Below, in pieces: positions 1-64,000 of a DNA stretch of 64,000 nucleotides. Origin of the DNA: Pseudomonadota bacterium (GTDB taxonomy: Bacteria > Pseudomonadota > Gammaproteobacteria > Burkholderiales > Burkholderiaceae_C). The notes below the pieces were generated by a model that was not told the origin of the DNA, ran no database searches, and saw only the letters and a list, made by a program, of their open reading frames with translations. Each line of letters begins with the position of its first letter. Within the stretch, counting starts at the first letter, position 1. Where the stretch lies: NCBI GenBank assembly GCA_020161145.1, contig JAIUPQ010000001.1, positions 806,001-870,000 on the forward strand. The letters are read 5' to 3'. The position numbers and the translations under genes were made by a program.

Positions 1-189
1 GCCGATGCCGGCCTGATCGACGGGCTGGTGGTCAACGGCTCGGCACGGGCCGTGGGCGTGGTGGCTGGCTGGACGCGGGCACTGCAAAACGGCGTGCTGT
101 CGTGGTACGCGCTGGCCATGGCCCTGGGTGTGTTTGGTCTGATGACCTGGCAGTTGTGGCCGTATCTGATGAGCCGCTTGGGTCAATAA
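1..189 (+). CDS. nuoL: NADH-quinone oxidoreductase subunit L, C-terminal end (partial)
   Basis: Only the last 62 codons are in the window; the frame is open from base 1 and stops with TAA at 187-189. The fragment has one hydrophobic helix (about residues 35-55 of the piece) and ends MSRLGQ. Assignment rests mostly on position: it sits 23 bp before nuoM and in the same direction, the standard order of the complex I operon. NuoL is the distal antiporter-like membrane subunit of proton-pumping NADH dehydrogenase, and its last helix follows the long lateral helix. Confidence 0.85.
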   Translation, partial: ADAGLIDGLVVNGSARAVGVVAGWTRALQNGVLSWYALAMALGVFGLMTWQLWPYLMSRLGQ

Positions 190-212
190 AAATACAGGCG
201 GAGAAAAATACG

Positions 213-1685
213 ATGCTGTTGAGTCTTGCCATCTGGTTGCCGATCGCGTTCGGCGCCTTGCTGCTCATCGTTGGCCGCAGCGGCAACGTGTCGCTGGTGC
301 GCTGGCTGGCGCTTGTCGGCTCGCTGCTGGGGTTGGTCGTCACGCTGCCGCTGATCACCGGCTTTGACACCACCACGGCGCTGATGCAGTTCCAGGAAAA
401 CTGGTTCTGGATCGAGCGCTTCAACGTGCGCTACCACCTGGGCGTGGACGGCATCTCGATGTGGTTCGTGCCGCTGACGGCCTTCATCACCGTCATCGTG
501 GTCATTGCCGGCTGGGAGGTCATCACCGACCGGCCGCACCAGTACATGGGCGCCTTCCTCATCCTCTCGGGGCTGATGATCGGTGTCTTCTCGGCGCTGG
601 ACGGGCTGCTGTTCTACGTCTTCTTCGAGGCCACGCTGATCCCGATGTACATCATCATCGGCATCTGGGGCGGGCCGCGCCGCGTCTATGCGGCGTTCAA
701 GTTCTTCCTCTACACGCTGCTGGGTTCGCTGTTGATGATGGTGGCGCTGGCCTACCTGTACTTCAAATCGGGCGGCAGCTTCGCCATCCTGGACTGGCAT
801 CGCCTGCCGCTGCCGATGAACGCACAGACGCTGCTGTTCTTCGCCTTCCTGGCCGCGTTCTCGGTCAAGGTGCCGATGTGGCCGGTCCACACCTGGCTGC
901 CCGACGCCCACGTCGAGGCGCCCACCGGCGGCTCGGTGGTGTTGGCGGCCATCATGCTCAAACTGGGGGCCTACGGCTTCCTGCGGCTGTCCATGCCCAT
1001 CGCGCCGGATGCCGCGCACGAGTACGCCTGGTTCATCATCACGCTCAGCCTGGTGGCCGTCATCTACATCGGCATGGTGGCGCTGGTGCAGCAGGACATG
1101 AAAAAGCTCGTGGCCTACTCGTCCATCGCCCACATGGGCTTTGTCACGCTGGGCTTCTTCCTCTTCAACGAGCTGGGTGTCTCGGGCGGCATCGTGCAGA
1201 TGATTTCGCACGGCTTCGTCTCGGGTGCCATGTTCCTGTGCATCGGCGTGCTCTACGACCGCGTGCACTCGCGGGAGATTGCCGACTACGGCGGCGTGGT
1301 CAACACCATGCCCAAGTTCGCCGCCTTCGCGCTGCTGTTTGCCATGGCCAACTGCGGCCTGCCGGGCACGGCCGGTTTCGTGGGCGAGTGGATGGTCATC
1401 CTGGGCGCCGTGGGCGTCAACTTCTGGATCGGCATGCTGGCCGCCACCGCGCTGATCTTTGGCGCTGCCTACACCCTGTGGATGTACAAGCGGGTCTACT
1501 TCGGTGAGGTGCGCCACGAGCACGTGCGCACCCTCACCGACATCAACGCCCGCGAGTTCCTGATGCTGGCCCTGCTGGCAGCGGCCGTGCTCTACATGGG
1601 CCTGTATCCCAAGCCTTTCACCGATGTGATGCATGTGTCGGTCACCGAACTGCTGCGCCACGTCGCGACGTCCAAATTGCCCTGA
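213..1685 (+). CDS. nuoM: NADH-quinone oxidoreductase subunit M
   Basis: Antiporter-like membrane subunit of complex I that takes part in proton translocation. The 490-residue protein is almost entirely hydrophobic, consistent with about 14 transmembrane helices. It has the family's conserved glutamate in the FFEATLIPMY segment (about residue 139) and the conserved lysine in SVKVPMWPVHTWLPDAH (about 219), both central to the proton path. The ATG at 213 was chosen because an AGGCGGAG ribosome-binding site lies just upstream; an in-frame extension upstream would run into nuoL. nuoN follows after 11 bp, so the genes are co-transcribed. Confidence 0.97.
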   Translation: MLLSLAIWLPIAFGALLLIVGRSGNVSLVRWLALVGSLLGLVVTLPLITGFDTTTALMQFQENWFWIERFNVRYHLGVDGISMWFVPLTAFITVIVVIAGWEVITDRPHQYMGAFLILSGLMIGVFSALDGLLFYVFFEATLIPMYIIIGIWGGPRRVYAAFKFFLYTLLGSLLMMVALAYLYFKSGGSFAILDWHRLPLPMNAQTLLFFAFLAAFSVKVPMWPVHTWLPDAHVEAPTGGSVVLAAIMLKLGAYGFLRLSMPIAPDAAHEYAWFIITLSLVAVIYIGMVALVQQDMKKLVAYSSIAHMGFVTLGFFLFNELGVSGGIVQMISHGFVSGAMFLCIGVLYDRVHSREIADYGGVVNTMPKFAAFALLFAMANCGLPGTAGFVGEWMVILGAVGVNFWIGMLAATALIFGAAYTLWMYKRVYFGEVRHEHVRTLTDINAREFLMLALLAAAVLYMGLYPKPFTDVMHVSVTELLRHVATSKLP

Positions 1686-1696
1686 AGGCGCCCACC

Positions 1697-3202
1697 ATGA
1701 CTGTGATGAACTGGGTTGTTGTCTATCCTGAGCTGATGCTGCTGGTCGCCGCCTGCGCGATCCTCATCATCGATGTGCTGACCTCCGCACCTGGCGGCAA
1801 GACCACGCTGTGGCTGACGCAGGCGGCCATGGGCGCCTATGCCCTCATGCACGTGCTGGCGCTGCAGGACGGGCTGGCTGTGGGCGGCGCTGCCGCCAGC
1901 CAGTACGGCATGCAGGGGCTGGTGGTCTCCGACCCCATGGGCCAGTTGCTGGCGGCCTGCGCGGCGCTGGCCATGATGGCCACGCTGGCCTATGCCCAGC
2001 CCTACATCGGCAGCCGCGAGTTGCGCAAGGGCGAGTTCTACACGCTGTCGCTGTTCATGCTGCTGGGCATCGGCGTGATGATTTCGGCCAACCACCTGCT
2101 GGTGATCTACGTCGGCCTGGAGTTGATGAGCCTCTCGCTCTACGCGCTGGTGGCGCTGCGGCGCGACCATGCGTCCGCCACCGAGGCGGCGATGAAGTAC
2201 TTCGTGCTGGGCGCGCTGGCCTCGGGCTTTCTGCTCTACGGCATGTCCATGCTCTACGGTGCCACCGGCTCGCTGCGGCTGGCCGAAATCTTCGCGGCCA
2301 TTCAGTCCGGCGGCATCACCCCCATGGTGTTGACCTTTGGCGTGGTCTTCATCGTCGCCGGCCTCGCGTTCAAGCTGGGCGTGGTGCCCTTTCACATGTG
2401 GGTGCCCGACGTCTACCAGGGCGCACCCACGGCCATCACGCTGATGGTGGCTGGCGCGCCCAAGCTGGCGGCGTTTGCCATCACCATGCGGCTGCTGGTT
2501 GACGGCCTTTCGGGCATGGCCCACGACTGGCAGCAGATGCTGATCGTGCTGGCCGTGCTGTCCATGGCCCTGGGCAACCTGGCGGCCATTGCCCAGCGCA
2601 ACCTGAAGCGCATGCTGGCCTACTCCACCATTGCGCAACTGGGCTTCATGCTGCTGGGCTTCACCCCTACGGTGATCGCCACCAACACCTTGAGCGCGGC
2701 CAACGGCTACAGCTCGGCCATGTTCTACGCCATCAGCTACGTGCTGACCACGCTGGGCACCTTCGGCCTCATCATGCTGCTGTCGCGTCAAGGCTTTGAG
2801 AGCGAAGAGATCACCGACCTGGCCGGCCTGGCCAAGCGCAGCCCCTGGATGGCTGCCGTCATGGCCATCTTCATGTTCTCGCTGGCCGGCATTCCGCCGC
2901 TGGTGGGCTTCTATGCCAAGTTCGCCATCGTGCAGGCGCTGGTGACCACGGGGCAGGGCAGCTACATTGCGGTGGCGGTGGTGGCCGTGCTGCTGTCGCT
3001 GATCGGCGCGTTTTACTACCTGCGCATCGTCAAAGTCATGTACTTCGACGCGCCCCCGGTGGGTGCCCAGGTCCCGGTCGCCCATGGTGGCGTCAGCCTG
3101 CTGCTGGCTGCCAACGGCGCTGCGGCCCTGGCGCTGGGCCTGGCGCCGGGCTGGCTGATGGCGCTGTGCGTGGACGCCATCTACATGACGATGCACGGAT
3201 GA
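1697..3202 (+). CDS. nuoN: NADH-quinone oxidoreductase subunit N
   Basis: Third antiporter-like membrane subunit of complex I, 501 residues and usual in length. It contains the proton_antipo_M-type core: the segment LAFKLGVVPFHMWVPDVYQGAPT with the conserved lysine and Trp-Val-Pro-Asp is clear in the middle of the protein. It is the last nuo gene. Its stop codon overlaps the start of the DUF2818 gene by ATGA (3199-3202), which suggests translational coupling. Confidence 0.97.
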   Translation: MTVMNWVVVYPELMLLVAACAILIIDVLTSAPGGKTTLWLTQAAMGAYALMHVLALQDGLAVGGAAASQYGMQGLVVSDPMGQLLAACAALAMMATLAYAQPYIGSRELRKGEFYTLSLFMLLGIGVMISANHLLVIYVGLELMSLSLYALVALRRDHASATEAAMKYFVLGALASGFLLYGMSMLYGATGSLRLAEIFAAIQSGGITPMVLTFGVVFIVAGLAFKLGVVPFHMWVPDVYQGAPTAITLMVAGAPKLAAFAITMRLLVDGLSGMAHDWQQMLIVLAVLSMALGNLAAIAQRNLKRMLAYSTIAQLGFMLLGFTPTVIATNTLSAANGYSSAMFYAISYVLTTLGTFGLIMLLSRQGFESEEITDLAGLAKRSPWMAAVMAIFMFSLAGIPPLVGFYAKFAIVQALVTTGQGSYIAVAVVAVLLSLIGAFYYLRIVKVMYFDAPPVGAQVPVAHGGVSLLLAANGAAALALGLAPGWLMALCVDAIYMTMHG

Positions 3203-3495
3203 CGCCCGGCGTCGCCGTCTGGCTGACCATTGCACTGGCCGTGGTGGCGGCCAACCTGCCGTTTTTGAACGAGCGCCTGCTGCTGGTGGGCCCGCGTCGC
3301 GCGCCCAAGGCCTTTGGCTGGCGGCTGCTGGAGTGGCTGCTGCTGGGCGCCGCCGCCATGGGCGTGGGCGTGGCGCTGGAGAGCCATCTGGGCCAGCGCA
3401 GCCCCCAGGGCTGGGAGTTCTACGCCGCCTGGGTCTGCCTGCTGGCCACGCTGGCCTTTCCAGGCTTTGTCTGGCGCTACCTGCGGCGCGGCTGA
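3199..3495 (+). CDS. DUF2818 small membrane protein
   Basis: A 98-residue protein with three likely transmembrane helices (about residues 6-25, 43-60 and 75-93). It matches the DUF2818 family, which in Burkholderiales is typically found directly after nuoN; its function is not established. The ATG at 3199 overlaps the nuoN stop as ATGA, and an earlier in-frame start would lie inside nuoN. Its own stop overlaps the next gene as TGATG. A role alongside complex I is suggested by position only. Confidence 0.85.
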   Translation: MTPGVAVWLTIALAVVAANLPFLNERLLLVGPRRAPKAFGWRLLEWLLLGAAAMGVGVALESHLGQRSPQGWEFYAAWVCLLATLAFPGFVWRYLRRG

Positions 3496-4067
3496 TGGAT
3501 GACCACGCCCACCTGATCGAGCAACAAGTCGGCCGCGAGGTCATTCTCGACGGCAATTTTCTGCACGTGCGCCGCGACACCGTGCGCCTGCCCACGGGTG
3601 AGTTGGCCACGCGTGAATACGTGGTCCACCCCGGCGCGGTCATGGTCGTACCGCTGGCCGATGACGGCCAGCTGGTCGTTGCCCGCCAGTGGCGCCACCC
3701 ACTGGGCCGTGTGCTGCTGGAGTTTCCGGCCGGCAAGATCGACGCGGGCGAGGGCGCGCTGGCCACCGCACGGCGCGAGCTGCGCGAGGAAACCGGCTAC
3801 ACCGCCCGCGAGTGGGCACGGGCCTGCGTCATCCACAACGCCGCCGCCTACGCCACCGAGGCCATCGAGATCTGGTTTGCGCGTGGCCTGCAGGCCGGCG
3901 CCCAGCAGCTCGACGTGGGCGAGCACATCGACGTGGGCCTGATGGCCGCCGACGAATTGGATGCCCTGGCTGCGCGCGGCGAGTTGACCGACGCCAAGAC
4001 ATTGATCGGCCTGCTGTGGCTGCAACGCTGGCGCGCGGGCGATTGGCCGCTACAGTGGCAGGCGTGA
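3495..4067 (+). CDS. Nudix hydrolase, ADP-ribose pyrophosphatase type
   Basis: Predicted to hydrolyse nucleoside diphosphate sugars such as ADP-ribose in the cytosol. The 190-residue protein has a complete Nudix box at residues 80-102: Gly80, Glu86, Arg94-Glu95 and the Glu98-Glu99 pair, ending in Gly-Tyr. Upstream beta strands (VVHPGAVMVVPLADDGQLVVARQWRHPLG region) are as in the ADP-ribose pyrophosphatase/NudF group. The start overlaps the preceding stop, and the gene's own stop overlaps the GTG of the DUF1178 gene. Substrate preference is inferred from family resemblance only. Confidence 0.9.
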   Translation: MDDHAHLIEQQVGREVILDGNFLHVRRDTVRLPTGELATREYVVHPGAVMVVPLADDGQLVVARQWRHPLGRVLLEFPAGKIDAGEGALATARRELREETGYTAREWARACVIHNAAAYATEAIEIWFARGLQAGAQQLDVGEHIDVGLMAADELDALAARGELTDAKTLIGLLWLQRWRAGDWPLQWQA

Positions 4068-4513
4068 AGGTTCTCGATCTCGTCTGCCCCCACGGCCACA
4101 CCTTTGAAGGCTGGTTCGCCAGCGAGGCCGACTACGCCGGCCAGCAGCAGCGCGGCCTGCTCGTCTGCCCCATCTGCGATGCCGGCGACATCCGCAAGCG
4201 GCCCAGCGCGCCGCGCCTGAACCTGGGCCATGCTGCGGCGCCGGCCGAACCGACGCCGGCGGCGCAACCCGCCACCGATGCGCCCATGTCGCCCTCGGCC
4301 ATCAAGGCCATCGTCCACGAGGTGGTGCAGCAGGTGCTGGCCCGCACCGAGGACGTGGGCGAGCGCTTTGCCGACGAGGCGCGCCGCATCCACCACGGCC
4401 AGGCCCCCGAGCGCGGCATCCGCGGCCAGGCCTCGGCCGCCGAGCGCGAGGCGCTGGCGGACGAGGGCATCGAGGTCATGGCCTTGCCCGTGTGGCGTCC
4501 CGCCAGGCACTGA
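4064..4513 (+). CDS. DUF1178 family protein
   Basis: A 149-residue protein with the family's N-terminal zinc-ribbon-like start ([17 protein letters not shown], then [18 protein letters not shown]), a Pro/Ala-rich linker, and a C-terminal half containing the conserved stretch on [23 protein letters not shown]. The function of DUF1178 is unknown. A GTG start at 4064 overlaps the Nudix stop (GTGA). The 3' end overlaps the convergent gluQ gene by 38 bp. It belongs to the same nuo-linked string of genes. Confidence 0.88.
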
Positions 4514-5339
4514 CGGCCGCCGCCAGCCAGTCGGGCAAGGTTGCCGCCGCCAGCGCAGGCAGCCCCAGCACCGCACCGGCCGCCGCCAGCGCCAGCTGGG
4601 GCTGGGTGAGGTCCAGCGGCGCGGCCCCGTTCTGTTTGGACAGCTTGCACCCATCGGCCGCCAGCACCAGCGGCGTGTGCCGGTAGGCCGGCGTCGGCAG
4701 TCCCAGCGCGCGCTGCAGCAGCATCTGGCGCGGCGTGTTGTCGGCCAGGTCCTCGCCGCGCACCACGTGGGTGATGCCCTGGGCCGCATCGTCCACCACC
4801 ACGGCCAACTGGTAGGCCCAAAGCCCATCGGCGCGGCGGATCACGAAGTCGCCTACCGCACGGGCGACGTCCTGCTCCTGTGCGCCCAGCCGCGCATCGT
4901 GCCAGCGCAGCGGGCCATCCGGCACCCGCAGGCGCCAGGCCCGCGCCGGCTTGCCGTGCAGGCCGTTGCGGCAGGTGCCGGGGTAGGGGCCGTCGCCCAC
5001 CGCCTTGCGGCTGCAGCCGCAGGGGTAGGCCAGGCCTGCGTGCTGCAGGGCTGCCAGCGCCTGGGCATAGGCCTCACTGCGCGCCGATTGCCACCAGGGC
5101 GGCTCGTCCGGTGCGAGGCCCAGGGCCGCCAGCTGAGCCAGGATCCCATCGGCTGCACCCGCCACGCAGCGCGGCGTGTCCACGTCCTCGATGCGCACCA
5201 GCCAGCGCCCGCCATGGGCGCGCGCATCCAGCCACGAAGCCAGTGCCGCCGCCAGCGAGCCCGCATGCAGCAAACCCGTGGGCGAGGGCGCGAAACGGCC
5301 CACATAGGGGCTGGTGCCTGCGCCACAATGCGCGGGCAT
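4476..5339 (-). CDS. gluQ: Glutamyl-Q tRNA(Asp) synthetase
   Basis: Truncated glutamyl-tRNA synthetase paralogue that attaches glutamate to the queuosine base in the anticodon of tRNA(Asp). The 287-residue protein contains the catalytic domain only: the class I signature ([22 protein letters not shown]-type motif HAGS), RIEDVDTPR, a zinc site (CGCSRK followed by YPGTC), and a KMSKS-type motif KLSKQNG. It lacks the anticodon-binding domain, as expected for the family. The ATG at 5339 starts just before the conserved motif; longer in-frame starts would invade the divergent DUF599 gene. Confidence 0.95.
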
Positions 5340-6054
5340 GAATGCTTCCTGGATCACAAGCGACATCTTGTCTTCGATAGGCCTCATGGACGTGCTGGCG
5401 CTGGTGTGCCTGTTCACGGCCTGGGTGGGCTACACGATTTTCGCCCACCGCCGCAGCCACGGATTCCCCTCGCTGCTGGGCAGCACCAACCGTGAGCGGC
5501 GACAGTGGATGTGGCGCGCCACCGGGCGCGACAACCGGCTGTTCGACGGCGCGGTGGTGCAAAACCTCTCCACCAGCCCGTCGTTTTTCGCCTCCACCAC
5601 CATCCTCATCATCGGTGGCCTGGTGGCCGTGCTGGGCGCTTCCAACCAGGCCGAAGCCTTCATGCGCGACCTGCCGTTTGCCGCCCGCACCTCCATGCTG
5701 CTGTTCGACCTCAAGCTGGTCGTCATGCTGGGCATGTTCGTCTTTGCCTTTTTCCGCTTCACCTGGAGCATGCGCCAGTACGGCTTTGGCACCTTGCTGC
5801 TGGCCAGCGCGCCGCTGGCCGAAGACCCTTACTGGACAGACGCCACCCGCGACGCCTTTGCCGAGCGTGCGGGCCGCGTCGTGGGGCTGGCTGCCGAGAG
5901 TTTCAACGACGGCCTGCGCACCTATTACATGTCGTTCGCCGTCATGGCCTGGTTCATCTCACCCGTGGCCGCCATCGTGGCCACCGTCTGCGTGGTGTGG
6001 GTGCTCTATCAGCGCGAGTTCCAGTCCGAGATGCTGGCGCTGCTCAACCGCTGA
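5338..6054 (+). CDS. DUF599 family membrane protein
   Basis: A 238-residue protein with about four hydrophobic segments: residues 18-35, a pair around 85-135, and one near 200-220. It fits the DUF599 family of unknown function. Two starts are possible: 5338, used here, and 5386 (MDVLALV), which would give the more typical DUF599 N-terminus. The 5338 start shares the palindrome CATG with the start of gluQ on the other strand, which makes the later start attractive. The 3' end overlaps the convergent hydrolase gene by 46 bp. Confidence 0.82.
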
Positions 6055-7037
6055 GACCAGCCGGCAGCGGTCGGCGCCCCCCAGGCAATCGGGCCGGCGC
6101 CACCGGCTGCTTCGCCCAGCCACTGCTGCAGCGACGTCACGGTGCGCGCCGCATCTTCCTCCTGCGGCCAATGGCCCAGCCCCGGCCAGACGGCCCAGCG
6201 GGCCTGCGGCAACTGGTTGCCCAGGGTCGCACGTCGCGCCGGGGTCAGCGGTGTGACCGCATCGGCCTCACCCCAGGCCAGCAGCACCGGCATGTCGGTG
6301 GGCAGTGCGGGTTGCGGCGCACCCAGTTGGGCCAGCAGCAGTGGCAAGGCGGCGCTGTTGCCGCTGCGGCGGGTCAGCTCGAAAAGGCGGTCGGTCTGCA
6401 CGGCCGACACGCTGCCCGCCGGCCCCAGCAACTCATCCCATTGCACCTGGATCAGGGCGCGGGGCAGCAGTTCGGTGGAGATGCTGGCCCAGCCCGGCAG
6501 CCGCGCCAGCCGCCACAGCGGTGGCCAATGTGCCGGCCGGCCCGGGTTGATCAGCATCAGGCCACGCACCGCATGCGGATCGGCCACGGCGATGGCCCAG
6601 GCCACGTCAGCCCCGGCGCCCTGGCCCACCAGCACATAGCGCCGCACCTTGGCCTGGGCCAACAGCGCGCGCACGCGCTGCGCCTGGGCGGCGGGGCGGT
6701 AGTCGCCATCCGGTGCGGGGCCCGAGAGGCCGCTGCCCGGCACGTCCAGCGTGAGCACGCGGTGACGCGGGGTCAGCGCCCGCACCCAGCCTTCCCAGAC
6801 ATGCAGGCTGGCGCCAGCGTCGTGCAACAGCACCAGCGGCGTCGGGTCGCCGGTGCGGCCCTGGTCGCGCCAGTGCAACAGTTGGCCCTCCAACTCGGCA
6901 AACTCCGAGGGCGACGGGGCCCAGGTGGCCACCAGCGTCTCCACCGGTCGCTCGGGCGCCCGCATCAGCGGCAGCGACAGGGCGCTGACCATCAGCGCCA
7001 GTCCGGCCAGTCGCAACGCCCAGGCGCCGGCTGCCAT
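6009..7037 (-). CDS. Alpha/beta-fold hydrolase, probable altered nucleophile
   Basis: A 342-residue protein with an N-terminal hydrophobic signal or anchor (about residues 6-24) followed by an alpha/beta hydrolase domain: LVLLHDAGASLHVWEGW oxyanion region, LDVPGSGLSG, acid site WGEADAVTP and histidine site GLGHWPQEE. The nucleophile elbow reads VGQGAGAD, so the usual serine of G-x-S-x-G is glycine. The acid and the histidine are still present. Start at 7037, two bases after the TSUP gene, with which it is probably co-transcribed. It is either a pseudoenzyme or has a non-standard mechanism; the substrate is unknown. Confidence 0.8.
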   Translation of the reverse strand: MAAGAWALRLAGLALMVSALSLPLMRAPERPVETLVATWAPSPSEFAELEGQLLHWRDQGRTGDPTPLVLLHDAGASLHVWEGWVRALTPRHRVLTLDVPGSGLSGPAPDGDYRPAAQAQRVRALLAQAKVRRYVLVGQGAGADVAWAIAVADPHAVRGLMLINPGRPAHWPPLWRLARLPGWASISTELLPRALIQVQWDELLGPAGSVSAVQTDRLFELTRRSGNSAALPLLLAQLGAPQPALPTDMPVLLAWGEADAVTPLTPARRATLGNQLPQARWAVWPGLGHWPQEEDAARTVTSLQQWLGEAAGGAGPIAWGAPTAAGWSQRLSSASISDWNSR

Positions 7038-7039
7038 GC

Positions 7040-7864
7040 TCACGCGTGCAGTGCTTTGTAGAACATGGTCACGGCCAGCCCCACCAGCACCACCGCAAAG
7101 CCCCGCTTGAGCTGGGCCACGTTCAGCGCATGGGCCAGCCGCACGCCCAGCGGCGCCGTCCACATGCTGGTGGCCATGATGAGCACCAGCGCCGGCAGGT
7201 ACAGGTAGCCGAACGCCCCCGGCAGTGCCGGCGGCAGCCGCCAGCCGCCGATCACATAACCCGCCGTGGCCGCCAGCGCAATGGGAAAACCCAGCGCGGC
7301 GCTCGTGCCCACCGCCTGGTGCACCGGCACGTTGCGCCAGACCAGAAACGGCACCGTCAGAAACCCGCCGCCGGCACCCACCAGGCCCGACACCAGGCCG
7401 ATGACCCCACCGGCCGAGGCCAGCCCCAGCGGCCCCGGCGTGCTGCGCGAGGGCTTGGGCTTGCGGTCCAGCGCCATCTGCAGCGCCGAGAACAGCAAAA
7501 AGCCCGCAAACACAAAACCCAGCACCTTGCCCTTGAGCAGCGCAAACACCCCGGCGCCGGCCACCAGCCCGCCCAGGACCACGCCCGGCGCCATGCCGGC
7601 CACCACCGGCCAGCGCACCGCGCCGCGCGCATGGTGGGCGCGCAGGCTGGACAGCGACGTCACCGTGATGGTGGCCATGGCCGTGGCAATGGCCATCTTC
7701 ATGGCCATTGCCGTGGGCACGCCGCGATGCTCCAGCATCAGCGTCAGAAACGGCACCATGATCATGCCGCCGCCTATGCCCAGCAGGCCGGCCAGCACGC
7801 CCACCACGCTGCCCAGCGCCAGCAGCTCCAGCACCAGCGGCCAGGTGACGGCGTCCAGCAGCAT
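7040..7864 (-). CDS. TauE/SafE (TSUP) family transporter
   Basis: Inner-membrane protein of 274 residues with about eight hydrophobic helices in the two-repeat TSUP pattern: LAGLLGIGGGMIMVPFL in the first half, GLVSGLVGAGGGFLTVPFLVW in the second. Members move anions such as sulfite, sulfoacetate or sulfonates; the substrate cannot be read from the sequence. The ATG at 7864 is preferred over the adjacent GTG. The hydrolase follows within 2 bp, and the EVE gene ends 37 bp upstream in the same direction. Confidence 0.93.
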   Translation of the reverse strand: MLLDAVTWPLVLELLALGSVVGVLAGLLGIGGGMIMVPFLTLMLEHRGVPTAMAMKMAIATAMATITVTSLSSLRAHHARGAVRWPVVAGMAPGVVLGGLVAGAGVFALLKGKVLGFVFAGFLLFSALQMALDRKPKPSRSTPGPLGLASAGGVIGLVSGLVGAGGGFLTVPFLVWRNVPVHQAVGTSAALGFPIALAATAGYVIGGWRLPPALPGAFGYLYLPALVLIMATSMWTAPLGVRLAHALNVAQLKRGFAVVLVGLAVTMFYKALHA

Positions 7865-7901
7865 CACCAGGCAGCCCCGCCTGCAGCCCCGGTCAGGTGT
7901 C

Positions 7902-8363
7902 TCATGCGACCCGATCGAGCACGGCCCGCCATTCGGAGGCCGTCACCGGCGTGATGGACAGCCGGTTGCCTCGCCGCAGGATCACCATCTCGGCCAACTC
8001 GGGCATGCCGCGCAACTCGGCCAGCGGCAGCAGCCGCGTCTTGCGCGCCAGCGCCACGTCCACCAGCCACCAGCGCGGCGCCTCGGGCGTGGCGCGGGCG
8101 TCGAAATAAGGGCTCTCGGGGTCGAACTGCGTCGGGTCGGGGTAGGGCGTGCTGGCCACCTTGGCCAGGCCTGCAATGCCCGGCTCGGGGCAGGACGAGT
8201 GGTAGTACAGCACGTCGTCACCCACGCGCATCGCGTCGCGCATGTAGTTGCGTGCCAGATGGTTGCGCACGCCCGTCCACGGCACCTGCTGACCGGGCCG
8301 CGCCGCCAGATCGTCGATCGAGCACTCGGTGGGTTCGATCTTCATCAACCAGGCGTTGGGCAT
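7902..8363 (-). CDS. EVE domain protein
   Basis: A 153-residue single-domain protein of the PUA-like EVE family: NAWLMKIEPTECSIDD, VPWTGVRNHLARNYMRDAM, GDDVLYYHSSCPEPGIAGLAKV and ARWWLVDV-type strands are all present. EVE domains are thought to bind modified bases in nucleic acid; the cellular role of this stand-alone form is not established. The ATG at 8363 (MPNAWLMK) matches the family N-terminus; the upstream extension is unlike it and overlaps the 6S RNA region. Confidence 0.9.
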   Translation of the reverse strand: MPNAWLMKIEPTECSIDDLAARPGQQVPWTGVRNHLARNYMRDAMRVGDDVLYYHSSCPEPGIAGLAKVASTPYPDPTQFDPESPYFDARATPEAPRWWLVDVALARKTRLLPLAELRGMPELAEMVILRRGNRLSITPVTASEWRAVLDRVA

Positions 8364-8397
8364 CGGGGGAGGGTGCGTCGGGCAGTGGACAAGAAAG

Positions 8398-8583
8398 GAG
8401 GTGTTCGCCACAAACCTTGGGCCGCATTCCTGAACCCAGGGGATTCAGGTGGGCGAGGTCAGCAGTGCTTCGGGTTCATCTGACGCGAGACGATCACACC
8501 AACTCTGCGATGTTCCAAGCCCAGGCTCGCGAGAGCATCGGTTCAAGGAACTATAGAACCCGCGTGAGTGTGGCGAACGGTTT
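8398..8583 (-). ncRNA. ssrS: 6S RNA
   Basis: Recognised by structure and position, not by a covariance search. Bases 8570-8578 and 8403-8411 pair perfectly over 9 bp as a closing stem. Inside, 8429-8449 forms a 9-bp hairpin (CCTGAATCC / GGGTTCAGG) in the place and with the flanking CACC of the terminal hairpin in E. coli 6S RNA. The 5' arm GTTCGC...GCGGG also resembles E. coli. The implied length of about 185 nt is right for 6S. 6S RNA binds sigma-70 RNA polymerase as a promoter mimic. Ends are approximate to within about 5-10 bases. Confidence 0.75.
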
Positions 8584-8657
8584 GATTCTGCCACCATGGC
8601 GGCCACCGTGGCCTTTTTAGAATCGAGGCTGCCTTCACGATTTGCCGAAAGCCGTTC

Positions 8658-9902
8658 ATGTCCACTGCACCCGCCGGATTCACCGCCAACCTCGTCCACG
8701 CCGACCGCCGGGGGGGTGTCATGCACGGCGGCGTGCGCAAGCCCGTGCACACCTCGGTGCAATACGGCTTCGAGCGGGTCGAAGACCTGATCGACGTCTT
8801 CCAGGGCAAGGTCAAGGGCGTGCACGTCTACACCCGTCAGAGCTCGCCCACGGTGGCGGCGCTGGAGGCCAAGATCAACCAGATGGAAGGTGGCGTGGGC
8901 ACCATCTGTTTTGCCACCGGCATGGCAGCGGTCACGGCCGTGTTCTTCAGCCTGCTCAAGGCCGGCGACCACCTGGTGTGCAGCCATTTCGTCTTTGGCA
9001 ACACCAACAGCTTGTGCGGCACTTTGACTGGTCTGGGCGTGCAGGTGACGCGGGTGGACCCCACCGATGCGGCCGCCGTGGCCGCCGCCATGCAGCCCAA
9101 CACGCGCATGGTCTTCGTCGAAAGCCTGGCCAACCCCGGCACGCAAATCCCCGACTTCGAGGGCATTGCCGCCATCTGCCAGGCCCATGCGGCGCTGTTC
9201 GTGGTGGACAACACCGTCACCTCGCCGTGGTTGTTCCAGCCGGGCACCGTGGGGGCCGATCTGGTCATCAACGCCCTGAGCAAATCCATCGCCGGCCACG
9301 GCGTGGCCATGGGTGGCTCGGTGACCGACACCGGCCGCTTCGACTGGCGCGGCTACCCCCACATCTTTGCGCCCTATCGCCAGGGCGACCCCGCCCAATG
9401 GGGCCTGACCCAGGTGCGCCGCAAAGGCCTGCGCGACATGGGCGGCGCCATGATGGGCCAGGCCGCGCACGACGTGGCCACGGGCGCCGAAACGCTGGCG
9501 CTGCGCGTCGACCACAGCAGCGCCACCGCGCTGGCGCTGGCGCAGATGCTGGAGGCTCACCCAGCCGTGGCCCGCGTCTGCTACCCCGGTCTGCCCAGCC
9601 ACCCGCAGCACGCGCGGGCGCAGGCCTTGTTCAAGGCCGGCGCCTGGTTGCTGAGCTTCGAGCTGCGCGACGCCGCCCAGACCAACGCCGTCATCAACCG
9701 GCTGCAACTGGCCATCCCCGCCACCGGCCTGGCCGACACGCGCACCCTGGTGATTCCGGTGGCCCCCACCATCTTCTGGGAGGCCGGCCCCGAGGTGCGG
9801 GCGCGCATGGACATCGCCGACGGCCTGGTCCGCGTCTCGGTGGGGCTGGAAGACGCGGCCGACCTGCTGGCCGATTTCTCACAGGCACTGCAAGGAGCAT
9901 GA
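8658..9902 (+). CDS. Cys/Met metabolism PLP-dependent enzyme (cystathionine gamma-synthase family)
   Basis: Cytosolic PLP enzyme of the trans-sulfuration family, 414 residues. The features are clear: YTRQSSPTVAALEAKINQMEGG, the cofactor-stacking region SHFVFGNTNSL, and the PLP lysine in INALSKSIAGHGVAMGGSV. The C-terminal domain (VRVSVGLEDAADLLADF) is also typical. Whether it makes cystathionine, acts as an O-acetylhomoserine sulfhydrylase or degrades methionine cannot be decided from sequence alone. The PEBP gene follows after one base and is probably co-transcribed. Confidence 0.9.
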   Translation: MSTAPAGFTANLVHADRRGGVMHGGVRKPVHTSVQYGFERVEDLIDVFQGKVKGVHVYTRQSSPTVAALEAKINQMEGGVGTICFATGMAAVTAVFFSLLKAGDHLVCSHFVFGNTNSLCGTLTGLGVQVTRVDPTDAAAVAAAMQPNTRMVFVESLANPGTQIPDFEGIAAICQAHAALFVVDNTVTSPWLFQPGTVGADLVINALSKSIAGHGVAMGGSVTDTGRFDWRGYPHIFAPYRQGDPAQWGLTQVRRKGLRDMGGAMMGQAAHDVATGAETLALRVDHSSATALALAQMLEAHPAVARVCYPGLPSHPQHARAQALFKAGAWLLSFELRDAAQTNAVINRLQLAIPATGLADTRTLVIPVAPTIFWEAGPEVRARMDIADGLVRVSVGLEDAADLLADFSQALQGA

Positions 9903-9903
9903 C

Positions 9904-10371
9904 ATGACCTTCACCCTCACCAGCACCGACCTCGTTGAAGGCGCCACCCTGGGCCTGGCCCAGGTGCACGGCGGGCTGGGCGGCGGCAACCGCTCGCCGC
10001 AACTGGCCTGGCAGGGCGAGCCCGCCGGCACCCAGAGCTTTGCCATCACCTGCTACGACCCCGACGCCCCCACCGGCAGCGGCTGGTGGCATTGGCTGCT
10101 GGTCAACCTGCCGCCCGGCCTGCACGCGCTGGCGGCCGGTGCGCCCATGCCGGCCGGCGCCCAGAGTGGCCGCAACGACTACGGCGAGACCGGCTTCGGC
10201 GGCGCCTACCCGCCCAAGGGCGACGCACCGCACCGCTACATCTTCACCGTCTGGGCGCTGGACGTGCCCCGGCTGGAGCTGCCCGAGCTGCCCAGCGGCG
10301 CCATGGTGGGCTTCAACCTCCACGCCCACGCGCTGGCCAAGGCCACGCTGACGGGGCGCTGGGGGCACTAG
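9904..10371 (+). CDS. YbhB/YbcL family PEBP-like protein
   Basis: A 155-residue phosphatidylethanolamine-binding-protein homologue ('Raf kinase inhibitor-like'). The ligand-pocket motifs are present: CYDPDAPTGSGWWHWLLVNLP and the later GGAYPPKGDAPHRYIFTVWALD with the conserved His-Arg-Tyr. No signal peptide, so it is probably cytoplasmic. It starts one base after the PLP enzyme stop, indicating an operon. The biological role of bacterial PEBP proteins is poorly defined. Confidence 0.92.
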   Translation: MTFTLTSTDLVEGATLGLAQVHGGLGGGNRSPQLAWQGEPAGTQSFAITCYDPDAPTGSGWWHWLLVNLPPGLHALAAGAPMPAGAQSGRNDYGETGFGGAYPPKGDAPHRYIFTVWALDVPRLELPELPSGAMVGFNLHAHALAKATLTGRWGH

Positions 10372-10472
10372 GGGTTTTCACCTGGCCCTGTCGGGTTTGG
10401 GTGGGTCCGTTGCGTCTGTTGCAGTGAACGGGGTGTCATGGGGACACGCCGATCAGCGGCAAGGAGACGCAC

Positions 10473-10883
10473 ATGAGCCCGAGCGAGACGAACACCGGGA
10501 TGGCCGGGGCAGCCGGCATTCGCTTTGACCTCGCGGATTTCGAGGTCATGGACATCGCACTCGGACAGATGCCCGAGCTGCGCCAATGCGCGCAGTGGCT
10601 CAAGCGCTTGCGCACCGCTGGCCTCGGCTTTCCCCTCACCTCGGCCAACACCCTGGCCCCGGTGTTTGCGGCCGACGGCGAACCCGTGGCGCTGTACCTG
10701 CACGACGCCTGGTTTCCCATTCGCAACGAGAGCGACTTTGTGGGCCGGGTCTATATGGCGCTGCTGCGCTGCCGCCACGAGCGCAACCTGCGCCGCGTGC
10801 ACAGCGTGGCGCCCGTGGTGCTGATCCGCGCTTCACAACTTACGGAGTCTGCATCCAACCAACCCATCGGAGTCGCCGCATGA
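10473..10883 (+). CDS. Hypothetical protein upstream of ECF/kinase pair
   Basis: A 136-residue soluble protein I do not recognise. It opens with a good AAGGAG ribosome-binding site. It is mixed alpha/beta with no signal peptide or membrane segment; the best ordered part is about residues 16-118 (FDLADFEVMDIALGQMPELRQ through SVAPVVLIRA). Its stop overlaps the next ORF as ATGA, and an ECF sigma factor and Ser/Thr kinase follow on the same strand, so a part in that regulatory unit is possible. This is inference from position only. Confidence 0.65.
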   Translation: MSPSETNTGMAGAAGIRFDLADFEVMDIALGQMPELRQCAQWLKRLRTAGLGFPLTSANTLAPVFAADGEPVALYLHDAWFPIRNESDFVGRVYMALLRCRHERNLRRVHSVAPVVLIRASQLTESASNQPIGVAA

Positions 10884-11167
10884 ATGCCGTCGCCATGCCC
10901 TCTGTCGTCAGTGCCCAGCCCATCGTCTGCGCGGCGCAGGTCTGGACCCGGGTCTTCGAGGGGCCGGTGCTGCCCGGCTTCATCTTCGTGGCCGCCAGCG
11001 AGCCGCTGGCGCGGGTGCGTTTTGAGGTGCATTCGGCGGCCGCACCGTTCGAGCGCCACGGCGTGCTGTCGCTGGACGAGGGCGCGCGGCCGATCTACAT
11101 CGGCCTGACCCCTTATGCCGAGCTGCGCGTGTGGTGCCCGGTGGATTGCCGCATTACCATCGTCTGA
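10880..11167 (+). CDS. Small hypothetical protein upstream of ECF/kinase pair
   Basis: A 95-residue protein with no recognised family. The start overlaps the upstream stop (ATGA), so it is probably translated by coupling. Strand-rich in composition (PGFIFVAASEPLARVRFEVHSAA, then a RPIYIGLTPYAELRVWCPVDCRITIV tail), suggesting a small beta-sandwich or barrel; no signal peptide. The ECF sigma gene starts 77 bp later. It may be an accessory or target of the sigma/kinase module, but there is no direct evidence. Confidence 0.6.
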   Translation: MNAVAMPSVVSAQPIVCAAQVWTRVFEGPVLPGFIFVAASEPLARVRFEVHSAAAPFERHGVLSLDEGARPIYIGLTPYAELRVWCPVDCRITIV

Positions 11168-11244
11168 GCGGCCCATGGATCACCCCGGGCGTTGGTGGGC
11201 GAGGGTGCCCGGCCGCATCGTCTGTCCTGTTTCAGAAAAGGCTG

Positions 11245-11826
11245 ATGCCCATGCCACCAGCGCCCACGGCGGCTGTGACCGAAATGGCCGAGTTGCTTGC
11301 GCGAGTCAATGCCGAGGAACCCGGTGCGCAAGACGCCTTGTTTGCGGCAGCCTACCCCGAGCTGCGGCGGCTGGCCCAATCGCGGCTGCAACGCGGCGGC
11401 CGCTCCACCTTGCTGAACACCACCGTGCTGGTGCACGAGAGCTACCTGCGGGCGGTGGAGAGCGGCGGCCTCAAACCGGCCAGCCGCAGTGCCTTCTTTG
11501 CCTATGCCGCACGCACCATGCGCTCAGTGGTCATCGACGGGCTGCGCCAGCGCCAGGCACAGCGGCGCGGCGGCGGCGCCACCCATCTGGCGCTCACCAC
11601 CGGCCTGGAGGCGCACCTGGGTGCACCCGAGGACGAGGTGCTGCGCGTGGACGAGGCGCTGCAGGCCCTGGCGGCCGAGGCACCCCGGCTGGCCCAGGTG
11701 GTGGAGATGCGCTACTTTGGTGGCTACACCGAAGCCCTGATTGCCCAGGCCCTGGGCGTGACCGAACGCACCGTGCAGCGGGACTGGGAGAAGGCCCGCC
11801 TGCTGCTGATGGCGCTGCTGAAGTAA
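11245..11826 (+). CDS. ECF-type RNA polymerase sigma factor (kinase-linked class)
   Basis: A 193-residue alternative sigma factor: sigma-2 region (NTTVLVHESYLRAVE ... AFFAYAARTMRSVVIDGLRQRQAQRRGG) and sigma-4 helix-turn-helix (ALIAQALGVTERTVQRDWEKARLLL). It resembles the ECF groups that lack an anti-sigma gene and sit next to a Ser/Thr protein kinase, here starting 4 bp later. Phosphorylation by that kinase is the likely control. The start at 11245 was chosen for the AAAAGG-type site upstream and because the longer frame overlaps the preceding gene. Confidence 0.9.
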   Translation: MPMPPAPTAAVTEMAELLARVNAEEPGAQDALFAAAYPELRRLAQSRLQRGGRSTLLNTTVLVHESYLRAVESGGLKPASRSAFFAYAARTMRSVVIDGLRQRQAQRRGGGATHLALTTGLEAHLGAPEDEVLRVDEALQALAAEAPRLAQVVEMRYFGGYTEALIAQALGVTERTVQRDWEKARLLLMALLK

Positions 11827-11830
11827 GGCC

Positions 11831-14445
11831 ATGACACTCTCTGCCGCGCGTCTGGCCCATCTGCACGGGTTGCTGGACGTGGCCCTGGATGTGCCGCTCG
11901 CCGAGCGCGAGGACTGGCTGGCACGCCTGCCGCCCCAGGACGCCGAGGCGCTGCGCGAACTGCTGGCCGAGCACGACCGGCGAGAGGCCGACTGCGCCTT
12001 CCTGCAAGGCGGCCTGCCGCCGCTCGACGCCGCTGCGGGCGAAGAGGCCGATGCCGGCGTGCAGCCCGGCGACCGCATCGGCCCTTACCGGCTGCTGGAA
12101 GCCCTGGGGCGCGGCGGCATGGGCTGGGTGTGGCTGGCCCAGCGCGCCGACGGCATCTTCGAGCGCGAGGTGGCGCTCAAGCTGCCCCGGCTGCTGCGCG
12201 GCCCCGATCTGGCCGGGCGCATGGCCCGCGAGCGCCAGATTGGGGCGCTGCTGGAGCACCAGAACATCGCCCGGCTCTACGACGCCGGCGTGACCGATGA
12301 CGGGCGACCCTACCTCGTCATGGAGCGCATCAAAGGCCAGCCCATCGTGGCCTGGTGCGAGGCCAAAGGCGCCACCACCGCCCAGCGGCTGGCACTGATG
12401 CAGCAGGCCTGCGCGGGTGTCGCGCACGCCCACCAACACCTCGTCGTGCACCGCGACATCAAGCCCAGCAACCTGCTGGTGACCGAGGCCGGCGAGGTCA
12501 AGTTGCTGGACTTTGGCATCGCCAGCCTGCTCGACGACGCCAGCGACGGCGGCGCCTCGCTCACGCCTCACTATGCCGCGCCCGAACAGGCGCAGGGCGG
12601 CGTCAGCACCGCGCTGGACATCTATGCGCTGGGTGTGGTGCTGCTGGAGTTGCTCAGCGGCCAGACGCGCCAGCGCGACGTGCGCCAACTCACCGCGCTG
12701 GATCCCAGCCTGCGCGCCGTGCTGGCGCGGGCGCTGCAACCCGATCCGGCCCAGCGCTACGCCACGGTCACCCAACTGGCCGACGACCTGGCCCGTGTCC
12801 AGCGCGCGCGGCCCGTGCAGGCCGGCCCGCTGCCGCGCCGCTGGCGCGCTCACCTGTTCGTGCGCCGCCATGGGCCGGCGCTGCTGGCCGCTGCGGCGTT
12901 CGTCGTCGTGCTGGGCTCGTCGCTGGCCTATTACATCGTCCTCAGCCGCGAAGAGCAGGCCCAGCGCCTGCGCGCCGAGCAGCTCAAGGTCTTCATGCTC
13001 GATGTGCTGCATGACAGCCTGCCCCTGGCCGCCGATGCCGCCACCGCGCGGCCGCTGGTGGCCCAGATCGAAGCCGCCGCCAAGCGCGCCCGCGTCGCCT
13101 TCCCTGACCAGCCGCTGCTGCAAGGCGAGGTGCTGTACGAGCTGGGTCTGTTGTTGATGGACATGCAGCGCCTGCCCGACTCCCTGGCGCTGTACCGCGA
13201 GGCCGAAGGCGTGCTGGCGGCCCATGCGCCGGCGGACGACGCCAAGCTGCTGATGGTGCGCGCCGAAATCGCCAAGCGGCTGGGCGATGGCAGTCAGCCG
13301 CGCAGCAACTGGGCCGTGGCCGACGCCATGGCCCAGGACGTGCTGACCCGCTGCCCGCCCCAGCGCACCGACTGCGCCCCCGCCCGCGTCGATGCCCTCA
13401 GGGCCCGCATGCAGGTGGCCGCCCGCGCGGGCGACGACCCGCGTGCCCTGAAGCTGGCCGAGCAGGTGCTGCAAGCGCACCGGCAGGCCTGGGGCCACAA
13501 CGACCCCGGGCTGCTGGTGATCCTGTGCGACCTGACGCTGGCCTACTACGCCAACGGCCGCATCCTGGATGCCGACCGCACCATCCGCGAGGCCGAGCGG
13601 CTGGTGGCGGGCACCGAGCTGCGCGCCATCGACGCCTATGTGCTGGCGCGCAATGTGGCCGTGGTGGACTACGAGATGGGCCGCTGGGAAACGGCGCGGC
13701 AGGGCTATGCGCGCCTGCTGGCCCAGGCCGACAACACCGAGTCGCAACTGCGTGCGCGGCGCGGGTTGGCGCGCGCGCTGACCGCCCAGGGCCGCTATGC
13801 CCAGGCACGGGATGCCGCGCAACAGGCCGTGGACGAGGCCCAGCAGACCGAACAGGACTGGGATGAGGCCGCCGGCCAGTTGGAGCTGGCTGCCGCCGCC
13901 ATCGGCCTGCGCCAGCCCGCTGCTGCCCGCACGGCCCTGGCCGTCGCCCAGGCCCGCATGGATGCCATGCAGGTGGTGCCCACCAGCTACCTGCGGCGGC
14001 GCGCAGAGCGGCTGGCGCTGCTGGCCGAATTGAGCGTCGGCGAGCGCGACCGTGCCCAGGCGGTGGCCGGCCCGGTGCGCGCCGCCGCCCACCAGGGTCC
14101 CAACGTGGGTGACGACCAGCGCATGCAGATGGCCTACGACTTCGACGCGCTGGGCCTGCTGGCCCGGCAGGGCGGCCAGCCCGGCGAGGCCGCCGAGGCC
14201 CATGGGCAGGCCGCTGCGCTGTGGCAGCGCCTGCTGCCAGCCGGCCACCCCCTGGCCTTGCGCAACCGGGCGCTGGCGGCCCTGGCCGCCGCCGAGGCCA
14301 GCGACAGCCCGGCGGCGCCCAGCGCGGCGAGGCCGTGGCGCGCTTCCTGGCCGTGCTGCCGGCCGACTCCGCCATCCGCGCCGAAGTGCCTGCTGCCGAT
14401 GCGCCCGGCACGGCCTGGCATGGGGTCATACTGGGGGTGTACTGA
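11831..14445 (+). CDS. Membrane Ser/Thr protein kinase with TPR-like sensor region, frameshifted near the 3' end
   Basis: Pkn-type kinase coupled to the preceding sigma factor. Domain order: N-terminal segment (1-80); kinase domain with glycine loop ALGRGGMG (91-98), VALK Lys117, HRDIKPSN (207-214) and DFG (227-229); transmembrane helix (about 349-371); TPR-like helical repeats (about 375-830). Near base 14320 the coding signal leaves the starting frame. The first frame continues to 14581 as Arg/Pro-rich sequence. The frame one base back reads GEAVARFLAVLPADSAIR... and stops at 14445, a natural kinase C-terminus. A one-base change (real, or an assembly error) is the simplest reading. Confidence 0.85.
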
Positions 14446-14473
14446 GTGCCCCCCAACCTGCCGCTGCGCGTCA

Positions 14474-14490
14474 GGCCCCCCGAGGGGGTC
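14474..14490. terminator. GC-rich hairpin after the kinase gene
   Basis: The sequence GGCCCCC-CGA-GGGGGTC forms a stem of about 7 bp with a 3-base loop, 30 bp beyond the likely true kinase stop. No U-tract follows, so it may be an attenuator or a repeated intergenic element rather than an intrinsic terminator. Confidence 0.4.
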
Positions 14491-14573
14491 AAGACAACTC
14501 GGGAGCGGCCCTTCGTTTTCTTGGGAGCACCCCCAGGCCCGAAACGGGTCGCCGTCAAGAGGAGAGCCCCGCC

Positions 14574-14675
14574 ATGAGTGAAGAGATCAACAGTTTGCTG
14601 CTGACTGACCAGCACGTGCTGACTGAAGCCAACCTGGGGCTGCTCAGGCGTGTTCAACCACGGGATTTAGGTTGA
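14574..14675 (+). CDS. Small ORF coupled to the DUF7079 gene
   Basis: A 33-codon reading frame starting MSEEINSLLL. It has a strong purine-rich ribosome-binding site (AAGAGGAGAG) at normal distance, and its stop overlaps the TTG start of the next gene (TTGA). It may be a leader peptide that couples translation to the next gene, or the remnant of a longer gene. I know no homologue. Confidence 0.4.
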   Translation: MSEEINSLLLTDQHVLTEANLGLLRRVQPRDLG

Positions 14676-15064
14676 AACCAGCCACCGAAGATCTCGCGGC
14701 TCGACGGCCGGTGTGGGAGGCCTTGTCCGACCTGTTCCTGGATACCGACACCTCGCTATCCCGCGCGTGGCGCGTTCAGCAGCTGGCCCACTCGCCTTAT
14801 ACGATTGCAGAGTTACAGGCCATCCTCGTCGACGAGGTCTACCCGATCTGCCGGGCCAATCTGCTGTCCGTGGCAGGCGAATGGTCGGGCTTTGACCTCG
14901 CATGGCTGGAGGGCCGCATTCTTCGTCGCCTGTCGTCAAGGTTCAGGTGTTTGCACGGACTCAACCTCGGCCGGCTGACCGTGCCGGCGTCAACGGAGTG
15001 GCGCGCAACCCGGCAGGCGGTCGTTTTGGCGCGCGCGGCAGACACAGCGAGCGCGGCCGAATGA
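14672..15064 (+). CDS. DUF7079-like hypothetical protein
   Basis: A 130-residue protein whose first 90 residues (RRPVWEALSDLFLDTDTSLSRAW ... YTIAELQAILVDEVYPICRANLLSVAGEWSGFDLAWLEGRIL) look like a family of short bacterial proteins of unknown function that I recall as DUF7079. The start is probably TTG at 14672, overlapping the preceding stop. The last 35 residues are unlike that family and less conserved in style. Soluble, no signal peptide. Confidence 0.6.
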   Translation: MKPATEDLAARRPVWEALSDLFLDTDTSLSRAWRVQQLAHSPYTIAELQAILVDEVYPICRANLLSVAGEWSGFDLAWLEGRILRRLSSRFRCLHGLNLGRLTVPASTEWRATRQAVVLARAADTASAAE

Positions 15065-15221
15065 AGGCCCTTGGGTCGGCACGATTGGCGCGTCGCAGGA
15101 TGGGCGCCATGTGGCATCGCCATCTTGCTGCGCTTGGTCCTTGCCAAAGCGTTGGTTGGTTTCATGGCCACCGCACGAGCACCTCGGAGCGGGATGATGT
15201 CGTCTGTTTGGTAGCCCTCAG

Positions 15222-15671
15222 ATGACGCGTTCCACCGGTTTTCGTCAGCGCACCAACCGACAGCTTCAAGTCATCTTGCGGTGGCTTGGCTGCCTCGGAT
15301 TTTTTGAGTTCGCCAACAGCCTCATCTTGTTTTGCGCATTCCCAATCGGTGGGGGTGTGTTTCACGCCATGTTTGCGTATACCCAGGCTGGACGAGAGGG
15401 CGTGGCCATACAGGCGTTTGGACTTCTCGTGGCATCGTCGCTCGGCTGCAACTTCATACTTCAGTATTTCAGAGCGGGTGTGCCTTGGTGGGGCTTGGCG
15501 GGCCTCAGTGCTTTTGCTGGGTCACACTTCTGGTTGGAAGTGTCCATTTGGTCGCCCGTATCGCCTGCGTTTGGACAACTTGTCTTGGTGCTGGCTTGGT
15601 GCCTTCCTGTGGCCTGTCTGATCTCTAGTCTTGGCGTTCATTGGGCAGTTCACCGGGTTGGCGATTCATGA
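15222..15671 (+). CDS. Hypothetical four-helix membrane protein
   Basis: A 149-residue hydrophobic protein with four likely transmembrane helices (about residues 21-45, 61-80, 88-110 and 120-142). I recognise no family. No convincing ribosome-binding site precedes the ATG. The gene and the 150 bp before it are visibly less GC-rich and use codons such as TTT, TCG and CTT more than the neighbours do, consistent with acquisition from elsewhere. Bases 15065-15221 contain nothing I can identify. Confidence 0.5.
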   Translation: MTRSTGFRQRTNRQLQVILRWLGCLGFFEFANSLILFCAFPIGGGVFHAMFAYTQAGREGVAIQAFGLLVASSLGCNFILQYFRAGVPWWGLAGLSAFAGSHFWLEVSIWSPVSPAFGQLVLVLAWCLPVACLISSLGVHWAVHRVGDS

Positions 15672-15718
15672 GGGCTTCCGATGGCATCCTTGAGAGCATC
15701 CCCCGACACAAGGCAGCC

Positions 15719-16213
15719 ATGAAACCCCACACCCCGCCCCCGCCCGTCCACGCCACTGACCTGCCCATCCACACCCCCAACACCGGCTACCCGCCGCCGT
15801 TCGCGGCGCGCATGACGGGGCGTGACCGGCGGGTGCTGGGCGACCGGTTCGGGCTGGATGATTTCGGCGTCAACCACGTGACGCTGGCGCCCGGCACCTC
15901 ATCCGCCTTGCGCCACTGGCACACGCTGGAAGACGAATTCATCTACGTGCTGGAAGGCGAGGTGATGCTGCACACCGATGGCGGCCTGACGCGGCTGACG
16001 GCGGGCATGTGCGCCGGCTTCAAGGCTGGTGAAGCCAATGGCCATAGGCTGGTCAACGCCTCATCCACGCCGGCCAGCTACCTGGAGGTGGGCGCCCGCA
16101 AGCCGGCCGACGAATGCCGCTATCCGGACGACGATCTGGACGGCGTGGTGGTGGACGGCCAATGGCGCTTCCAGCACAAGGACGGGCGGCCTTACCCTAA
16201 GCCCGGCAGTTGA
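15719..16213 (+). CDS. Cupin domain protein
   Basis: A 164-residue single-cupin protein. Motif 1 is present (ALRHWHTLEDEFIYVLEGEVMLHTDGG, with two His and two Glu as metal ligands), and motif 2 follows around FKAGEANGHRLVNAS with the His. Related proteins are annotated as cupins or, loosely, mannose-6-phosphate isomerase-like; the reaction is unknown. The ATG at 15719 has an AAGG site nearby and the Pro-rich MKPHTPPPPVHATDLP start of related proteins. The stop lies inside a short tandem repeat. Confidence 0.85.
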   Translation: MKPHTPPPPVHATDLPIHTPNTGYPPPFAARMTGRDRRVLGDRFGLDDFGVNHVTLAPGTSSALRHWHTLEDEFIYVLEGEVMLHTDGGLTRLTAGMCAGFKAGEANGHRLVNASSTPASYLEVGARKPADECRYPDDDLDGVVVDGQWRFQHKDGRPYPKPGS

Positions 16214-16232
16214 CCCTAAACCCGGCAGTTGA
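16195..16232 (+). repeat. 19-bp tandem duplication at the end of the cupin gene
   Basis: Two copies of CCCTAARCCCGGCAGTTGA lie head to tail, differing at one base. The first copy contains the cupin stop codon; the second is a non-coding duplicate just after it. Confidence 0.85.
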
Positions 16233-16310
16233 CCGCTTGCCTGCGCAGGCAACGCCCATGCTGACGACGGTTTGCGCACACGAGCTGGCGGCGTCAGGGC
16301 AAGGCGTGCG

Positions 16311-17207
16311 CTATCCGAAACGCGTGCCCACCTGCTCGGTGATCCAGTCGATGAAGGCGCCCAGCCGCGCGCTCTTGTGGCGATTGGAGGGGTACAGCAG
16401 GTGGTAGGCCACCACGGGCTGCGGCCAGTCGTCCAGCACCGCAACCAGCCTGCCCGCGTCGATATGCGGCTGCATCAACGGGCGGATCTCCTGTCCGATG
16501 CCCAGTCCCGCGAGAAGCAGATTGATGTGGCCGGTGCTTTCATTGGCCAGGACCGAGAAGGCGCGAATCTCTCTCGTCCCGCTCGGGGTTCGCACGGTGA
16601 TGGGAGCCGGCCGCGACGTGGCGGCGAAGAAGTAGCCGACCAGGTCGTGGGCCAGCAGGTCGTCAATGGACTGCGGGGTGCCTTTGCGGCGCAGATAGGC
16701 CGGCGATGCACAAAGCGACGTCTGCGCGGTGAACAGGCGCCGGGAGATCAAGGTGGTGTCTTCAAGTTCGCCGACGCGAATGGCGCAATCGACCCCTTCG
16801 CCCACGATGTCCACGACTCGATCGGAGATGCCGATCTCGAGTACGAGGTCCGGATGGCGTTGGCGGAAATCGGGGAGTCTGTCGATCAGGAACAGGTTGG
16901 CGAACGAAGACGTCACGTCGATGCGCAAGCGCCCTCCAGGATGGGCGTGCCGCCCACGCAGACGGTTGTCCGCTTCGTCCAGATCCACGATCAGGCCAGA
17001 GACGGCGGCGTGGTAGTGCGCGCCCTCGGCCGTCAGGGTGACGGCTCTGGTGGTGCGCTGGACCAACTTGATGCCGAGGTGCTGCTCAAGGTCCGAGACC
17101 AGCTTGCTGACGGTCGAGCGCGGCAGGGAAAGCTGGTTCGCGACCTTGGTGAACGATCCGGTTTCGGCCAGGCGCACGAAGACGCGAATCGCCAGCAATT
17201 GGTTCAT
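16311..17207 (-). CDS. LysR family transcriptional regulator
   Basis: A 298-residue DNA-binding regulator. The N-terminal winged helix-turn-helix is clear (LLAIRVFVRLAETGSFTKVANQLSLPRSTVSKLVSDLEQHLGIKLVQRTTRAVTLTAEG), followed by a LysR substrate-binding domain. It resembles the CrgA/DmlR-like subgroup common in proteobacteria. The start at 17207 has GGAG at good spacing; 17219 is an alternative. It lies 57 bp downstream of the SnoaL-like gene on the same strand and could regulate it. Confidence 0.93.
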   Translation of the reverse strand: MNQLLAIRVFVRLAETGSFTKVANQLSLPRSTVSKLVSDLEQHLGIKLVQRTTRAVTLTAEGAHYHAAVSGLIVDLDEADNRLRGRHAHPGGRLRIDVTSSFANLFLIDRLPDFRQRHPDLVLEIGISDRVVDIVGEGVDCAIRVGELEDTTLISRRLFTAQTSLCASPAYLRRKGTPQSIDDLLAHDLVGYFFAATSRPAPITVRTPSGTREIRAFSVLANESTGHINLLLAGLGIGQEIRPLMQPHIDAGRLVAVLDDWPQPVVAYHLLYPSNRHKSARLGAFIDWITEQVGTRFG

Positions 17208-17264
17208 CTGCTGCTCCATTGGAGGACGGTCGCCTCCGATGATAGGGGTGGCCATGGCCTCTGT

Positions 17265-17735
17265 TCACACACCCAACTTGAGCCCGAGTTCAAGCGCCAT
17301 CTTCAGTTCTTCGCACATGAACCAGAGCTCGGTCATCTTGCCGTCTGGCCCGAAACGAGCGATGCCGATTTCTTCCCAACTGATGGTGCGCCCCGTGGCG
17401 GGCATGCCCACGAAGGTGCCCGTGTGGGTCACGGTCATCTTGTAGTGGATCATGGCCATGTTGCCCTCGCCGACGATGTCCATCACTTCAACCGGCTGCA
17501 TGTGAAGCGCATCGGACAGGGGCTTCCAGCCCGCCTTGAGCCACTGCAGGAAGTTGCCCTTTTCGGGGATGGCGTCGCCCCGGGCGACGAAGAGATTGGC
17601 AAAGCCTGCCCGGCGCGTGACGCAGTCGGGGGAAACCAGGGCTTCCATCTGGTCGAAGCGCCCGTTGGGCATGGCGTCCTGGAGCAGCGCACGCAGGTTT
17701 TCCTTGTTGCGGGCGACGGTGTCGATGGCGGTCAT
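17265..17735 (-). CDS. SnoaL-like / ester cyclase family protein
   Basis: A 156-residue protein of the NTF2-like fold: RALLQDAMPNGRFDQMEALVSPDCVTRRAG, then LSDALHMQPVEVMDIVGEGNMAMIHYKMTVTHTGTFVGMPATGRTISWEEIGIARFGPDGKMTELW, typical of the SnoaL-like 'ester cyclase' group. The role here is unknown; many members are environmental proteins with no assigned substrate. The ATG at 17735 follows an AGGAG site. The LysR gene lies downstream. Confidence 0.85.
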   Translation of the reverse strand: MTAIDTVARNKENLRALLQDAMPNGRFDQMEALVSPDCVTRRAGFANLFVARGDAIPEKGNFLQWLKAGWKPLSDALHMQPVEVMDIVGEGNMAMIHYKMTVTHTGTFVGMPATGRTISWEEIGIARFGPDGKMTELWFMCEELKMALELGLKLGV

Positions 17736-17881
17736 TTCTATAGCTCCTGTCAGGGGAAGTCCGGCACAGCCGGCGTGTTGAGGAGAACAGCAGATGCGGA
17801 CAGAGGGCGCCGCCAGAAGGGCGGCATCGTGAAATGCGTGTCCATGGGCCTGCACAATGCGCGCCCGGCGGGGGCGAGGCG

Positions 17882-18481
17882 CTAAAGCCACCCCTGCTGC
17901 CGCGCCAGCCGGTAGGCCTCGATGCGGTTGCCCACGCCCAGTTTGCCGATGGCCTCAGACAGGTAGTTGCGCACCGTGCCCTGCGACAGGTGCAGCTGGG
18001 TGGCGATGTCGCCGGCGCTCAAGCCCTCGCCGGCCAGGCGCAGCACCTGGCGCTCGCGGTCGGTCAGCGGGTCGCTCTCGCCCCAGGCCGCCACGGCCAG
18101 TTCGGGGTCGATGGCGCGGCCGCCGGCCGCCACCCGGCGCAGCGCGGCGGCCAGGTGCTCGGCCGGCGCGTCCTTGAGCACATAGCCGCGCACGCCGGCA
18201 TCCAGCGCGCGACGCAGAAAGCCGGCGCGGGCAAACGTGGTGACGATGACCACCTTGACCGGCAGCGCCTGCTGCTGGATGCGCTGGGCCAGCTCCAGGC
18301 CGCTGAGGCGGGGCATTTCGATGTCGGTGAGCACGATGTCGCAGGGCTGCTGCTGCAGCGCCTGCCAGGCGGCCTCGCCGTCGGCGGCGGTGGTGACGGC
18401 GAAGTCACCCTCCAGCCCCAGCAGCGCCGCCAGCGCGCCGCGCACCAGCGCCTGGTCTTCGGCCAGCAGCACGCGGATCAC
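17882..18481 (-). CDS. NarL/DesR-type response regulator
   Basis: A 199-residue response regulator: receiver domain (MIRVLLAEDQ, phospho-acceptor Asp in VLTDIEMPRLSG near residue 53, switch lysine in YVLKDAPAEHL) and a C-terminal LuxR-type helix-turn-helix (LTDRERQVLRLAGEGLSAGDIATQLHLSQGTVRNYLSEAIGKLG). Its start overlaps the histidine kinase stop (ATGA). It is the last gene of the ABC/amidohydrolase/kinase operon and its likely target is the palindrome upstream of that operon. Confidence 0.95.
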   Translation of the reverse strand: MIRVLLAEDQALVRGALAALLGLEGDFAVTTAADGEAAWQALQQQPCDIVLTDIEMPRLSGLELAQRIQQQALPVKVVIVTTFARAGFLRRALDAGVRGYVLKDAPAEHLAAALRRVAAGGRAIDPELAVAAWGESDPLTDRERQVLRLAGEGLSAGDIATQLHLSQGTVRNYLSEAIGKLGVGNRIEAYRLARQQGWL

Positions 18482-19614
18482 GGCTGCGGCTCCAGCGGCA
18501 GGCGGGCCGCCAGCCGCGTGCCGCGCCCGGGCTGGGCCTGCACGTCGAGCTGACCGCCCAGCGCCTCGATGCGCTCGCGCATGCCGCGCAGGCCGTGGCC
18601 AGGGCGGATGGGCCGGCCGCAGCCGTCGTCGTCCACCTGCAGCACGGCCGCGCCGTCCTCATGCATCAGGCGCACCGCCACGCTGCGGGCCTGGGCGTGC
18701 CGCTGCACATTGGTGGCCGCCTCGCGCAGCGTCAGGGCCAGCACCGATTCGGCCTCGGCGGGCAGCGCCACGGCGTCCAGCCGGGCGCTCAGGGTCAGGC
18801 CCTCGGCCTCCAGCAGCAGCCGGGCCGAGGCCAGCTCGCCGGCGATGGCGGTGTGGCGGATGCCGCTGACCGCGCTGCGCACCTGGCTCAGCGCCTCCCG
18901 GGCGATGTGGGCCACCGCCTGCATCTCGGCCTCGGCGGCCGGGGCGTCGCGCAGCGCCAGCTTGCTGGCCAGCTCGGCCTTGAGCGCCACCAGCGACAAG
19001 GTGTGGCCCAGCAGGTCGTGCAGGTCGCGGCCGATGCGCTCGCGCTCGGCCACGGCGGCAATGCGGCGCACCTCGTCCTGCGTGAGTTTCAGCTCGGCGC
19101 GCTTGCGGTCGCGCTCCACCTGGTGCTGCGTCGAGAAGAACACCGACACCCCGACGGCGATGGTGATGAGGGCCATGATCCACACCACATCGCCTGGCGC
19201 ACCCAGCCACCGCACCCAGGCCACGAAGCCGGCCAGCATGGCCGCCAGCAGCGCCAGCCGCCAGCGCGGCGGCAGGGTCAGCGCGCCGCTGAGCGAGGCC
19301 GCGTAAATCACATAGGTGTTGGCATAGGTGTTGAACGCCACCAGCGCGCAGGCCAGCGCAAAGATGCCCAGCACGGCGGCCAGTTGCCAGCCGCCCTCGC
19401 GCCGCCAGGCCAGCGCGTACAGCGGCAGGAACAGCACGATGGAGGCCAGCGTGGCCCCCAGGTGAAAGGGCATGGCCACGCCCGCGAACACCCGCAGCGC
19501 CAGCGGCATGAACAGAAACAGCAGAAAGCCCAGACTGGCCAGCGGCGCCCAGCCATGGCCATGCGCGTCCGGCACGATGGCGCGGCGCAGGTGGAGCAGG
19601 GCGGTGTGGGGCAT
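18478..19614 (-). CDS. DesK-type sensor histidine kinase
   Basis: A 378-residue inner-membrane kinase. Five or six hydrophobic helices in residues 24-175 form the sensor, with little periplasmic sequence. They are followed by a HisKA_3 domain with the phosphorylated histidine in RERIGRDLHDLLGHTLSLVALKAELA, and an ATPase domain (LREAATNVQRHAQA N box, VDDDGCGRPIRPGHGLRGMRERIEALGG). DesK-like kinases sense changes in the membrane. It pairs with the overlapping response regulator and follows the amidohydrolase by 17 bp. Confidence 0.95.
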   Translation of the reverse strand: MPHTALLHLRRAIVPDAHGHGWAPLASLGFLLFLFMPLALRVFAGVAMPFHLGATLASIVLFLPLYALAWRREGGWQLAAVLGIFALACALVAFNTYANTYVIYAASLSGALTLPPRWRLALLAAMLAGFVAWVRWLGAPGDVVWIMALITIAVGVSVFFSTQHQVERDRKRAELKLTQDEVRRIAAVAERERIGRDLHDLLGHTLSLVALKAELASKLALRDAPAAEAEMQAVAHIAREALSQVRSAVSGIRHTAIAGELASARLLLEAEGLTLSARLDAVALPAEAESVLALTLREAATNVQRHAQARSVAVRLMHEDGAAVLQVDDDGCGRPIRPGHGLRGMRERIEALGGQLDVQAQPGRGTRLAARLPLEPQP

Positions 19615-19631
19615 GGGCGCGATGGTAGGGC

Positions 19632-21446
19632 TCAGTCCAGCCGCACATCGTCCAGATCGAAGCGCAGCGGGCCGGGCTGGCTGGCCACCACGCCGATGGC
19701 CTGCACCTGCGACAGATCGATGCCGGGCAGGTCGGCCCAGCGCAGCTGCACATGCCGCCAGTCCGTCCCCACCTCAAGCGGGTGCACCAGTGGCGCCCCG
19801 CTGCCGCTGAGCACGATCAGCGCATAGGCGTTCGGCGTGCCGCGCAGGGTCAGGCTGATGCCTTGGCGGCCGCGCAGGTCCACCGGTTGCATGGGCGTCG
19901 GGCCGAGCGAGAACGAGGCGCCGGCCCAGGGGTAGGGCGCCCCGGCCACCACCTCACCTTCGGTGCGCATGGCGCCGCGCGAGCCCTGGGCGCCGCCGGC
20001 CAGCCAGTGGCTGGTGGCGTGGGAGCGGCCGCCCATGATGCGGTCGCCCGCTGCCCGCCAGCCGCTGCCCAGTTGGGTGGTCAGCTCGCCGCCCTCGAAG
20101 TCGGACACGAGGTGGGCGCCGTCGGGCAGGCGGGGGGCGGTGCGCGCTGGTGCGTCGGCGGTCAGCGCGTGGCCGTTCTTCCAGACGCCGACGATGCGGC
20201 GCGTGGCCGTGATGTCGGCGCTGGGGTCGCCCGCCACCAGCAGCAGGTCGGCGCGCAGGCCGGGCGCGATGCGGCCCCGGTCCGCCAGCCCGAAGCGGGC
20301 GGCCGGCCGTGCGGTGGCCGCGCGCAGCGCCTCGGTGGGTGAGAGCCCCGCGCGCACCAGCAGCGCCAGCTCGCCGTGCAGGCTGGCGCCGTGGGCGGTG
20401 CCGGGGTTGCCGGCGTCGGTGCCGGCCAGCACCTCGACCCCGGCCGCATGCAGGCGACGCACGGTCTCAAGGGCGTGCTCCAGCGCCTGCGGCTGCGGCG
20501 GCAGGCCGGGCGGGAAGGTGGCGCGCAGCGTGGCCTTCTGGGCCTCGGTCAGCCGCGCCTGCAGCGCCGGATCGGCGGCCAGCCGGGCGCCTTCATCGCT
20601 GCGCTGCATGCCGGCAATCACCGACAGCGTGGGCACCATGAAGGCCCGGTGCGTGCGCATGGCCGCCACCAGCGCGGGGCTGGCCGGCTGGTCGATGAAG
20701 GCGTGGGCCAGCCCGTCCACGCCGCTGGCGACGGCGTGCAGCGCGTCGTCCTGGGCGCCGACGTGGGCGAGGGACAGCTTGCCGTGGCGGCGGGCGGCGG
20801 CAATGGCCGCCTCGATCTGGGCCGGCGCCAGCGTGGGCATGCGGCGGCTGCCGCCATAGGCGTGCAGGTCGTCGATCATCAGCTTGATGAAGTCGCTGCC
20901 CTCGGCGATGCGCGCCTGCACGAAGGCGTCGGCATCGCCGCCAGCCTCAAGCGTGGGCACGGCAAAGCCGTATTCGGTGCCGTGGCCACCGGGCACGGTC
21001 ACGGCGGCACCCGACGACCAGACGTCGGCCTCGTCGGTGGCGGCCAGCGCGTCGCGGTGCGTGCGCCGGGCCGCGAGGCTGGGCACCGCGCCCATCATCT
21101 CCAGCTCGGTGGTGACGCCCAGCCGCAGCGCGTCGCGCTGGGCGTCGCCCCAGTTGTGGGTGTGGGCGTCGATCAGGCCCGGCAGCAGCGTCTGGCCCTG
21201 GCCGTCGATGACCGGCAGGCCGGCCGGGATGGCGGCGTCGGGTGCCACGGTGGCGATGCGGCCGTCCTGCACCACCACGGTGGTGCGGGCCATCACGCGC
21301 TCGCCGTCGAACACGCGCACGTCGCGAATGGCCAGGCTGGCAGTTGGGGCCGCAGCCTGCGCAGGGCTGCGCGGCAGCCACCAGGCCACACCGCCCAGCA
21401 CCAGCGCCAGCAGGGCCAGCGCAGCGGCTTCACGCAGGCGCCTCAT
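19632..21446 (-). CDS. Secreted amidohydrolase with C-terminal CIA30-like domain
   Basis: A 604-residue protein with an N-terminal signal sequence or anchor (MRRLREAAALALLALVLGG, ending near AQAAAP), so it acts in the periplasm or at the membrane. The amidohydrolase core follows: LLPGLIDAHTHNWGD metal site, GSDFIKLMIDD, SLAHVGAQ, and AGTDAGNPG, as in imidazolonepropionase-like hydrolases. The last 160 residues (from LVSDFEGGELTTQLGSGW) resemble the CIA30 galactose-binding-like fold. The start overlaps the permease stop (ATGA). Linkage to an exporter and a sensor suggests it processes the exported or sensed compound. Confidence 0.88.
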   Translation of the reverse strand: MRRLREAAALALLALVLGGVAWWLPRSPAQAAAPTASLAIRDVRVFDGERVMARTTVVVQDGRIATVAPDAAIPAGLPVIDGQGQTLLPGLIDAHTHNWGDAQRDALRLGVTTELEMMGAVPSLAARRTHRDALAATDEADVWSSGAAVTVPGGHGTEYGFAVPTLEAGGDADAFVQARIAEGSDFIKLMIDDLHAYGGSRRMPTLAPAQIEAAIAAARRHGKLSLAHVGAQDDALHAVASGVDGLAHAFIDQPASPALVAAMRTHRAFMVPTLSVIAGMQRSDEGARLAADPALQARLTEAQKATLRATFPPGLPPQPQALEHALETVRRLHAAGVEVLAGTDAGNPGTAHGASLHGELALLVRAGLSPTEALRAATARPAARFGLADRGRIAPGLRADLLLVAGDPSADITATRRIVGVWKNGHALTADAPARTAPRLPDGAHLVSDFEGGELTTQLGSGWRAAGDRIMGGRSHATSHWLAGGAQGSRGAMRTEGEVVAGAPYPWAGASFSLGPTPMQPVDLRGRQGISLTLRGTPNAYALIVLSGSGAPLVHPLEVGTDWRHVQLRWADLPGIDLSQVQAIGVVASQPGPLRFDLDDVRLD

Positions 21447-22183
21447 GCTTCGGCCCCTGCGAGCCGGGCGCGGGCCAGCAGCATGAACACCGCCGTCACC
21501 AGCGCCAGCACCCCCAGGTGCAGCCCGATGGGCTGGCCGGCGTCCTGGCCCACCACCTTCAGCGTCAGTTGCGACAGGTGGTAGGCCGGCCACAGGGGCG
21601 CCAGTTGCGTCAGCACGCCGGGCAGCAGGGTCAGTGGCATCCACAGGCCCGACAGGAACGCCATGGGCAGAAAGACCAGGTTGACCACGGCCGGCGCGCT
21701 GTGGCCCGTGGTCACCGTGCCGATGTACAGGCCCAGCGCGGCAAACGGCACGGTGCCCAGCAGGTTGATCAGCACCAGCAGCAACGCCTGCTGCGGCGCC
21801 AGCCGCACGCCGGCCAACGTCACCGCCAGGGCCAGCAAGCCCAGGCTGATCAGCAGGCCGAACAGCAGCGCCATGCCCGTCTTGGCCGCCAGGTAGGCGC
21901 CGGCCGGCAGGGGCAGCGCGCGCTTGAGCCGCAGCAGCCCGTTGCCGCGCTCCACGGCCACCTGCACGCCAAAGCCGAACAGCGCCGCGCCCATCACGCC
22001 GAACACGCCGTAGGTGGCCAGCAGGTAGGTGCCGGCCTGGGCGCTGCCGCGGTTGAGCAAGACGGCGAACATCAGATAGAACACCAGCGGAAACGCCAGC
22101 GCGGGCAGCGCAAAGCTGGGCATGCGCAGCGTGCGCAGGCATTCGTTGCGGGTCTCCAGCCAGTAGATGCGGGGCGTGTTCAT
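21443..22183 (-). CDS. ABC-2 type exporter permease
   Basis: A 246-residue inner-membrane protein with six hydrophobic helices (about residues 22-42, 52-75, 100-125, 135-155, 165-185 and 215-240), of the ABC-2 permease family. It pairs with the ATPase whose stop overlaps its start (ATGA), and it overlaps the amidohydrolase in the same way downstream. Exporters of this type often move drugs, lantibiotics or lipid-like molecules; the substrate is unknown. Confidence 0.92.
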   Translation of the reverse strand: MNTPRIYWLETRNECLRTLRMPSFALPALAFPLVFYLMFAVLLNRGSAQAGTYLLATYGVFGVMGAALFGFGVQVAVERGNGLLRLKRALPLPAGAYLAAKTGMALLFGLLISLGLLALAVTLAGVRLAPQQALLLVLINLLGTVPFAALGLYIGTVTTGHSAPAVVNLVFLPMAFLSGLWMPLTLLPGVLTQLAPLWPAYHLSQLTLKVVGQDAGQPIGLHLGVLALVTAVFMLLARARLAGAEA

Positions 22184-23109
22184 GCGGGGGCCACCTCGGT
22201 TCGGGTCAGGGCCAGGAAGGCATCGGCCAGGCCGGCGCGGGTCACCTCCAGGTCGGTGAGGGCGGGGTCGGCGGCCAGCAGCGGGGGCAGCACCCGCACG
22301 GCGTCGTGGGTGGTCAGCAGCAACTCGTCCCCTTCGCGCAAGGCCTCGATGACGCCGGGCCATTGCGCCACCACCCCTGCCGCCAGCGTGCTGCGGCAGC
22401 GGATGCGCTGGCGCGCCACCCGGGCGCGGATGGCGGCCACGCTGCCCTCGGCCACGGCGCGGCCCTGGGCGATGACCAGCACCCGGTCGGCCAGCGCCTC
22501 GGCCTCTTCCAGGTAGTGGGTGGTCAGCAGTACGGCGGTGCCGGCGGCGCGCAGCGCGGCGATGGCCTGCCACAAGGTCTGGCGGGCCTCGATGTCCAGG
22601 CCCGTGGTGGGTTCGTCCAGAAACAGCAGCGCCGGGTCGCCGCAGACCGCCAGCGCAAATTGCACGCGCCGCTGCTGGCCGCCCGAGAGCCGGCCACAGC
22701 GCCGCGCCAGCAGGCCGTCCAGCCCAGCCATGGCCACGCAGCGCGCCAGCGGCAACGGCGCGGGGTAGCAGGCGCGGGTGGCCTCCAGCAACTCGCCCAC
22801 GGTGCTGTGCTCGGGCAGCGCGGCCGCCTGCAGCATCACGCCCACGCGGCGCCGCGCGGCCAGCGTGCGCGGCGGCTGGCCAAACAGCAGGGCGCTGCCG
22901 GCGTCGGGCGCCACCAGGCCCAGCAGCAGGGCGATGGCCGTGCTCTTGCCGGCGCCGTTGGCGCCCAGCAGCGCCAGCACCTGGCCGCGCGCCAGCGTCA
23001 GGTCCAGATCGGCCAGGGCCAGCGTGGCGCCATAGCGCTTGCGCGCGGCGGCCAGCCGGGCCACGGGTTCGGCCGTGGCCGGGGGTGGAGGGGAGGTGGT
23101 GAGCGACAT
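22180..23109 (-). CDS. ABC exporter ATP-binding protein
   Basis: A 309-residue ATPase: Walker A GANGAGKST, signature LSGGQQRRVQFA, Walker B LLFLDEPTTGLD, H-loop TTHYLEEAEALAD, and a C-terminal extension of about 80 residues as in DrrA/CcmA-type exporters. The ATG at 23109 is preferred to a TTG nine bases upstream. It is the first gene of the five-gene operon; the palindrome at 23190-23207 lies 81 bp before its start. Confidence 0.95.
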   Translation of the reverse strand: MSLTTSPPPPATAEPVARLAAARKRYGATLALADLDLTLARGQVLALLGANGAGKSTAIALLLGLVAPDAGSALLFGQPPRTLAARRRVGVMLQAAALPEHSTVGELLEATRACYPAPLPLARCVAMAGLDGLLARRCGRLSGGQQRRVQFALAVCGDPALLFLDEPTTGLDIEARQTLWQAIAALRAAGTAVLLTTHYLEEAEALADRVLVIAQGRAVAEGSVAAIRARVARQRIRCRSTLAAGVVAQWPGVIEALREGDELLLTTHDAVRVLPPLLAADPALTDLEVTRAGLADAFLALTRTEVAPA

Positions 23110-23189
23110 CGTGGGCAAGGACGGGTGGTCGATGCCCTCAGTGTGCGCAGCCCGGCTGGGGCGCGGTAGTCGCAGCGGTCAGGTGGGTG

Positions 23190-23207
23190 GCATGACAGCT
23201 GTCATGC
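23190..23207. promoter_or_regulatory. Perfect 18-bp palindrome, probable response-regulator operator
   Basis: GCATGACAGCTGTCATGC is a perfect inverted repeat. It lies between the divergent ABC ATPase gene (start 23109) and the small membrane gene (start 23254). NarL/LuxR-type regulators commonly bind such dyads with ATGAC half-sites, so autoregulation of the ABC/two-component operon is likely. Binding itself is inferred. Confidence 0.6.
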
Positions 23208-23253
23208 GCCAGCCTGCACAATCAGCCAAAACGCCCTCCAGGATCGCACCGGC

Positions 23254-23571
23254 ATGTTTGATCGTCGCACCCTCAAGCTTTTGGCCGCATTCGTGTGCGG
23301 CTACTTCCTGCTGCTGGTGCCGGGTGCCATCTGGCCGGCCTATCTGGATACGCCTATGGGCATTCTGGTGATGGCCCCGCTGCTTTGCTGCTACCTGTTG
23401 GCCTACCTGGGGGTGCCCGGTCTGCTGCAGAACAACGGCGCTTGCGGTTGGGGCTGGTGTGCCCCGACCGCCCTGGGGTGGTTGGTTTCTGTGATGGTGT
23501 GTCTGGTCGGGCTGTGGCTGCTGGCGTGGCTGCTGGCACCCAGCACTGCCGAGCCGCAGGCCGACCCCTGA
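23254..23571 (+). CDS. Small membrane protein, hypothetical
   Basis: A 105-residue protein with three hydrophobic segments (about residues 8-25, 36-55 and 72-92) and a Cys/Trp-rich loop (NNGACGWGWCAPTALGW). No family recognised. It is divergent from the ABC operon and shares the intergenic palindrome with it, so it may respond to the same regulator. Confidence 0.65.
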   Translation: MFDRRTLKLLAAFVCGYFLLLVPGAIWPAYLDTPMGILVMAPLLCCYLLAYLGVPGLLQNNGACGWGWCAPTALGWLVSVMVCLVGLWLLAWLLAPSTAEPQADP

Positions 23572-23604
23572 TGCCAGTGGGCTGGCGGGTGTGGGCCCCA
23601 ACGC

Positions 23605-23883
23605 CTAGTCGAAGATCTCGCTCAGCCACGACTTGCGGCGGTAGCCGCCATGGTGTTTGCCGTAGTCGGAGTCCTGGAAATCGGGCCGCCGGCGGGGATC
23701 GGGGGCGGCGGTGCGCGGGGCGCTGGTGGCCTGGCCCGGGTTCTGGCCGGCGCTGAGCTGAATGAGTTTGTCCAGTTCGCCCCGGTCCAGCCAGACGCCG
23801 CGGCAGCTCGGGCAATAGTCGATCTCGACGCCCTGGCGTTCGCTCATCAGCAGGGTCGTGTCAGGGCAGGCGGGGCATTTCAT
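23605..23883 (-). CDS. TFIIB-type zinc-ribbon protein (zf-TFIIB)
   Basis: A 92-residue protein beginning MKCPACPDTTLLMSERQ and continuing with IDYCPSCRGVWLDRGELDKLI, the four-cysteine zf-TFIIB zinc ribbon found in many small bacterial proteins. The rest is a charged, low-complexity tail (residues 48-92). The start at 23883 removes an unrelated N-terminal extension. Function unknown; probably cytoplasmic. The 169 bp to the divergent GFA gene hold both ribosome-binding sites and presumably both promoters. Confidence 0.85.
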   Translation of the reverse strand: MKCPACPDTTLLMSERQGVEIDYCPSCRGVWLDRGELDKLIQLSAGQNPGQATSAPRTAAPDPRRRPDFQDSDYGKHHGGYRRKSWLSEIFD

Positions 23884-24052
23884 CGGGTCTCCTTGGGGGT
23901 GCCGCGCGGTTGCGCGGTCGTGGTTGGAGGCCGTGGTGGTGCCAAGGTTCCCGCCAAACGCAAACCGCCGCGATGTTGCCTGCGCGGTCGCAGCGGTCAG
24001 AATCGGGCACGCGGCGGTGGCCGCTGCGTGCCCCCGATCACAGGAGGAATCC

Positions 24053-24469
24053 ATGCAAGGTCATTGCCTGTGCGGCGCCGTCCGCATCACATCCCCCGAC
24101 ACCCGGGAAGTCGGCTCCTGCCACTGCGGCTTTTGCCGCCGCTGGGGCGGCGGGCCGTCGCTGATGGCGCATTGCGGGCGCGACGTGCAGTTCGAGGGCG
24201 GCGCGCACATCAGCGTCTTTGCCTCCTCGCAATGGGCCGAGCGGGCGTTTTGCGGCACCTGTGGCACCCACCTGTACTACAAGCTGCTGCCCACGGGCGA
24301 GTACTTCGTGCCGGCGGGGGTGTTCGAGTCCAATGACTTCGAGCTGAGCGCGCAGATCTATGTGGACAACAAGCCCGACTACTACGCGTTTGCCAACGTC
24401 ACGCCCATGCTGACCGAGGCGCAGGTGCTTGCGCAGTTTGCGCCGCCGGAAGGCGGCGCGGCGGGCTGA
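24053..24469 (+). CDS. GFA (glutathione-dependent formaldehyde-activating) family protein
   Basis: A 138-residue zinc protein of the GFA/Mss4-like fold: HCLCGAVRI, GSCHCGFCRRWGG and AFCGTCGTHLYY supply the conserved cysteines. Founding members make S-hydroxymethylglutathione, but most relatives, probably including this one, have no proven activity. The ATG at 24053 is preceded by an AGGAGG site. Confidence 0.92.
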   Translation: MQGHCLCGAVRITSPDTREVGSCHCGFCRRWGGGPSLMAHCGRDVQFEGGAHISVFASSQWAERAFCGTCGTHLYYKLLPTGEYFVPAGVFESNDFELSAQIYVDNKPDYYAFANVTPMLTEAQVLAQFAPPEGGAAG

Positions 24470-24550
24470 GCGGCGGCAGGTGCCGGCATCGCCATAGCGC
24501 GCCTGGCCGTCCTGTTGCGGCGCGGGCCATGCCGGTCAAGGCCACGAGGA

Positions 24551-25381
24551 TCACAGCGATACCGCGCGCGCCAGCAGCGCCGCGCTGGACGGGCATAGTT
24601 GCGCCGCCTGTCGCGTCGCCAGGATCGCCGCCGGGGCGGCGCTGCGTTCGACCGGTTTGAAGCCGGCGCGTTCGAAGAACGGGGCGGCCGTCGTGGTCAG
24701 CAACCAGGCGGCGCGGCCCCCTTCATCGAAGGCGCGGCGCAGCAGCAGCGCGAGGATGCCGCCGCCGATGCCGCCATGGCGGGCGTGTGGCCGCACGACC
24801 AGGGAGCGCACCAGCACATCGCGGCCCACGCGCTCGAAGCCGGCGTAGCCCACGTGTTCCCCCGATGCCGTGGCATAGGCAAAAAAGCGGCGCCCCGGCT
24901 CGGTCAGGTCGTCCGTGGGCAGGCCGGCCTCTTGCAGCGCGCCGCTCAGACCCGCGTCGCTGCCGTCGATGGGCGCATCCACCAGAGGCGGCGCGCCGTC
25001 TTCCTTGCGCACGTCGCTCGCCGGCCGCGTCGGCAGCAGGGCCATCACCAGGTCCGAGGGCCGGCACAGGCGCACGCCCAGGTCCGACACCACGATGGGG
25101 CGATTGATGAGGATGGGGTGCGCCAGCATCTGGTCGATCAATTCGTCATCGCTCCAATGCGCGGCGTCCAGGCCCAGCGCCTGGTAAGGGGTGCCCTTGA
25201 CGCGCAACACGTCCCGCACGCCCAGGCCCATGCGCGCGATCAGCGCCTTCAAGGTCTCGCGGGTGGGCGGCGTCTTCACGTAGTCGATGACCTGGGGTTC
25301 GATGCCGCTGGCCCGGATGATCGCCAGCGCGTTGCGAGAGGTGCCGCAATCCGGGTGATGGAAGATCGACATGGCGCTCAT
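24551..25381 (-). CDS. arsC-arsN: Fused arsenate reductase ArsC and ArsN-type N-acetyltransferase
   Basis: A 276-residue two-domain protein. Residues 1-140 are a glutaredoxin-type arsenate reductase with catalytic Cys12 in HPDCGTSRNAL, the HPILINRPIVV segment and the VRLCRPSDLV arginine region. Residues about 145-276 are a GNAT acetyltransferase like ArsN2 (VRPHARHGGIGGGILALLLRRAFDEGG acetyl-CoA loop, APFFERAGFKPVERS). The first domain reduces arsenate to arsenite; what the second acetylates is not settled, although ArsN1 relatives acetylate the antibiotic arsinothricin. The start at 25381 overlaps the ATP-grasp stop and has a GAGG site. Confidence 0.92.
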   Translation of the reverse strand: MSAMSIFHHPDCGTSRNALAIIRASGIEPQVIDYVKTPPTRETLKALIARMGLGVRDVLRVKGTPYQALGLDAAHWSDDELIDQMLAHPILINRPIVVSDLGVRLCRPSDLVMALLPTRPASDVRKEDGAPPLVDAPIDGSDAGLSGALQEAGLPTDDLTEPGRRFFAYATASGEHVGYAGFERVGRDVLVRSLVVRPHARHGGIGGGILALLLRRAFDEGGRAAWLLTTTAAPFFERAGFKPVERSAAPAAILATRQAAQLCPSSAALLARAVSL

Positions 25382-26685
25382 GCAAGCCTCTTGTGAAGGG
25401 TGAAGGGGGCATCGTTGGCGCCTGCCAGGTTGTCTGGCGGCAGCACCAGCACGGGGGCAAATCCCCCACCGGGTGTCCTCAGGTTGGTGGTCTGGCCCGC
25501 GTAGGTTCGCGCCGCCAGCAGCAGGATGCGCCCGCGATAGGCGTAGGCCCTGACGTCCATCTTGAGCCGGGTCGGCACGCCATCGATGGCGACCACGCGC
25601 TCGCTGGGCGGCACCAGCGCCTGGGCCACGAACCCGCCTGCGGTGATGTGCGCCCAGCTCTTGCGGGTCAGCTTGTCGCCCCGGTAGGCGGCCTTGCCGC
25701 CGTAGCCCGCCATGGGCTTGAAAAACCACTGGCGGCGGTCGCGCCAGAGGGCATCCGCATTGGCAGGCTGGACGGTCTGGGCAACGGGAACCACGGCCCG
25801 CAGCACGGCGCGGTCGGCCTCGCTGCCGCCCCAGCGGGCCATCTGCGCATCGTCACCCAGCCAGACCAGGTTGCGTTTGTCGGCCTGCATGGCGTGTGCC
25901 CGGGGATGCGGCGTCAGCACCACCGCGCCCGCCCGGTAGGCATGGCGCAGCGCGGCATGCGAGGGCTCAGACAGGGTGAAATCGGTGAGCCGGTTGTAGG
26001 CCAGGTCGATCGGCCGTCCGGCGGGAAACGCCGGATGCCACAAGGCACCGTCGCGCCATTCGAGTTCACGCGGATCGGCCACCACGGCCTGGATGCCGTG
26101 ACGCTCGAACAAGCGTCGGGCCAGCTCGAACTCGGGGGCCAGGTACTGCTGTTGCGGATCGTCATCGATCACCACCGCGGTGCGCCAGGGCTGCGCTCCC
26201 CGCTGCGACTGCCATTCGGCGCGGAACATGTCGATGAAGGCCTGGGCGAGGTCGGTGCGGCCCAACCCCTGGTCCATGGCCGCGCTGCAGGGGGTGTGTG
26301 CGTCGGCCAGGGCGGCATTGAGCAGGGCGCCGCCTGCGTTGGTGTTGATCTCGATCAGGCGTGGGCCGTCCGCTGCCAGGTGGAAGTCGTAGCCCATGAA
26401 CACGCCGGAAGGGCCGAAATCCGGCGCCAGCGCGTCCGTGCCCTGTGCGCGCACGGCCACCGCCTGCTGGTAGCCCGGTAGGCCGGTGATGCGCGTCAAC
26501 GCCGCGACGGCCTGAGCGATGGCATCCCGGGTGGGTGTGCTGATGAACACCACTGTTTCCGAAAACAGGTGGGGATGGCTGTCGGCCAGCGACGTGGGCA
26601 GGCTTTGGTGCAGCCGCTGCGCGTCGAGCGTGCGGCATGCGCAAGAGAGGTTGAGGTGTTCGGCCAGGTTCATGGTGGCTTTCAT
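25378..26685 (-). CDS. ATP-grasp family ligase of unknown function in the arsenic operon
   Basis: A 435-residue protein with ATP-grasp features. A metal-binding segment LIEINTNAGGALLN lies near residue 115. A glycine-rich ATP loop (FFKPMAGYGGKAAYRG) and LKMDVRAYAYRG lie near residues 320 and 380. The E-I-N-x-N element before the ATP loop is the reverse of the usual order, suggesting a rearranged or distant member. ATP-grasp enzymes join carboxylates to amines or thiols. It overlaps both acr3 and arsC-arsN by ATGA, so an arsenic-related ligation is the best guess. Not glutathione synthetase by motif layout. Confidence 0.75.
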   Translation of the reverse strand: MKATMNLAEHLNLSCACRTLDAQRLHQSLPTSLADSHPHLFSETVVFISTPTRDAIAQAVAALTRITGLPGYQQAVAVRAQGTDALAPDFGPSGVFMGYDFHLAADGPRLIEINTNAGGALLNAALADAHTPCSAAMDQGLGRTDLAQAFIDMFRAEWQSQRGAQPWRTAVVIDDDPQQQYLAPEFELARRLFERHGIQAVVADPRELEWRDGALWHPAFPAGRPIDLAYNRLTDFTLSEPSHAALRHAYRAGAVVLTPHPRAHAMQADKRNLVWLGDDAQMARWGGSEADRAVLRAVVPVAQTVQPANADALWRDRRQWFFKPMAGYGGKAAYRGDKLTRKSWAHITAGGFVAQALVPPSERVVAIDGVPTRLKMDVRAYAYRGRILLLAARTYAGQTTNLRTPGGGFAPVLVLPPDNLAGANDAPFTLHKRLA

Positions 26686-27779
26686 GACGTCGCAGACGGC
26701 GCAGACGGCGCGCGCTCGTACCAGCCGCGCGAGCGGTTGGCCACGCGCACCACCAGCAACATCGCCGGCACCTCGATCAACACGCCGACCACGGTGGCCA
26801 GCGCGGCGCCGGAATGAAAGCCGAACAGGCTGATGGCGGCCGCCACCGCCAGCTCGAAGAAATTGCTCGCACCGATCAGCGCCGATGGGCAGGCGATGGC
26901 GTGGCGCTCGCCCACCTTGCGATTGAGCCAGTAGGCCAGGCCTGAGTTGAAAAACACCTGGATCAGGATGGGCACCGCCAGCATGGCGATCACCAGCGGC
27001 TGCTGCACGATGGCCTGGCCTTGAAAGGCAAACAACAGCACCAGCGTCAGCAGCAAGGCCGCGATCGACAGGGGGCTGATGCGCGCCAGCACGGCGTCGA
27101 ATGCGGCCTGGCCGCGCCGCCGCAGCGCGCGCCGCCACACCTGCGCAAGGCAGACGGGGATGACGATGTAGAGCACCACCGAGACCAGCAGCGTGTCCCA
27201 CGGCACGGTGATTGCGGACAGGCCCAGCAGCAGCCCGACGAGGGGCGCGAAGGCGAACACCATGATGGTGTCGTTCAGCGCCACCTGCGACAGCGTGAAC
27301 ACCGGGTCGCCGCCGGTCAACCGGCTCCAGACGAACACCATCGCCGTGCAGGGCGCGGCGGCCAGCAGAATCAGGCCCGCAACGTAGCTGTCGAGTTGGT
27401 CGGCCGGCAGCCAGTCGGCAAAGACCTGGCGGATGAACAACCAGGCCAGCAGCGCCATCGAGAACGGTTTGACCGCCCAGTTGATGAACAGCGTCACGCC
27501 GATGCCGCGCCAGTGTTGGCGAATCTGGCCGAGGGCACCGAAATCCACCTTGAGCAGCATCGGGATCACCATGACCCAGATCAGCAGGCCCACCGGCAGG
27601 TTGACCTGCGCCACCTCCATGCGGCCGATGGCCTGGAACACCCCGGGCGCCGCCTGGCCCAAGGCCATGCCGGCGACGATGCACAGCACCACCCACACCG
27701 TCAGATAGCGCTCGAAGGCGCTCATGGGCGCCGGCGCAGGCGCCTGCCCCGCTGGCAAGGACTCGCTCGTCGCATTCAT
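26682..27779 (-). CDS. acr3: Acr3-type arsenite efflux permease
   Basis: A 365-residue inner-membrane transporter with about ten helices that exports arsenite. It belongs to the Acr3 (bile-acid/arsenite) family rather than ArsB: the key cysteine occurs in LLAAAPCTAMVFVWSRLTGGDP and the conserved PSALIGASNFFELAVAAAISLFG segment is present near the C-terminus. The ATG at 27779 follows an AGGGGGA site. Its stop overlaps the ATP-grasp start. Confidence 0.96.
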   Translation of the reverse strand: MNATSESLPAGQAPAPAPMSAFERYLTVWVVLCIVAGMALGQAAPGVFQAIGRMEVAQVNLPVGLLIWVMVIPMLLKVDFGALGQIRQHWRGIGVTLFINWAVKPFSMALLAWLFIRQVFADWLPADQLDSYVAGLILLAAAPCTAMVFVWSRLTGGDPVFTLSQVALNDTIMVFAFAPLVGLLLGLSAITVPWDTLLVSVVLYIVIPVCLAQVWRRALRRRGQAAFDAVLARISPLSIAALLLTLVLLFAFQGQAIVQQPLVIAMLAVPILIQVFFNSGLAYWLNRKVGERHAIACPSALIGASNFFELAVAAAISLFGFHSGAALATVVGVLIEVPAMLLVVRVANRSRGWYERAPSAPSATS

Positions 27780-27898
27780 CTTGCCGATCCCCCTGCACGC
27801 CGATGGCGCCCAACGCATGCCGCACCGAGCGGCGGCAGTGGCAGATCGGCGCGGCGGTTCAGGTCATCGGCACGCAGGTGGATGTGAAAGTACTTGAT
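27776..27898 (-). other. Possible 40-codon ORF between arsR and acr3 with an ATC first codon
   Basis: Directly after the arsR stop, an AAAGGA site is followed 7 bases later by ATC where an ATG would be expected. From that codon an open frame of 40 codons runs to a TGA that overlaps the acr3 start as ATGA. The protein would begin KYFHIHLRADDLNRR. The first residues resemble the opening of ArsI/CadI-type vicinal-oxygen-chelate proteins, but the rest does not. It is either a rare non-ATG gene or a decayed remnant. Confidence 0.3.
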
Positions 27899-27910
27899 GG
27901 TGGCGTCCTT

Positions 27911-28240
27911 TCAGCACGCGGTGCAGGCAGGGGGAGCGTCGTTGGCCTCGCACACGCCGCCCTGGCAGCAGTGCTCGGTCAGGTAACCGAGCAGCCTTTG
28001 CATGTGGGCGAAGTCGGCGCGGTAGATCAGGTTGCGGCCCTGCTGTTGGATCGTGACCAGACCGGCATGGGCCAGCCCCTTCAGATGGAAGGACAAGGTG
28101 TTGCGGGCCACGTCGAGCTGATCGGCCAACAGGCTCGGCGTGAGCCCTTCGGGGCCGGCGATGACCAAGGCGCGAAACACGCGCAGCCGCTGGGTGTGGG
28201 CCAGGGCGCTCAGGGCGGATATGGCGTGGGCCTCGTTCAT
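27911..28240 (-). CDS. arsR: ArsR family arsenite-responsive repressor
   Basis: A 109-residue winged-helix repressor (ALAHTQRLRVFRALVIAGPEGLTPSLLADQLDVARNTLSFHLKGLAHAGLVTIQQQGRNLIYRADF). The C-terminal tail carries a cysteine cluster HCCQGGVCEANDAPPACTAC. Adjacent plus nearby C-terminal cysteines form the As(III) site in the ArsR of Acidithiobacillus ferrooxidans, so this is likely the same sensor type. The start at 28240 lies close behind an AT-rich promoter-like stretch. First gene of the arsenic operon. Confidence 0.95.
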   Translation of the reverse strand: MNEAHAISALSALAHTQRLRVFRALVIAGPEGLTPSLLADQLDVARNTLSFHLKGLAHAGLVTIQQQGRNLIYRADFAHMQRLLGYLTEHCCQGGVCEANDAPPACTAC

Positions 28241-28262
28241 GATTCGATAATACATCACTTGT
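28241..28262 (-). promoter_or_regulatory. AT-rich promoter/operator candidate of the arsenic operon
   Basis: On the minus strand, TATTATCGAATC lies immediately before the arsR start. It contains a TATTAT -10-like hexamer in otherwise GC-rich DNA, and ArsR proteins usually bind AT-rich sites overlapping their own promoter. No clear -35 element; assignment is by position. Confidence 0.35.
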
Positions 28263-28366
28263 TGAACCATCTGCGCGCAACCTATGGCCATCCGCGTGTG
28301 GGTGGGCCAGCCTGCCTATGATGCGAAGCGCAAGTCGCTCCAACGCCCCAACCCAGGTTCAAACCC

Positions 28367-28723
28367 ATGCCCCTCATTGCCAACGCCGTGGTCGCCCTGG
28401 TGGCCCTGCTGCACCTCTACATCCTGGTGCTGGAGATGTTTTTGTGGGCCAGGCCAGCCGGCCGGCGCGCGTTCGGGTTGACCCCCGAGTTTGCCGAGCA
28501 GACCAAAGTGCTGGCCGCCAACCAGGGCCTGTACAACGGCTTTCTGGCCGCAGGCCTGCTCTGGGGGTTGGCCTTGGGGCCGGAGGGCCACGCCATCAAG
28601 GTCTTCTTCCTGCTGTGCGTGCTGGTCGCCGGGCTCTATGGCGCCGCCACGGCCAACCGGCGCATCCTGTTCATCCAGGCGGTGCCGGCGGCTGTGGGGC
28701 TGGTGTTGCTGGCGCTGGGGTAG
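28367..28723 (+). CDS. DUF1304 membrane protein
   Basis: A 118-residue integral membrane protein with four helices (about residues 4-25, 52-70, 78-96 and 98-117). NQGLYNGFLAAGLLWG and EMFLWARPAGRRAFGL match the DUF1304 family of small inner-membrane proteins of unknown function. Divergent from arsR. Confidence 0.9.
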   Translation: MPLIANAVVALVALLHLYILVLEMFLWARPAGRRAFGLTPEFAEQTKVLAANQGLYNGFLAAGLLWGLALGPEGHAIKVFFLLCVLVAGLYGAATANRRILFIQAVPAAVGLVLLALG

Positions 28724-28747
28724 GGCGGTGTGGACTGAGCAGGGCAG

Positions 28748-28975
28748 ATGAACACGGCCACAAAACCATCACCGTATCGATGGAGAACCGCTGTCCGGCG
28801 GAACCTTCCGTGGTTTCTCATTGACTTGGGCATCGCAGGCAAAGGAATGGACTGTGAGGCGGCAGGCGGCGGTCACGCTTGGTACAACTTGGATGACGAA
28901 CACAGTGGCTGCTATCACTGCAAGGTGATCCAGGCTGGTCGCCTTTGGCACCGCTCGGATAGAGCGGATGTCTGA
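28748..28975 (+). CDS. Small cysteine-containing hypothetical protein
   Basis: A 75-residue soluble protein. The core PWFLIDLGIAGKGMDCEAAGGGHAWYNLDDEHSGCYHCKV contains Cys, His, Cys-x-x-Cys and could bind a zinc ion; I recall similar short proteins in other proteobacteria, without a known function. The start is uncertain (28748 or an internal site). The 71 bp to the next gene hold nothing recognisable. Confidence 0.55.
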   Translation: MNTATKPSPYRWRTAVRRNLPWFLIDLGIAGKGMDCEAAGGGHAWYNLDDEHSGCYHCKVIQAGRLWHRSDRADV

Positions 28976-29046
28976 CCTTCATTCAGCCTGAACGCACGCC
29001 GCAAGCGGGCATAGTCCAACCCTTTGCCACATCTCGCCCCCCATTC

Positions 29047-29820
29047 GTGCCCCCGCAACTTCTCGAACAAGCCCTTCCCGTCACGCTCATCTGCCTGGTG
29101 ACGTTCTTGTTTTTCGTGCTCGAGCGCGTTCGGCCCGGAAGGGAGCTACCCGTCGTGCCCGGCTGGTACCTGCGCGCCGCACTCATGAACGTGATGCAGA
29201 TCACCCTGATCGGCGTGGGCGGCCTGGTCTGGAACCGCTACTTTCGCGAGCACGCGTTGTTGAACCTCGGGTACTGGCACAGCCCTATCCTGGAAGGCGC
29301 GTTCTATTGGTTTGTCGGGACGTTCATCTTCTACTGGTGGCACCGGCTGCGGCATGCCAAGGGTTTCTGGCTGGTGTTCCATCAGGTCCACCACAGCCCC
29401 AGCCGCATCGAGGTGCTGACGTCGTTCTACAAGCACCCCATCGAGATCGCCGCCGACTCCATCCTGGCCGGCCTGCTGATCTACGGCGTGTTCGGCGGTT
29501 CCGCCCTCGCGGGCGCCTGGACCTCGTTCTTCGGCGCGGTGGGCGAGTATTTCTATCACTCGAACATCCGCACGCCGCATTGGCTGGGCTGGGTCATCCA
29601 GCGGCCCGAGCACCACTCCATCCATCATCAACTGGATGTGCACAAATACAATTTTGGTGACCTCACGATCTGGGATCGCCTGTTCGGCACCTTCAAGGAC
29701 ACCGTGGATTTCACGCCGCGCTGTGGCTTTCCGGGGCGTGCCGAGGAGCGCCTGGCCGACATGCTGCGTTTCCAGGATGTCTACGACTACTCGGCCAGCG
29801 CCACGCGCCCGTCCGCTTGA
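29047..29820 (+). CDS. Sterol desaturase / fatty acid hydroxylase superfamily protein
   Basis: A 257-residue membrane protein with four or five helices and the di-iron histidine motifs of the family: HRLRH, HQVHH and HHSIHH. Such enzymes hydroxylate or desaturate lipids using O2. The substrate is not identifiable; bacterial members act on fatty acids, carotenoids or sterol-like lipids. The start is GTG at 29047. HMG-CoA lyase follows 57 bp downstream. Confidence 0.92.
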   Translation: MPPQLLEQALPVTLICLVTFLFFVLERVRPGRELPVVPGWYLRAALMNVMQITLIGVGGLVWNRYFREHALLNLGYWHSPILEGAFYWFVGTFIFYWWHRLRHAKGFWLVFHQVHHSPSRIEVLTSFYKHPIEIAADSILAGLLIYGVFGGSALAGAWTSFFGAVGEYFYHSNIRTPHWLGWVIQRPEHHSIHHQLDVHKYNFGDLTIWDRLFGTFKDTVDFTPRCGFPGRAEERLADMLRFQDVYDYSASATRPSA

Positions 29821-29877
29821 GATGACTGCGCCACCCGTGCTACAACAAACATTCGCCCCCCTGAGGAGATGCCCCCC

Positions 29878-30786
29878 ATGAACCTGCCCACCCGCGTCAC
29901 GCTGGTCGAAGTCGGCCCCCGCGACGGCCTGCAAAACGAGAAGCAACCCGTGCCCACCGAGGTCAAGGTGGAGTTGATTCAACGCCTGCAGGCCGCCGGC
30001 CTCAAGGAGATTGAGGCCACCAGCTTCGTCAGCCCCAAATGGGTGCCGCAGATGGCCGACGGCGCGGCGGTGATGGCCGGCATCCGGCGCCAGCCGGGCG
30101 TGCGCTACTCGGTGCTGACACCCAACATGAAGGGCTGGGAGGCGGCCATCGCCACCCGGCCCGACGAGATCGTGGTCTTTGGCTCGGCCAGCGAGACCTT
30201 CAGCCAGAAGAACATCAACTGCTCCATCGCCGAGTCCATGGAGCGCTTCGCCCCCGTGGTGGCGGCCGCGCGCGAGGCCGGTGTCAAGGTGCGCGCGGCC
30301 ATCTCCTGCGCCGTGGGCTGCCCCTATGAAGGCCCCATCGCGCCCGAGAAGGTGGGCTATGTGGCGGGGCTGATGAAAGACATCGGCGTGCAGCACGCGG
30401 GCGTGGCCGACACCATCGGCGTGGGCACGCCGCGCAAGGTGCAGGCGGCGCTGGAGCAGGCGCTCAAGTACTTTCCGGTGGCCGAGGTCAGCGGCCATTA
30501 CCACGACACCTACGGCATGGCGCTGGCCAATGTGATGGCCAGCCTGGAACTGGGCATTGCCACCTTCGACACCAGCGTCTCGGGCCTGGGCGGCTGCCCC
30601 TACGCCAAGGGCGCCACCGGCAACGTGGCCACCGAGGACGTGGTCTATCTGCTGCATGGCCAGGGCATTGAGACCGGCATCGACCTGGACGCGCTGATCG
30701 ATGCCGGCGTCTTCGTGCGCGGCGCGCTGGGCCAGCCCACGGGCTCGCGGGTGGCGCGCGCGCTGTTGGCCAAACGGACGAGTTGA
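29878..30786 (+). CDS. mvaB: Hydroxymethylglutaryl-CoA lyase
   Basis: Cleaves HMG-CoA to acetyl-CoA and acetoacetate in leucine catabolism. The 302-residue protein has the TIM-barrel HMGL-like domain: VEVGPRDGLQNEK at the N-terminus (catalytic Arg-Asp), the GHYHDTYGMALAN metal-binding histidines, and the catalytic cysteine loop SVSGLGGCPYAKGATGNVATED. The second ATG (29878) is chosen because it lies at proper distance from GAGGAG; the first ATG abuts it. No other leucine-pathway gene is adjacent. Confidence 0.96.
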   Translation: MNLPTRVTLVEVGPRDGLQNEKQPVPTEVKVELIQRLQAAGLKEIEATSFVSPKWVPQMADGAAVMAGIRRQPGVRYSVLTPNMKGWEAAIATRPDEIVVFGSASETFSQKNINCSIAESMERFAPVVAAAREAGVKVRAAISCAVGCPYEGPIAPEKVGYVAGLMKDIGVQHAGVADTIGVGTPRKVQAALEQALKYFPVAEVSGHYHDTYGMALANVMASLELGIATFDTSVSGLGGCPYAKGATGNVATEDVVYLLHGQGIETGIDLDALIDAGVFVRGALGQPTGSRVARALLAKRTS

Positions 30787-30790
30787 GATC

Positions 30791-31327
30791 ATGGGCAAGC
30801 TGCTCAAGTGGTTGGCCATTGGCCTGGTGGCGCTGGTGGCGGTGCTGACCGTCGGCGGTCTGATGCTGCCGCGCACGTTCGAGGTGCAGCGCAGTGCGCT
30901 GATGCAGGCGCCGCCCGAGCGCATCTACCCGCAGATCGCCACGCCGCGCCACTGGCCGGAGTGGAGTGTGTGGAACCGGCGCGACCCGGCCATGCAGATC
31001 GCGTACAGCGGCCCCGAGCAGGGCGCGGGCGCGGTGTGGAGCTGGAAGAGCAAGAGCCAGGGCGACGGCACCATGACGCTGACGGCCGCCGAGCCGCCGC
31101 ACCGCGTGGCCTACGACCTGTACTTCCCCGACTTCGACACCACCTCCACCGGCGAGCTGGTGCTGGCACCCGAGGCCGGCGGCACGCGCGTGACCTGGAC
31201 GATGACGGGCGACATGGGCGCCAACCCCCTGTACCACTGGATGCCGCTGGTGATGGGCGGCGCCATGCGCGCCGACTTCGACGCAGGCCTGGCCAATCTC
31301 AAGGCCTTGGTCGAGTCGGGGCCATGA
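30791..31327 (+). CDS. SRPBCC family (polyketide cyclase/START-like) protein
   Basis: A 178-residue protein with an N-terminal membrane anchor or signal (residues 4-24) and a START-like domain: FEVQRSALMQAPPERIYPQIATPRHWPEWSVWNRRDPAMQ through GTRVTWTMTGDMGANPLYHW. This is the polyketide cyclase 2/SRPBCC family, hydrophobic ligand-binding proteins of mostly unknown role. It starts 4 bp after mvaB, and its stop overlaps the next start (ATGA). Confidence 0.9.
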   Translation: MGKLLKWLAIGLVALVAVLTVGGLMLPRTFEVQRSALMQAPPERIYPQIATPRHWPEWSVWNRRDPAMQIAYSGPEQGAGAVWSWKSKSQGDGTMTLTAAEPPHRVAYDLYFPDFDTTSTGELVLAPEAGGTRVTWTMTGDMGANPLYHWMPLVMGGAMRADFDAGLANLKALVESGP

Positions 31328-32151
31328 GCGATGTCCCATCGCCCACCACCTGTCCCAATTGCAATGCCAACGGCCCGGCGGTGGCGCAGGCCCGCTACTG
31401 TCCGATGTGCGGCCAGGCCCGTGAGCTGCATCCGCCCACGCTGACCGAGTTTGCCCACGAGTTCGTCACGCACTATGTGGCGCTGGAGGGGGCGCTGTGG
31501 CGCACGCTGCTGCTGCTGTTGCGCCGGCCGGGGCAGTTGACGCTGGAGTGGCTGGAAGGCCGGCGCCAGCGCTGGATCAATCCGCTGCGGCTGTACCTGA
31601 CGCTGAGCTTCGTCTACTTTCTCACCAGTGCTTTTTTGGCACCGGGGCACATGCTGGCGCCAGACGCGGCGGCCCCGGCGCCGACCGAGGCGGCCACCGC
31701 CGGTGACGCCACCGGCGATGGTGACGACTGGCTGAGCCGCGAACTGGAGGCCACGCTGACAGACACCACCCGCAGCGCCCGGCTGGATCATCGGATCAAG
31801 GCGGCATTGCCCTACACCGTGTTTGCGCTGGTGCCGGTGTTTGCCGGTGGGGTGGCGCTGGTGCAAAGGCGGCGGCGCATGGCCTATGGCGTCCACGTGG
31901 TGTTTGCGCTGCACGTGCATGCATTTGCCTTTCTGACCGGCTGGCTGGGCCTGGCCGCAGCGCGCCTGGGCGATGCGGCGTGGTCGGCGTGGTTGGCGGT
32001 GCTCGTCGTCTACCTGACGCTGGCCATGCGCCGGGTGTATGGCGGCGGGCTGGTTGGCGCCGGCCTGCGCGCGGTGGCGGTGATGCTGCTGCACGCGTTG
32101 GTGACGCTGACGACCACGGTGGTGCTGATCCTGGGTCTGGTGATGACCTGA
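31324..32151 (+). CDS. DUF3667 family membrane protein
   Basis: A 275-residue protein with an N-terminal zinc ribbon (CPNCN ... YCPMCGQ), the DUF3667 segment (LTEFAHEFVTHYVALEGALWRTLLLLLRRPGQLTLEWLEGRRQRWINPLRLYLTLSFVYFL) and five hydrophobic helices, with a Ala/Thr/Asp-rich loop around residues 115-140. Function unknown. Translationally coupled to the SRPBCC gene. It ends 89 bp before the convergent patatin gene. Confidence 0.9.
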   Translation: MSDVPSPTTCPNCNANGPAVAQARYCPMCGQARELHPPTLTEFAHEFVTHYVALEGALWRTLLLLLRRPGQLTLEWLEGRRQRWINPLRLYLTLSFVYFLTSAFLAPGHMLAPDAAAPAPTEAATAGDATGDGDDWLSRELEATLTDTTRSARLDHRIKAALPYTVFALVPVFAGGVALVQRRRRMAYGVHVVFALHVHAFAFLTGWLGLAAARLGDAAWSAWLAVLVVYLTLAMRRVYGGGLVGAGLRAVAVMLLHALVTLTTTVVLILGLVMT

Positions 32152-32240
32152 TACGGCTTCGCAACCAAGGCGCTGACTTCGTTGCGTCGCCTTGCCGTGC
32201 TACATGAGGCCGGGCGCTCCTCGGCGCGCCTGCCTGCGGG

Positions 32241-35200
32241 TTACTGCGGCGGCCTCCCCGGCGCCAGCCACACCTCGATCACCCCGGGCGAGGGCTTGAG
32301 CCGGGGCGACAGCGGCTCCACGCGCCAGCCCTGGGGCTTGGCCAGGGTCTGGGCACAGGCCAGGCCGGCCGGGTCGTGGTGGCGCACGGTGCTGGCCGCA
32401 ATCGGCTCGGGGGGCGGGCGGCCGATGTCGCGCGCGGTGCGCACCACGTTTTCCACGGCGGGCACGGTGGCCCCCAGTTTCTGCCAGGTGGCGGCCCAGG
32501 CCAGGGCCTGTTTGCGCTGGCCTTCGCTGTAGATCTGCACGTAGATGGTGCGGCCGCTGCACGGCAGGGCGGCAGGCACCGGTGCCGGCGCGGCGGTGCC
32601 GCCGACGGGTGGCGGGGGCGCCGGCATGGGTACGGGCATGGGCATGGGCAGTGGGGTGGGCAGGGCCTGCGGCGGCGGCGCCGGCTGGGCGGGTGGCTCC
32701 GGCAGGGGCTGGGGCTGCTGGGGCTGGTGGGTCACGGCCAGCGTGCAGCCGGCAGCCGGCCAGCGCTGGGCGGTCAGGTCGGGGCGTGGGCTGTCGCGCT
32801 GGTACAGCGGGGCGCTCTTGGTCTCGTACTGGTCTTCGGCGTACTCGGTCAGCGCGCGGCCGGGGTCGCAAGGGTGGCGCAGCCAGTACGGAGCGGCCTC
32901 GGTGTAGCGGTGGATGCCGTACTGGTAGGGCGACTGGCGCAGCCGCTGCGCCGGGCGCAGATCGGGCGCCAGACTCAGGCAGGTGGGGATCTGGCCGTCG
33001 TGCGCGGCACGCGGGATGCCCACCTCACGCAAGGCCTCGCACGAGGCCGGGCGCTCGGCGGCGGGCAGGTCGGTGCAGGCCTGCCAGGCCTCGGCCACGA
33101 TGCGGCCCGCCAGCGGCGAGTCGGTGAACCAGCTGGCCTCGCCGCCGGGGCACAAGGTGTCGGCGGTATGCACCAGCGCGGCGGCCAGCCGGCCGCGCTC
33201 GGGGGCGCCGCCGGGCAGGGCGGCCCACAGCGTGGCCAGCTCCTTGAGCGCCGCGCGCTGCTGGGTGGCGGCCTGGGTGCCGGTGTTGCGCCAGGCATCC
33301 AGGCCTTGCCAGACGGCCACGCCGGTGGTGACCACGGCGCCCAGGCCCAGGGTGGACTTGACCACGGTGCGCCCGTTGAGCCAGCCGGGCAGGCGCACGC
33401 TGGGCGGTGGGGCAGTGGGCGCGGCGGCGGCGGCCGCCAGCGCGGTGGCCACGGCACCGTGGTCGGCTTCCATATAGGCCATGGGGTTGGCCAGCAGGCG
33501 CTCCAGCAGCGGGCCGCTGAGCAGGCTGCCCAGCGCCAGGCCCAACTGGTGGTAGCTCTCCCATTGCGCCTCGGAGAAGAACTGATCGGCCGTGGTCTGC
33601 TGCGGGAAGGTGGGGTTGGCGTCGTGGTAGTTCAGGATGTCGATGGCCAGGCCCGCGTTCAGGCTGGGCTTGACGATGACCATCAGCCCGCTGGGCGTGG
33701 CGTCGCCGGGGTAGCGGATGCGGGCCAGTGCCAGGCTGGCGTCGCTGGTGGCCGAGGCCAGATCGGACAGCGAGCCGAAGCCGGGCAGGGCCGCGCGGTC
33801 GGTGGGCCGCTGGAAGATGAGTTCGGTGCGCAGGTCGATGCGTGCCTTGCGGGCCAGGTTTTCCAGGTCGCCGAACTGGTAGTCGGGGTCGGCCCCGCAG
33901 TCGGCCACCACGATGAGGTTGGCACGCTGGGCCAGCAAGGGGTAGGCGCCGGTGTTTTCAAAGTGGCCGCCGTCGGTGAGGAACCAGCGCTCGGTGGCGG
34001 CGCCGCCGAACTGCGCGGTCAGCTCGCTCCACATGGCGCGCGACTTGGCCAGCAGACCGCAGCGCCGCTCGGCCTCACGCTGCCACCAATAACCCAGCCG
34101 CAGACCGGCCAGCATGGTCAGCACGGCCACGCCGCCGCGCGTCAGGTTGCCCAGGCCGGGGGCCACGGCGGCGCCCGAGATGGCCGTCCAGCCGCCCACC
34201 GTGGGCTGCTCGTGGTCGGCAGGGGGCAATGGCGCCCAATCTTCCTGCGCCACCCGCGTGTGGCCGGTGGAGGCCACCACCAGCGGCAGGCCCCGGCGGT
34301 CGCGGTTGAAGATGCGGCCGCGTGGATCCAGGGTCTGGTTGATGCAGACGTTGACCAGGTGGATGGGGCCGCCATGCGCCTGCGGCCGGTATTCGGCCCA
34401 GGGCCGGTCGTCACCCTTGGTCACCTCGTGGATGCTGGGGCGGCTGGACGCCATGGCGCCTTGTGCATCGGCGGTGGGGGCCAGCGCGCCCAGCGGGTCG
34501 ATCGGCGAGGGGTCGGCGGGGTCGCGGTAGCGGTAGGGGTTGCCGGCCCCCAGGTAGCTGCGCACCAGGCGTGCGGTGTAGAAGCCGTGCAGCGAGGAGC
34601 GGTTCAGAAAGTCCACGTTGCGCCCGGTGAGCAGCAGGTAGGTCACCACGGGCACGAACAGCAGCAGCCAGGTGGCGGTACTGGCCCAGGGCGCCAGCGC
34701 GGTGGCGGCGCCGCTGGCGTCGGGCTCCAGCCACAGGGCGCTGAACACCACGCGGTAGACCAGGGCGATCCAGCCGCTGGCCACCAGGGCCAGCAGCGCG
34801 TAGCCGGCAAAGTGGGCCAGCGTCAGCAGCAGGCCCATGCCCATGCGGCCGGGGCGCATGTCGCGCACCAGCGGCAGGGCGGCACGCAAGGCGGCCACCG
34901 CCAGGGTCAGGCCGACGCCCAGGCTCAGCAGTTGCCGCGCCTCGAAGGCCCAGAACCAGGCCAGCCGGTCCAGCAACCCCAGACCCAGCAGCAGGGCGCT
35001 GGCCCGGATCCAGAACGCCAGCTTGCGGGTCACGCGGTTGCGCGCGATGCCCATGCGCAGGCTGTCGCCCACGGTGGCAGCGGGTTTGCCGTCCACCGGG
35101 CGGTTGATGGTGTGGCGGGCCAGCACCAGGGCCAGCGCCAGGATCAGGCCTTGCACGCCCACGGCGGCCCAGACCAGGTAGCGTGAGGCCGCCTCCATAC

Positions 35201-36011
35201 CCGGATCGGGCTGCATGGCCCAGGCGAGGTAGCCGCCGCTGGCCGCCACCAGCACCACCAGCACCACCACGAAGACGGCGAGGCTGATCCGTGCCATGGC
35301 TTGCAGCGCCCAGTAGGCGGCCCCCCAGGTGGCAGCGATGAACAGCGTCAGCGGCAGCAGCACCCAGGGTGCGGCCCACCAGGTGGGCAGCCAGCGCATG
35401 GCGGTGAAGAAGCCGCCCGGTGCCTGCGGATCGGTGGCCACCCAGTAGCCGGCCTGGTGCAGCAGCCACCACAGGCCGGCGTCAAAGGCTGCCAGCAGCA
35501 GGCCCGCCAGCACGGCCACCAGGCCCAACTCCACGTGCACGCCCAGCCAGTTGCGCAGATACAGCGAGCCGGCGTGGAGCAGGTCGCGCCCGCCGGTGGG
35601 GATCAGGTAGCGGCCGTTGGCACGCAGCCACCAGGCAAAGCCATGCGCCTTGCTGTCGCCCAGCGCGGCTTCGACGCGGCGGGCGTCATCGGCGTTGGCG
35701 GCCCGGCTGAACAGCGCGCCCAGCATGGCGCCGATGTAGCCGCCGCCCGAGACGGTGGAGAGCAGGTCGAAGCGCAGCAGCAACCGCTGGCGCGCCAGCG
35801 CGGTCAGCAGGCCCAGGCAGAAGGTGGCGCTGCGGATGCCGCCGCCCGACAGGGCCAGGCCCCACAGGCCGCCTTGCTCGGGCAGCTCCAGCGCCTGGCG
35901 CCGCTGCTGGGCTGCGGCGTCGAGCAGGGTGCGGCGTCGGGCCTCGATGCGGTCTTGCGCGTCGGCGCGGGGGGGCGCTGGCGCTGCCGGCGTGGATGCT
36001 GTGTCCTCCAT
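32241..36011 (-). CDS. Very large membrane-embedded patatin-like protein
   Basis: A 1256-residue protein. The patatin lipase site is split: oxyanion loop LSGGGIRSATF (about 55-65) and nucleophile serine in STVSGGGYIGAM (about 88) near the N-terminus, and the catalytic aspartate in FLTDGGHFENTGAYPLL near 680. About ten transmembrane helices occupy residues 155-470 between them. After another hydrophobic stretch (about 885-905) come a Cys-containing region and a Pro/Met-rich linker (about 1100-1150). The 100-residue C-terminal domain (TIYVQIYSEGQRKQALAWAATWQKLGA) resembles SPOR/LytR_C-type folds. The ATG at 36011 has GGAGG upstream. Possible phospholipase. Confidence 0.85.
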   Translation of the reverse strand: MEDTASTPAAPAPPRADAQDRIEARRRTLLDAAAQQRRQALELPEQGGLWGLALSGGGIRSATFCLGLLTALARQRLLLRFDLLSTVSGGGYIGAMLGALFSRAANADDARRVEAALGDSKAHGFAWWLRANGRYLIPTGGRDLLHAGSLYLRNWLGVHVELGLVAVLAGLLLAAFDAGLWWLLHQAGYWVATDPQAPGGFFTAMRWLPTWWAAPWVLLPLTLFIAATWGAAYWALQAMARISLAVFVVVLVVLVAASGGYLAWAMQPDPGMEAASRYLVWAAVGVQGLILALALVLARHTINRPVDGKPAATVGDSLRMGIARNRVTRKLAFWIRASALLLGLGLLDRLAWFWAFEARQLLSLGVGLTLAVAALRAALPLVRDMRPGRMGMGLLLTLAHFAGYALLALVASGWIALVYRVVFSALWLEPDASGAATALAPWASTATWLLLFVPVVTYLLLTGRNVDFLNRSSLHGFYTARLVRSYLGAGNPYRYRDPADPSPIDPLGALAPTADAQGAMASSRPSIHEVTKGDDRPWAEYRPQAHGGPIHLVNVCINQTLDPRGRIFNRDRRGLPLVVASTGHTRVAQEDWAPLPPADHEQPTVGGWTAISGAAVAPGLGNLTRGGVAVLTMLAGLRLGYWWQREAERRCGLLAKSRAMWSELTAQFGGAATERWFLTDGGHFENTGAYPLLAQRANLIVVADCGADPDYQFGDLENLARKARIDLRTELIFQRPTDRAALPGFGSLSDLASATSDASLALARIRYPGDATPSGLMVIVKPSLNAGLAIDILNYHDANPTFPQQTTADQFFSEAQWESYHQLGLALGSLLSGPLLERLLANPMAYMEADHGAVATALAAAAAAPTAPPPSVRLPGWLNGRTVVKSTLGLGAVVTTGVAVWQGLDAWRNTGTQAATQQRAALKELATLWAALPGGAPERGRLAAALVHTADTLCPGGEASWFTDSPLAGRIVAEAWQACTDLPAAERPASCEALREVGIPRAAHDGQIPTCLSLAPDLRPAQRLRQSPYQYGIHRYTEAAPYWLRHPCDPGRALTEYAEDQYETKSAPLYQRDSPRPDLTAQRWPAAGCTLAVTHQPQQPQPLPEPPAQPAPPPQALPTPLPMPMPVPMPAPPPPVGGTAAPAPVPAALPCSGRTIYVQIYSEGQRKQALAWAATWQKLGATVPAVENVVRTARDIGRPPPEPIAASTVRHHDPAGLACAQTLAKPQGWRVEPLSPRLKPSPGVIEVWLAPGRPPQ

Positions 36012-36090
36012 GACCACCTCCACCTGAATTGTTGTCAGAGGTGGCAGGGTAATCCTGCGGCCGGGTGGAGGGAATCCCCCCTAGGAAGGA

Positions 36091-37497
36091 TCAGGCCGGG
36101 GGTGCGATCTGCTCGGCGTAGTCGCTGAGCTGCTCCAGGATGGCCTGGCCGCGCGCGTCGGCGGTTTCGTACAGCGCGTCGATGCGCTCGGCGTACCGGG
36201 CCAGCGTGAGGCTGCCGCCCGCACCGTGGTGCAGCCGCGCGGCGCGCCATTCGGCCCAGCGTTCGCGCTCGGCCTCGGTCAGCAGCGCGGCATGGTGGCG
36301 GGCGCGCCAGCGAAAGGCCAGCTCGTCCAGGCGGGCGTCGTCAAAGCTCATCGCGCGGCCAGGCTCGCGGCGCTGCCGGTCCAGCCGCTGGCGGTCGGCG
36401 CGGCCGATGAAGCCGTCGTACAGCGCCTCGTCCACGTCGCGCGGGCCGAGGGCCTCGCGCCGGTAGACGTCGGGCCAGATGCCGGCCAGCAGCGGCGTCA
36501 CGCGCCGCGCCTCGGGCACGCGCGCCAGCTGGGCGCTCAGGTCGATGCCGGCGGCGGCCGCCTGGGCGTCGCTGAGCACGCGCAGGTTGGCCACCACCAC
36601 CGGCGAGCGGTTGGCATGGATGGTCTTGATGGGCAGCCGCGTCACGCCCTCGGGCAGGTCTTCGCTGCGGGTGTAGAGGCGGGTGCGGATGTCGGCGGCG
36701 TTGAGGGATTCCAGCTCGGCCGGATCGTGCGCCAGATCCCAGACGATGAGTTCGTTGGCGTTGGTCGGGTGCATGGCCAGCGGCCACACCAGCGCCAGGT
36801 GGTTGCGGGCGCTGCCGTACATGGCTGAGGCATGCAGAAACGGCCGGTCCTGGCCGATCTCCTGCCATACCGCGTGCTTGGAGCGCAGCGTCAGGCAGAA
36901 GTCCCAGAGCCTGGGCTGGGCCGCCCGCACGGCGCGGGCCAGGGCGATGGTGGCGCGCACGTCGCTGACGGCGTCGTGGGCGGCCTCGTGGGCCAGGCCG
37001 TTGGCGGCGGTCAGGTGTTCGAGCCTGAACGAGGGCAGGCCGTCTTCGTCGCGGCGCGGCCAGGCCAGGCCTTGCGGCCGCAGCGCGTGCATGGCGCGCA
37101 CGGTGTCGAGCAAGTCCCAGCGCGCATTGCCATGCTGCCATTCGCGGGCGTAGGGGTCTTGCAGGTTGCGCCACAGCAGGTGGCGCGTGACCTCGTCGTC
37201 GAAGCGCAGCGTGTTGTAGCCCACGCCGATGGTGTCCGGCTCGGCCAGCGCGGCCAGGATGGCGTCGGCAAACGCGGGCTCGGGCACGCCGTGCGCCAGG
37301 CAGTGCTGAGGCGTGATGCCGGTGAGCAGGCAGGCTTCGGGCTCGGGCAGGAAGTCGGGCGTGGGCTGGCAGTACAGCGCCAGCGGGGCACCGATTTCAT
37401 TCAGCTCGGCGTCGGTGCGGATGCCGGCGAACTGCGCGGGCCGGTCGCGCCGCGGGTTGACGCCGAAGGTTTCGTAGTCGTGCCAGAAAAAACTCAT
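36091..37497 (-). CDS. sbcB: Exodeoxyribonuclease I
   Basis: 3'-5' exonuclease acting on single-stranded DNA in recombination and repair. The 468-residue protein has DEDDh motifs: HDYETFGVNPRRDRPAQFAGIRTD (Exo I), VGYNTLRFDDEVTRHLL (Exo II) and the HDAVSDVRATIALARAV (Exo III) histidine and aspartate. The SH3-like and C-terminal helical domains follow (NRSPVVVANLRVLSD, LDELAFRWRARH). It overlaps the riboflavin synthase gene by ATGA and lies 79 bp before the patatin gene. Confidence 0.96.
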   Translation of the reverse strand: MSFFWHDYETFGVNPRRDRPAQFAGIRTDAELNEIGAPLALYCQPTPDFLPEPEACLLTGITPQHCLAHGVPEPAFADAILAALAEPDTIGVGYNTLRFDDEVTRHLLWRNLQDPYAREWQHGNARWDLLDTVRAMHALRPQGLAWPRRDEDGLPSFRLEHLTAANGLAHEAAHDAVSDVRATIALARAVRAAQPRLWDFCLTLRSKHAVWQEIGQDRPFLHASAMYGSARNHLALVWPLAMHPTNANELIVWDLAHDPAELESLNAADIRTRLYTRSEDLPEGVTRLPIKTIHANRSPVVVANLRVLSDAQAAAAGIDLSAQLARVPEARRVTPLLAGIWPDVYRREALGPRDVDEALYDGFIGRADRQRLDRQRREPGRAMSFDDARLDELAFRWRARHHAALLTEAERERWAEWRAARLHHGAGGSLTLARYAERIDALYETADARGQAILEQLSDYAEQIAPPA

Positions 37498-38177
37498 GGG
37501 CGCGGCAGTTGCAGCGGGCCGCCCTGCTGGGCCAGCAAGGCTTCGATGGCGGGCGCCAGTGCGCCCAGGCGCTCGTCGAGCACGTCGCGCACGGTGTCCA
37601 CGAAGACCTGGGTCTGGCGCTCGATCTCGATGTTGAGCGCATCGCCCGGCTGCTTGCTGCCGAAGCTGGTCATGCGCAGCGTCTCGGGAATCAGCCAGAC
37701 CTCGAACCAGCCGGCCTGGCGGTCGGCCTCGGCCACGGTGAGGCTGGCGCCATTGATGGCGATATAGCCCTTGGCAAAGATGTAGCGCATCCAGGGCGCT
37801 GGCACGCCGATGCGCAGCACGTGGTTGTTGTCGGGCTGGCGCACGGCCAGCACGGTGCCTTGCACGTCCACGTGGCCCGAGAGCGGGTGGCCGCCGATCT
37901 CGGCACCGTCCCGCGCGGCCCGCTCGACGTTGAGGGCGCTGCCGGGCACGAAGCGGCCCAGCGTGGTCAGGCCCAGCGTCTGCTGCATGACGTCGAAGGT
38001 GGCCTCGTCGCCATGGGTGGCGGTGACGGTGAGGCAGACGCCGTCACAGGCCACGCTGGCGCCCACGGCCAGATCCTGGGTGAAGCCTGGCGGCAGCGCC
38101 AGCGTCAGCGTGCGCAGGCCGGGCAGGTCGGTGAGGGCGGCGACGCGGGCCAGGCCCTGGACGATGCCGGTGAACAT
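37494..38177 (-). CDS. ribE: Riboflavin synthase alpha chain
   Basis: Dismutates two lumazines to riboflavin and a pyrimidine. The 227-residue protein has two lumazine-binding repeats starting MFTGIVQGLARVA and GGHPLSGHVDVQGTVLAV, with conserved ACDGVCLTV and AINGASLTV. The second repeat is somewhat divergent (ADRQAGWFEVWLIPETLRMTSFG). A strong AAGGAGG site lies within the end of the upstream hydrolase gene, and the two genes share one base (TGATG). No other rib gene is nearby; its placement downstream of the NRPS genes may simply be operon sharing. Confidence 0.95.
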   Translation of the reverse strand: MFTGIVQGLARVAALTDLPGLRTLTLALPPGFTQDLAVGASVACDGVCLTVTATHGDEATFDVMQQTLGLTTLGRFVPGSALNVERAARDGAEIGGHPLSGHVDVQGTVLAVRQPDNNHVLRIGVPAPWMRYIFAKGYIAINGASLTVAEADRQAGWFEVWLIPETLRMTSFGSKQPGDALNIEIERQTQVFVDTVRDVLDERLGALAPAIEALLAQQGGPLQLPRP

Positions 38178-39145
38178 CAGGAAACCTCCTTGGGTTGGCG
38201 GGCGATCACGCGCCGGGCCCAGTCGCCCACCAGGGCCAGGATGCGGCGCTGGGCGCTCAACGGGGTGACGATGTGGTCCACGTCCAGCAACAGGTCGGTG
38301 GTGACTTCGGCCATGAAGGGCTGGCCGGCAAAGGCCTCGTGCAACTGGCGCGGGTGGTTGACCTCGAACAGGCCGCTGCCCGAATACCAGATGGCCACCT
38401 CCACACCGCGCGCCGTCAGCGCATTGAGGGTGGCGGCAAAGGCGGCCGGTGGCGGGGTGATGGGCACGCTGTCGCCGGCAAACATGTCGGGTGCGGCCTG
38501 CACATTGCCGGTGGCGCGGCGCACGCGGCCATGCAGCTTGTCGCCCAGCTTGGCGGGCCACTGCGCCAGCGGCGTGCGGCGCCAGTCCAGCCACTGGTAG
38601 CGCAGCCGCGCGGCGCCGGTGACGTAGGCAAAGCCGTCGAACATGGCCAGGCCCACCAGGCGCGGCTCGGCCTCGGCCAGCAGGTAGCCGTTGACGGCGC
38701 CAGAGCAGATGCCGAACTGCATGAAGCGGGCAAAGCCGCGCTGGGCGGTGAGCCAATCCATGGCGGCCTGCTGGTCGCGCACGACCTGGGTCCTGAAGCC
38801 GCCGACCGATGTGGTGGCCGAGGGGCTCTCGCCCAGGCCCGAGATGTCGAACCGAAGGCTGGTGACGCCTTGCCCGGCCAGGGCTCGGGCCAGCTTGACG
38901 TTGACGCGGTTGGGGCCAATGCGCTCACCCACGCCGGTGTTGGTCAGCAGGCAGGCCACGCTGGCGGCCGGCGTGGCCAGCGGCTCGCACAAGATGCCGA
39001 CCAGCCGGCCTTGCGGGCCGAAGCAGGCCACGGATTCGCGGTAGGAGGCCGTCACCTCGGTGGCGCCCGGTTGCCCGGGGCCACTGATCGCCCCTTCGGG
39101 GGGCGGCGAGTCATGGCGGGCGTGGGGGCTGCTCACTTCAGGCAC
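38177..39145 (-). CDS. Alpha/beta hydrolase resembling exosortase-A-associated hydrolase 1 (Cys nucleophile)
   Basis: A 322-residue cytosolic alpha/beta hydrolase: LLTNTGVGERIGPNRV, RFDISGLGESP, nucleophile elbow FGICSGAVNG, acid region (YSGSGLFE) and LLLDVDHIVTP. The elbow has cysteine where serine is normal, as I recall for hydrolase 1 of exosortase-A gene sets. The GTG at 39145 overlaps the partner hydrolase; GTG at 39055 is an alternative nearer the family N-terminus. No exosortase is in the window, so it more likely serves the adjacent NRPS as a thioesterase- or transferase-like activity. Confidence 0.82.
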   Translation of the reverse strand: MPEVSSPHARHDSPPPEGAISGPGQPGATEVTASYRESVACFGPQGRLVGILCEPLATPAASVACLLTNTGVGERIGPNRVNVKLARALAGQGVTSLRFDISGLGESPSATTSVGGFRTQVVRDQQAAMDWLTAQRGFARFMQFGICSGAVNGYLLAEAEPRLVGLAMFDGFAYVTGAARLRYQWLDWRRTPLAQWPAKLGDKLHGRVRRATGNVQAAPDMFAGDSVPITPPPAAFAATLNALTARGVEVAIWYSGSGLFEVNHPRQLHEAFAGQPFMAEVTTDLLLDVDHIVTPLSAQRRILALVGDWARRVIARQPKEVS

Positions 39146-39927
39146 CGTTGGAGCAGCGCTTGCAGCACCGGCGCGGGCACCAGCGGGGTGCCACTGCCGT
39201 CCATGGCGGCCCAGGGCAGCGACTGCGGCAGGCTCTGGTGGCTGACCGTGCCCGCCGGCTGGGCGGCCAGCCAGGACGCGAGGCCGGCGGTCTCGCCGTG
39301 GGTGAGCACGTCGGCGTGGCAGCCGGCGGGCAGGGGCAGATCGGCCGGCCGCAAGGCCTGCAGCTCGGCCGCAAACGCGGGCGAGAGGCCAAAGCCCATG
39401 ACTTCGCCCGCCAGTGGATCGGGTACGGCCTGCAACAGCGCGCTTTGCAGCACGTTGGTGGGCGGAAAGCGCTCGCCCAGGTTGTGCAGGTGGGCCTGAT
39501 GCCAGGTGTGCATCAAGGCCGCGCCATCGAGCACGGGGTCCAGCAACACCAGTTCATGGGTCAGCGCCGGCCCGGCCTGCAAGGCCACGGTGGCGCCCAG
39601 CCGCACCCCCACCCAGACCATGCGCTCGGGCTGGGCGCGGGCCAGCAGCTCGGCATGGGCCAGGGCGGCGTCCTGACGCCAGGCGCTCAGATTGGCCTCG
39701 TCGTCGGCGCCGGCCGAATCGCCGCAGCCCGACCAGTCGAAGCGCATCGCGTCGACGCCCTGCATGGCCAGGCGCTCGGCCAGCACCCGCAGCAAGCGAT
39801 AGGCACGGCTGGTTTCCTGTCCATAAGAGGTGAGCAATAGCACGCCAAGACGGCGGCGCTGGCCTTGCGCGGGGTGCCAGGCACCATAGTGCTGGCGCTC
39901 GGCGGGGCCAAAGAAAAAAGGCTGCAT
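39133..39927 (-). CDS. Alpha/beta hydrolase resembling exosortase-A-associated hydrolase 2 (no nucleophile serine)
   Basis: A 264-residue protein starting MQPFFFGPAERQHYGAWH, with the hydrolase-2 pattern: GVLLLTSYGQETSRAYRLLRVLAERLAMQGVDAMRFDWSGCGDSAG, and WVGVRLGATVAL where the nucleophile serine is replaced by arginine. The fold is probably kept without ordinary hydrolase activity. It starts 8 bp after the phosphopantetheinyl transferase and overlaps hydrolase 1, so the two may form a complex. Function inferred only from neighbours. Confidence 0.8.
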   Translation of the reverse strand: MQPFFFGPAERQHYGAWHPAQGQRRRLGVLLLTSYGQETSRAYRLLRVLAERLAMQGVDAMRFDWSGCGDSAGADDEANLSAWRQDAALAHAELLARAQPERMVWVGVRLGATVALQAGPALTHELVLLDPVLDGAALMHTWHQAHLHNLGERFPPTNVLQSALLQAVPDPLAGEVMGFGLSPAFAAELQALRPADLPLPAGCHADVLTHGETAGLASWLAAQPAGTVSHQSLPQSLPWAAMDGSGTPLVPAPVLQALLQRCLK

Positions 39928-39935
39928 CCGTCTGC

Positions 39936-40542
39936 CTAAGGGCCTCCCAAGGCCAGTGAGAGCACCAAACACCCTGGATTGTATGTGTCGGTATACAGGC
40001 GCAGGCCCTGTACGTCGGTGAGGGTGTCCCAGCCGGTGTGCAGCATTGCCGGGCTGCGCGAGAGGCCGACGCCCCAGCACTTGAGGCAGGCCTCTTTGCG
40101 CGTCCACAGCCGCACAAAGGCCGCCAGCCGCTGGTCTTCGGGCAGGGCCAGCCAGGCCGCGTGCTCAGCGGCCGTCATCACCTGGGCGGCCATGCCGGCC
40201 AGCTCGGCCATGGGCCGTGGCACCTCGATGTCCAGCCCCACGGGCGGGCCGGCGCTGAGCGCCACCCAGGCGTGGCCGGGGCAGTGGCTGAGGCTGAACT
40301 CGGGGCCGCCACGGGCCGCAGGCTTGCCGTGCGGGCCCTGGGTGTAGACCAGGGCAGCGGGCGCCTCGGGCGCCAGCACCCGCCGCAGCGCGGCGTGCAG
40401 GGCCACGTAGGCGGCCGCGTCGCCGGGCCGCACAAAGCGCTGGGCGCGGGCACGCTGGGCGCTGTCCAGCAGCGCCAGATCGGCGAGGGCGTCGATGCTG
40501 ACGGTGGGCAGGGCGTGCAGGGTGACGCCGTCCACCCAGCCG

Positions 40543-40562
<20 letters not shown>
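39936..40562 (-). CDS. 4'-phosphopantetheinyl transferase (Sfp-like)
   Basis: Activates carrier domains by transferring phosphopantetheine from CoA to serine. The 208-residue protein has the family motifs: HGKPAARGGPEFSLSHCPGHAWVALS, VGLDIEVPRP (metal-binding Asp and Glu) and FVRLWTRKEACLKCWGVGL. It overlaps the NRPS 3' end by 20 bp, starting with TTG at 40562; a GTG at 40535 is an alternative. It presumably modifies the three carrier domains of the two upstream genes. Confidence 0.93.
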
Positions 40563-45459
<4,897 letters not shown>

Positions 45460-45480
45460 GAGTTGGCAGCGCTCTGAGGC

Positions 45481-47523
45481 TTATGGGGTGTATTTGATGT
45501 ACTTGCCGGCGCGCGCCGGGTCGGGCACGTACCAGGCCGGGTTGCCGGCAGGGTCGCGCCCCAGGCGGGCGTCGTGCACCGGCGGGTTGTTGGCGTCCAG
45601 CGCGTCTGGTGTGCCGCCAGGCAGCAGGCCGGCTTCCTGCAATTCGCCCACGCTGGCCTGGAAGGCCGCCACGATGGCGGCCACGTCGGCCGGCGTGTGG
45701 GCGGTGGTCAGGAAGCAGGGGAAGTTGTCCAGCAGGTGGATGCCGCGGCTGCGCATCATGGCGAACAGCAGGTCTTGCAGCGGGTGGTCTTCGAGCCAGG
45801 TCACACGCCACAGCGAGGCGAAGTGGCGGATTTCGATGGGGGCGCCCACGATCCGGCAGTGCGCGTTCATCTGCGCGACCATGGCGGCGGTGGTGGCGTT
45901 CAGCTGGGTCTGCATGGCCTCGCCCTGGGCCTTGAAATGCAGCAGCGCGGCCTTGGCGGCGGCCAGCGCCAGCGGGTGGCGCACGAAGGTGCCGGCAAAG
46001 TAGGTGACGCCCACCGTGGGGATGGAGTCGTCGCCGTACTGCCACTGGCCGCCGTCGAGTGCGTCCATGTAGGCGCGCTTGCCGGCAATGACGCCCACCG
46101 GAAAACCACCGCCCACGACCTTGCCGTAGGTGCACAGGTCGGCGTCCACGCCGAACACGGCGCGCGCGCCGCGCAGGTGGCTGCGAAAGCCGGTGATGAC
46201 CTCGTCGAAGATCAGGCAGCTGCCGCTGGCCTGGGTGGCCTCGCGCAGCGCGTGCAGGAACTCGCGTGGCTGCCAGTCAGGGCGGCGGCTTTGCACCGGC
46301 TCGACCAGCACGGCGGCGATGTCGTCGCCATGCTCGCGGATGTAGGCCAGCGCCTCGGGCGTGCCGTAGTCGAGCACGCGGATGTCGCCAAACATGCCGC
46401 GCATGATGCCGGGCGCGGCCGGGATGCCGTGGGCTTCACGGCCGGCGCGCACCAGCACCTCGTCGAAGGTGCCGTGGTAGGAACCCGTGAACGACACCAC
46501 GGTGTTGCGGCCGGTGACCGTGCGGGCGATGCGGATGGCGGCCATCACCGCCTCGGAGCCGGTGTTGCACAGGCCGGCGCGGTCGTGGCCGGTCAGTTCG
46601 CACACCAGGGCCGCCACCTCGCCGGCCAGCGGGTGCTGGGGGCCGATCTCGTAGCCCAGCTCCAGTTGCTGGCGCACCGCCTCTTGCACGAAGTCCGGCT
46701 GCCAGCCAAAGAGGTTCATGCCAAAGCCCGACAGCACGTCGATGTACTCGTTGCCGTCCAGATCCCACATCCGGCAGCCCTTGGAGCGGCCGATGACGAT
46801 CTGGTAGGTGATCTCCTTGAGCACCGGCCGAAAGCCGTTGACCACGCGCGGGTCGGCCATGTGCGGGCGGTGCTGACGGGTGTAGGCCTTGCTGGCCGCC
46901 GTGCGGTCGGTGTAGCGGCGAACGAAGGCGGTCAGCCGCGCCTGCTGACGCTCGGTCAGCGCCTGCGGCTGGGTGTGGATGCGGGCGATGGCGCCGAAGG
47001 CCTTCTTGACGTCGTAGCGCTGGGGCTCGGCAGCCGGCTCGGTCGCCGCCTGTGCCGGTGCAGGCGCGGCCTGGGGTGGCGTGGCCGGCGCCGCCATGGG
47101 CGCGCCGCCCAGCAGCGCCAGTTGCTGCTGCATCAGTTGCATCTGCTGGGCGATGACGGCTTGCAGCAGCGCATCGCCGCCGTCCATGGGGGCCAGCGGA
47201 GCCAGCGTGGGGAGCGCCTGCGGTGCGGGTGCGATTGCGGTGGGCGCCGCCGGCGCGGGTGCGGCCGCGTCGGGCGGCAACTGGGTGTCCAGATAGGCGG
47301 CCAGCTCGGCCACGCTGCGGTGCGACTCCATCAACTGGCGGAAGGTCACCGGCACCTTGAAGGTCTTCTTGATCTGGATGGCGGCCTGCGTCAGCGTCAG
47401 CGAGTCCAGCCCCAGCTCCAGAAAGCTGGTTTCGTGGGCAACGCCCGCCAAGTCGGTGCCGGCCACGTCCTCGAACAAGGCCAGCAGGCGGCGGGTCAGG
47501 TCAGACTGGCGTGGCGTGGGCAT
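45481..47523 (-). CDS. Carrier protein fused to class III aminotransferase (T-AMT)
   Basis: A 680-residue two-domain protein. An acyl-carrier domain comes first (attachment serine about residue 41 in LELGLDSLTLTQ). Then an Ala/Pro/Gln-rich linker (85-170). Then a glutamate-1-semialdehyde-type PLP aminotransferase with NTGSEAVMAAIR, SFTGSYHGTFDE, IFDEVITGFR and PLP lysine about residue 468 in CTYGKVVGGGFPVG. The layout matches the aminating modules of iturin/mycosubtilin-type assembly lines, which aminate a beta-keto acyl group on a carrier. Start at 47523. First gene of the NRPS set; no loading ligase or ketosynthase accompanies it. Confidence 0.9.
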   Translation of the reverse strand: MPTPRQSDLTRRLLALFEDVAGTDLAGVAHETSFLELGLDSLTLTQAAIQIKKTFKVPVTFRQLMESHRSVAELAAYLDTQLPPDAAAPAPAAPTAIAPAPQALPTLAPLAPMDGGDALLQAVIAQQMQLMQQQLALLGGAPMAAPATPPQAAPAPAQAATEPAAEPQRYDVKKAFGAIARIHTQPQALTERQQARLTAFVRRYTDRTAASKAYTRQHRPHMADPRVVNGFRPVLKEITYQIVIGRSKGCRMWDLDGNEYIDVLSGFGMNLFGWQPDFVQEAVRQQLELGYEIGPQHPLAGEVAALVCELTGHDRAGLCNTGSEAVMAAIRIARTVTGRNTVVSFTGSYHGTFDEVLVRAGREAHGIPAAPGIMRGMFGDIRVLDYGTPEALAYIREHGDDIAAVLVEPVQSRRPDWQPREFLHALREATQASGSCLIFDEVITGFRSHLRGARAVFGVDADLCTYGKVVGGGFPVGVIAGKRAYMDALDGGQWQYGDDSIPTVGVTYFAGTFVRHPLALAAAKAALLHFKAQGEAMQTQLNATTAAMVAQMNAHCRIVGAPIEIRHFASLWRVTWLEDHPLQDLLFAMMRSRGIHLLDNFPCFLTTAHTPADVAAIVAAFQASVGELQEAGLLPGGTPDALDANNPPVHDARLGRDPAGNPAWYVPDPARAGKYIKYTP

Positions 47524-47629
47524 GGTGGGCTGCAACGTAGGACATATACCCTTACATTGTCGCAAGCCCAGCCTGTCTGTACACCCACCAGAAGAGGGGG
47601 GTGTGACCTTTGGCGCGGCTTGGGCCGCT
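47524..47629 (-). promoter_or_regulatory. Intergenic region before the NRPS gene set
   Basis: These 106 bp between valS and the T-AMT gene include an AT-richer patch (GGGTATATGTCC on the minus strand) that could serve as a -10 element; no convincing -35 is seen. It is the only sizeable gap upstream of the run 47523-36091 and therefore the likely promoter of that run. Confidence 0.35.
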
Positions 47630-50404
47630 TCAGGCCGTCAGTCGGGCGAGTTGGGCCTGGACCGAGGCCAGTTCGACCTCGAACCGCGTCTGGCGCTCGC
47701 GCTCCTGGGCCACCACGGCGGGAGGGGCGCGATCCACGAAACTGGCATTGCCCAGCTTGGCGGCGGTCTTGGCGATTTCGCCGGTCAGGCGCTCGGCCTC
47801 TTTGGCCAGGCGCACGCGCTCGGCGGCCACGTCGATCTCGACCTTGAGCGCCAGGCGCATGTCGCCCTGCACCACCACCGGGGCCAGCGCGGTGGCGGCG
47901 TCGAAGGCGGCGGCATCGGCCGTGGCCTCCACGCCCGAGAGCTTGGCCAGTGCCTGCACATAAGGCGCGGCCTGCTGCACGAAGGCGACGGCCGGGCCGC
48001 TGGCGTGCACCAGCAGCGGCACGCGCTGGGCGGGTGAGAGGCCCATCTCGCTGCGCAGCGCGCGGCATTGGCCGGTGAGGGCCTGCAGCCGGGCCACGAA
48101 GGCGTCGGCCTCGGCGTCTGCCGTGCCGCCTTGCGGGTAGGGCGCGCGGGCGATGCCGGTGGCGGTGTCCTGGCCGGCCACCGGGGCCACGGTCTGCCAC
48201 AGCTCGGCGGTGATGAAGGGAATCACCGGGTGGGCCAGGCGCAGCACGGCCTCGAGCACGGCGATCAGCGTGCGCCGCGTGGCCCGCTGCTGCTCGGGTG
48301 TGCCGGTCTGCAACTGCACCTTGGCCAGCTCCAGGTACCAGTCGCAATACTGGTCCCAGACGAACTGATAGAGCGCGGCGGCCACCAGGTCGAGCCGGAA
48401 GGCGGCAAAGCCCTCGGCCACGGCGGCCTGGGTGCGGGCGAACTCGCCCTCGATCCAGCGATCGATGGCGCTGCCGGGCTCGTCGGTGCCAATGGCCTGG
48501 CCTTCGACGTTCATCAGCACGAAGCGGGTGGCGTTCCACAGCTTGTTGCAGAAGTTGCGGTAGCCCTCGCAGCGCTTGGTGTCGAAGTTGATCTGGCGGC
48601 CCAGGCTGGCGTAGCTGGCCATGGTGAAGCGCAGCGCGTCGGCGCCGTAGGCGGGCATGCCCTCGGGGAACTCCTTGCGCACGCGCGCGGCCACCTTGGG
48701 CGCCAGCTCGGGTTTGCGCAGACCGGTGGTGGATTTGCGCACCAGCTCGTCCAGCGCGCAGCCCTGGATCAGGTCCACCGGGTCGATGACGTTGCCCTCG
48801 CTTTTGCTCATCTTGTTGCCGTGGGCGTCATAGACCAGGCCGTGGATGTAGACGTGCTTGAAGGGCACCTTGCCGGTGAAGTGCAGCGTCATCATGATCA
48901 TCCGGGCGACCCAGAAGAAGATGATGTCAAAGCCGGTGACCAGCACGGTGGAGGGCAAAAAGAGGTCTTGCTCGATGGTCTTGGCCGGCCAGCCCAGGGT
49001 GGAGAACGGGAACTGCGCGGCCGAATACCAGGTGTCGAGCACGTCGGGGTCGCGGGTCAGCGTCTTGCCCCCGGCCTGGGCCTGGGCCTCGGCCTCGCTG
49101 CGGGCGACATAGACGCGGCCGTCTTCGTCGTACCAGGCCGGAATCTGGTGGCCCCACCAGAGCTGGCGGCTGATGGTCCAGTCCTGGATGTGGCTCATCC
49201 AGTGGTCCCAGGTGCTGACCCAGTTGCCGGGCACGAACTGCACGTCGCCGCGCTGCACGGCCTGGATGGCGCGGCCGGCCAGCGATTCGCCGTCGGCACC
49301 CGGCTTGGTCATGGCCATGAACCACTGGTCGGTCAGCATGGGCTCCACGACCTGGCCGCTGCGCGCGCAGCGCGGCACCATCAGCTTGTGCTTTTTGGTC
49401 TCGACCAGAAAGCCTTGCGCATCCAGGTCGGCCACCACGCGCTTGCGCGCCACGAAACGGTCCAGGCCCCGGTAGGCCTCGGGGGCGTTGTCGTTGAGCG
49501 TGGCGTCGAGGTTGAGCACGCCAATGACGGGCAGGCCGTGGCGCTGGCCCACGGCGTAGTCGTTGTGGTCGTGGGCGGGCGTGACCTTGACCACGCCGGT
49601 ACCGAAGTCCTTGTCCACGTAGGCGTCGGCAATGACCGGGATGATGCGGCCCACCAGCGGCAGCGTGACGGTCTTGCCCACCAGGGCGGCATAGCGCGCG
49701 TCGTCGGGGTGCACCATCAGCGCCACGTCGCCCAGCATGGTCTCGGGCCGGGTGGTGGCCACCACCAGATCGCCCGAGCCATCGGTCAGCGGGTAGCGGA
49801 TGTGCCAGAGGAAGCCGTCTTCCTCGTGGCTCTCGGTCTCCAGGTCGGACACCGCCGAGCGCAGGCCCGGATCCCAGTTGACCAGCTTCTTGGCGCGGTA
49901 GATCAAACCCTCTTCATAGAGGCGCACAAAGGTTTCGATGACCACCCTGGACTGGGTTTCGTCCATGGTGAAGTACTCGCGGCCCCAGTCCACGGTGTCG
50001 CCCAGGCGGCGCATCTGACCGGTGATGGTGTTGCCGCTGTGCTCTTTCCATTGCCAGACCTTGTCGATGAAGGCGGCGCGGCCCAGGTCGTGGCGCGACT
50101 GGCCCTGCTCCTGCAACTGGCGCTCGACGACGATTTGCGTGGCGATGCCGGCGTGGTCGGTGCCCGGCAGCCACAGCGTGTTCTCGCCCCGCATCCGGTG
50201 GTAGCGCACCAGCGCGTCCATGATGGTGTGGTTGAAGCCGTGGCCCATGTGCAGCGTGCCGGTGACGTTGGGCGGCGGCAGCTGGATGGAAAACGAGGGC
50301 TTGCTCGCGTCCAGCGTAGGTTGGCCGATCTCGGGGCGCGCCCACTCGGGCGCCCAGCGGGCTTCGATGGCGGCGGGGTCGAAGGATTTGGCGAGTTCGG
50401 TCAT
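47630..50404 (-). CDS. valS: Valyl-tRNA synthetase
   Basis: Class I aminoacyl-tRNA synthetase charging tRNA(Val). The 924-residue protein has [21 protein letters not shown] with the HIGH-type motif, the editing domain ([17 protein letters not shown]), [12 protein letters not shown], and the C-terminal coiled-coil tRNA-binding arm ([43 protein letters not shown]). The ATG at 50404 ([14 protein letters not shown]) is the family N-terminus. It lies 60 bp after the SCO1-like gene. Confidence 0.98.
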
Positions 50405-50464
50405 GGCGCGGCGCGGGCCCCGGGGCAAAACCTTGAATTGTAGGAGTGGGGCGCAGCCCGGCGG

Positions 50465-51055
50465 TCAGCCCGCCTTGGCCTGTTCGACCAGCAGCCGCGC
50501 CAGGTCGGCCGCGCTGGCCAGGTCGGCGCAGCGGTAGGCAAAGCGGCCCTGGGGATCGAAGAAAACGACCTCGCCGCTGTGGCGGTCGTTGCCGGTGCGG
50601 CGGGCGCCCAGAAAGTCCAGCAGCAGGTCGCCGTGGCGCGGACCGGGTACGGCGGCCCGCCAGGGCAGGGGGCTTTTGGCGTCGCCGCCGCTGCGCGTCA
50701 GCCACGCGGCCAGCGCGGCCGGCGTGTCGGTCAGCGGGCTGATGCTGACCGACAGCAGCGCCAGCAGGCGGGTTTCCTGCGGTGGCCGGTGCTGCGCCAG
50801 GCGCCGCTGCAAGGCCGCAAAGACGGCGCCCTGCACCGGGCAGGTGCTGCTGCAACTGGTGTACATCAGCTGCAGCGCCGTCCAGCGTCCGCGCAGCAGG
50901 TCGGCCAACGTGGTGGCCTGGCCGCTGCTGGTGGTCAGCGCCAGCGTGGGCGGGGCTGAGCGGGGCGTGATCGGGCCCAGCCCCTCATGGGCCCAGGCGG
51001 TGGAGGCGGGCCATGCTGGCGTCAGGGCCAACAGGGCTTGGCGGCGGTTCATCAT
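50465..51055 (-). CDS. SCO1/SenC family copper-binding protein
   Basis: A 196-residue exported thioredoxin-fold protein with an N-terminal signal (MNRRQALLALTPAWPASTAWA). The copper site is present: CSSTCP (Cys-x3-Cys) and the distant histidine in DRHSGEVVFFDPQG. SCO proteins deliver copper to, or reduce, cuproenzymes in the periplasm. Here it is translationally coupled (ATGA) to a cytochrome gene, which follows the copper radical oxidase gene, so it probably matures that oxidase rather than cytochrome c oxidase. Confidence 0.92.
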   Translation of the reverse strand: MMNRRQALLALTPAWPASTAWAHEGLGPITPRSAPPTLALTTSSGQATTLADLLRGRWTALQLMYTSCSSTCPVQGAVFAALQRRLAQHRPPQETRLLALLSVSISPLTDTPAALAAWLTRSGGDAKSPLPWRAAVPGPRHGDLLLDFLGARRTGNDRHSGEVVFFDPQGRFAYRCADLASAADLARLLVEQAKAG

Positions 51056-51465
51056 TGACGTGACAAAAAGGTCCACAAGGCAGTGCAGTCGGCGTCGGCG
51101 GCGGTGTACAGCGGCATGGCGCGCGTCAGCGTGACCTGGGCCGGGTCCACGCCTTCGCGCAGGGCGCGGCACAGGGTGCGCTCGTCATAGACGCTGGGCG
51201 GCCCGCCGCGGCGCGCCTGGGCGGTGGTCAGGGTGGCGCTGCTCAGCAGCGGCCCGATGCGGTCGGCACCTTCGCCGTGGCAGTTGATGCAGCGGGCGGC
51301 CTGCACGGGCAGCGGGTCGGCATGGCCGGCCAGCCGCGCAGGCAGCGCGGCCTGGCCGGTGAACAGCGCCTCGCCCTGGTGCCGCCAGTACAGTTGCTGC
51401 GCAATGGCAAAAGTGCCCAGACCCACCACGCCCAGCAGGACGCGCCACGTTCGCCGGCGTCGCAT
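51052..51465 (-). CDS. Membrane-anchored monohaem cytochrome c
   Basis: A 137-residue protein: signal anchor (WRVLLGVVGLGTFAIAQQLYW, residues 6-26) and a class I cytochrome c domain with haem motif CINCHGEGADRIG and a likely distal methionine in TRAMPLYTAADA. It is expected in the periplasm, carrying electrons. The start is ATG 51465; a TTG at 51480 would overlap the preceding stop. Only 11 bp separate it from the large oxidase/cytochrome lipoprotein, and it overlaps the SCO1-like gene. Confidence 0.9.
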   Translation of the reverse strand: MRRRRTWRVLLGVVGLGTFAIAQQLYWRHQGEALFTGQAALPARLAGHADPLPVQAARCINCHGEGADRIGPLLSSATLTTAQARRGGPPSVYDERTLCRALREGVDPAQVTLTRAMPLYTAADADCTALWTFLSRQ

Positions 51466-51476
51466 ACCCGCGACGC

Positions 51477-54400
51477 TCAATTGAACAGCGCGGAGGCCGG
51501 CACCACCTCGCTGGCGCTGGCGCCGGGTTTGCGCCACAGCAGTTGCATGGCGGTGCCGCCGTAGCTTTCGAAGTACTCCAGCTTGATGCTGACGCGCTGC
51601 CCCGCCGCCAGGGTGATGGCCGCCGCCGTGTCGGTGGTGGGGCCGTGCAGCGTCCAGTTGTCGATGACCAACTGGCCGTTGATCCACAGCCGCACACCGT
51701 CGTCGGAGACGGTCTGGAGGACGTAGCTGCCGGCGGCCTCGGCCTGCACGGTGCCCGTCCAGCGCGCCGAGAAGTGGTCGGTGGGCACGCCGGGGCCGGG
51801 GCTGCCGCCGCCCCAGTTGAAGTTGACGGCCTCCGCGCGGGTCAGCAGCGGCGTGCCCGCCAGCGCCTCGCCGGTGAAGTACTGGCCGATCAGGCCGGCG
51901 CCGTCCCGAGACAGGGCCGACATCGGCACCGCCTCGCTGGTGCTGGCGCCGGGCTTGCGCCACAGCAGCTGCATGGTGGCGCCGCCGGTGCGCTCGAAGT
52001 ACTCCAGCTTGATGCTGACGCGCTGCCCCGCCGCCAGGGTGATGGCCGCCGCCGTGTCGGTGGTGGGGCCGTGCAGCGTCCAGTTGTCGATGACCAACTG
52101 ACCGTTGATCCACAGCCGCACACCGTCGTCGGAGACGGTCTGGAAGACGTAGCTGCCGGCGGCCTCGGCCTGTACGTTGCCCGTCCAGCGCGCCGAGAAG
52201 TAGTCGGCCGGCACGCCGGCGCCAGGGCTGGCGCCACCCCAACCGAAGTTGACGGCCTCGATGCGGGTCAGCACCGGCTGGCCCGCCAGGGCCTCGCCCG
52301 TGAAGTACTCGCCGACCAGACCCGTGTTGACGGGAAGGGGCGCGGCCGGCTCCTCGCGGCCGATCTGCTGCACGTAGTCGGTCACCTGGGTGAGTTGGGT
52401 GGCGCTGAGGCTGACGTTGGTGTGCGCGGCAATGGCGCCGGCCACGCTGGCGGCCGAGCCGTCGTGCAGGTACGGGCCGGTGGCCCAGACGTCGCGCAGC
52501 GTGGGCACGTCCAGCCCCGTGAGCGGGCCACCCAGGCGCTGGCCGCTGGTGGGCTTGAGGGTGCCCACGTTGACCAGCGTGCCGCCCGCACTGTTGGTGA
52601 AGGCGCTGCCGCTGTGGCAGCTGCTGCAGTTGCTGGCGAACACGGTGCGGCCGGCCAGGGCGCTGGCGGTCAGCGTGCCGTCGGCGTTGCGCAGCGGGCT
52701 GGGCGCGGCGGTGGTCAGGCTGTTCACGTAGGTGGCCAGGGCGTCCAGGTCGGCGCTGACGCCGGCCTTGGGGGTGCCCAGCGGCTGGCTGCGCGAGCCG
52801 ACGAAGAAGTCGGCGTTGCTCATCAGCCCGGTGCCCAGCGAGAAGTTGCGGATCTGGCCCTCGAAGTCCTGCACCTCGTCGAAGTTGCCCGTCCAGTGCA
52901 GGCGGCCCTGGCCCGCATGGCCCACCAGCGCAATGGTGTTGCGCAGGCCTTCGCCGGCATGGGCCATGTCCCAGATGCGGCCATCGGCGCCGCCGCCTTC
53001 GTGGCAGGTGGCGCAGCTCATGTAGCCGTCGCGCGCCAGGCGGGGGTCGCGGGCGTCGTAGAAGAGCTGCTTGCCCCGCAGCACGTTGGCCGCCAGGGCC
53101 TCGGTGGCCACGCTGGCCGTGGTGTTCACCAGCGGCATGCGGCTCTGGCCTTGCTGCACCAGCGGGCGCAGGTCATAGGTGCCCACGCTGCGCGCCATGA
53201 AGTTCTGCACGTACAGCGTCAGCCCGTCGGCCGAGACGGCGACGCCTTGCGGCGCAAAACCGGTGTCGGTGCGGAAGACCTCGCGGCTGCGCAGGGGGTC
53301 GATGACCGCCACCTGGCGGCTGGTCTCCAGCGTCACGAACAAATAGCTGCCCGTGGGGTGGAAGGCGGCCGCGCTGGCCAGGCTGGCGTTGTCGTGGTCG
53401 ATGCGGGCCGCCAGGTCGTCGCTGGTGCGGCCGTCCAGCGTGATGCGTGAGGTGGCGGCGCGCACGGTGTTCTCGAAGTTCAGATCCAGCCCATCGCGCT
53501 GGCGCCCGCGCAAGATGTTGTCCTGCTTGCCCGGCACCCAGGCGAACTGGCCGCTGGGGGCGATGACGGGGGCGCCCAGGTAGTTGGGCACGCCGCGGCC
53601 GCTGACGGTGGTGTCGGGCGCGCTGCTGTGCTGCAGCCGCACGCTGCGCCGCAAGGCCAGGGTGCCCGCGTCCAGCACGCGCACCTCGCCGCCGCCGTCG
53701 GTGCCCGGGCGGGCGGTGGCCTCACCGGTCTGCGGTGCGGTGACGAAGCGGCTCACCAGCAAGTCGGTGCCGGCGGCGTTCAGGGCCAGCTGCCGCACCT
53801 CGGGCATGACGCCGGCACGGGCCTGGATGCTGCCCGTGGCGGTCAGGCGCATGACCTCACCCACCGCAGAGAGGCTGACGTAGACGCTGCCATTGGCCGC
53901 CGCGACCACGCCAAACGGCTGGGAGGCGCGGGGCAAGGCCACGGTCTGCACCACGCTGAGGGTGGTGGGGTTGATGACGCTGAGCGAGGCGCTGTCCTGG
54001 TTGGCCACCCAGATGCGGCCATCGGGCGCCACGGTCAGCGTGCGTGGCCGCTGGCCCACGGCGATTTCGGCCACGCGGGTCTGCATGGCGGTGTCGATGA
54101 CGGCCACCGAGTTGTTGTCGGGGTTGACCGTCCACAGACGGCTGCCACTCAAGGCCAGCGTGCCACTGCTGCGGCCGGCCTGGCCGGTGGCGCCCTGAAC
54201 GGCTTGCCAGAAGGTGATGACGCTGATGCGGCCGTCGGCATCGCGTGCGGTCAAGGTCACCCAGTACAGGCCGGGGTTGGCGTAGGTGTGGCCACCCAGC
54301 GGGCTGTCGCTCCAGTCGCTGGTGGCGCCATCGCCGTAGTCCCAGCGGTAGCTGTAGGTGCCGCTGGAGCTGGGGGTGCCGTCCCACTGCGCCGCCGTGC

Positions 54401-57400
54401 CGGCGGCCACGATGGGGGCCTGGATGCCGCCGCTCCATTGGGCCCGTGCGCTGTCCACGGTCAGCGTGAAACGTGCCACGCTGTTGCCGCCACGGCCATC
54501 GCTGGCGGCCAGCGTGACGTCGTAGCTGCCCGCGACCGACGCGGTGCCGCTGATCTGCCAGCCGCCCTGGGGCGTGGTGCTCAGCGACAGGCCGGGAGGC
54601 AGGCCGCCGGCCGTCAGGGTGACGGTGTCGCCGTCGGGGTCGCTGGTGGGCACGGGCAGTTGGGCCGCCACGTCTTGCTCGACGCGGATGACCGCTGGTG
54701 CCAGTACGACGGGCGGCTGGTTGTCGGCGCGTTGGCCGAAGACCTCGACCTCGGCCAGTTGCAGGTAGTTGGTGCCGGGCAGTTGCACCCGCACGTAGCG
54801 CCCGCGGGCACCGGTGGCGGCCACGGTGGTGACCGCCGCCGTGATGCCGCTGGGGGAGACTTTCCAGACCAGGGGGTCGGCCAGCAGGTCGGCGTAGGTG
54901 CGGCCGGCCATGGGGGTGTCCGACACCAGCACGCGGGCGCCGGCCAGGCGCTCGGCGCAGCAGTCGGTGCGGTTCCAGATGCGCACGGCCGTCAGGGCGT
55001 GGCTGTAGCTCAGGTCCACCTCCCACCAGGCGTTGGCGTCGAGGTTGGTGACCGCCATGGTGCGGGCACCGTAGTTGCCGTTGGTGTTGCCGTCCACGGC
55101 GCGGGACGCCGGGTTGCCGCCTTCCCAGATGCTGGACTGCGAAGCCACCTTGCCCAGGGCCACGTTGCCGAAGTAGACGGTTTTTTCGTCCCGCTGGCCG
55201 CCCAGGCGCGCGAAGTCGCCCGTGGCGACGGCCGTACCCCAGTTGACCCCGTCGGCCGACAGCCAGACGCGGTAGGTCGTGATGATGCCGTTGACGTAGG
55301 GCGGCTGGGGCGGCAGTTGCCGCAAGCCGGTCACGAGCTGGGGGCGCCCCATGTCGATGGTGATCTGATGTGGCAGCGGGGCATTGCCGTTGACCCAGGC
55401 GGTGTGCCAGAGGGTGCTCGCCTGGCCGTCCAGCACGGCGCTGGCGGGGTGGTTGCCATCCTGGCTGTCGGTGCTGGCCGTCCAGCCGGTGCGGGGCAAG
55501 TTCTGCCCGTCGGCGCCCAGCAGGTTGATTTCCGCCACGCTGCTCCAGGGGTTGCCGTTGAGCTCGCCCAGCGCCTCCAGGCGCACGTAGCGCGGCTGGA
55601 ACTGCGCGGCGGCGTTGACCGACCAGATGAAGTCGCTGGCCACCGTCACGTCGCCGTTGGCGCCGCCGCTGGCCGTGGCCAGCAGCGTCACGCGCCAGGT
55701 GCCGGCGCTGGTGGGCTGGCCGCTCAGGCGGCCGCTGGCCGGATCCACCGCGAGGCCGGGTGGCAGGTTGTTCGCCGCGACCCGCAGCGTGGTGCCGGCC
55801 GGGGTGGTGAGGGTGGGCTGAACCAGTGCCGTGGCACCGACGGATCCGGTGGCGTCGTCGATGGGGGTGATGGTGGGCGCGCCGTCGCGCACCACGCGCA
55901 CGATGCGGGCCACCGAGGGCACGCCGGCATCGGTCATGGCGAACAGCATCCAGTCGCCCGGCAGGGCCAGGCCGGGGTGGCGCGGCACGTCCACCGCGTA
56001 GCGGCCGCCGCCCAGCGCACGAAAGCTCAGGGGCAGGCGGCGCTGGTCGTTGTTGACGGTGTGGGTGGTGGACGAGGCGCGCACCATGGCCAGCGAGGCG
56101 ATGGGGGTGTCGGTGGTGATCTCCACCGTCTGGCCGTAGGCCCAGCGCGCCGGCACGCTCTGGATGGCCGGTCGCGTGGCCGGAGTGCCATCGGCATTGA
56201 GCAGGTAGCTGGGGGTGTAGACCTGCACATCCGGGTGGTTGGCCGCACAGCCGGCGCCGCACAGGCCACCGCCGCTGGAGAGCACGCGGCCGTCGGGCAG
56301 CAGCAAGGCCACGCTGTGGTAGTTGCGCGGCACCTGCATGGCGGCCAGCGGCGTGAACTGCTCGGTGGCCGGATCCCACAGCTCGGGCGTCAGCACCGAG
56401 TTGTTGTCCGAGAAGCCGACGGCATAGGTCTGGCCGCCCACCACCATCACCTGGCCGTTGGGCAGCACCACGCTGTTGTGGTACGCGCGGCGGTAGGCCA
56501 TGGGGTTGATCTTGCGCACACGCGCGCCGTTGTCCACGTCGATCACGTAGCTGTTGGCGTTGGACTCGACGTGTTGGTAGGTGCGGCTGCCGCCGACCTT
56601 GAGCAGCATGCCGGCGTCGTACATGACGAGGTTGCCGCTGATCGAAGACTCGTCGTCGCTGCGCAGGCCGGCGTTGGTGATCTGGCCGTCGCCGGTGGGG
56701 TTGATCCAGTGCATGGACGGGCCTGGCCCGGCGTGGAAGACCTTGCCGTTGGCGGCCGGCACCAGCATCATGTGGCTGTCCATGGCGAAGTTCTGGCCCA
56801 CGTCGGCCACCAGGAACGGATCCACGGGCACACCGGGCAGGCGGCTCCAGGTGCCATTGGGGCTCCAGACTTCGGCATGCTTGCCGCCCAGGCCGCCCGA
56901 CCACGAACCACCCAGGGTCAGCACGCGCCCGTCGGGCAGCAAGGTGTTGGCCTGGTAGCCGCGCGGAATGTTCATGTTGCCGCTGGGCGACCAGACCCCG
57001 GTGGCGGGGTCGAACAAGCTGGTCTTGGCGGCGGTCAGCCCGCCGTTCACCAACAGCCGCCCGTCGGCCAGGTTGGTGGTGCCAGGGCAGAACATGTTGT
57101 GGCCCGTCTCGGTGACGGTGCGCTCGGTCACCGTGCCGGTGGCGGGGTCAAAGGTGGCGAAGTAGGTGCGACCGGTGGCCGAGTTGAAGCTGAATTTCTC
57201 CTCGGCCGACCACAGCAGCACCTTGCCGTCGGGCAGGTTGGCGGCAGCGGCGGGCACCAGCGGCAGCGTGTAGACGGGTGACCAGTACCCCACGCTGGGC
57301 GGCGTCACGTTCTGTGTGGCCAAAGCCTGGCGACGGGTGGGATCCGTTGCCGCCGCTTTGGCATCTGGCTCGTCACTGCCGCCGCCGCAAGCGGCCAGCA

Positions 57401-57458
57401 GCGTGGTCAATATGAGGGCGGCAAGCGATGCCGGCACGGCGTGGCGAGCGTGTGACAT
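51477..57458 (-). CDS. Giant lipoprotein: copper radical oxidase, YVTN propeller, di-haem cytochrome c and two PA14 domains
   Basis: A 1993-residue lipoprotein (lipobox cysteine 24 in LLAAC). Residues 50-525 are a galactose-oxidase-like (AA5) propeller plus DUF1929 domain. All galactose-oxidase ligands have counterparts: Cys124 and Tyr168 (the cross-link pair), Trp186 in GGSWSGG, Tyr380-His381, and His466 in THTVNNDQRR. Putative-Ig, two discoidin-like domains (620-910), cadherin-like and PKD-like domains (910-1090) follow. A YVTN propeller (1095-1440) leads to cytochrome c motifs CATCH (1482-1486) and CSSCH (1611-1615), then PA14 domains (1714-1848, 1856-1990). Probably oxidises an extracellular alcohol, aldehyde or glycan, perhaps passing electrons to the haems. 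Confidence 0.93.
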   Translation of the reverse strand: MSHARHAVPASLAALILTTLLAACGGGSDEPDAKAAATDPTRRQALATQNVTPPSVGYWSPVYTLPLVPAAAANLPDGKVLLWSAEEKFSFNSATGRTYFATFDPATGTVTERTVTETGHNMFCPGTTNLADGRLLVNGGLTAAKTSLFDPATGVWSPSGNMNIPRGYQANTLLPDGRVLTLGGSWSGGLGGKHAEVWSPNGTWSRLPGVPVDPFLVADVGQNFAMDSHMMLVPAANGKVFHAGPGPSMHWINPTGDGQITNAGLRSDDESSISGNLVMYDAGMLLKVGGSRTYQHVESNANSYVIDVDNGARVRKINPMAYRRAYHNSVVLPNGQVMVVGGQTYAVGFSDNNSVLTPELWDPATEQFTPLAAMQVPRNYHSVALLLPDGRVLSSGGGLCGAGCAANHPDVQVYTPSYLLNADGTPATRPAIQSVPARWAYGQTVEITTDTPIASLAMVRASSTTHTVNNDQRRLPLSFRALGGGRYAVDVPRHPGLALPGDWMLFAMTDAGVPSVARIVRVVRDGAPTITPIDDATGSVGATALVQPTLTTPAGTTLRVAANNLPPGLAVDPASGRLSGQPTSAGTWRVTLLATASGGANGDVTVASDFIWSVNAAAQFQPRYVRLEALGELNGNPWSSVAEINLLGADGQNLPRTGWTASTDSQDGNHPASAVLDGQASTLWHTAWVNGNAPLPHQITIDMGRPQLVTGLRQLPPQPPYVNGIITTYRVWLSADGVNWGTAVATGDFARLGGQRDEKTVYFGNVALGKVASQSSIWEGGNPASRAVDGNTNGNYGARTMAVTNLDANAWWEVDLSYSHALTAVRIWNRTDCCAERLAGARVLVSDTPMAGRTYADLLADPLVWKVSPSGITAAVTTVAATGARGRYVRVQLPGTNYLQLAEVEVFGQRADNQPPVVLAPAVIRVEQDVAAQLPVPTSDPDGDTVTLTAGGLPPGLSLSTTPQGGWQISGTASVAGSYDVTLAASDGRGGNSVARFTLTVDSARAQWSGGIQAPIVAAGTAAQWDGTPSSSGTYSYRWDYGDGATSDWSDSPLGGHTYANPGLYWVTLTARDADGRISVITFWQAVQGATGQAGRSSGTLALSGSRLWTVNPDNNSVAVIDTAMQTRVAEIAVGQRPRTLTVAPDGRIWVANQDSASLSVINPTTLSVVQTVALPRASQPFGVVAAANGSVYVSLSAVGEVMRLTATGSIQARAGVMPEVRQLALNAAGTDLLVSRFVTAPQTGEATARPGTDGGGEVRVLDAGTLALRRSVRLQHSSAPDTTVSGRGVPNYLGAPVIAPSGQFAWVPGKQDNILRGRQRDGLDLNFENTVRAATSRITLDGRTSDDLAARIDHDNASLASAAAFHPTGSYLFVTLETSRQVAVIDPLRSREVFRTDTGFAPQGVAVSADGLTLYVQNFMARSVGTYDLRPLVQQGQSRMPLVNTTASVATEALAANVLRGKQLFYDARDPRLARDGYMSCATCHEGGGADGRIWDMAHAGEGLRNTIALVGHAGQGRLHWTGNFDEVQDFEGQIRNFSLGTGLMSNADFFVGSRSQPLGTPKAGVSADLDALATYVNSLTTAAPSPLRNADGTLTASALAGRTVFASNCSSCHSGSAFTNSAGGTLVNVGTLKPTSGQRLGGPLTGLDVPTLRDVWATGPYLHDGSAASVAGAIAAHTNVSLSATQLTQVTDYVQQIGREEPAAPLPVNTGLVGEYFTGEALAGQPVLTRIEAVNFGWGGASPGAGVPADYFSARWTGNVQAEAAGSYVFQTVSDDGVRLWINGQLVIDNWTLHGPTTDTAAAITLAAGQRVSIKLEYFERTGGATMQLLWRKPGASTSEAVPMSALSRDGAGLIGQYFTGEALAGTPLLTRAEAVNFNWGGGSPGPGVPTDHFSARWTGTVQAEAAGSYVLQTVSDDGVRLWINGQLVIDNWTLHGPTTDTAAAITLAAGQRVSIKLEYFESYGGTAMQLLWRKPGASASEVVPASALFN
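51489..52319 (-). repeat. Tandem 426-bp direct repeat encoding the two PA14 domains
   Basis: The segments coding for residues 1714-1848 and 1856-1990 of the large lipoprotein are nearly identical at DNA level with a period of 426 bp. For example, the stretches around 51595-51675 and 52021-52101 match base for base over most of their length. This points to recent duplication or gene conversion. Confidence 0.9.
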
Positions 57459-57651
57459 AGGGGTACTTCCTGACAATGTGATCCGTTTGTAACACTTTGA
57501 ATCTAAAGACCCTGCTTTGAACATCCCCAAAAGCGGGCAGACGTGATGAATTGCCTCCCCCAAATTAGGGGGGCGTGGCGGGGTTGCGTCAGCGCGGCGG
57601 CGTTTGGGGGCGTCGGTGGGCCCGGGCTGCGCTGCCACCTAGACTCCCGCC
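57459..57651. promoter_or_regulatory. Divergent intergenic region, oxidase lipoprotein versus MFS gene
   Basis: It contains AT-rich patches unusual here (around 57485-57530), an AGGAAG ribosome-binding site for the lipoprotein and, on the minus strand, TAGATT as a possible -10 box. No clear operator palindrome. It presumably holds promoters in both directions. Confidence 0.4.
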
Positions 57652-59007
57652 ATGCCGCCTTCCTCCGCGTCCGCCGCCCATCGCTGGCTGCCCTGGCTGG
57701 CAGCCGTGGCGTTTTTTCTGCAGACGCTGGACGGCACCATCCTCAACACTGCGCTGCCGGGCATGGCCCGGGCCCTGGGCGTGGCGCCGCTGGCCTTGCA
57801 GCCGGTGGTGGTGGCCTATCTGCTGACGGCGACGGTGTGCATTCCCGCCTCGGGCTGGCTGGCCGACCGCTTCGGCACGCGGCGGGTGTTCATGGCGGCG
57901 CTGGCCTTGTTTGGCCTGGGCTCGCTGGCGGCAGCGTTGGCGCCCAGCGTGCCGGCGCTGGTGGCGGCGCGGGTGGTGCAAGGGGCGGGCGGGGCGCTGA
58001 TGCTGCCGGTGGCGCGCCTGGCGGTGCTGCGCACCTTTCCGCGTGAGGAGCTGATCAAGGTGTTGTCGCTGGTGGCCATGGCGGGCCTGGTGGGGCCGCT
58101 GCTGGGGCCGCCGCTGGGCGGCATGCTGGTGCAGTGGGCGTCGTGGCGCTGGATCTTCGCCGTCAACCTGCCGGTGGTGGTGCTGGGTCTGTGGCTGGCG
58201 CGCCGGCACATGCCCGACCGGCGCCACGACGCCGGCCGCTTCGATGCGCGGGGTTTCGGGCTGTTTGCCACCGCCGTGGTGGGGCTGACGGTGGGGTTGG
58301 GGGAGGGCGGGCTGCCCCGGCCGGGGTGGCTGGCGGCAGCGGCGCTGGCGCTGGCGCTGTTCGTCTGGCACACGCGGCGGGCGCAGCGGCCGCTGTTTGC
58401 GCCCTCGCTGCTGCGCGTGCGCAGTTTTGCGGTGGGGCTGTCGGGCAACCTCTGGGCGCGGCTGGGCAGTGGCGCCATGCCGTTCGTCATTCCGCTGTAC
58501 CTGCAGCTGAGCCTGGGCTGGCCGCCGGCGCGGGCCGGGCTGGCGCTGGTGCCGGTGGTGCTGGGCGCCATGGCGGCCAAGGTGGTGGCGCCGTCGCTGG
58601 TGCGCCGGCTGGGTTACCGCCGCGTGCTGGTGGGCAATACGCTGACGCTGGCGGCGCTGATTGCCTTGTTTGCGGCGGTAGGCTCCGCCACGCCCACGCC
58701 GCTGCTGCTGACGCTGCTGGCCGCGTTCGGCCTGGTCAACTCCATGCAGTTCTCGGCCATGAACACGGTGACGCTGATGGAGCTGGATGCGGCCCAGGCG
58801 GGCGGCGGCAATGCGCTGCTGTCGGTGGTCATGCAGCTGTCGGCCAGCCTGGGCGTGAGCAGTGCGACGCTGCTGCTGGGCGCGTTTGGCGGCCTGGCCG
58901 CGCCGGGTGCGTTTGCCGCCACCTTTGTGGCGCTGGCCTTGCTGGCGGCGGGCTCGGCGACGGTGTTTGGCCGCCTGCCCGCCGATGCGGCGCCGCTGCG
59001 TCAATAG
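57652..59007 (+). CDS. MFS exporter, DHA2/MdtD-like
   Basis: A 451-residue inner-membrane transporter with about 14 hydrophobic helices. Motifs of drug:proton antiporters are clear: FLQTLDGTILNTALPGMARALGVAP, LADRFGTRRVFMAALALF (motif A) and RVVQGAGGALMLPVARLAVLRTFPR. It resembles MdtD/EmrB relatives; the substrate is unknown. Divergent from the oxidase lipoprotein gene. Its 3' end overlaps the convergent sphingomyelinase by 7 bp. Confidence 0.93.
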   Translation: MPPSSASAAHRWLPWLAAVAFFLQTLDGTILNTALPGMARALGVAPLALQPVVVAYLLTATVCIPASGWLADRFGTRRVFMAALALFGLGSLAAALAPSVPALVAARVVQGAGGALMLPVARLAVLRTFPREELIKVLSLVAMAGLVGPLLGPPLGGMLVQWASWRWIFAVNLPVVVLGLWLARRHMPDRRHDAGRFDARGFGLFATAVVGLTVGLGEGGLPRPGWLAAAALALALFVWHTRRAQRPLFAPSLLRVRSFAVGLSGNLWARLGSGAMPFVIPLYLQLSLGWPPARAGLALVPVVLGAMAAKVVAPSLVRRLGYRRVLVGNTLTLAALIALFAAVGSATPTPLLLTLLAAFGLVNSMQFSAMNTVTLMELDAAQAGGGNALLSVVMQLSASLGVSSATLLLGAFGGLAAPGAFAATFVALALLAAGSATVFGRLPADAAPLRQ

Positions 59008-60533
59008 ATCAGTTGCGCGGCCCAGTCCACGTAGTCGGTGCGCGGCGCAAAGCGCACGGTGAAGCGCTCGTAGGGGCCGATGCGGCTGCTCCACAGCCAC
59101 AAGGTCTGGTTGGCGGCGCCGCCATTCCAGGCCTGGACGTAGTAGTCGGCGGCCCGGGCCCAGTCCTTGAAGGCCACGGTGTCGCCGTCGCGCAGGCAGC
59201 CGCTCTTGCGCGTCTGGTTGATGAGGCGCAGCTCGGGCGCGGCGTTCAGGGGGCCGTCTTCGGTGTGGTACTGGTATTGCGTGGCGGCGGCGCTGCTCCA
59301 GCGCCAGAAGTGGCCCGGGCGGTCGGCGCGCTCGATGCGCACGTACTGGCCGCTCTGGATGCAGCCGCTGTCGCGCATGGCGAAGTTGTTGGAGAGGTTG
59401 TAGTAGGCGCGGCCCTGGCTGTCTTCGGCCCGCGCGGCGTTGCTGCGCAGCCAGCCGTCGTCGGCGGCATCGCTTTGCACGTAGCGCTGGTGGCCTTCGC
59501 TCCACAGCGTGGCGTCGCGCACGCTGCCCTGGCGCGGCACGTAAGAGCGGGTGGGCGTGGCGGCGTTGGCGCGGGCGAAGGCCAGCACCGGGTAGTGGTC
59601 CGAGTAGTCGGTGTAGGCGTAGGTGCGGCCCACGCCGGAGGCCTGCACCGTCCACTGCGGCGAGGGCGGGTCGATGGTGAGGTTCTGCCACACGGTGGGC
59701 TGGCGGTGGTCGCGGTCGATCAGCACGTAGTCCAGGTACTCCACCGGGTCGCCCGTGCGGGCGCCGTAGCGCTCCAGCGCCAGGCCGTTGCCCTGGGTGT
59801 CGAAGGTGTCCGGCATGCCCACGTAGCGCGGTTCGGTGGCGCCCAGCGCGGCCAGGGCGGCCTGGTAGTGGGCGGTGTCCCGCTTGTTGACGTTGAGGTC
59901 GCCCGCCGTCATCACCACCTCGTGGGCGGGAATGCCCTGGGCGGTGATCCAGGCCTTGATTTCGGCCAGTTGGGCCAGGCGCACGCGGCCATGGCCGCCC
60001 GCCGCGTCGCAGCCCCAGCTGGTCTCGGATTGCAGGTGGGTGGCCAGCACGTGGTAGGGCTGGCCGGCCACGTCGATGCGGGCATAGGCAAAGCCTTTGA
60101 GCGCGAACTGGTCGTCGCCGCAGCCGGCGGTGTTGAACAGGTATTGCACCTGGCGCGTGATGGGGTAGCGGCTGGCGATGCGCACGCCGCCGTTGGTAAC
60201 GGCGCTGGCGTCCCAGTGGCCTTCGGTGGCGTCCCAGCCGCTGCGCGTCTGGCCCACCACCGGGGTCTGATGCGGGAAGCGCGCCAGTGTGCGCTTGCGC
60301 AGGCGGGCGGCGGCGGCGTTGTCGAACACCTCCTGAAAGGCCACCACGTCCTGGTCGGCCAGGAAGGCGGCCTTGGCGATCAGGTTGGCGCGCTGCATCT
60401 GGCCGTAGTTGGGGAAGGCGGCCTGGGGCAGCAGCATCACGTTCCAGGACGCGAGGCGCAGGTCGTCGGGGTAGGCAGCGTGGGCAGGCAGGCAGCAGGC
60501 CAGCGCCAGCGAGGCAAGCAGGGTGCGGGTCAT
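59001..60533 (-). CDS. Secreted neutral sphingomyelinase (SMase C family) with C-terminal extension
   Basis: A 510-residue exported phosphodiesterase (signal MTRTLLASLALACCLPAHA). The DNase-I-like domain (about 22-315) matches Bacillus/Staphylococcus sphingomyelinase C closely: PNYGQMQRANLI, DQDVVAFQEVFDN (metal Glu), THLQSETSWGC (His), GDLNVNK (Asp, Asn), VEYLDYVLIDRDH and YTDYSDHYPVLAF (catalytic His). The family splits sphingomyelin to ceramide and phosphocholine; Gram-positive members are haemolysins. Residues about 330-510 form an extra beta-rich domain, perhaps lectin-like. True substrate and target are unknown. Confidence 0.9.
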   Translation of the reverse strand: MTRTLLASLALACCLPAHAAYPDDLRLASWNVMLLPQAAFPNYGQMQRANLIAKAAFLADQDVVAFQEVFDNAAAARLRKRTLARFPHQTPVVGQTRSGWDATEGHWDASAVTNGGVRIASRYPITRQVQYLFNTAGCGDDQFALKGFAYARIDVAGQPYHVLATHLQSETSWGCDAAGGHGRVRLAQLAEIKAWITAQGIPAHEVVMTAGDLNVNKRDTAHYQAALAALGATEPRYVGMPDTFDTQGNGLALERYGARTGDPVEYLDYVLIDRDHRQPTVWQNLTIDPPSPQWTVQASGVGRTYAYTDYSDHYPVLAFARANAATPTRSYVPRQGSVRDATLWSEGHQRYVQSDAADDGWLRSNAARAEDSQGRAYYNLSNNFAMRDSGCIQSGQYVRIERADRPGHFWRWSSAAATQYQYHTEDGPLNAAPELRLINQTRKSGCLRDGDTVAFKDWARAADYYVQAWNGGAANQTLWLWSSRIGPYERFTVRFAPRTDYVDWAAQLIY

Positions 60534-60616
60534 GGTCAGGTTGGGCGGGTCAGCAAAACGGGCATTCTGGACGGCACGGGCGCGGCCGCGTGAACCCCAT
60601 CCCTAGAATTGAAACC

Positions 60617-62859
<2,243 letters not shown>

Positions 62860-62863
<4 letters not shown>

Positions 62864-64000
62864 AGCGGGCCCGATGGTCGGACCTGATCAGGTGGATCGG
62901 GCTGGCCTTCATCCTGGGCCTGCCGGCTCAGGCGCAGGCGGCAGCCGCCGAATCGGCCGAAATCGTTCAGCTGCGCCGGCTGGCGCCCCTGATCATGGAC
63001 GATCCAGGGCAGGCCGAGCCCTCGCTGCGGGCCATGGCGGCCCGCATGGCGGCGACCGAGCCCGAGCGCTGGCGGCTGTACTGGGCCCAGGCGCGGGTCG
63101 CCGCCGCGCTGGGCCAGGGCGAGGCCGTGGAGCGCCTGAGCCAGCAGGTGCCGGCGGCTGGCGGCCCGACTGCCGCAGGGGCTTGCGCGCTGGGGCTGTA
63201 CCAGCGTCAATACGTCTCGGCACGCAAGGCCGTGCAGACGCTGGAGCCGGCACTGGCCGAAGAGGCCGCCGCCAACCTGGACCCAGAGGTGCGGGTGCCC
63301 TGCGAGTTGGGCCTGGCGCGAGCCTACGCCGCCCGGGGCCAGTCGGGGCTGTCGCTGCGCCACGCCCGCACCGCCATGGTGACGGCCGACACCCAACCCG
63401 ACGCGCTGCCGCTGCGGGCGCTGGCACGCTCCAACCTGGCCCGTTTTCTGTACGCCACCGACGACGGCGAGCGGGCGCTGTTCTACAGCGACGAAGCCAT
63501 CGTCCTGGCCCGCCAGAGCGGGTTGGCCACGGTGCTGGCCCAGGTGCTGCTCGACCGCTCCACCCTGACGCCCCACGAGCCCGCCTACGCCAACCTGCGC
63601 CAGCAGTTGCGCCAGGAGGCGCTGCGCCTGTGGCGCGAGGCGCGCAGTGCCCGCGGCATCGGTGTGGCGCAGCTCAACCTGGCAGACGATGCCTTGCAGG
63701 CGGGCGACTACGTCCGGGCCGAAGCCAATGCCCGTGCGGCGGTGGCGGTGGCCGAGCGGAGTCAGCTGGGGCCTGATCTGAGCGCGATGGCCCACCACAA
63801 CCTGGGCCTGGCGCTGATCGGCCAGGGCAACACGCGCGGCGGCGTGGCGCTGTCGCGGCAGGCCATTGCCGAGCTGCAGCGCATCGAGGCCACCCAGCGG
63901 GTGGCGGATCTGCTCTACGAGCTGGCCACCCAGCTGGAGCGCGCCGGCCACGATGCCAAGGCCTATGCCGTCGTCATGGACTACCGCCCCGTGCACGACC
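62860..64000 (+). CDS. Secreted or membrane TPR protein, 5' part (truncated by window end)
   Basis: An open frame of 380 codons begins at the ATGA overlap with uvrD and is still open at the last base. It starts with a signal sequence (MKRARWSDLIRWIGLAFILGLPAQAQA), then helical TPR-like repeats rich in Ala, Leu and Arg (for example ACALGLYQRQYVSARKAVQTLEPAL and MAHHNLGLALIGQGNTRGGVALSRQAIAEL). In this bacterial group such regions often precede a transmembrane helix and a GGDEF diguanylate cyclase or histidine kinase, but that part is outside the window. Confidence 0.8.

What the first reader, a model, noticed from the sequence alone, without database searches (positions are those of the whole stretch)
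36091..47523. Compact T-AMT / C-A-T-C-T NRPS locus with exosortase-style hydrolases and no release domain
A carrier-aminotransferase, a one-adenylation-domain NRPS, a phosphopantetheinyl transferase and two unusual alpha/beta hydrolases are closely spaced or overlapping. They sit between valS and riboflavin synthase/exonuclease I. There is no ketosynthase, loading ligase, thioesterase or transporter, so the acyl starter must come from elsewhere and release must be unconventional. The aminotransferase suggests a beta- or omega-amino acyl building block. The product cannot be assigned to any family I know.
Basis: partly seen in the sequence, partly recalled or inferred. Interest (0 to 1): 0.82.

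Follow-up and report, generated by a model that had tools for sequence, protein, structure and literature searches.

The report
Natural-product assembly line split in two
These genes look like the second half of a bacterial assembly line for a small unknown compound; a matching first half sits elsewhere in the same genome, and the product may be released by a separate pair of hydrolase-like proteins whose distant relatives occur in exopolysaccharide gene clusters.

Summary
The genes are real and intact: T-AMT, C-A-T-C-T NRPS, PPTase and two alpha/beta hydrolases in a tight gene string running into ribE and sbcB. The missing starter machinery is elsewhere. In 9 of 199 other family genomes and 3 of 15 congeners the T-AMT lies in a frame of 1547-5032 aa; where read, it is fused behind A-T-KS-AT. 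This genome holds exactly that A-T-KS-AT part as a lone intact gene on another contig (G000:C8:267198-271793), whose seven best matches elsewhere are those same clusters. Best reading: a split, trans-acting assembly line that loads an amino acid (homoserine-like code), adds malonate, transaminates, then adds glycine. Release is probably by Hyd1/Hyd2: Hyd1 has Cys at the nucleophile position in 18 of 18 rows, Hyd2 Arg in 17 of 18; five exosortase-A pairs show the same. Pair and thioesterase co-occur in 1 of 54 loci. The A-CP-KS-AT-CP-AMT layout was catalogued in 2013 (PMC3870968). The unlinked split and the Cys/Arg pair look new. No product or activity is shown, and decay is not excluded.

The parts
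45481..47523 (-). T-AMT gene (680 aa): carrier domain plus class-III aminotransferase
   Evidence: PF00550 and PF00202; LGLDSL, TGSEA, FDEVI, YGKVVGGG motifs; relatives 47-75% identical
47290..47493 (-). carrier (T) domain of T-AMT
   Evidence: PF00550 stretch
47104..47163 (-). Q-rich helix-like segment (AVIAQQMQLMQQQLALLGG) after the T domain; possible docking or dimerisation element
   Evidence: read from the sequence; similar tail at the C-terminus of the split A-T-KS-AT protein
45862..46803 (-). aminotransferase domain (Pfam-matched part)
   Evidence: PF00202
40543..45459 (-). C-A-T-C-T NRPS (1638 aa)
   Evidence: 2 x PF00668, PF00501, 2 x PF00550; both HHxxxDG motifs, both carrier serines, A-domain core motifs present
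42574..44019 (-). adenylation domain, predicted glycine (nine residues read: DILQIGVVW)
   Evidence: glycine for 4ZXH and 5U89 from PMC11253843 passages
40945..42243 (-). second condensation domain, followed by a carrier domain with no adenylation domain
39936..40562 (-). Sfp-like 4'-phosphopantetheinyl transferase
   Evidence: PF01648; GLDIE and WTRKEA motifs
39133..39927 (-). Hyd2: alpha/beta-hydrolase fold with Arg (codon 39601-39603) at the nucleophile elbow; probable pseudo-hydrolase
38177..39145 (-). Hyd1: alpha/beta hydrolase with Cys (codon 38705-38707) at the nucleophile elbow; proposed trans-acting release enzyme (true start may be 39055)
37494..38177 (-). ribE (riboflavin synthase), start overlaps the Hyd1 stop; same gene string, not part of the pathway
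36091..37497 (-). sbcB (exodeoxyribonuclease I), end of the gene string, not part of the pathway

Best explanation
The window genes are the downstream half of a hybrid NRPS-PKS assembly line whose upstream half, an A-T-KS-AT protein of 1531 aa, is encoded at another place in the same genome (G000:C8:267198-271793). Proposed working: (1) the C8 A-T activates and loads an amino acid, homoserine-like by its pocket code; (2) its KS-AT adds one malonate, giving a beta-keto chain that passes in trans to the T domain of the window's T-AMT protein; (3) AMT turns the beta-ketone into a beta-amine, giving a 3,4-diamino acyl chain; (4) the NRPS adds glycine and passes the chain to the last, A-less carrier, which the same A domain may also charge with glycine; (5) Hyd1, a Cys-type hydrolase, with Hyd2 as non-catalytic partner, offloads the chain in trans in place of the thioesterase domain that relatives carry. 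Shown by sequence: domains, intact motifs, presence of both halves, fused order in relatives, Hyd/TE near-exclusion. Inferred: trans cooperation of the halves, all substrates, all chemistry, the release role.
For: T-AMT lies in a longer frame in 9 of 199 other family genomes (1547-5032 aa) and 3 of 15 other congeners (2302-2467 aa). Pfam shows AMP-binding, PP, KS, AT, PP, AMT in both full-length relatives tested. The C8 gene has AMP-binding, PP, KS, AT and stops there, with KS, AT (HAFH), A and carrier residues present (motifs read by eye where the script's patterns were too strict). So the genome holds each domain of the fused protein once. Its seven best matches among 199 other genomes (52-54% identity) are the A-T-KS-AT parts of T-AMT clusters G032, G091, G005, G071, G165, G016, G049. 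Three loci have the same protein boundary but with the genes still adjacent: L073, L096, L109. The C8 protein ends in a Q-rich tail; such a tail is at the end of 3 of 3 split KS-AT proteins by pattern, plus L073 by eye, and before the T domain in 0 of 26 fused ones. An SGNH/GDSL-like gene near C8 is 36% identical to the one inside the G207 cluster, and that gene type is near 9 other family clusters. Glycine: pocket matches solved Gly domains 4ZXH and 5U89. Homoserine: one residue off a code reported as Hse (PMC7524897). Hyd pair and TE together in 1 of 54 loci, Fisher p = 5.8e-5.
Against: No test shows that the halves interact or are co-expressed. They are on different contigs, at least about 349 kb apart if on one replicon. 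The Q-tail pattern was written after seeing the sequences and rests on four proteins. Sister groups of the two halves differ in detail and with low support (KS with L056/L057 0.41, AT with L054 0.85, C1 with L069 0.49). G000 has the most private changes at otherwise invariant sites in KS (14) and C1 (16) among nine sequences. The Fisher test ignores shared ancestry; within Burkholderiales/Xanthomonadales-type loci it is weaker (1/15/5/4, p = 0.012), and L078 has both Hyd pair and TE. G049 and G165 have neither, nor a nearby PPTase. The last Lys of each pocket code was added by my script, not read, and the pocket positions are recalled. Hyd2 of G005 has Gly, not Arg.
Confidence: 0.64

Rival explanations
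1. Decay: an ancestral fused cluster was broken by rearrangement or partial loss; both halves are still open but no longer make a product.
For: The unlinked arrangement was seen only in this genome among the loci I inspected. G000 has long terminal branches in KS, AMT and C1 and the most private changes in KS and C1. No transporter or regulator is linked.
Against: All genes and catalytic motifs intact on both sides. The partition falls exactly between AT and T with no domain lost or doubled. Third-position GC (0.81-0.91) resembles neighbouring genes. valS of this lineage is also long-branched (0.46 against at most 0.103 in 15 congeners; a different taxon set from the cluster trees, so an imperfect control).
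Confidence: 0.2
2. Self-contained compact locus: the T domain of T-AMT is charged with a keto-acyl chain from fatty acid synthesis or another source; the C8 gene serves something else.
For: The five genes form one tight string. L168 (G445) shows an AMT of this type without an AT in its 1.5 kb flanks.
Against: C8 is the only full-length match to the missing part in the genome and its best relatives are this cluster family. In the relatives read, KS-AT is fused or adjacent (L164 shows none within its 1.5 kb flank).
Confidence: 0.1
3. On release: Hyd1/Hyd2 are proofreading (type II) thioesterase-like or tailoring proteins, and the chain leaves by the last C-T module or by spontaneous cyclisation.
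For: L078 has both a Ser-type TE and the pair. Foldseek finds only general esterases and lipases. Hyd2 lacks a nucleophile.
Against: The pair is otherwise seen in loci where no TE was found (15 of 16), and 12 of 28 TE rows in the family also have Cys at the elbow, as Hyd1 does.
Confidence: 0.3
4. Assembly error: the two halves are really adjacent.
For: Draft genome in 13 contigs.
Against: Both genes lie inside long contigs (935 kb and 597 kb), each with its own start, stop and ordinary neighbours.
Confidence: 0.04

Closest known systems
Orphan A-CP-KS-AT-CP-AMT hybrids listed in PMC3870968 Table 2 (Pedobacter heparinus C6XWU5, predicted Nrp-Mal-Gly-Pk; related rows for Thiocapsa and Thiorhodococcus)
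   Same: Same domain order up to AMT; a predicted amino acid-malonate-glycine product; no product named in that table (section 7 read)
   Different: Here split between AT and T on two contigs; C-A-T-C-T; hydrolase pair instead of a TE domain. I did not compare those accessions directly; Pedobacter loci L079, L081, L082, L097 stand in for them
Mycosubtilin MycA aminotransferase (PMC3870968, passages)
   Same: PKS-NRPS interface AMT of the Aminotran_3 family, amination of a carrier-bound polyketide
   Different: MycA starts with a fatty-acid ligase (recalled); here the starter domain is an amino-acid A domain with the Asp of that class, and the system is split
Exosortase A hydrolases 1 and 2 (TIGR03100, TIGR03101)
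   Same: Paired homologues; Cys at the elbow of hydrolase 1 and Arg at that of hydrolase 2 in 5 of 5 exosortase-A pairs read
   Different: Scores below cut-off; here with NRPS genes and no exosortase in the genome
ObiF1 Cys-type thioesterase (PMC6668435, passages)
   Same: Cys-His-Asp alpha/beta hydrolase releasing an NRPS chain
   Different: ObiF1 TE is a cis domain; Hyd1 is a separate protein of another subfamily with no demonstrated activity

Membership tests
A-T-KS-AT-T-AMT / C-A-T hybrid clusters | T-AMT with class-III (GSA-like) aminotransferase | tested here: met
A-T-KS-AT-T-AMT / C-A-T hybrid clusters | A-T-KS-AT fused or adjacent upstream | tested here: not met
   absent from the window locus; present once elsewhere in the genome
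A-T-KS-AT-T-AMT / C-A-T hybrid clusters | C-A-T following the AMT, glycine-type pocket | tested here: met
A-T-KS-AT-T-AMT / C-A-T hybrid clusters | release by TE domain or Hyd2-Hyd1 pair | tested here: met
   pair present, no PF00975; 41 of 54 loci have TE or the pair, 13 neither
Mycosubtilin/iturin type | fatty-acid AMP ligase starter | tested here: not met
   C8 starter reads as an amino-acid A domain, code DLKNLGSDV with Asp at the first position
TIGR03100 / TIGR03101 | curated score cut-offs | tested here: not met
   55.2 of 168.45 and 83.9 of 202.75 bits
Exosortase A (XrtA) system | exosortase in the genome | tested here: not met
   no PF09721 match in G000; 105 of 200 family genomes have one
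Functional assembly line | product made, both halves required | not testable with these tools
   needs genetics and biochemistry

The most novel reading that the evidence does not exclude
Hyd1 (Cys) and Hyd2 (Arg at the nucleophile position, pseudo-hydrolase) form a two-protein offloading machine for carrier-bound aminoacyl or peptidyl chains. It was shared between this NRPS-PKS family and the exosortase-A exopolysaccharide loci, where hydrolases 1 and 2 have no assigned function that I know of. Here it serves an assembly line split over two genomic loci and held together by matching Q-rich helices.
Probability: 0.3. Interest if true: 0.76.

Novelty: new variant of a known kind. Interest (0 to 1): 0.52.

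Why it matters
Cluster-finding tools that look only at neighbouring genes would call this locus incomplete and see the C8 gene as a separate orphan; joined, they give a complete predicted pathway. The Cys/Arg hydrolase pair gives a testable idea for a pair of exosortase-A genes of unknown role, and the split boundary offers a natural place to cut and rejoin PKS-AMT modules.

Tried and rejected
Exosortase link: XrtA-type EPS genes flank the cluster in 4 of the 9 family genomes with long flanks (G032, G165, G049, G005), but this genome has none near either half and no exosortase; 5 of 9 cluster-bearing family genomes have one (G005, G033, G071, G091, G129) against 105 of 200 overall, so no association. 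I therefore do not claim an EPS role.

Single in-frame stop between T-AMT and NRPS as a sign of a broken fusion: dropped, since relatives such as G165, G049 and G212 also have two proteins there.

T-AMT as fused to the NRPS in relatives: my first reading frame lengths; wrong for most, the extra length is A-T-KS-AT upstream.

sigma-70 promoter scan: nothing found, 0.5 expected. Paper searches for the pathway gave no description of it; the library lacks most subscription journals. One search gave one paper naming TIGR03100 (listing only, not read).

I could not measure triad geometry.

Short frames in the order-wide search: G445 (585 aa) looks like another arrangement, with a KS on the other side; G427 has an AT next to the AMT; L164 shows no AT in its short flank. 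So I do not claim that the unlinked split is unique.
Full report
Observation. The genes are as described: on the minus strand, T-AMT 45481-47523, C-A-T-C-T NRPS 40543-45459, PPTase 39936-40562, Hyd2 39133-39927, Hyd1 38177-39145, then ribE and sbcB. From the NRPS start onward the genes overlap or are at most 8 bp apart, and ribE starts on the last base of the Hyd1 stop. Catalytic motifs are intact. These two C domains are the only ones in the 3.5 Mb genome.

The missing half. Searching T-AMT in the family found 10 of 200 genomes including its own; in the genus 4 of 16; in the order 11 of 399. In the 12 other family and genus genomes the T-AMT lies in frames of 1547-5032 aa, in its own genome in 718. 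Two full-length relatives (G212, G207) read A-T-KS-AT-T-AMT by Pfam, and tblastn layouts of 61 sources (59 distinct) show A and KS-AT in the same protein or directly upstream for most of the closer relatives. Searching the missing part in the window's own genome gave one full-length match: a 1531-aa gene at G000:C8:267198-271793, 56% identical to G212 over the searched part. Pfam reads it as AMP-binding, PP, KS, AT and nothing more. The reverse search with this protein found 19 of 200 genomes; the seven best others, 52-54% identical, are the T-AMT cluster genomes G032, G091, G005, G071, G165, G016 and G049, at those clusters; G129 and G033 follow lower, and nine further genomes are weaker or partial matches. 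The two loci are on different contigs, at least about 349 kb apart if on one replicon (contig sizes).

Is the split old, working or decayed? The boundary AT | T-AMT also occurs with the genes still adjacent in L073, L096 and L109. Every one of these split KS-AT proteins, and C8, ends in a segment like VQQQLALMQQQL (3 of 3 by pattern, L073 by eye); none of 26 fused ones has it before the T domain, while 14 of 26, and the window T-AMT, have it after the T domain. I read this as a possible docking element; the pattern was made after seeing the sequences. Trees place both halves in the same Burkholderiales clade but with differing sisters and modest support. This lineage has long branches and the most private changes in KS and C1; valS is long-branched too (0.46 against at most 0.103), which suggests the lineage rather than the locus, but the taxon sets differ. 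Decay stays possible at about 0.2.

Substrates. The window A domain reads DILQIGVVW at nine pocket positions (positions recalled). Its pocket region best matches PDB 4ZXH and, third, 5U89, both glycine enzymes according to a table in PMC11253843 (passages). In five of the six loci for which two A domains after the AMT were read, both have DILQ-type codes (L072, L075, G033, G091, G129; not L077), so one glycine domain may serve both carriers of the A-less module. The C8 starter domain reads DLKNLGSDV; DLKNFGSDVK is given as homoserine by antiSMASH 4.1 in PMC7524897 (passage), itself a prediction. The AT has the HAFH motif, recalled as malonyl-type. AMT domains of this family add an amine to the polyketide chain, shown for MycA (PMC3870968, passages).

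Release. The NRPS has no TE. Hyd1 has Cys at the nucleophile elbow in 18 of 18 rows; Hyd2 has Arg in 17 of 18 and Gly in G005 (two rows in each are duplicates of others, L070 = G016 and L074 = G071). AlphaFold models (mean pLDDT 84.0 and 89.6) put these residues between strand and helix, where the elbow should be. Hyd1 also keeps H261 and D140 in all 11 rows of A2. Five true exosortase-A pairs have the same Cys and Arg. Among 54 distinct loci with AMT followed by C, 15 have the Hyd pair only, 25 a TE only, 1 both (L078), 13 neither, some cut by contig ends (lists made by hand; the TE calls of L092, L095 and L100 are weak). Of 28 TE rows, 12 have Cys, 13 Ser, 3 unclear; the 12 Cys ones all have a second C domain. 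So a Cys-type release step recurs in two forms, as a fused TE or as Hyd1 in trans. This is correlation, and phylogeny is not corrected for.

Other parts. An SGNH/GDSL-like gene near C8 (C8:275128-276198) is 36% identical to one inside the G207 cluster, and its type is near 9 other family loci (the profile included the C8 copy). Pfam gives it no family. Its role is unknown.

Known or new. PMC3870968 (section 7 read) lists Pedobacter heparinus A-CP-KS-AT-CP-PLP1 with a predicted Nrp-Mal-Gly product, so the kind is known as an orphan. I found no description of the pathway, of the unlinked split, or of the Cys/Arg pair in the searches named under Tried and rejected. I rate it a new variant of a known kind. 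The most open point is whether the two halves work together; the most interesting is the hydrolase pair.

Noticed in passing
window 51477-57638 (-): 2053-aa protein with PA14, F5/8 type C, galactose-oxidase-like, kelch, PKD and cytochrome c peroxidase domains together: an odd secreted-looking multidomain mix.
   Followed up: no
window 32241-36023 (-): 1260-aa patatin-like protein with what look like membrane segments and a proline-rich tail, next to sbcB.
   Followed up: no
window 11831-14581 (+): Ser/Thr protein kinase with TPR repeats.
   Followed up: no
L022 and L013 (G032), also G049, G165, G005: In four other genomes the related cluster sits by exosortase-A-type EPS genes (ATPase, chain-length factor, tyrosine kinase, outer membrane protein), though three of the four genomes (G032, G049, G165) have no exosortase match.
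   Followed up: partly
L038-L053 (valS of 16 congeners): valS of this genome is only about 70% identical to congeners and has by far the longest branch; three congeners show an internal TAA within the matched valS stretch.
   Followed up: no
L154 (G076, same genus): A Hyd1-like gene (82.9 bits to TIGR03100, below cut-off) with a Hyd2-like match beside it, in a congener without a T-AMT match.
   Followed up: no
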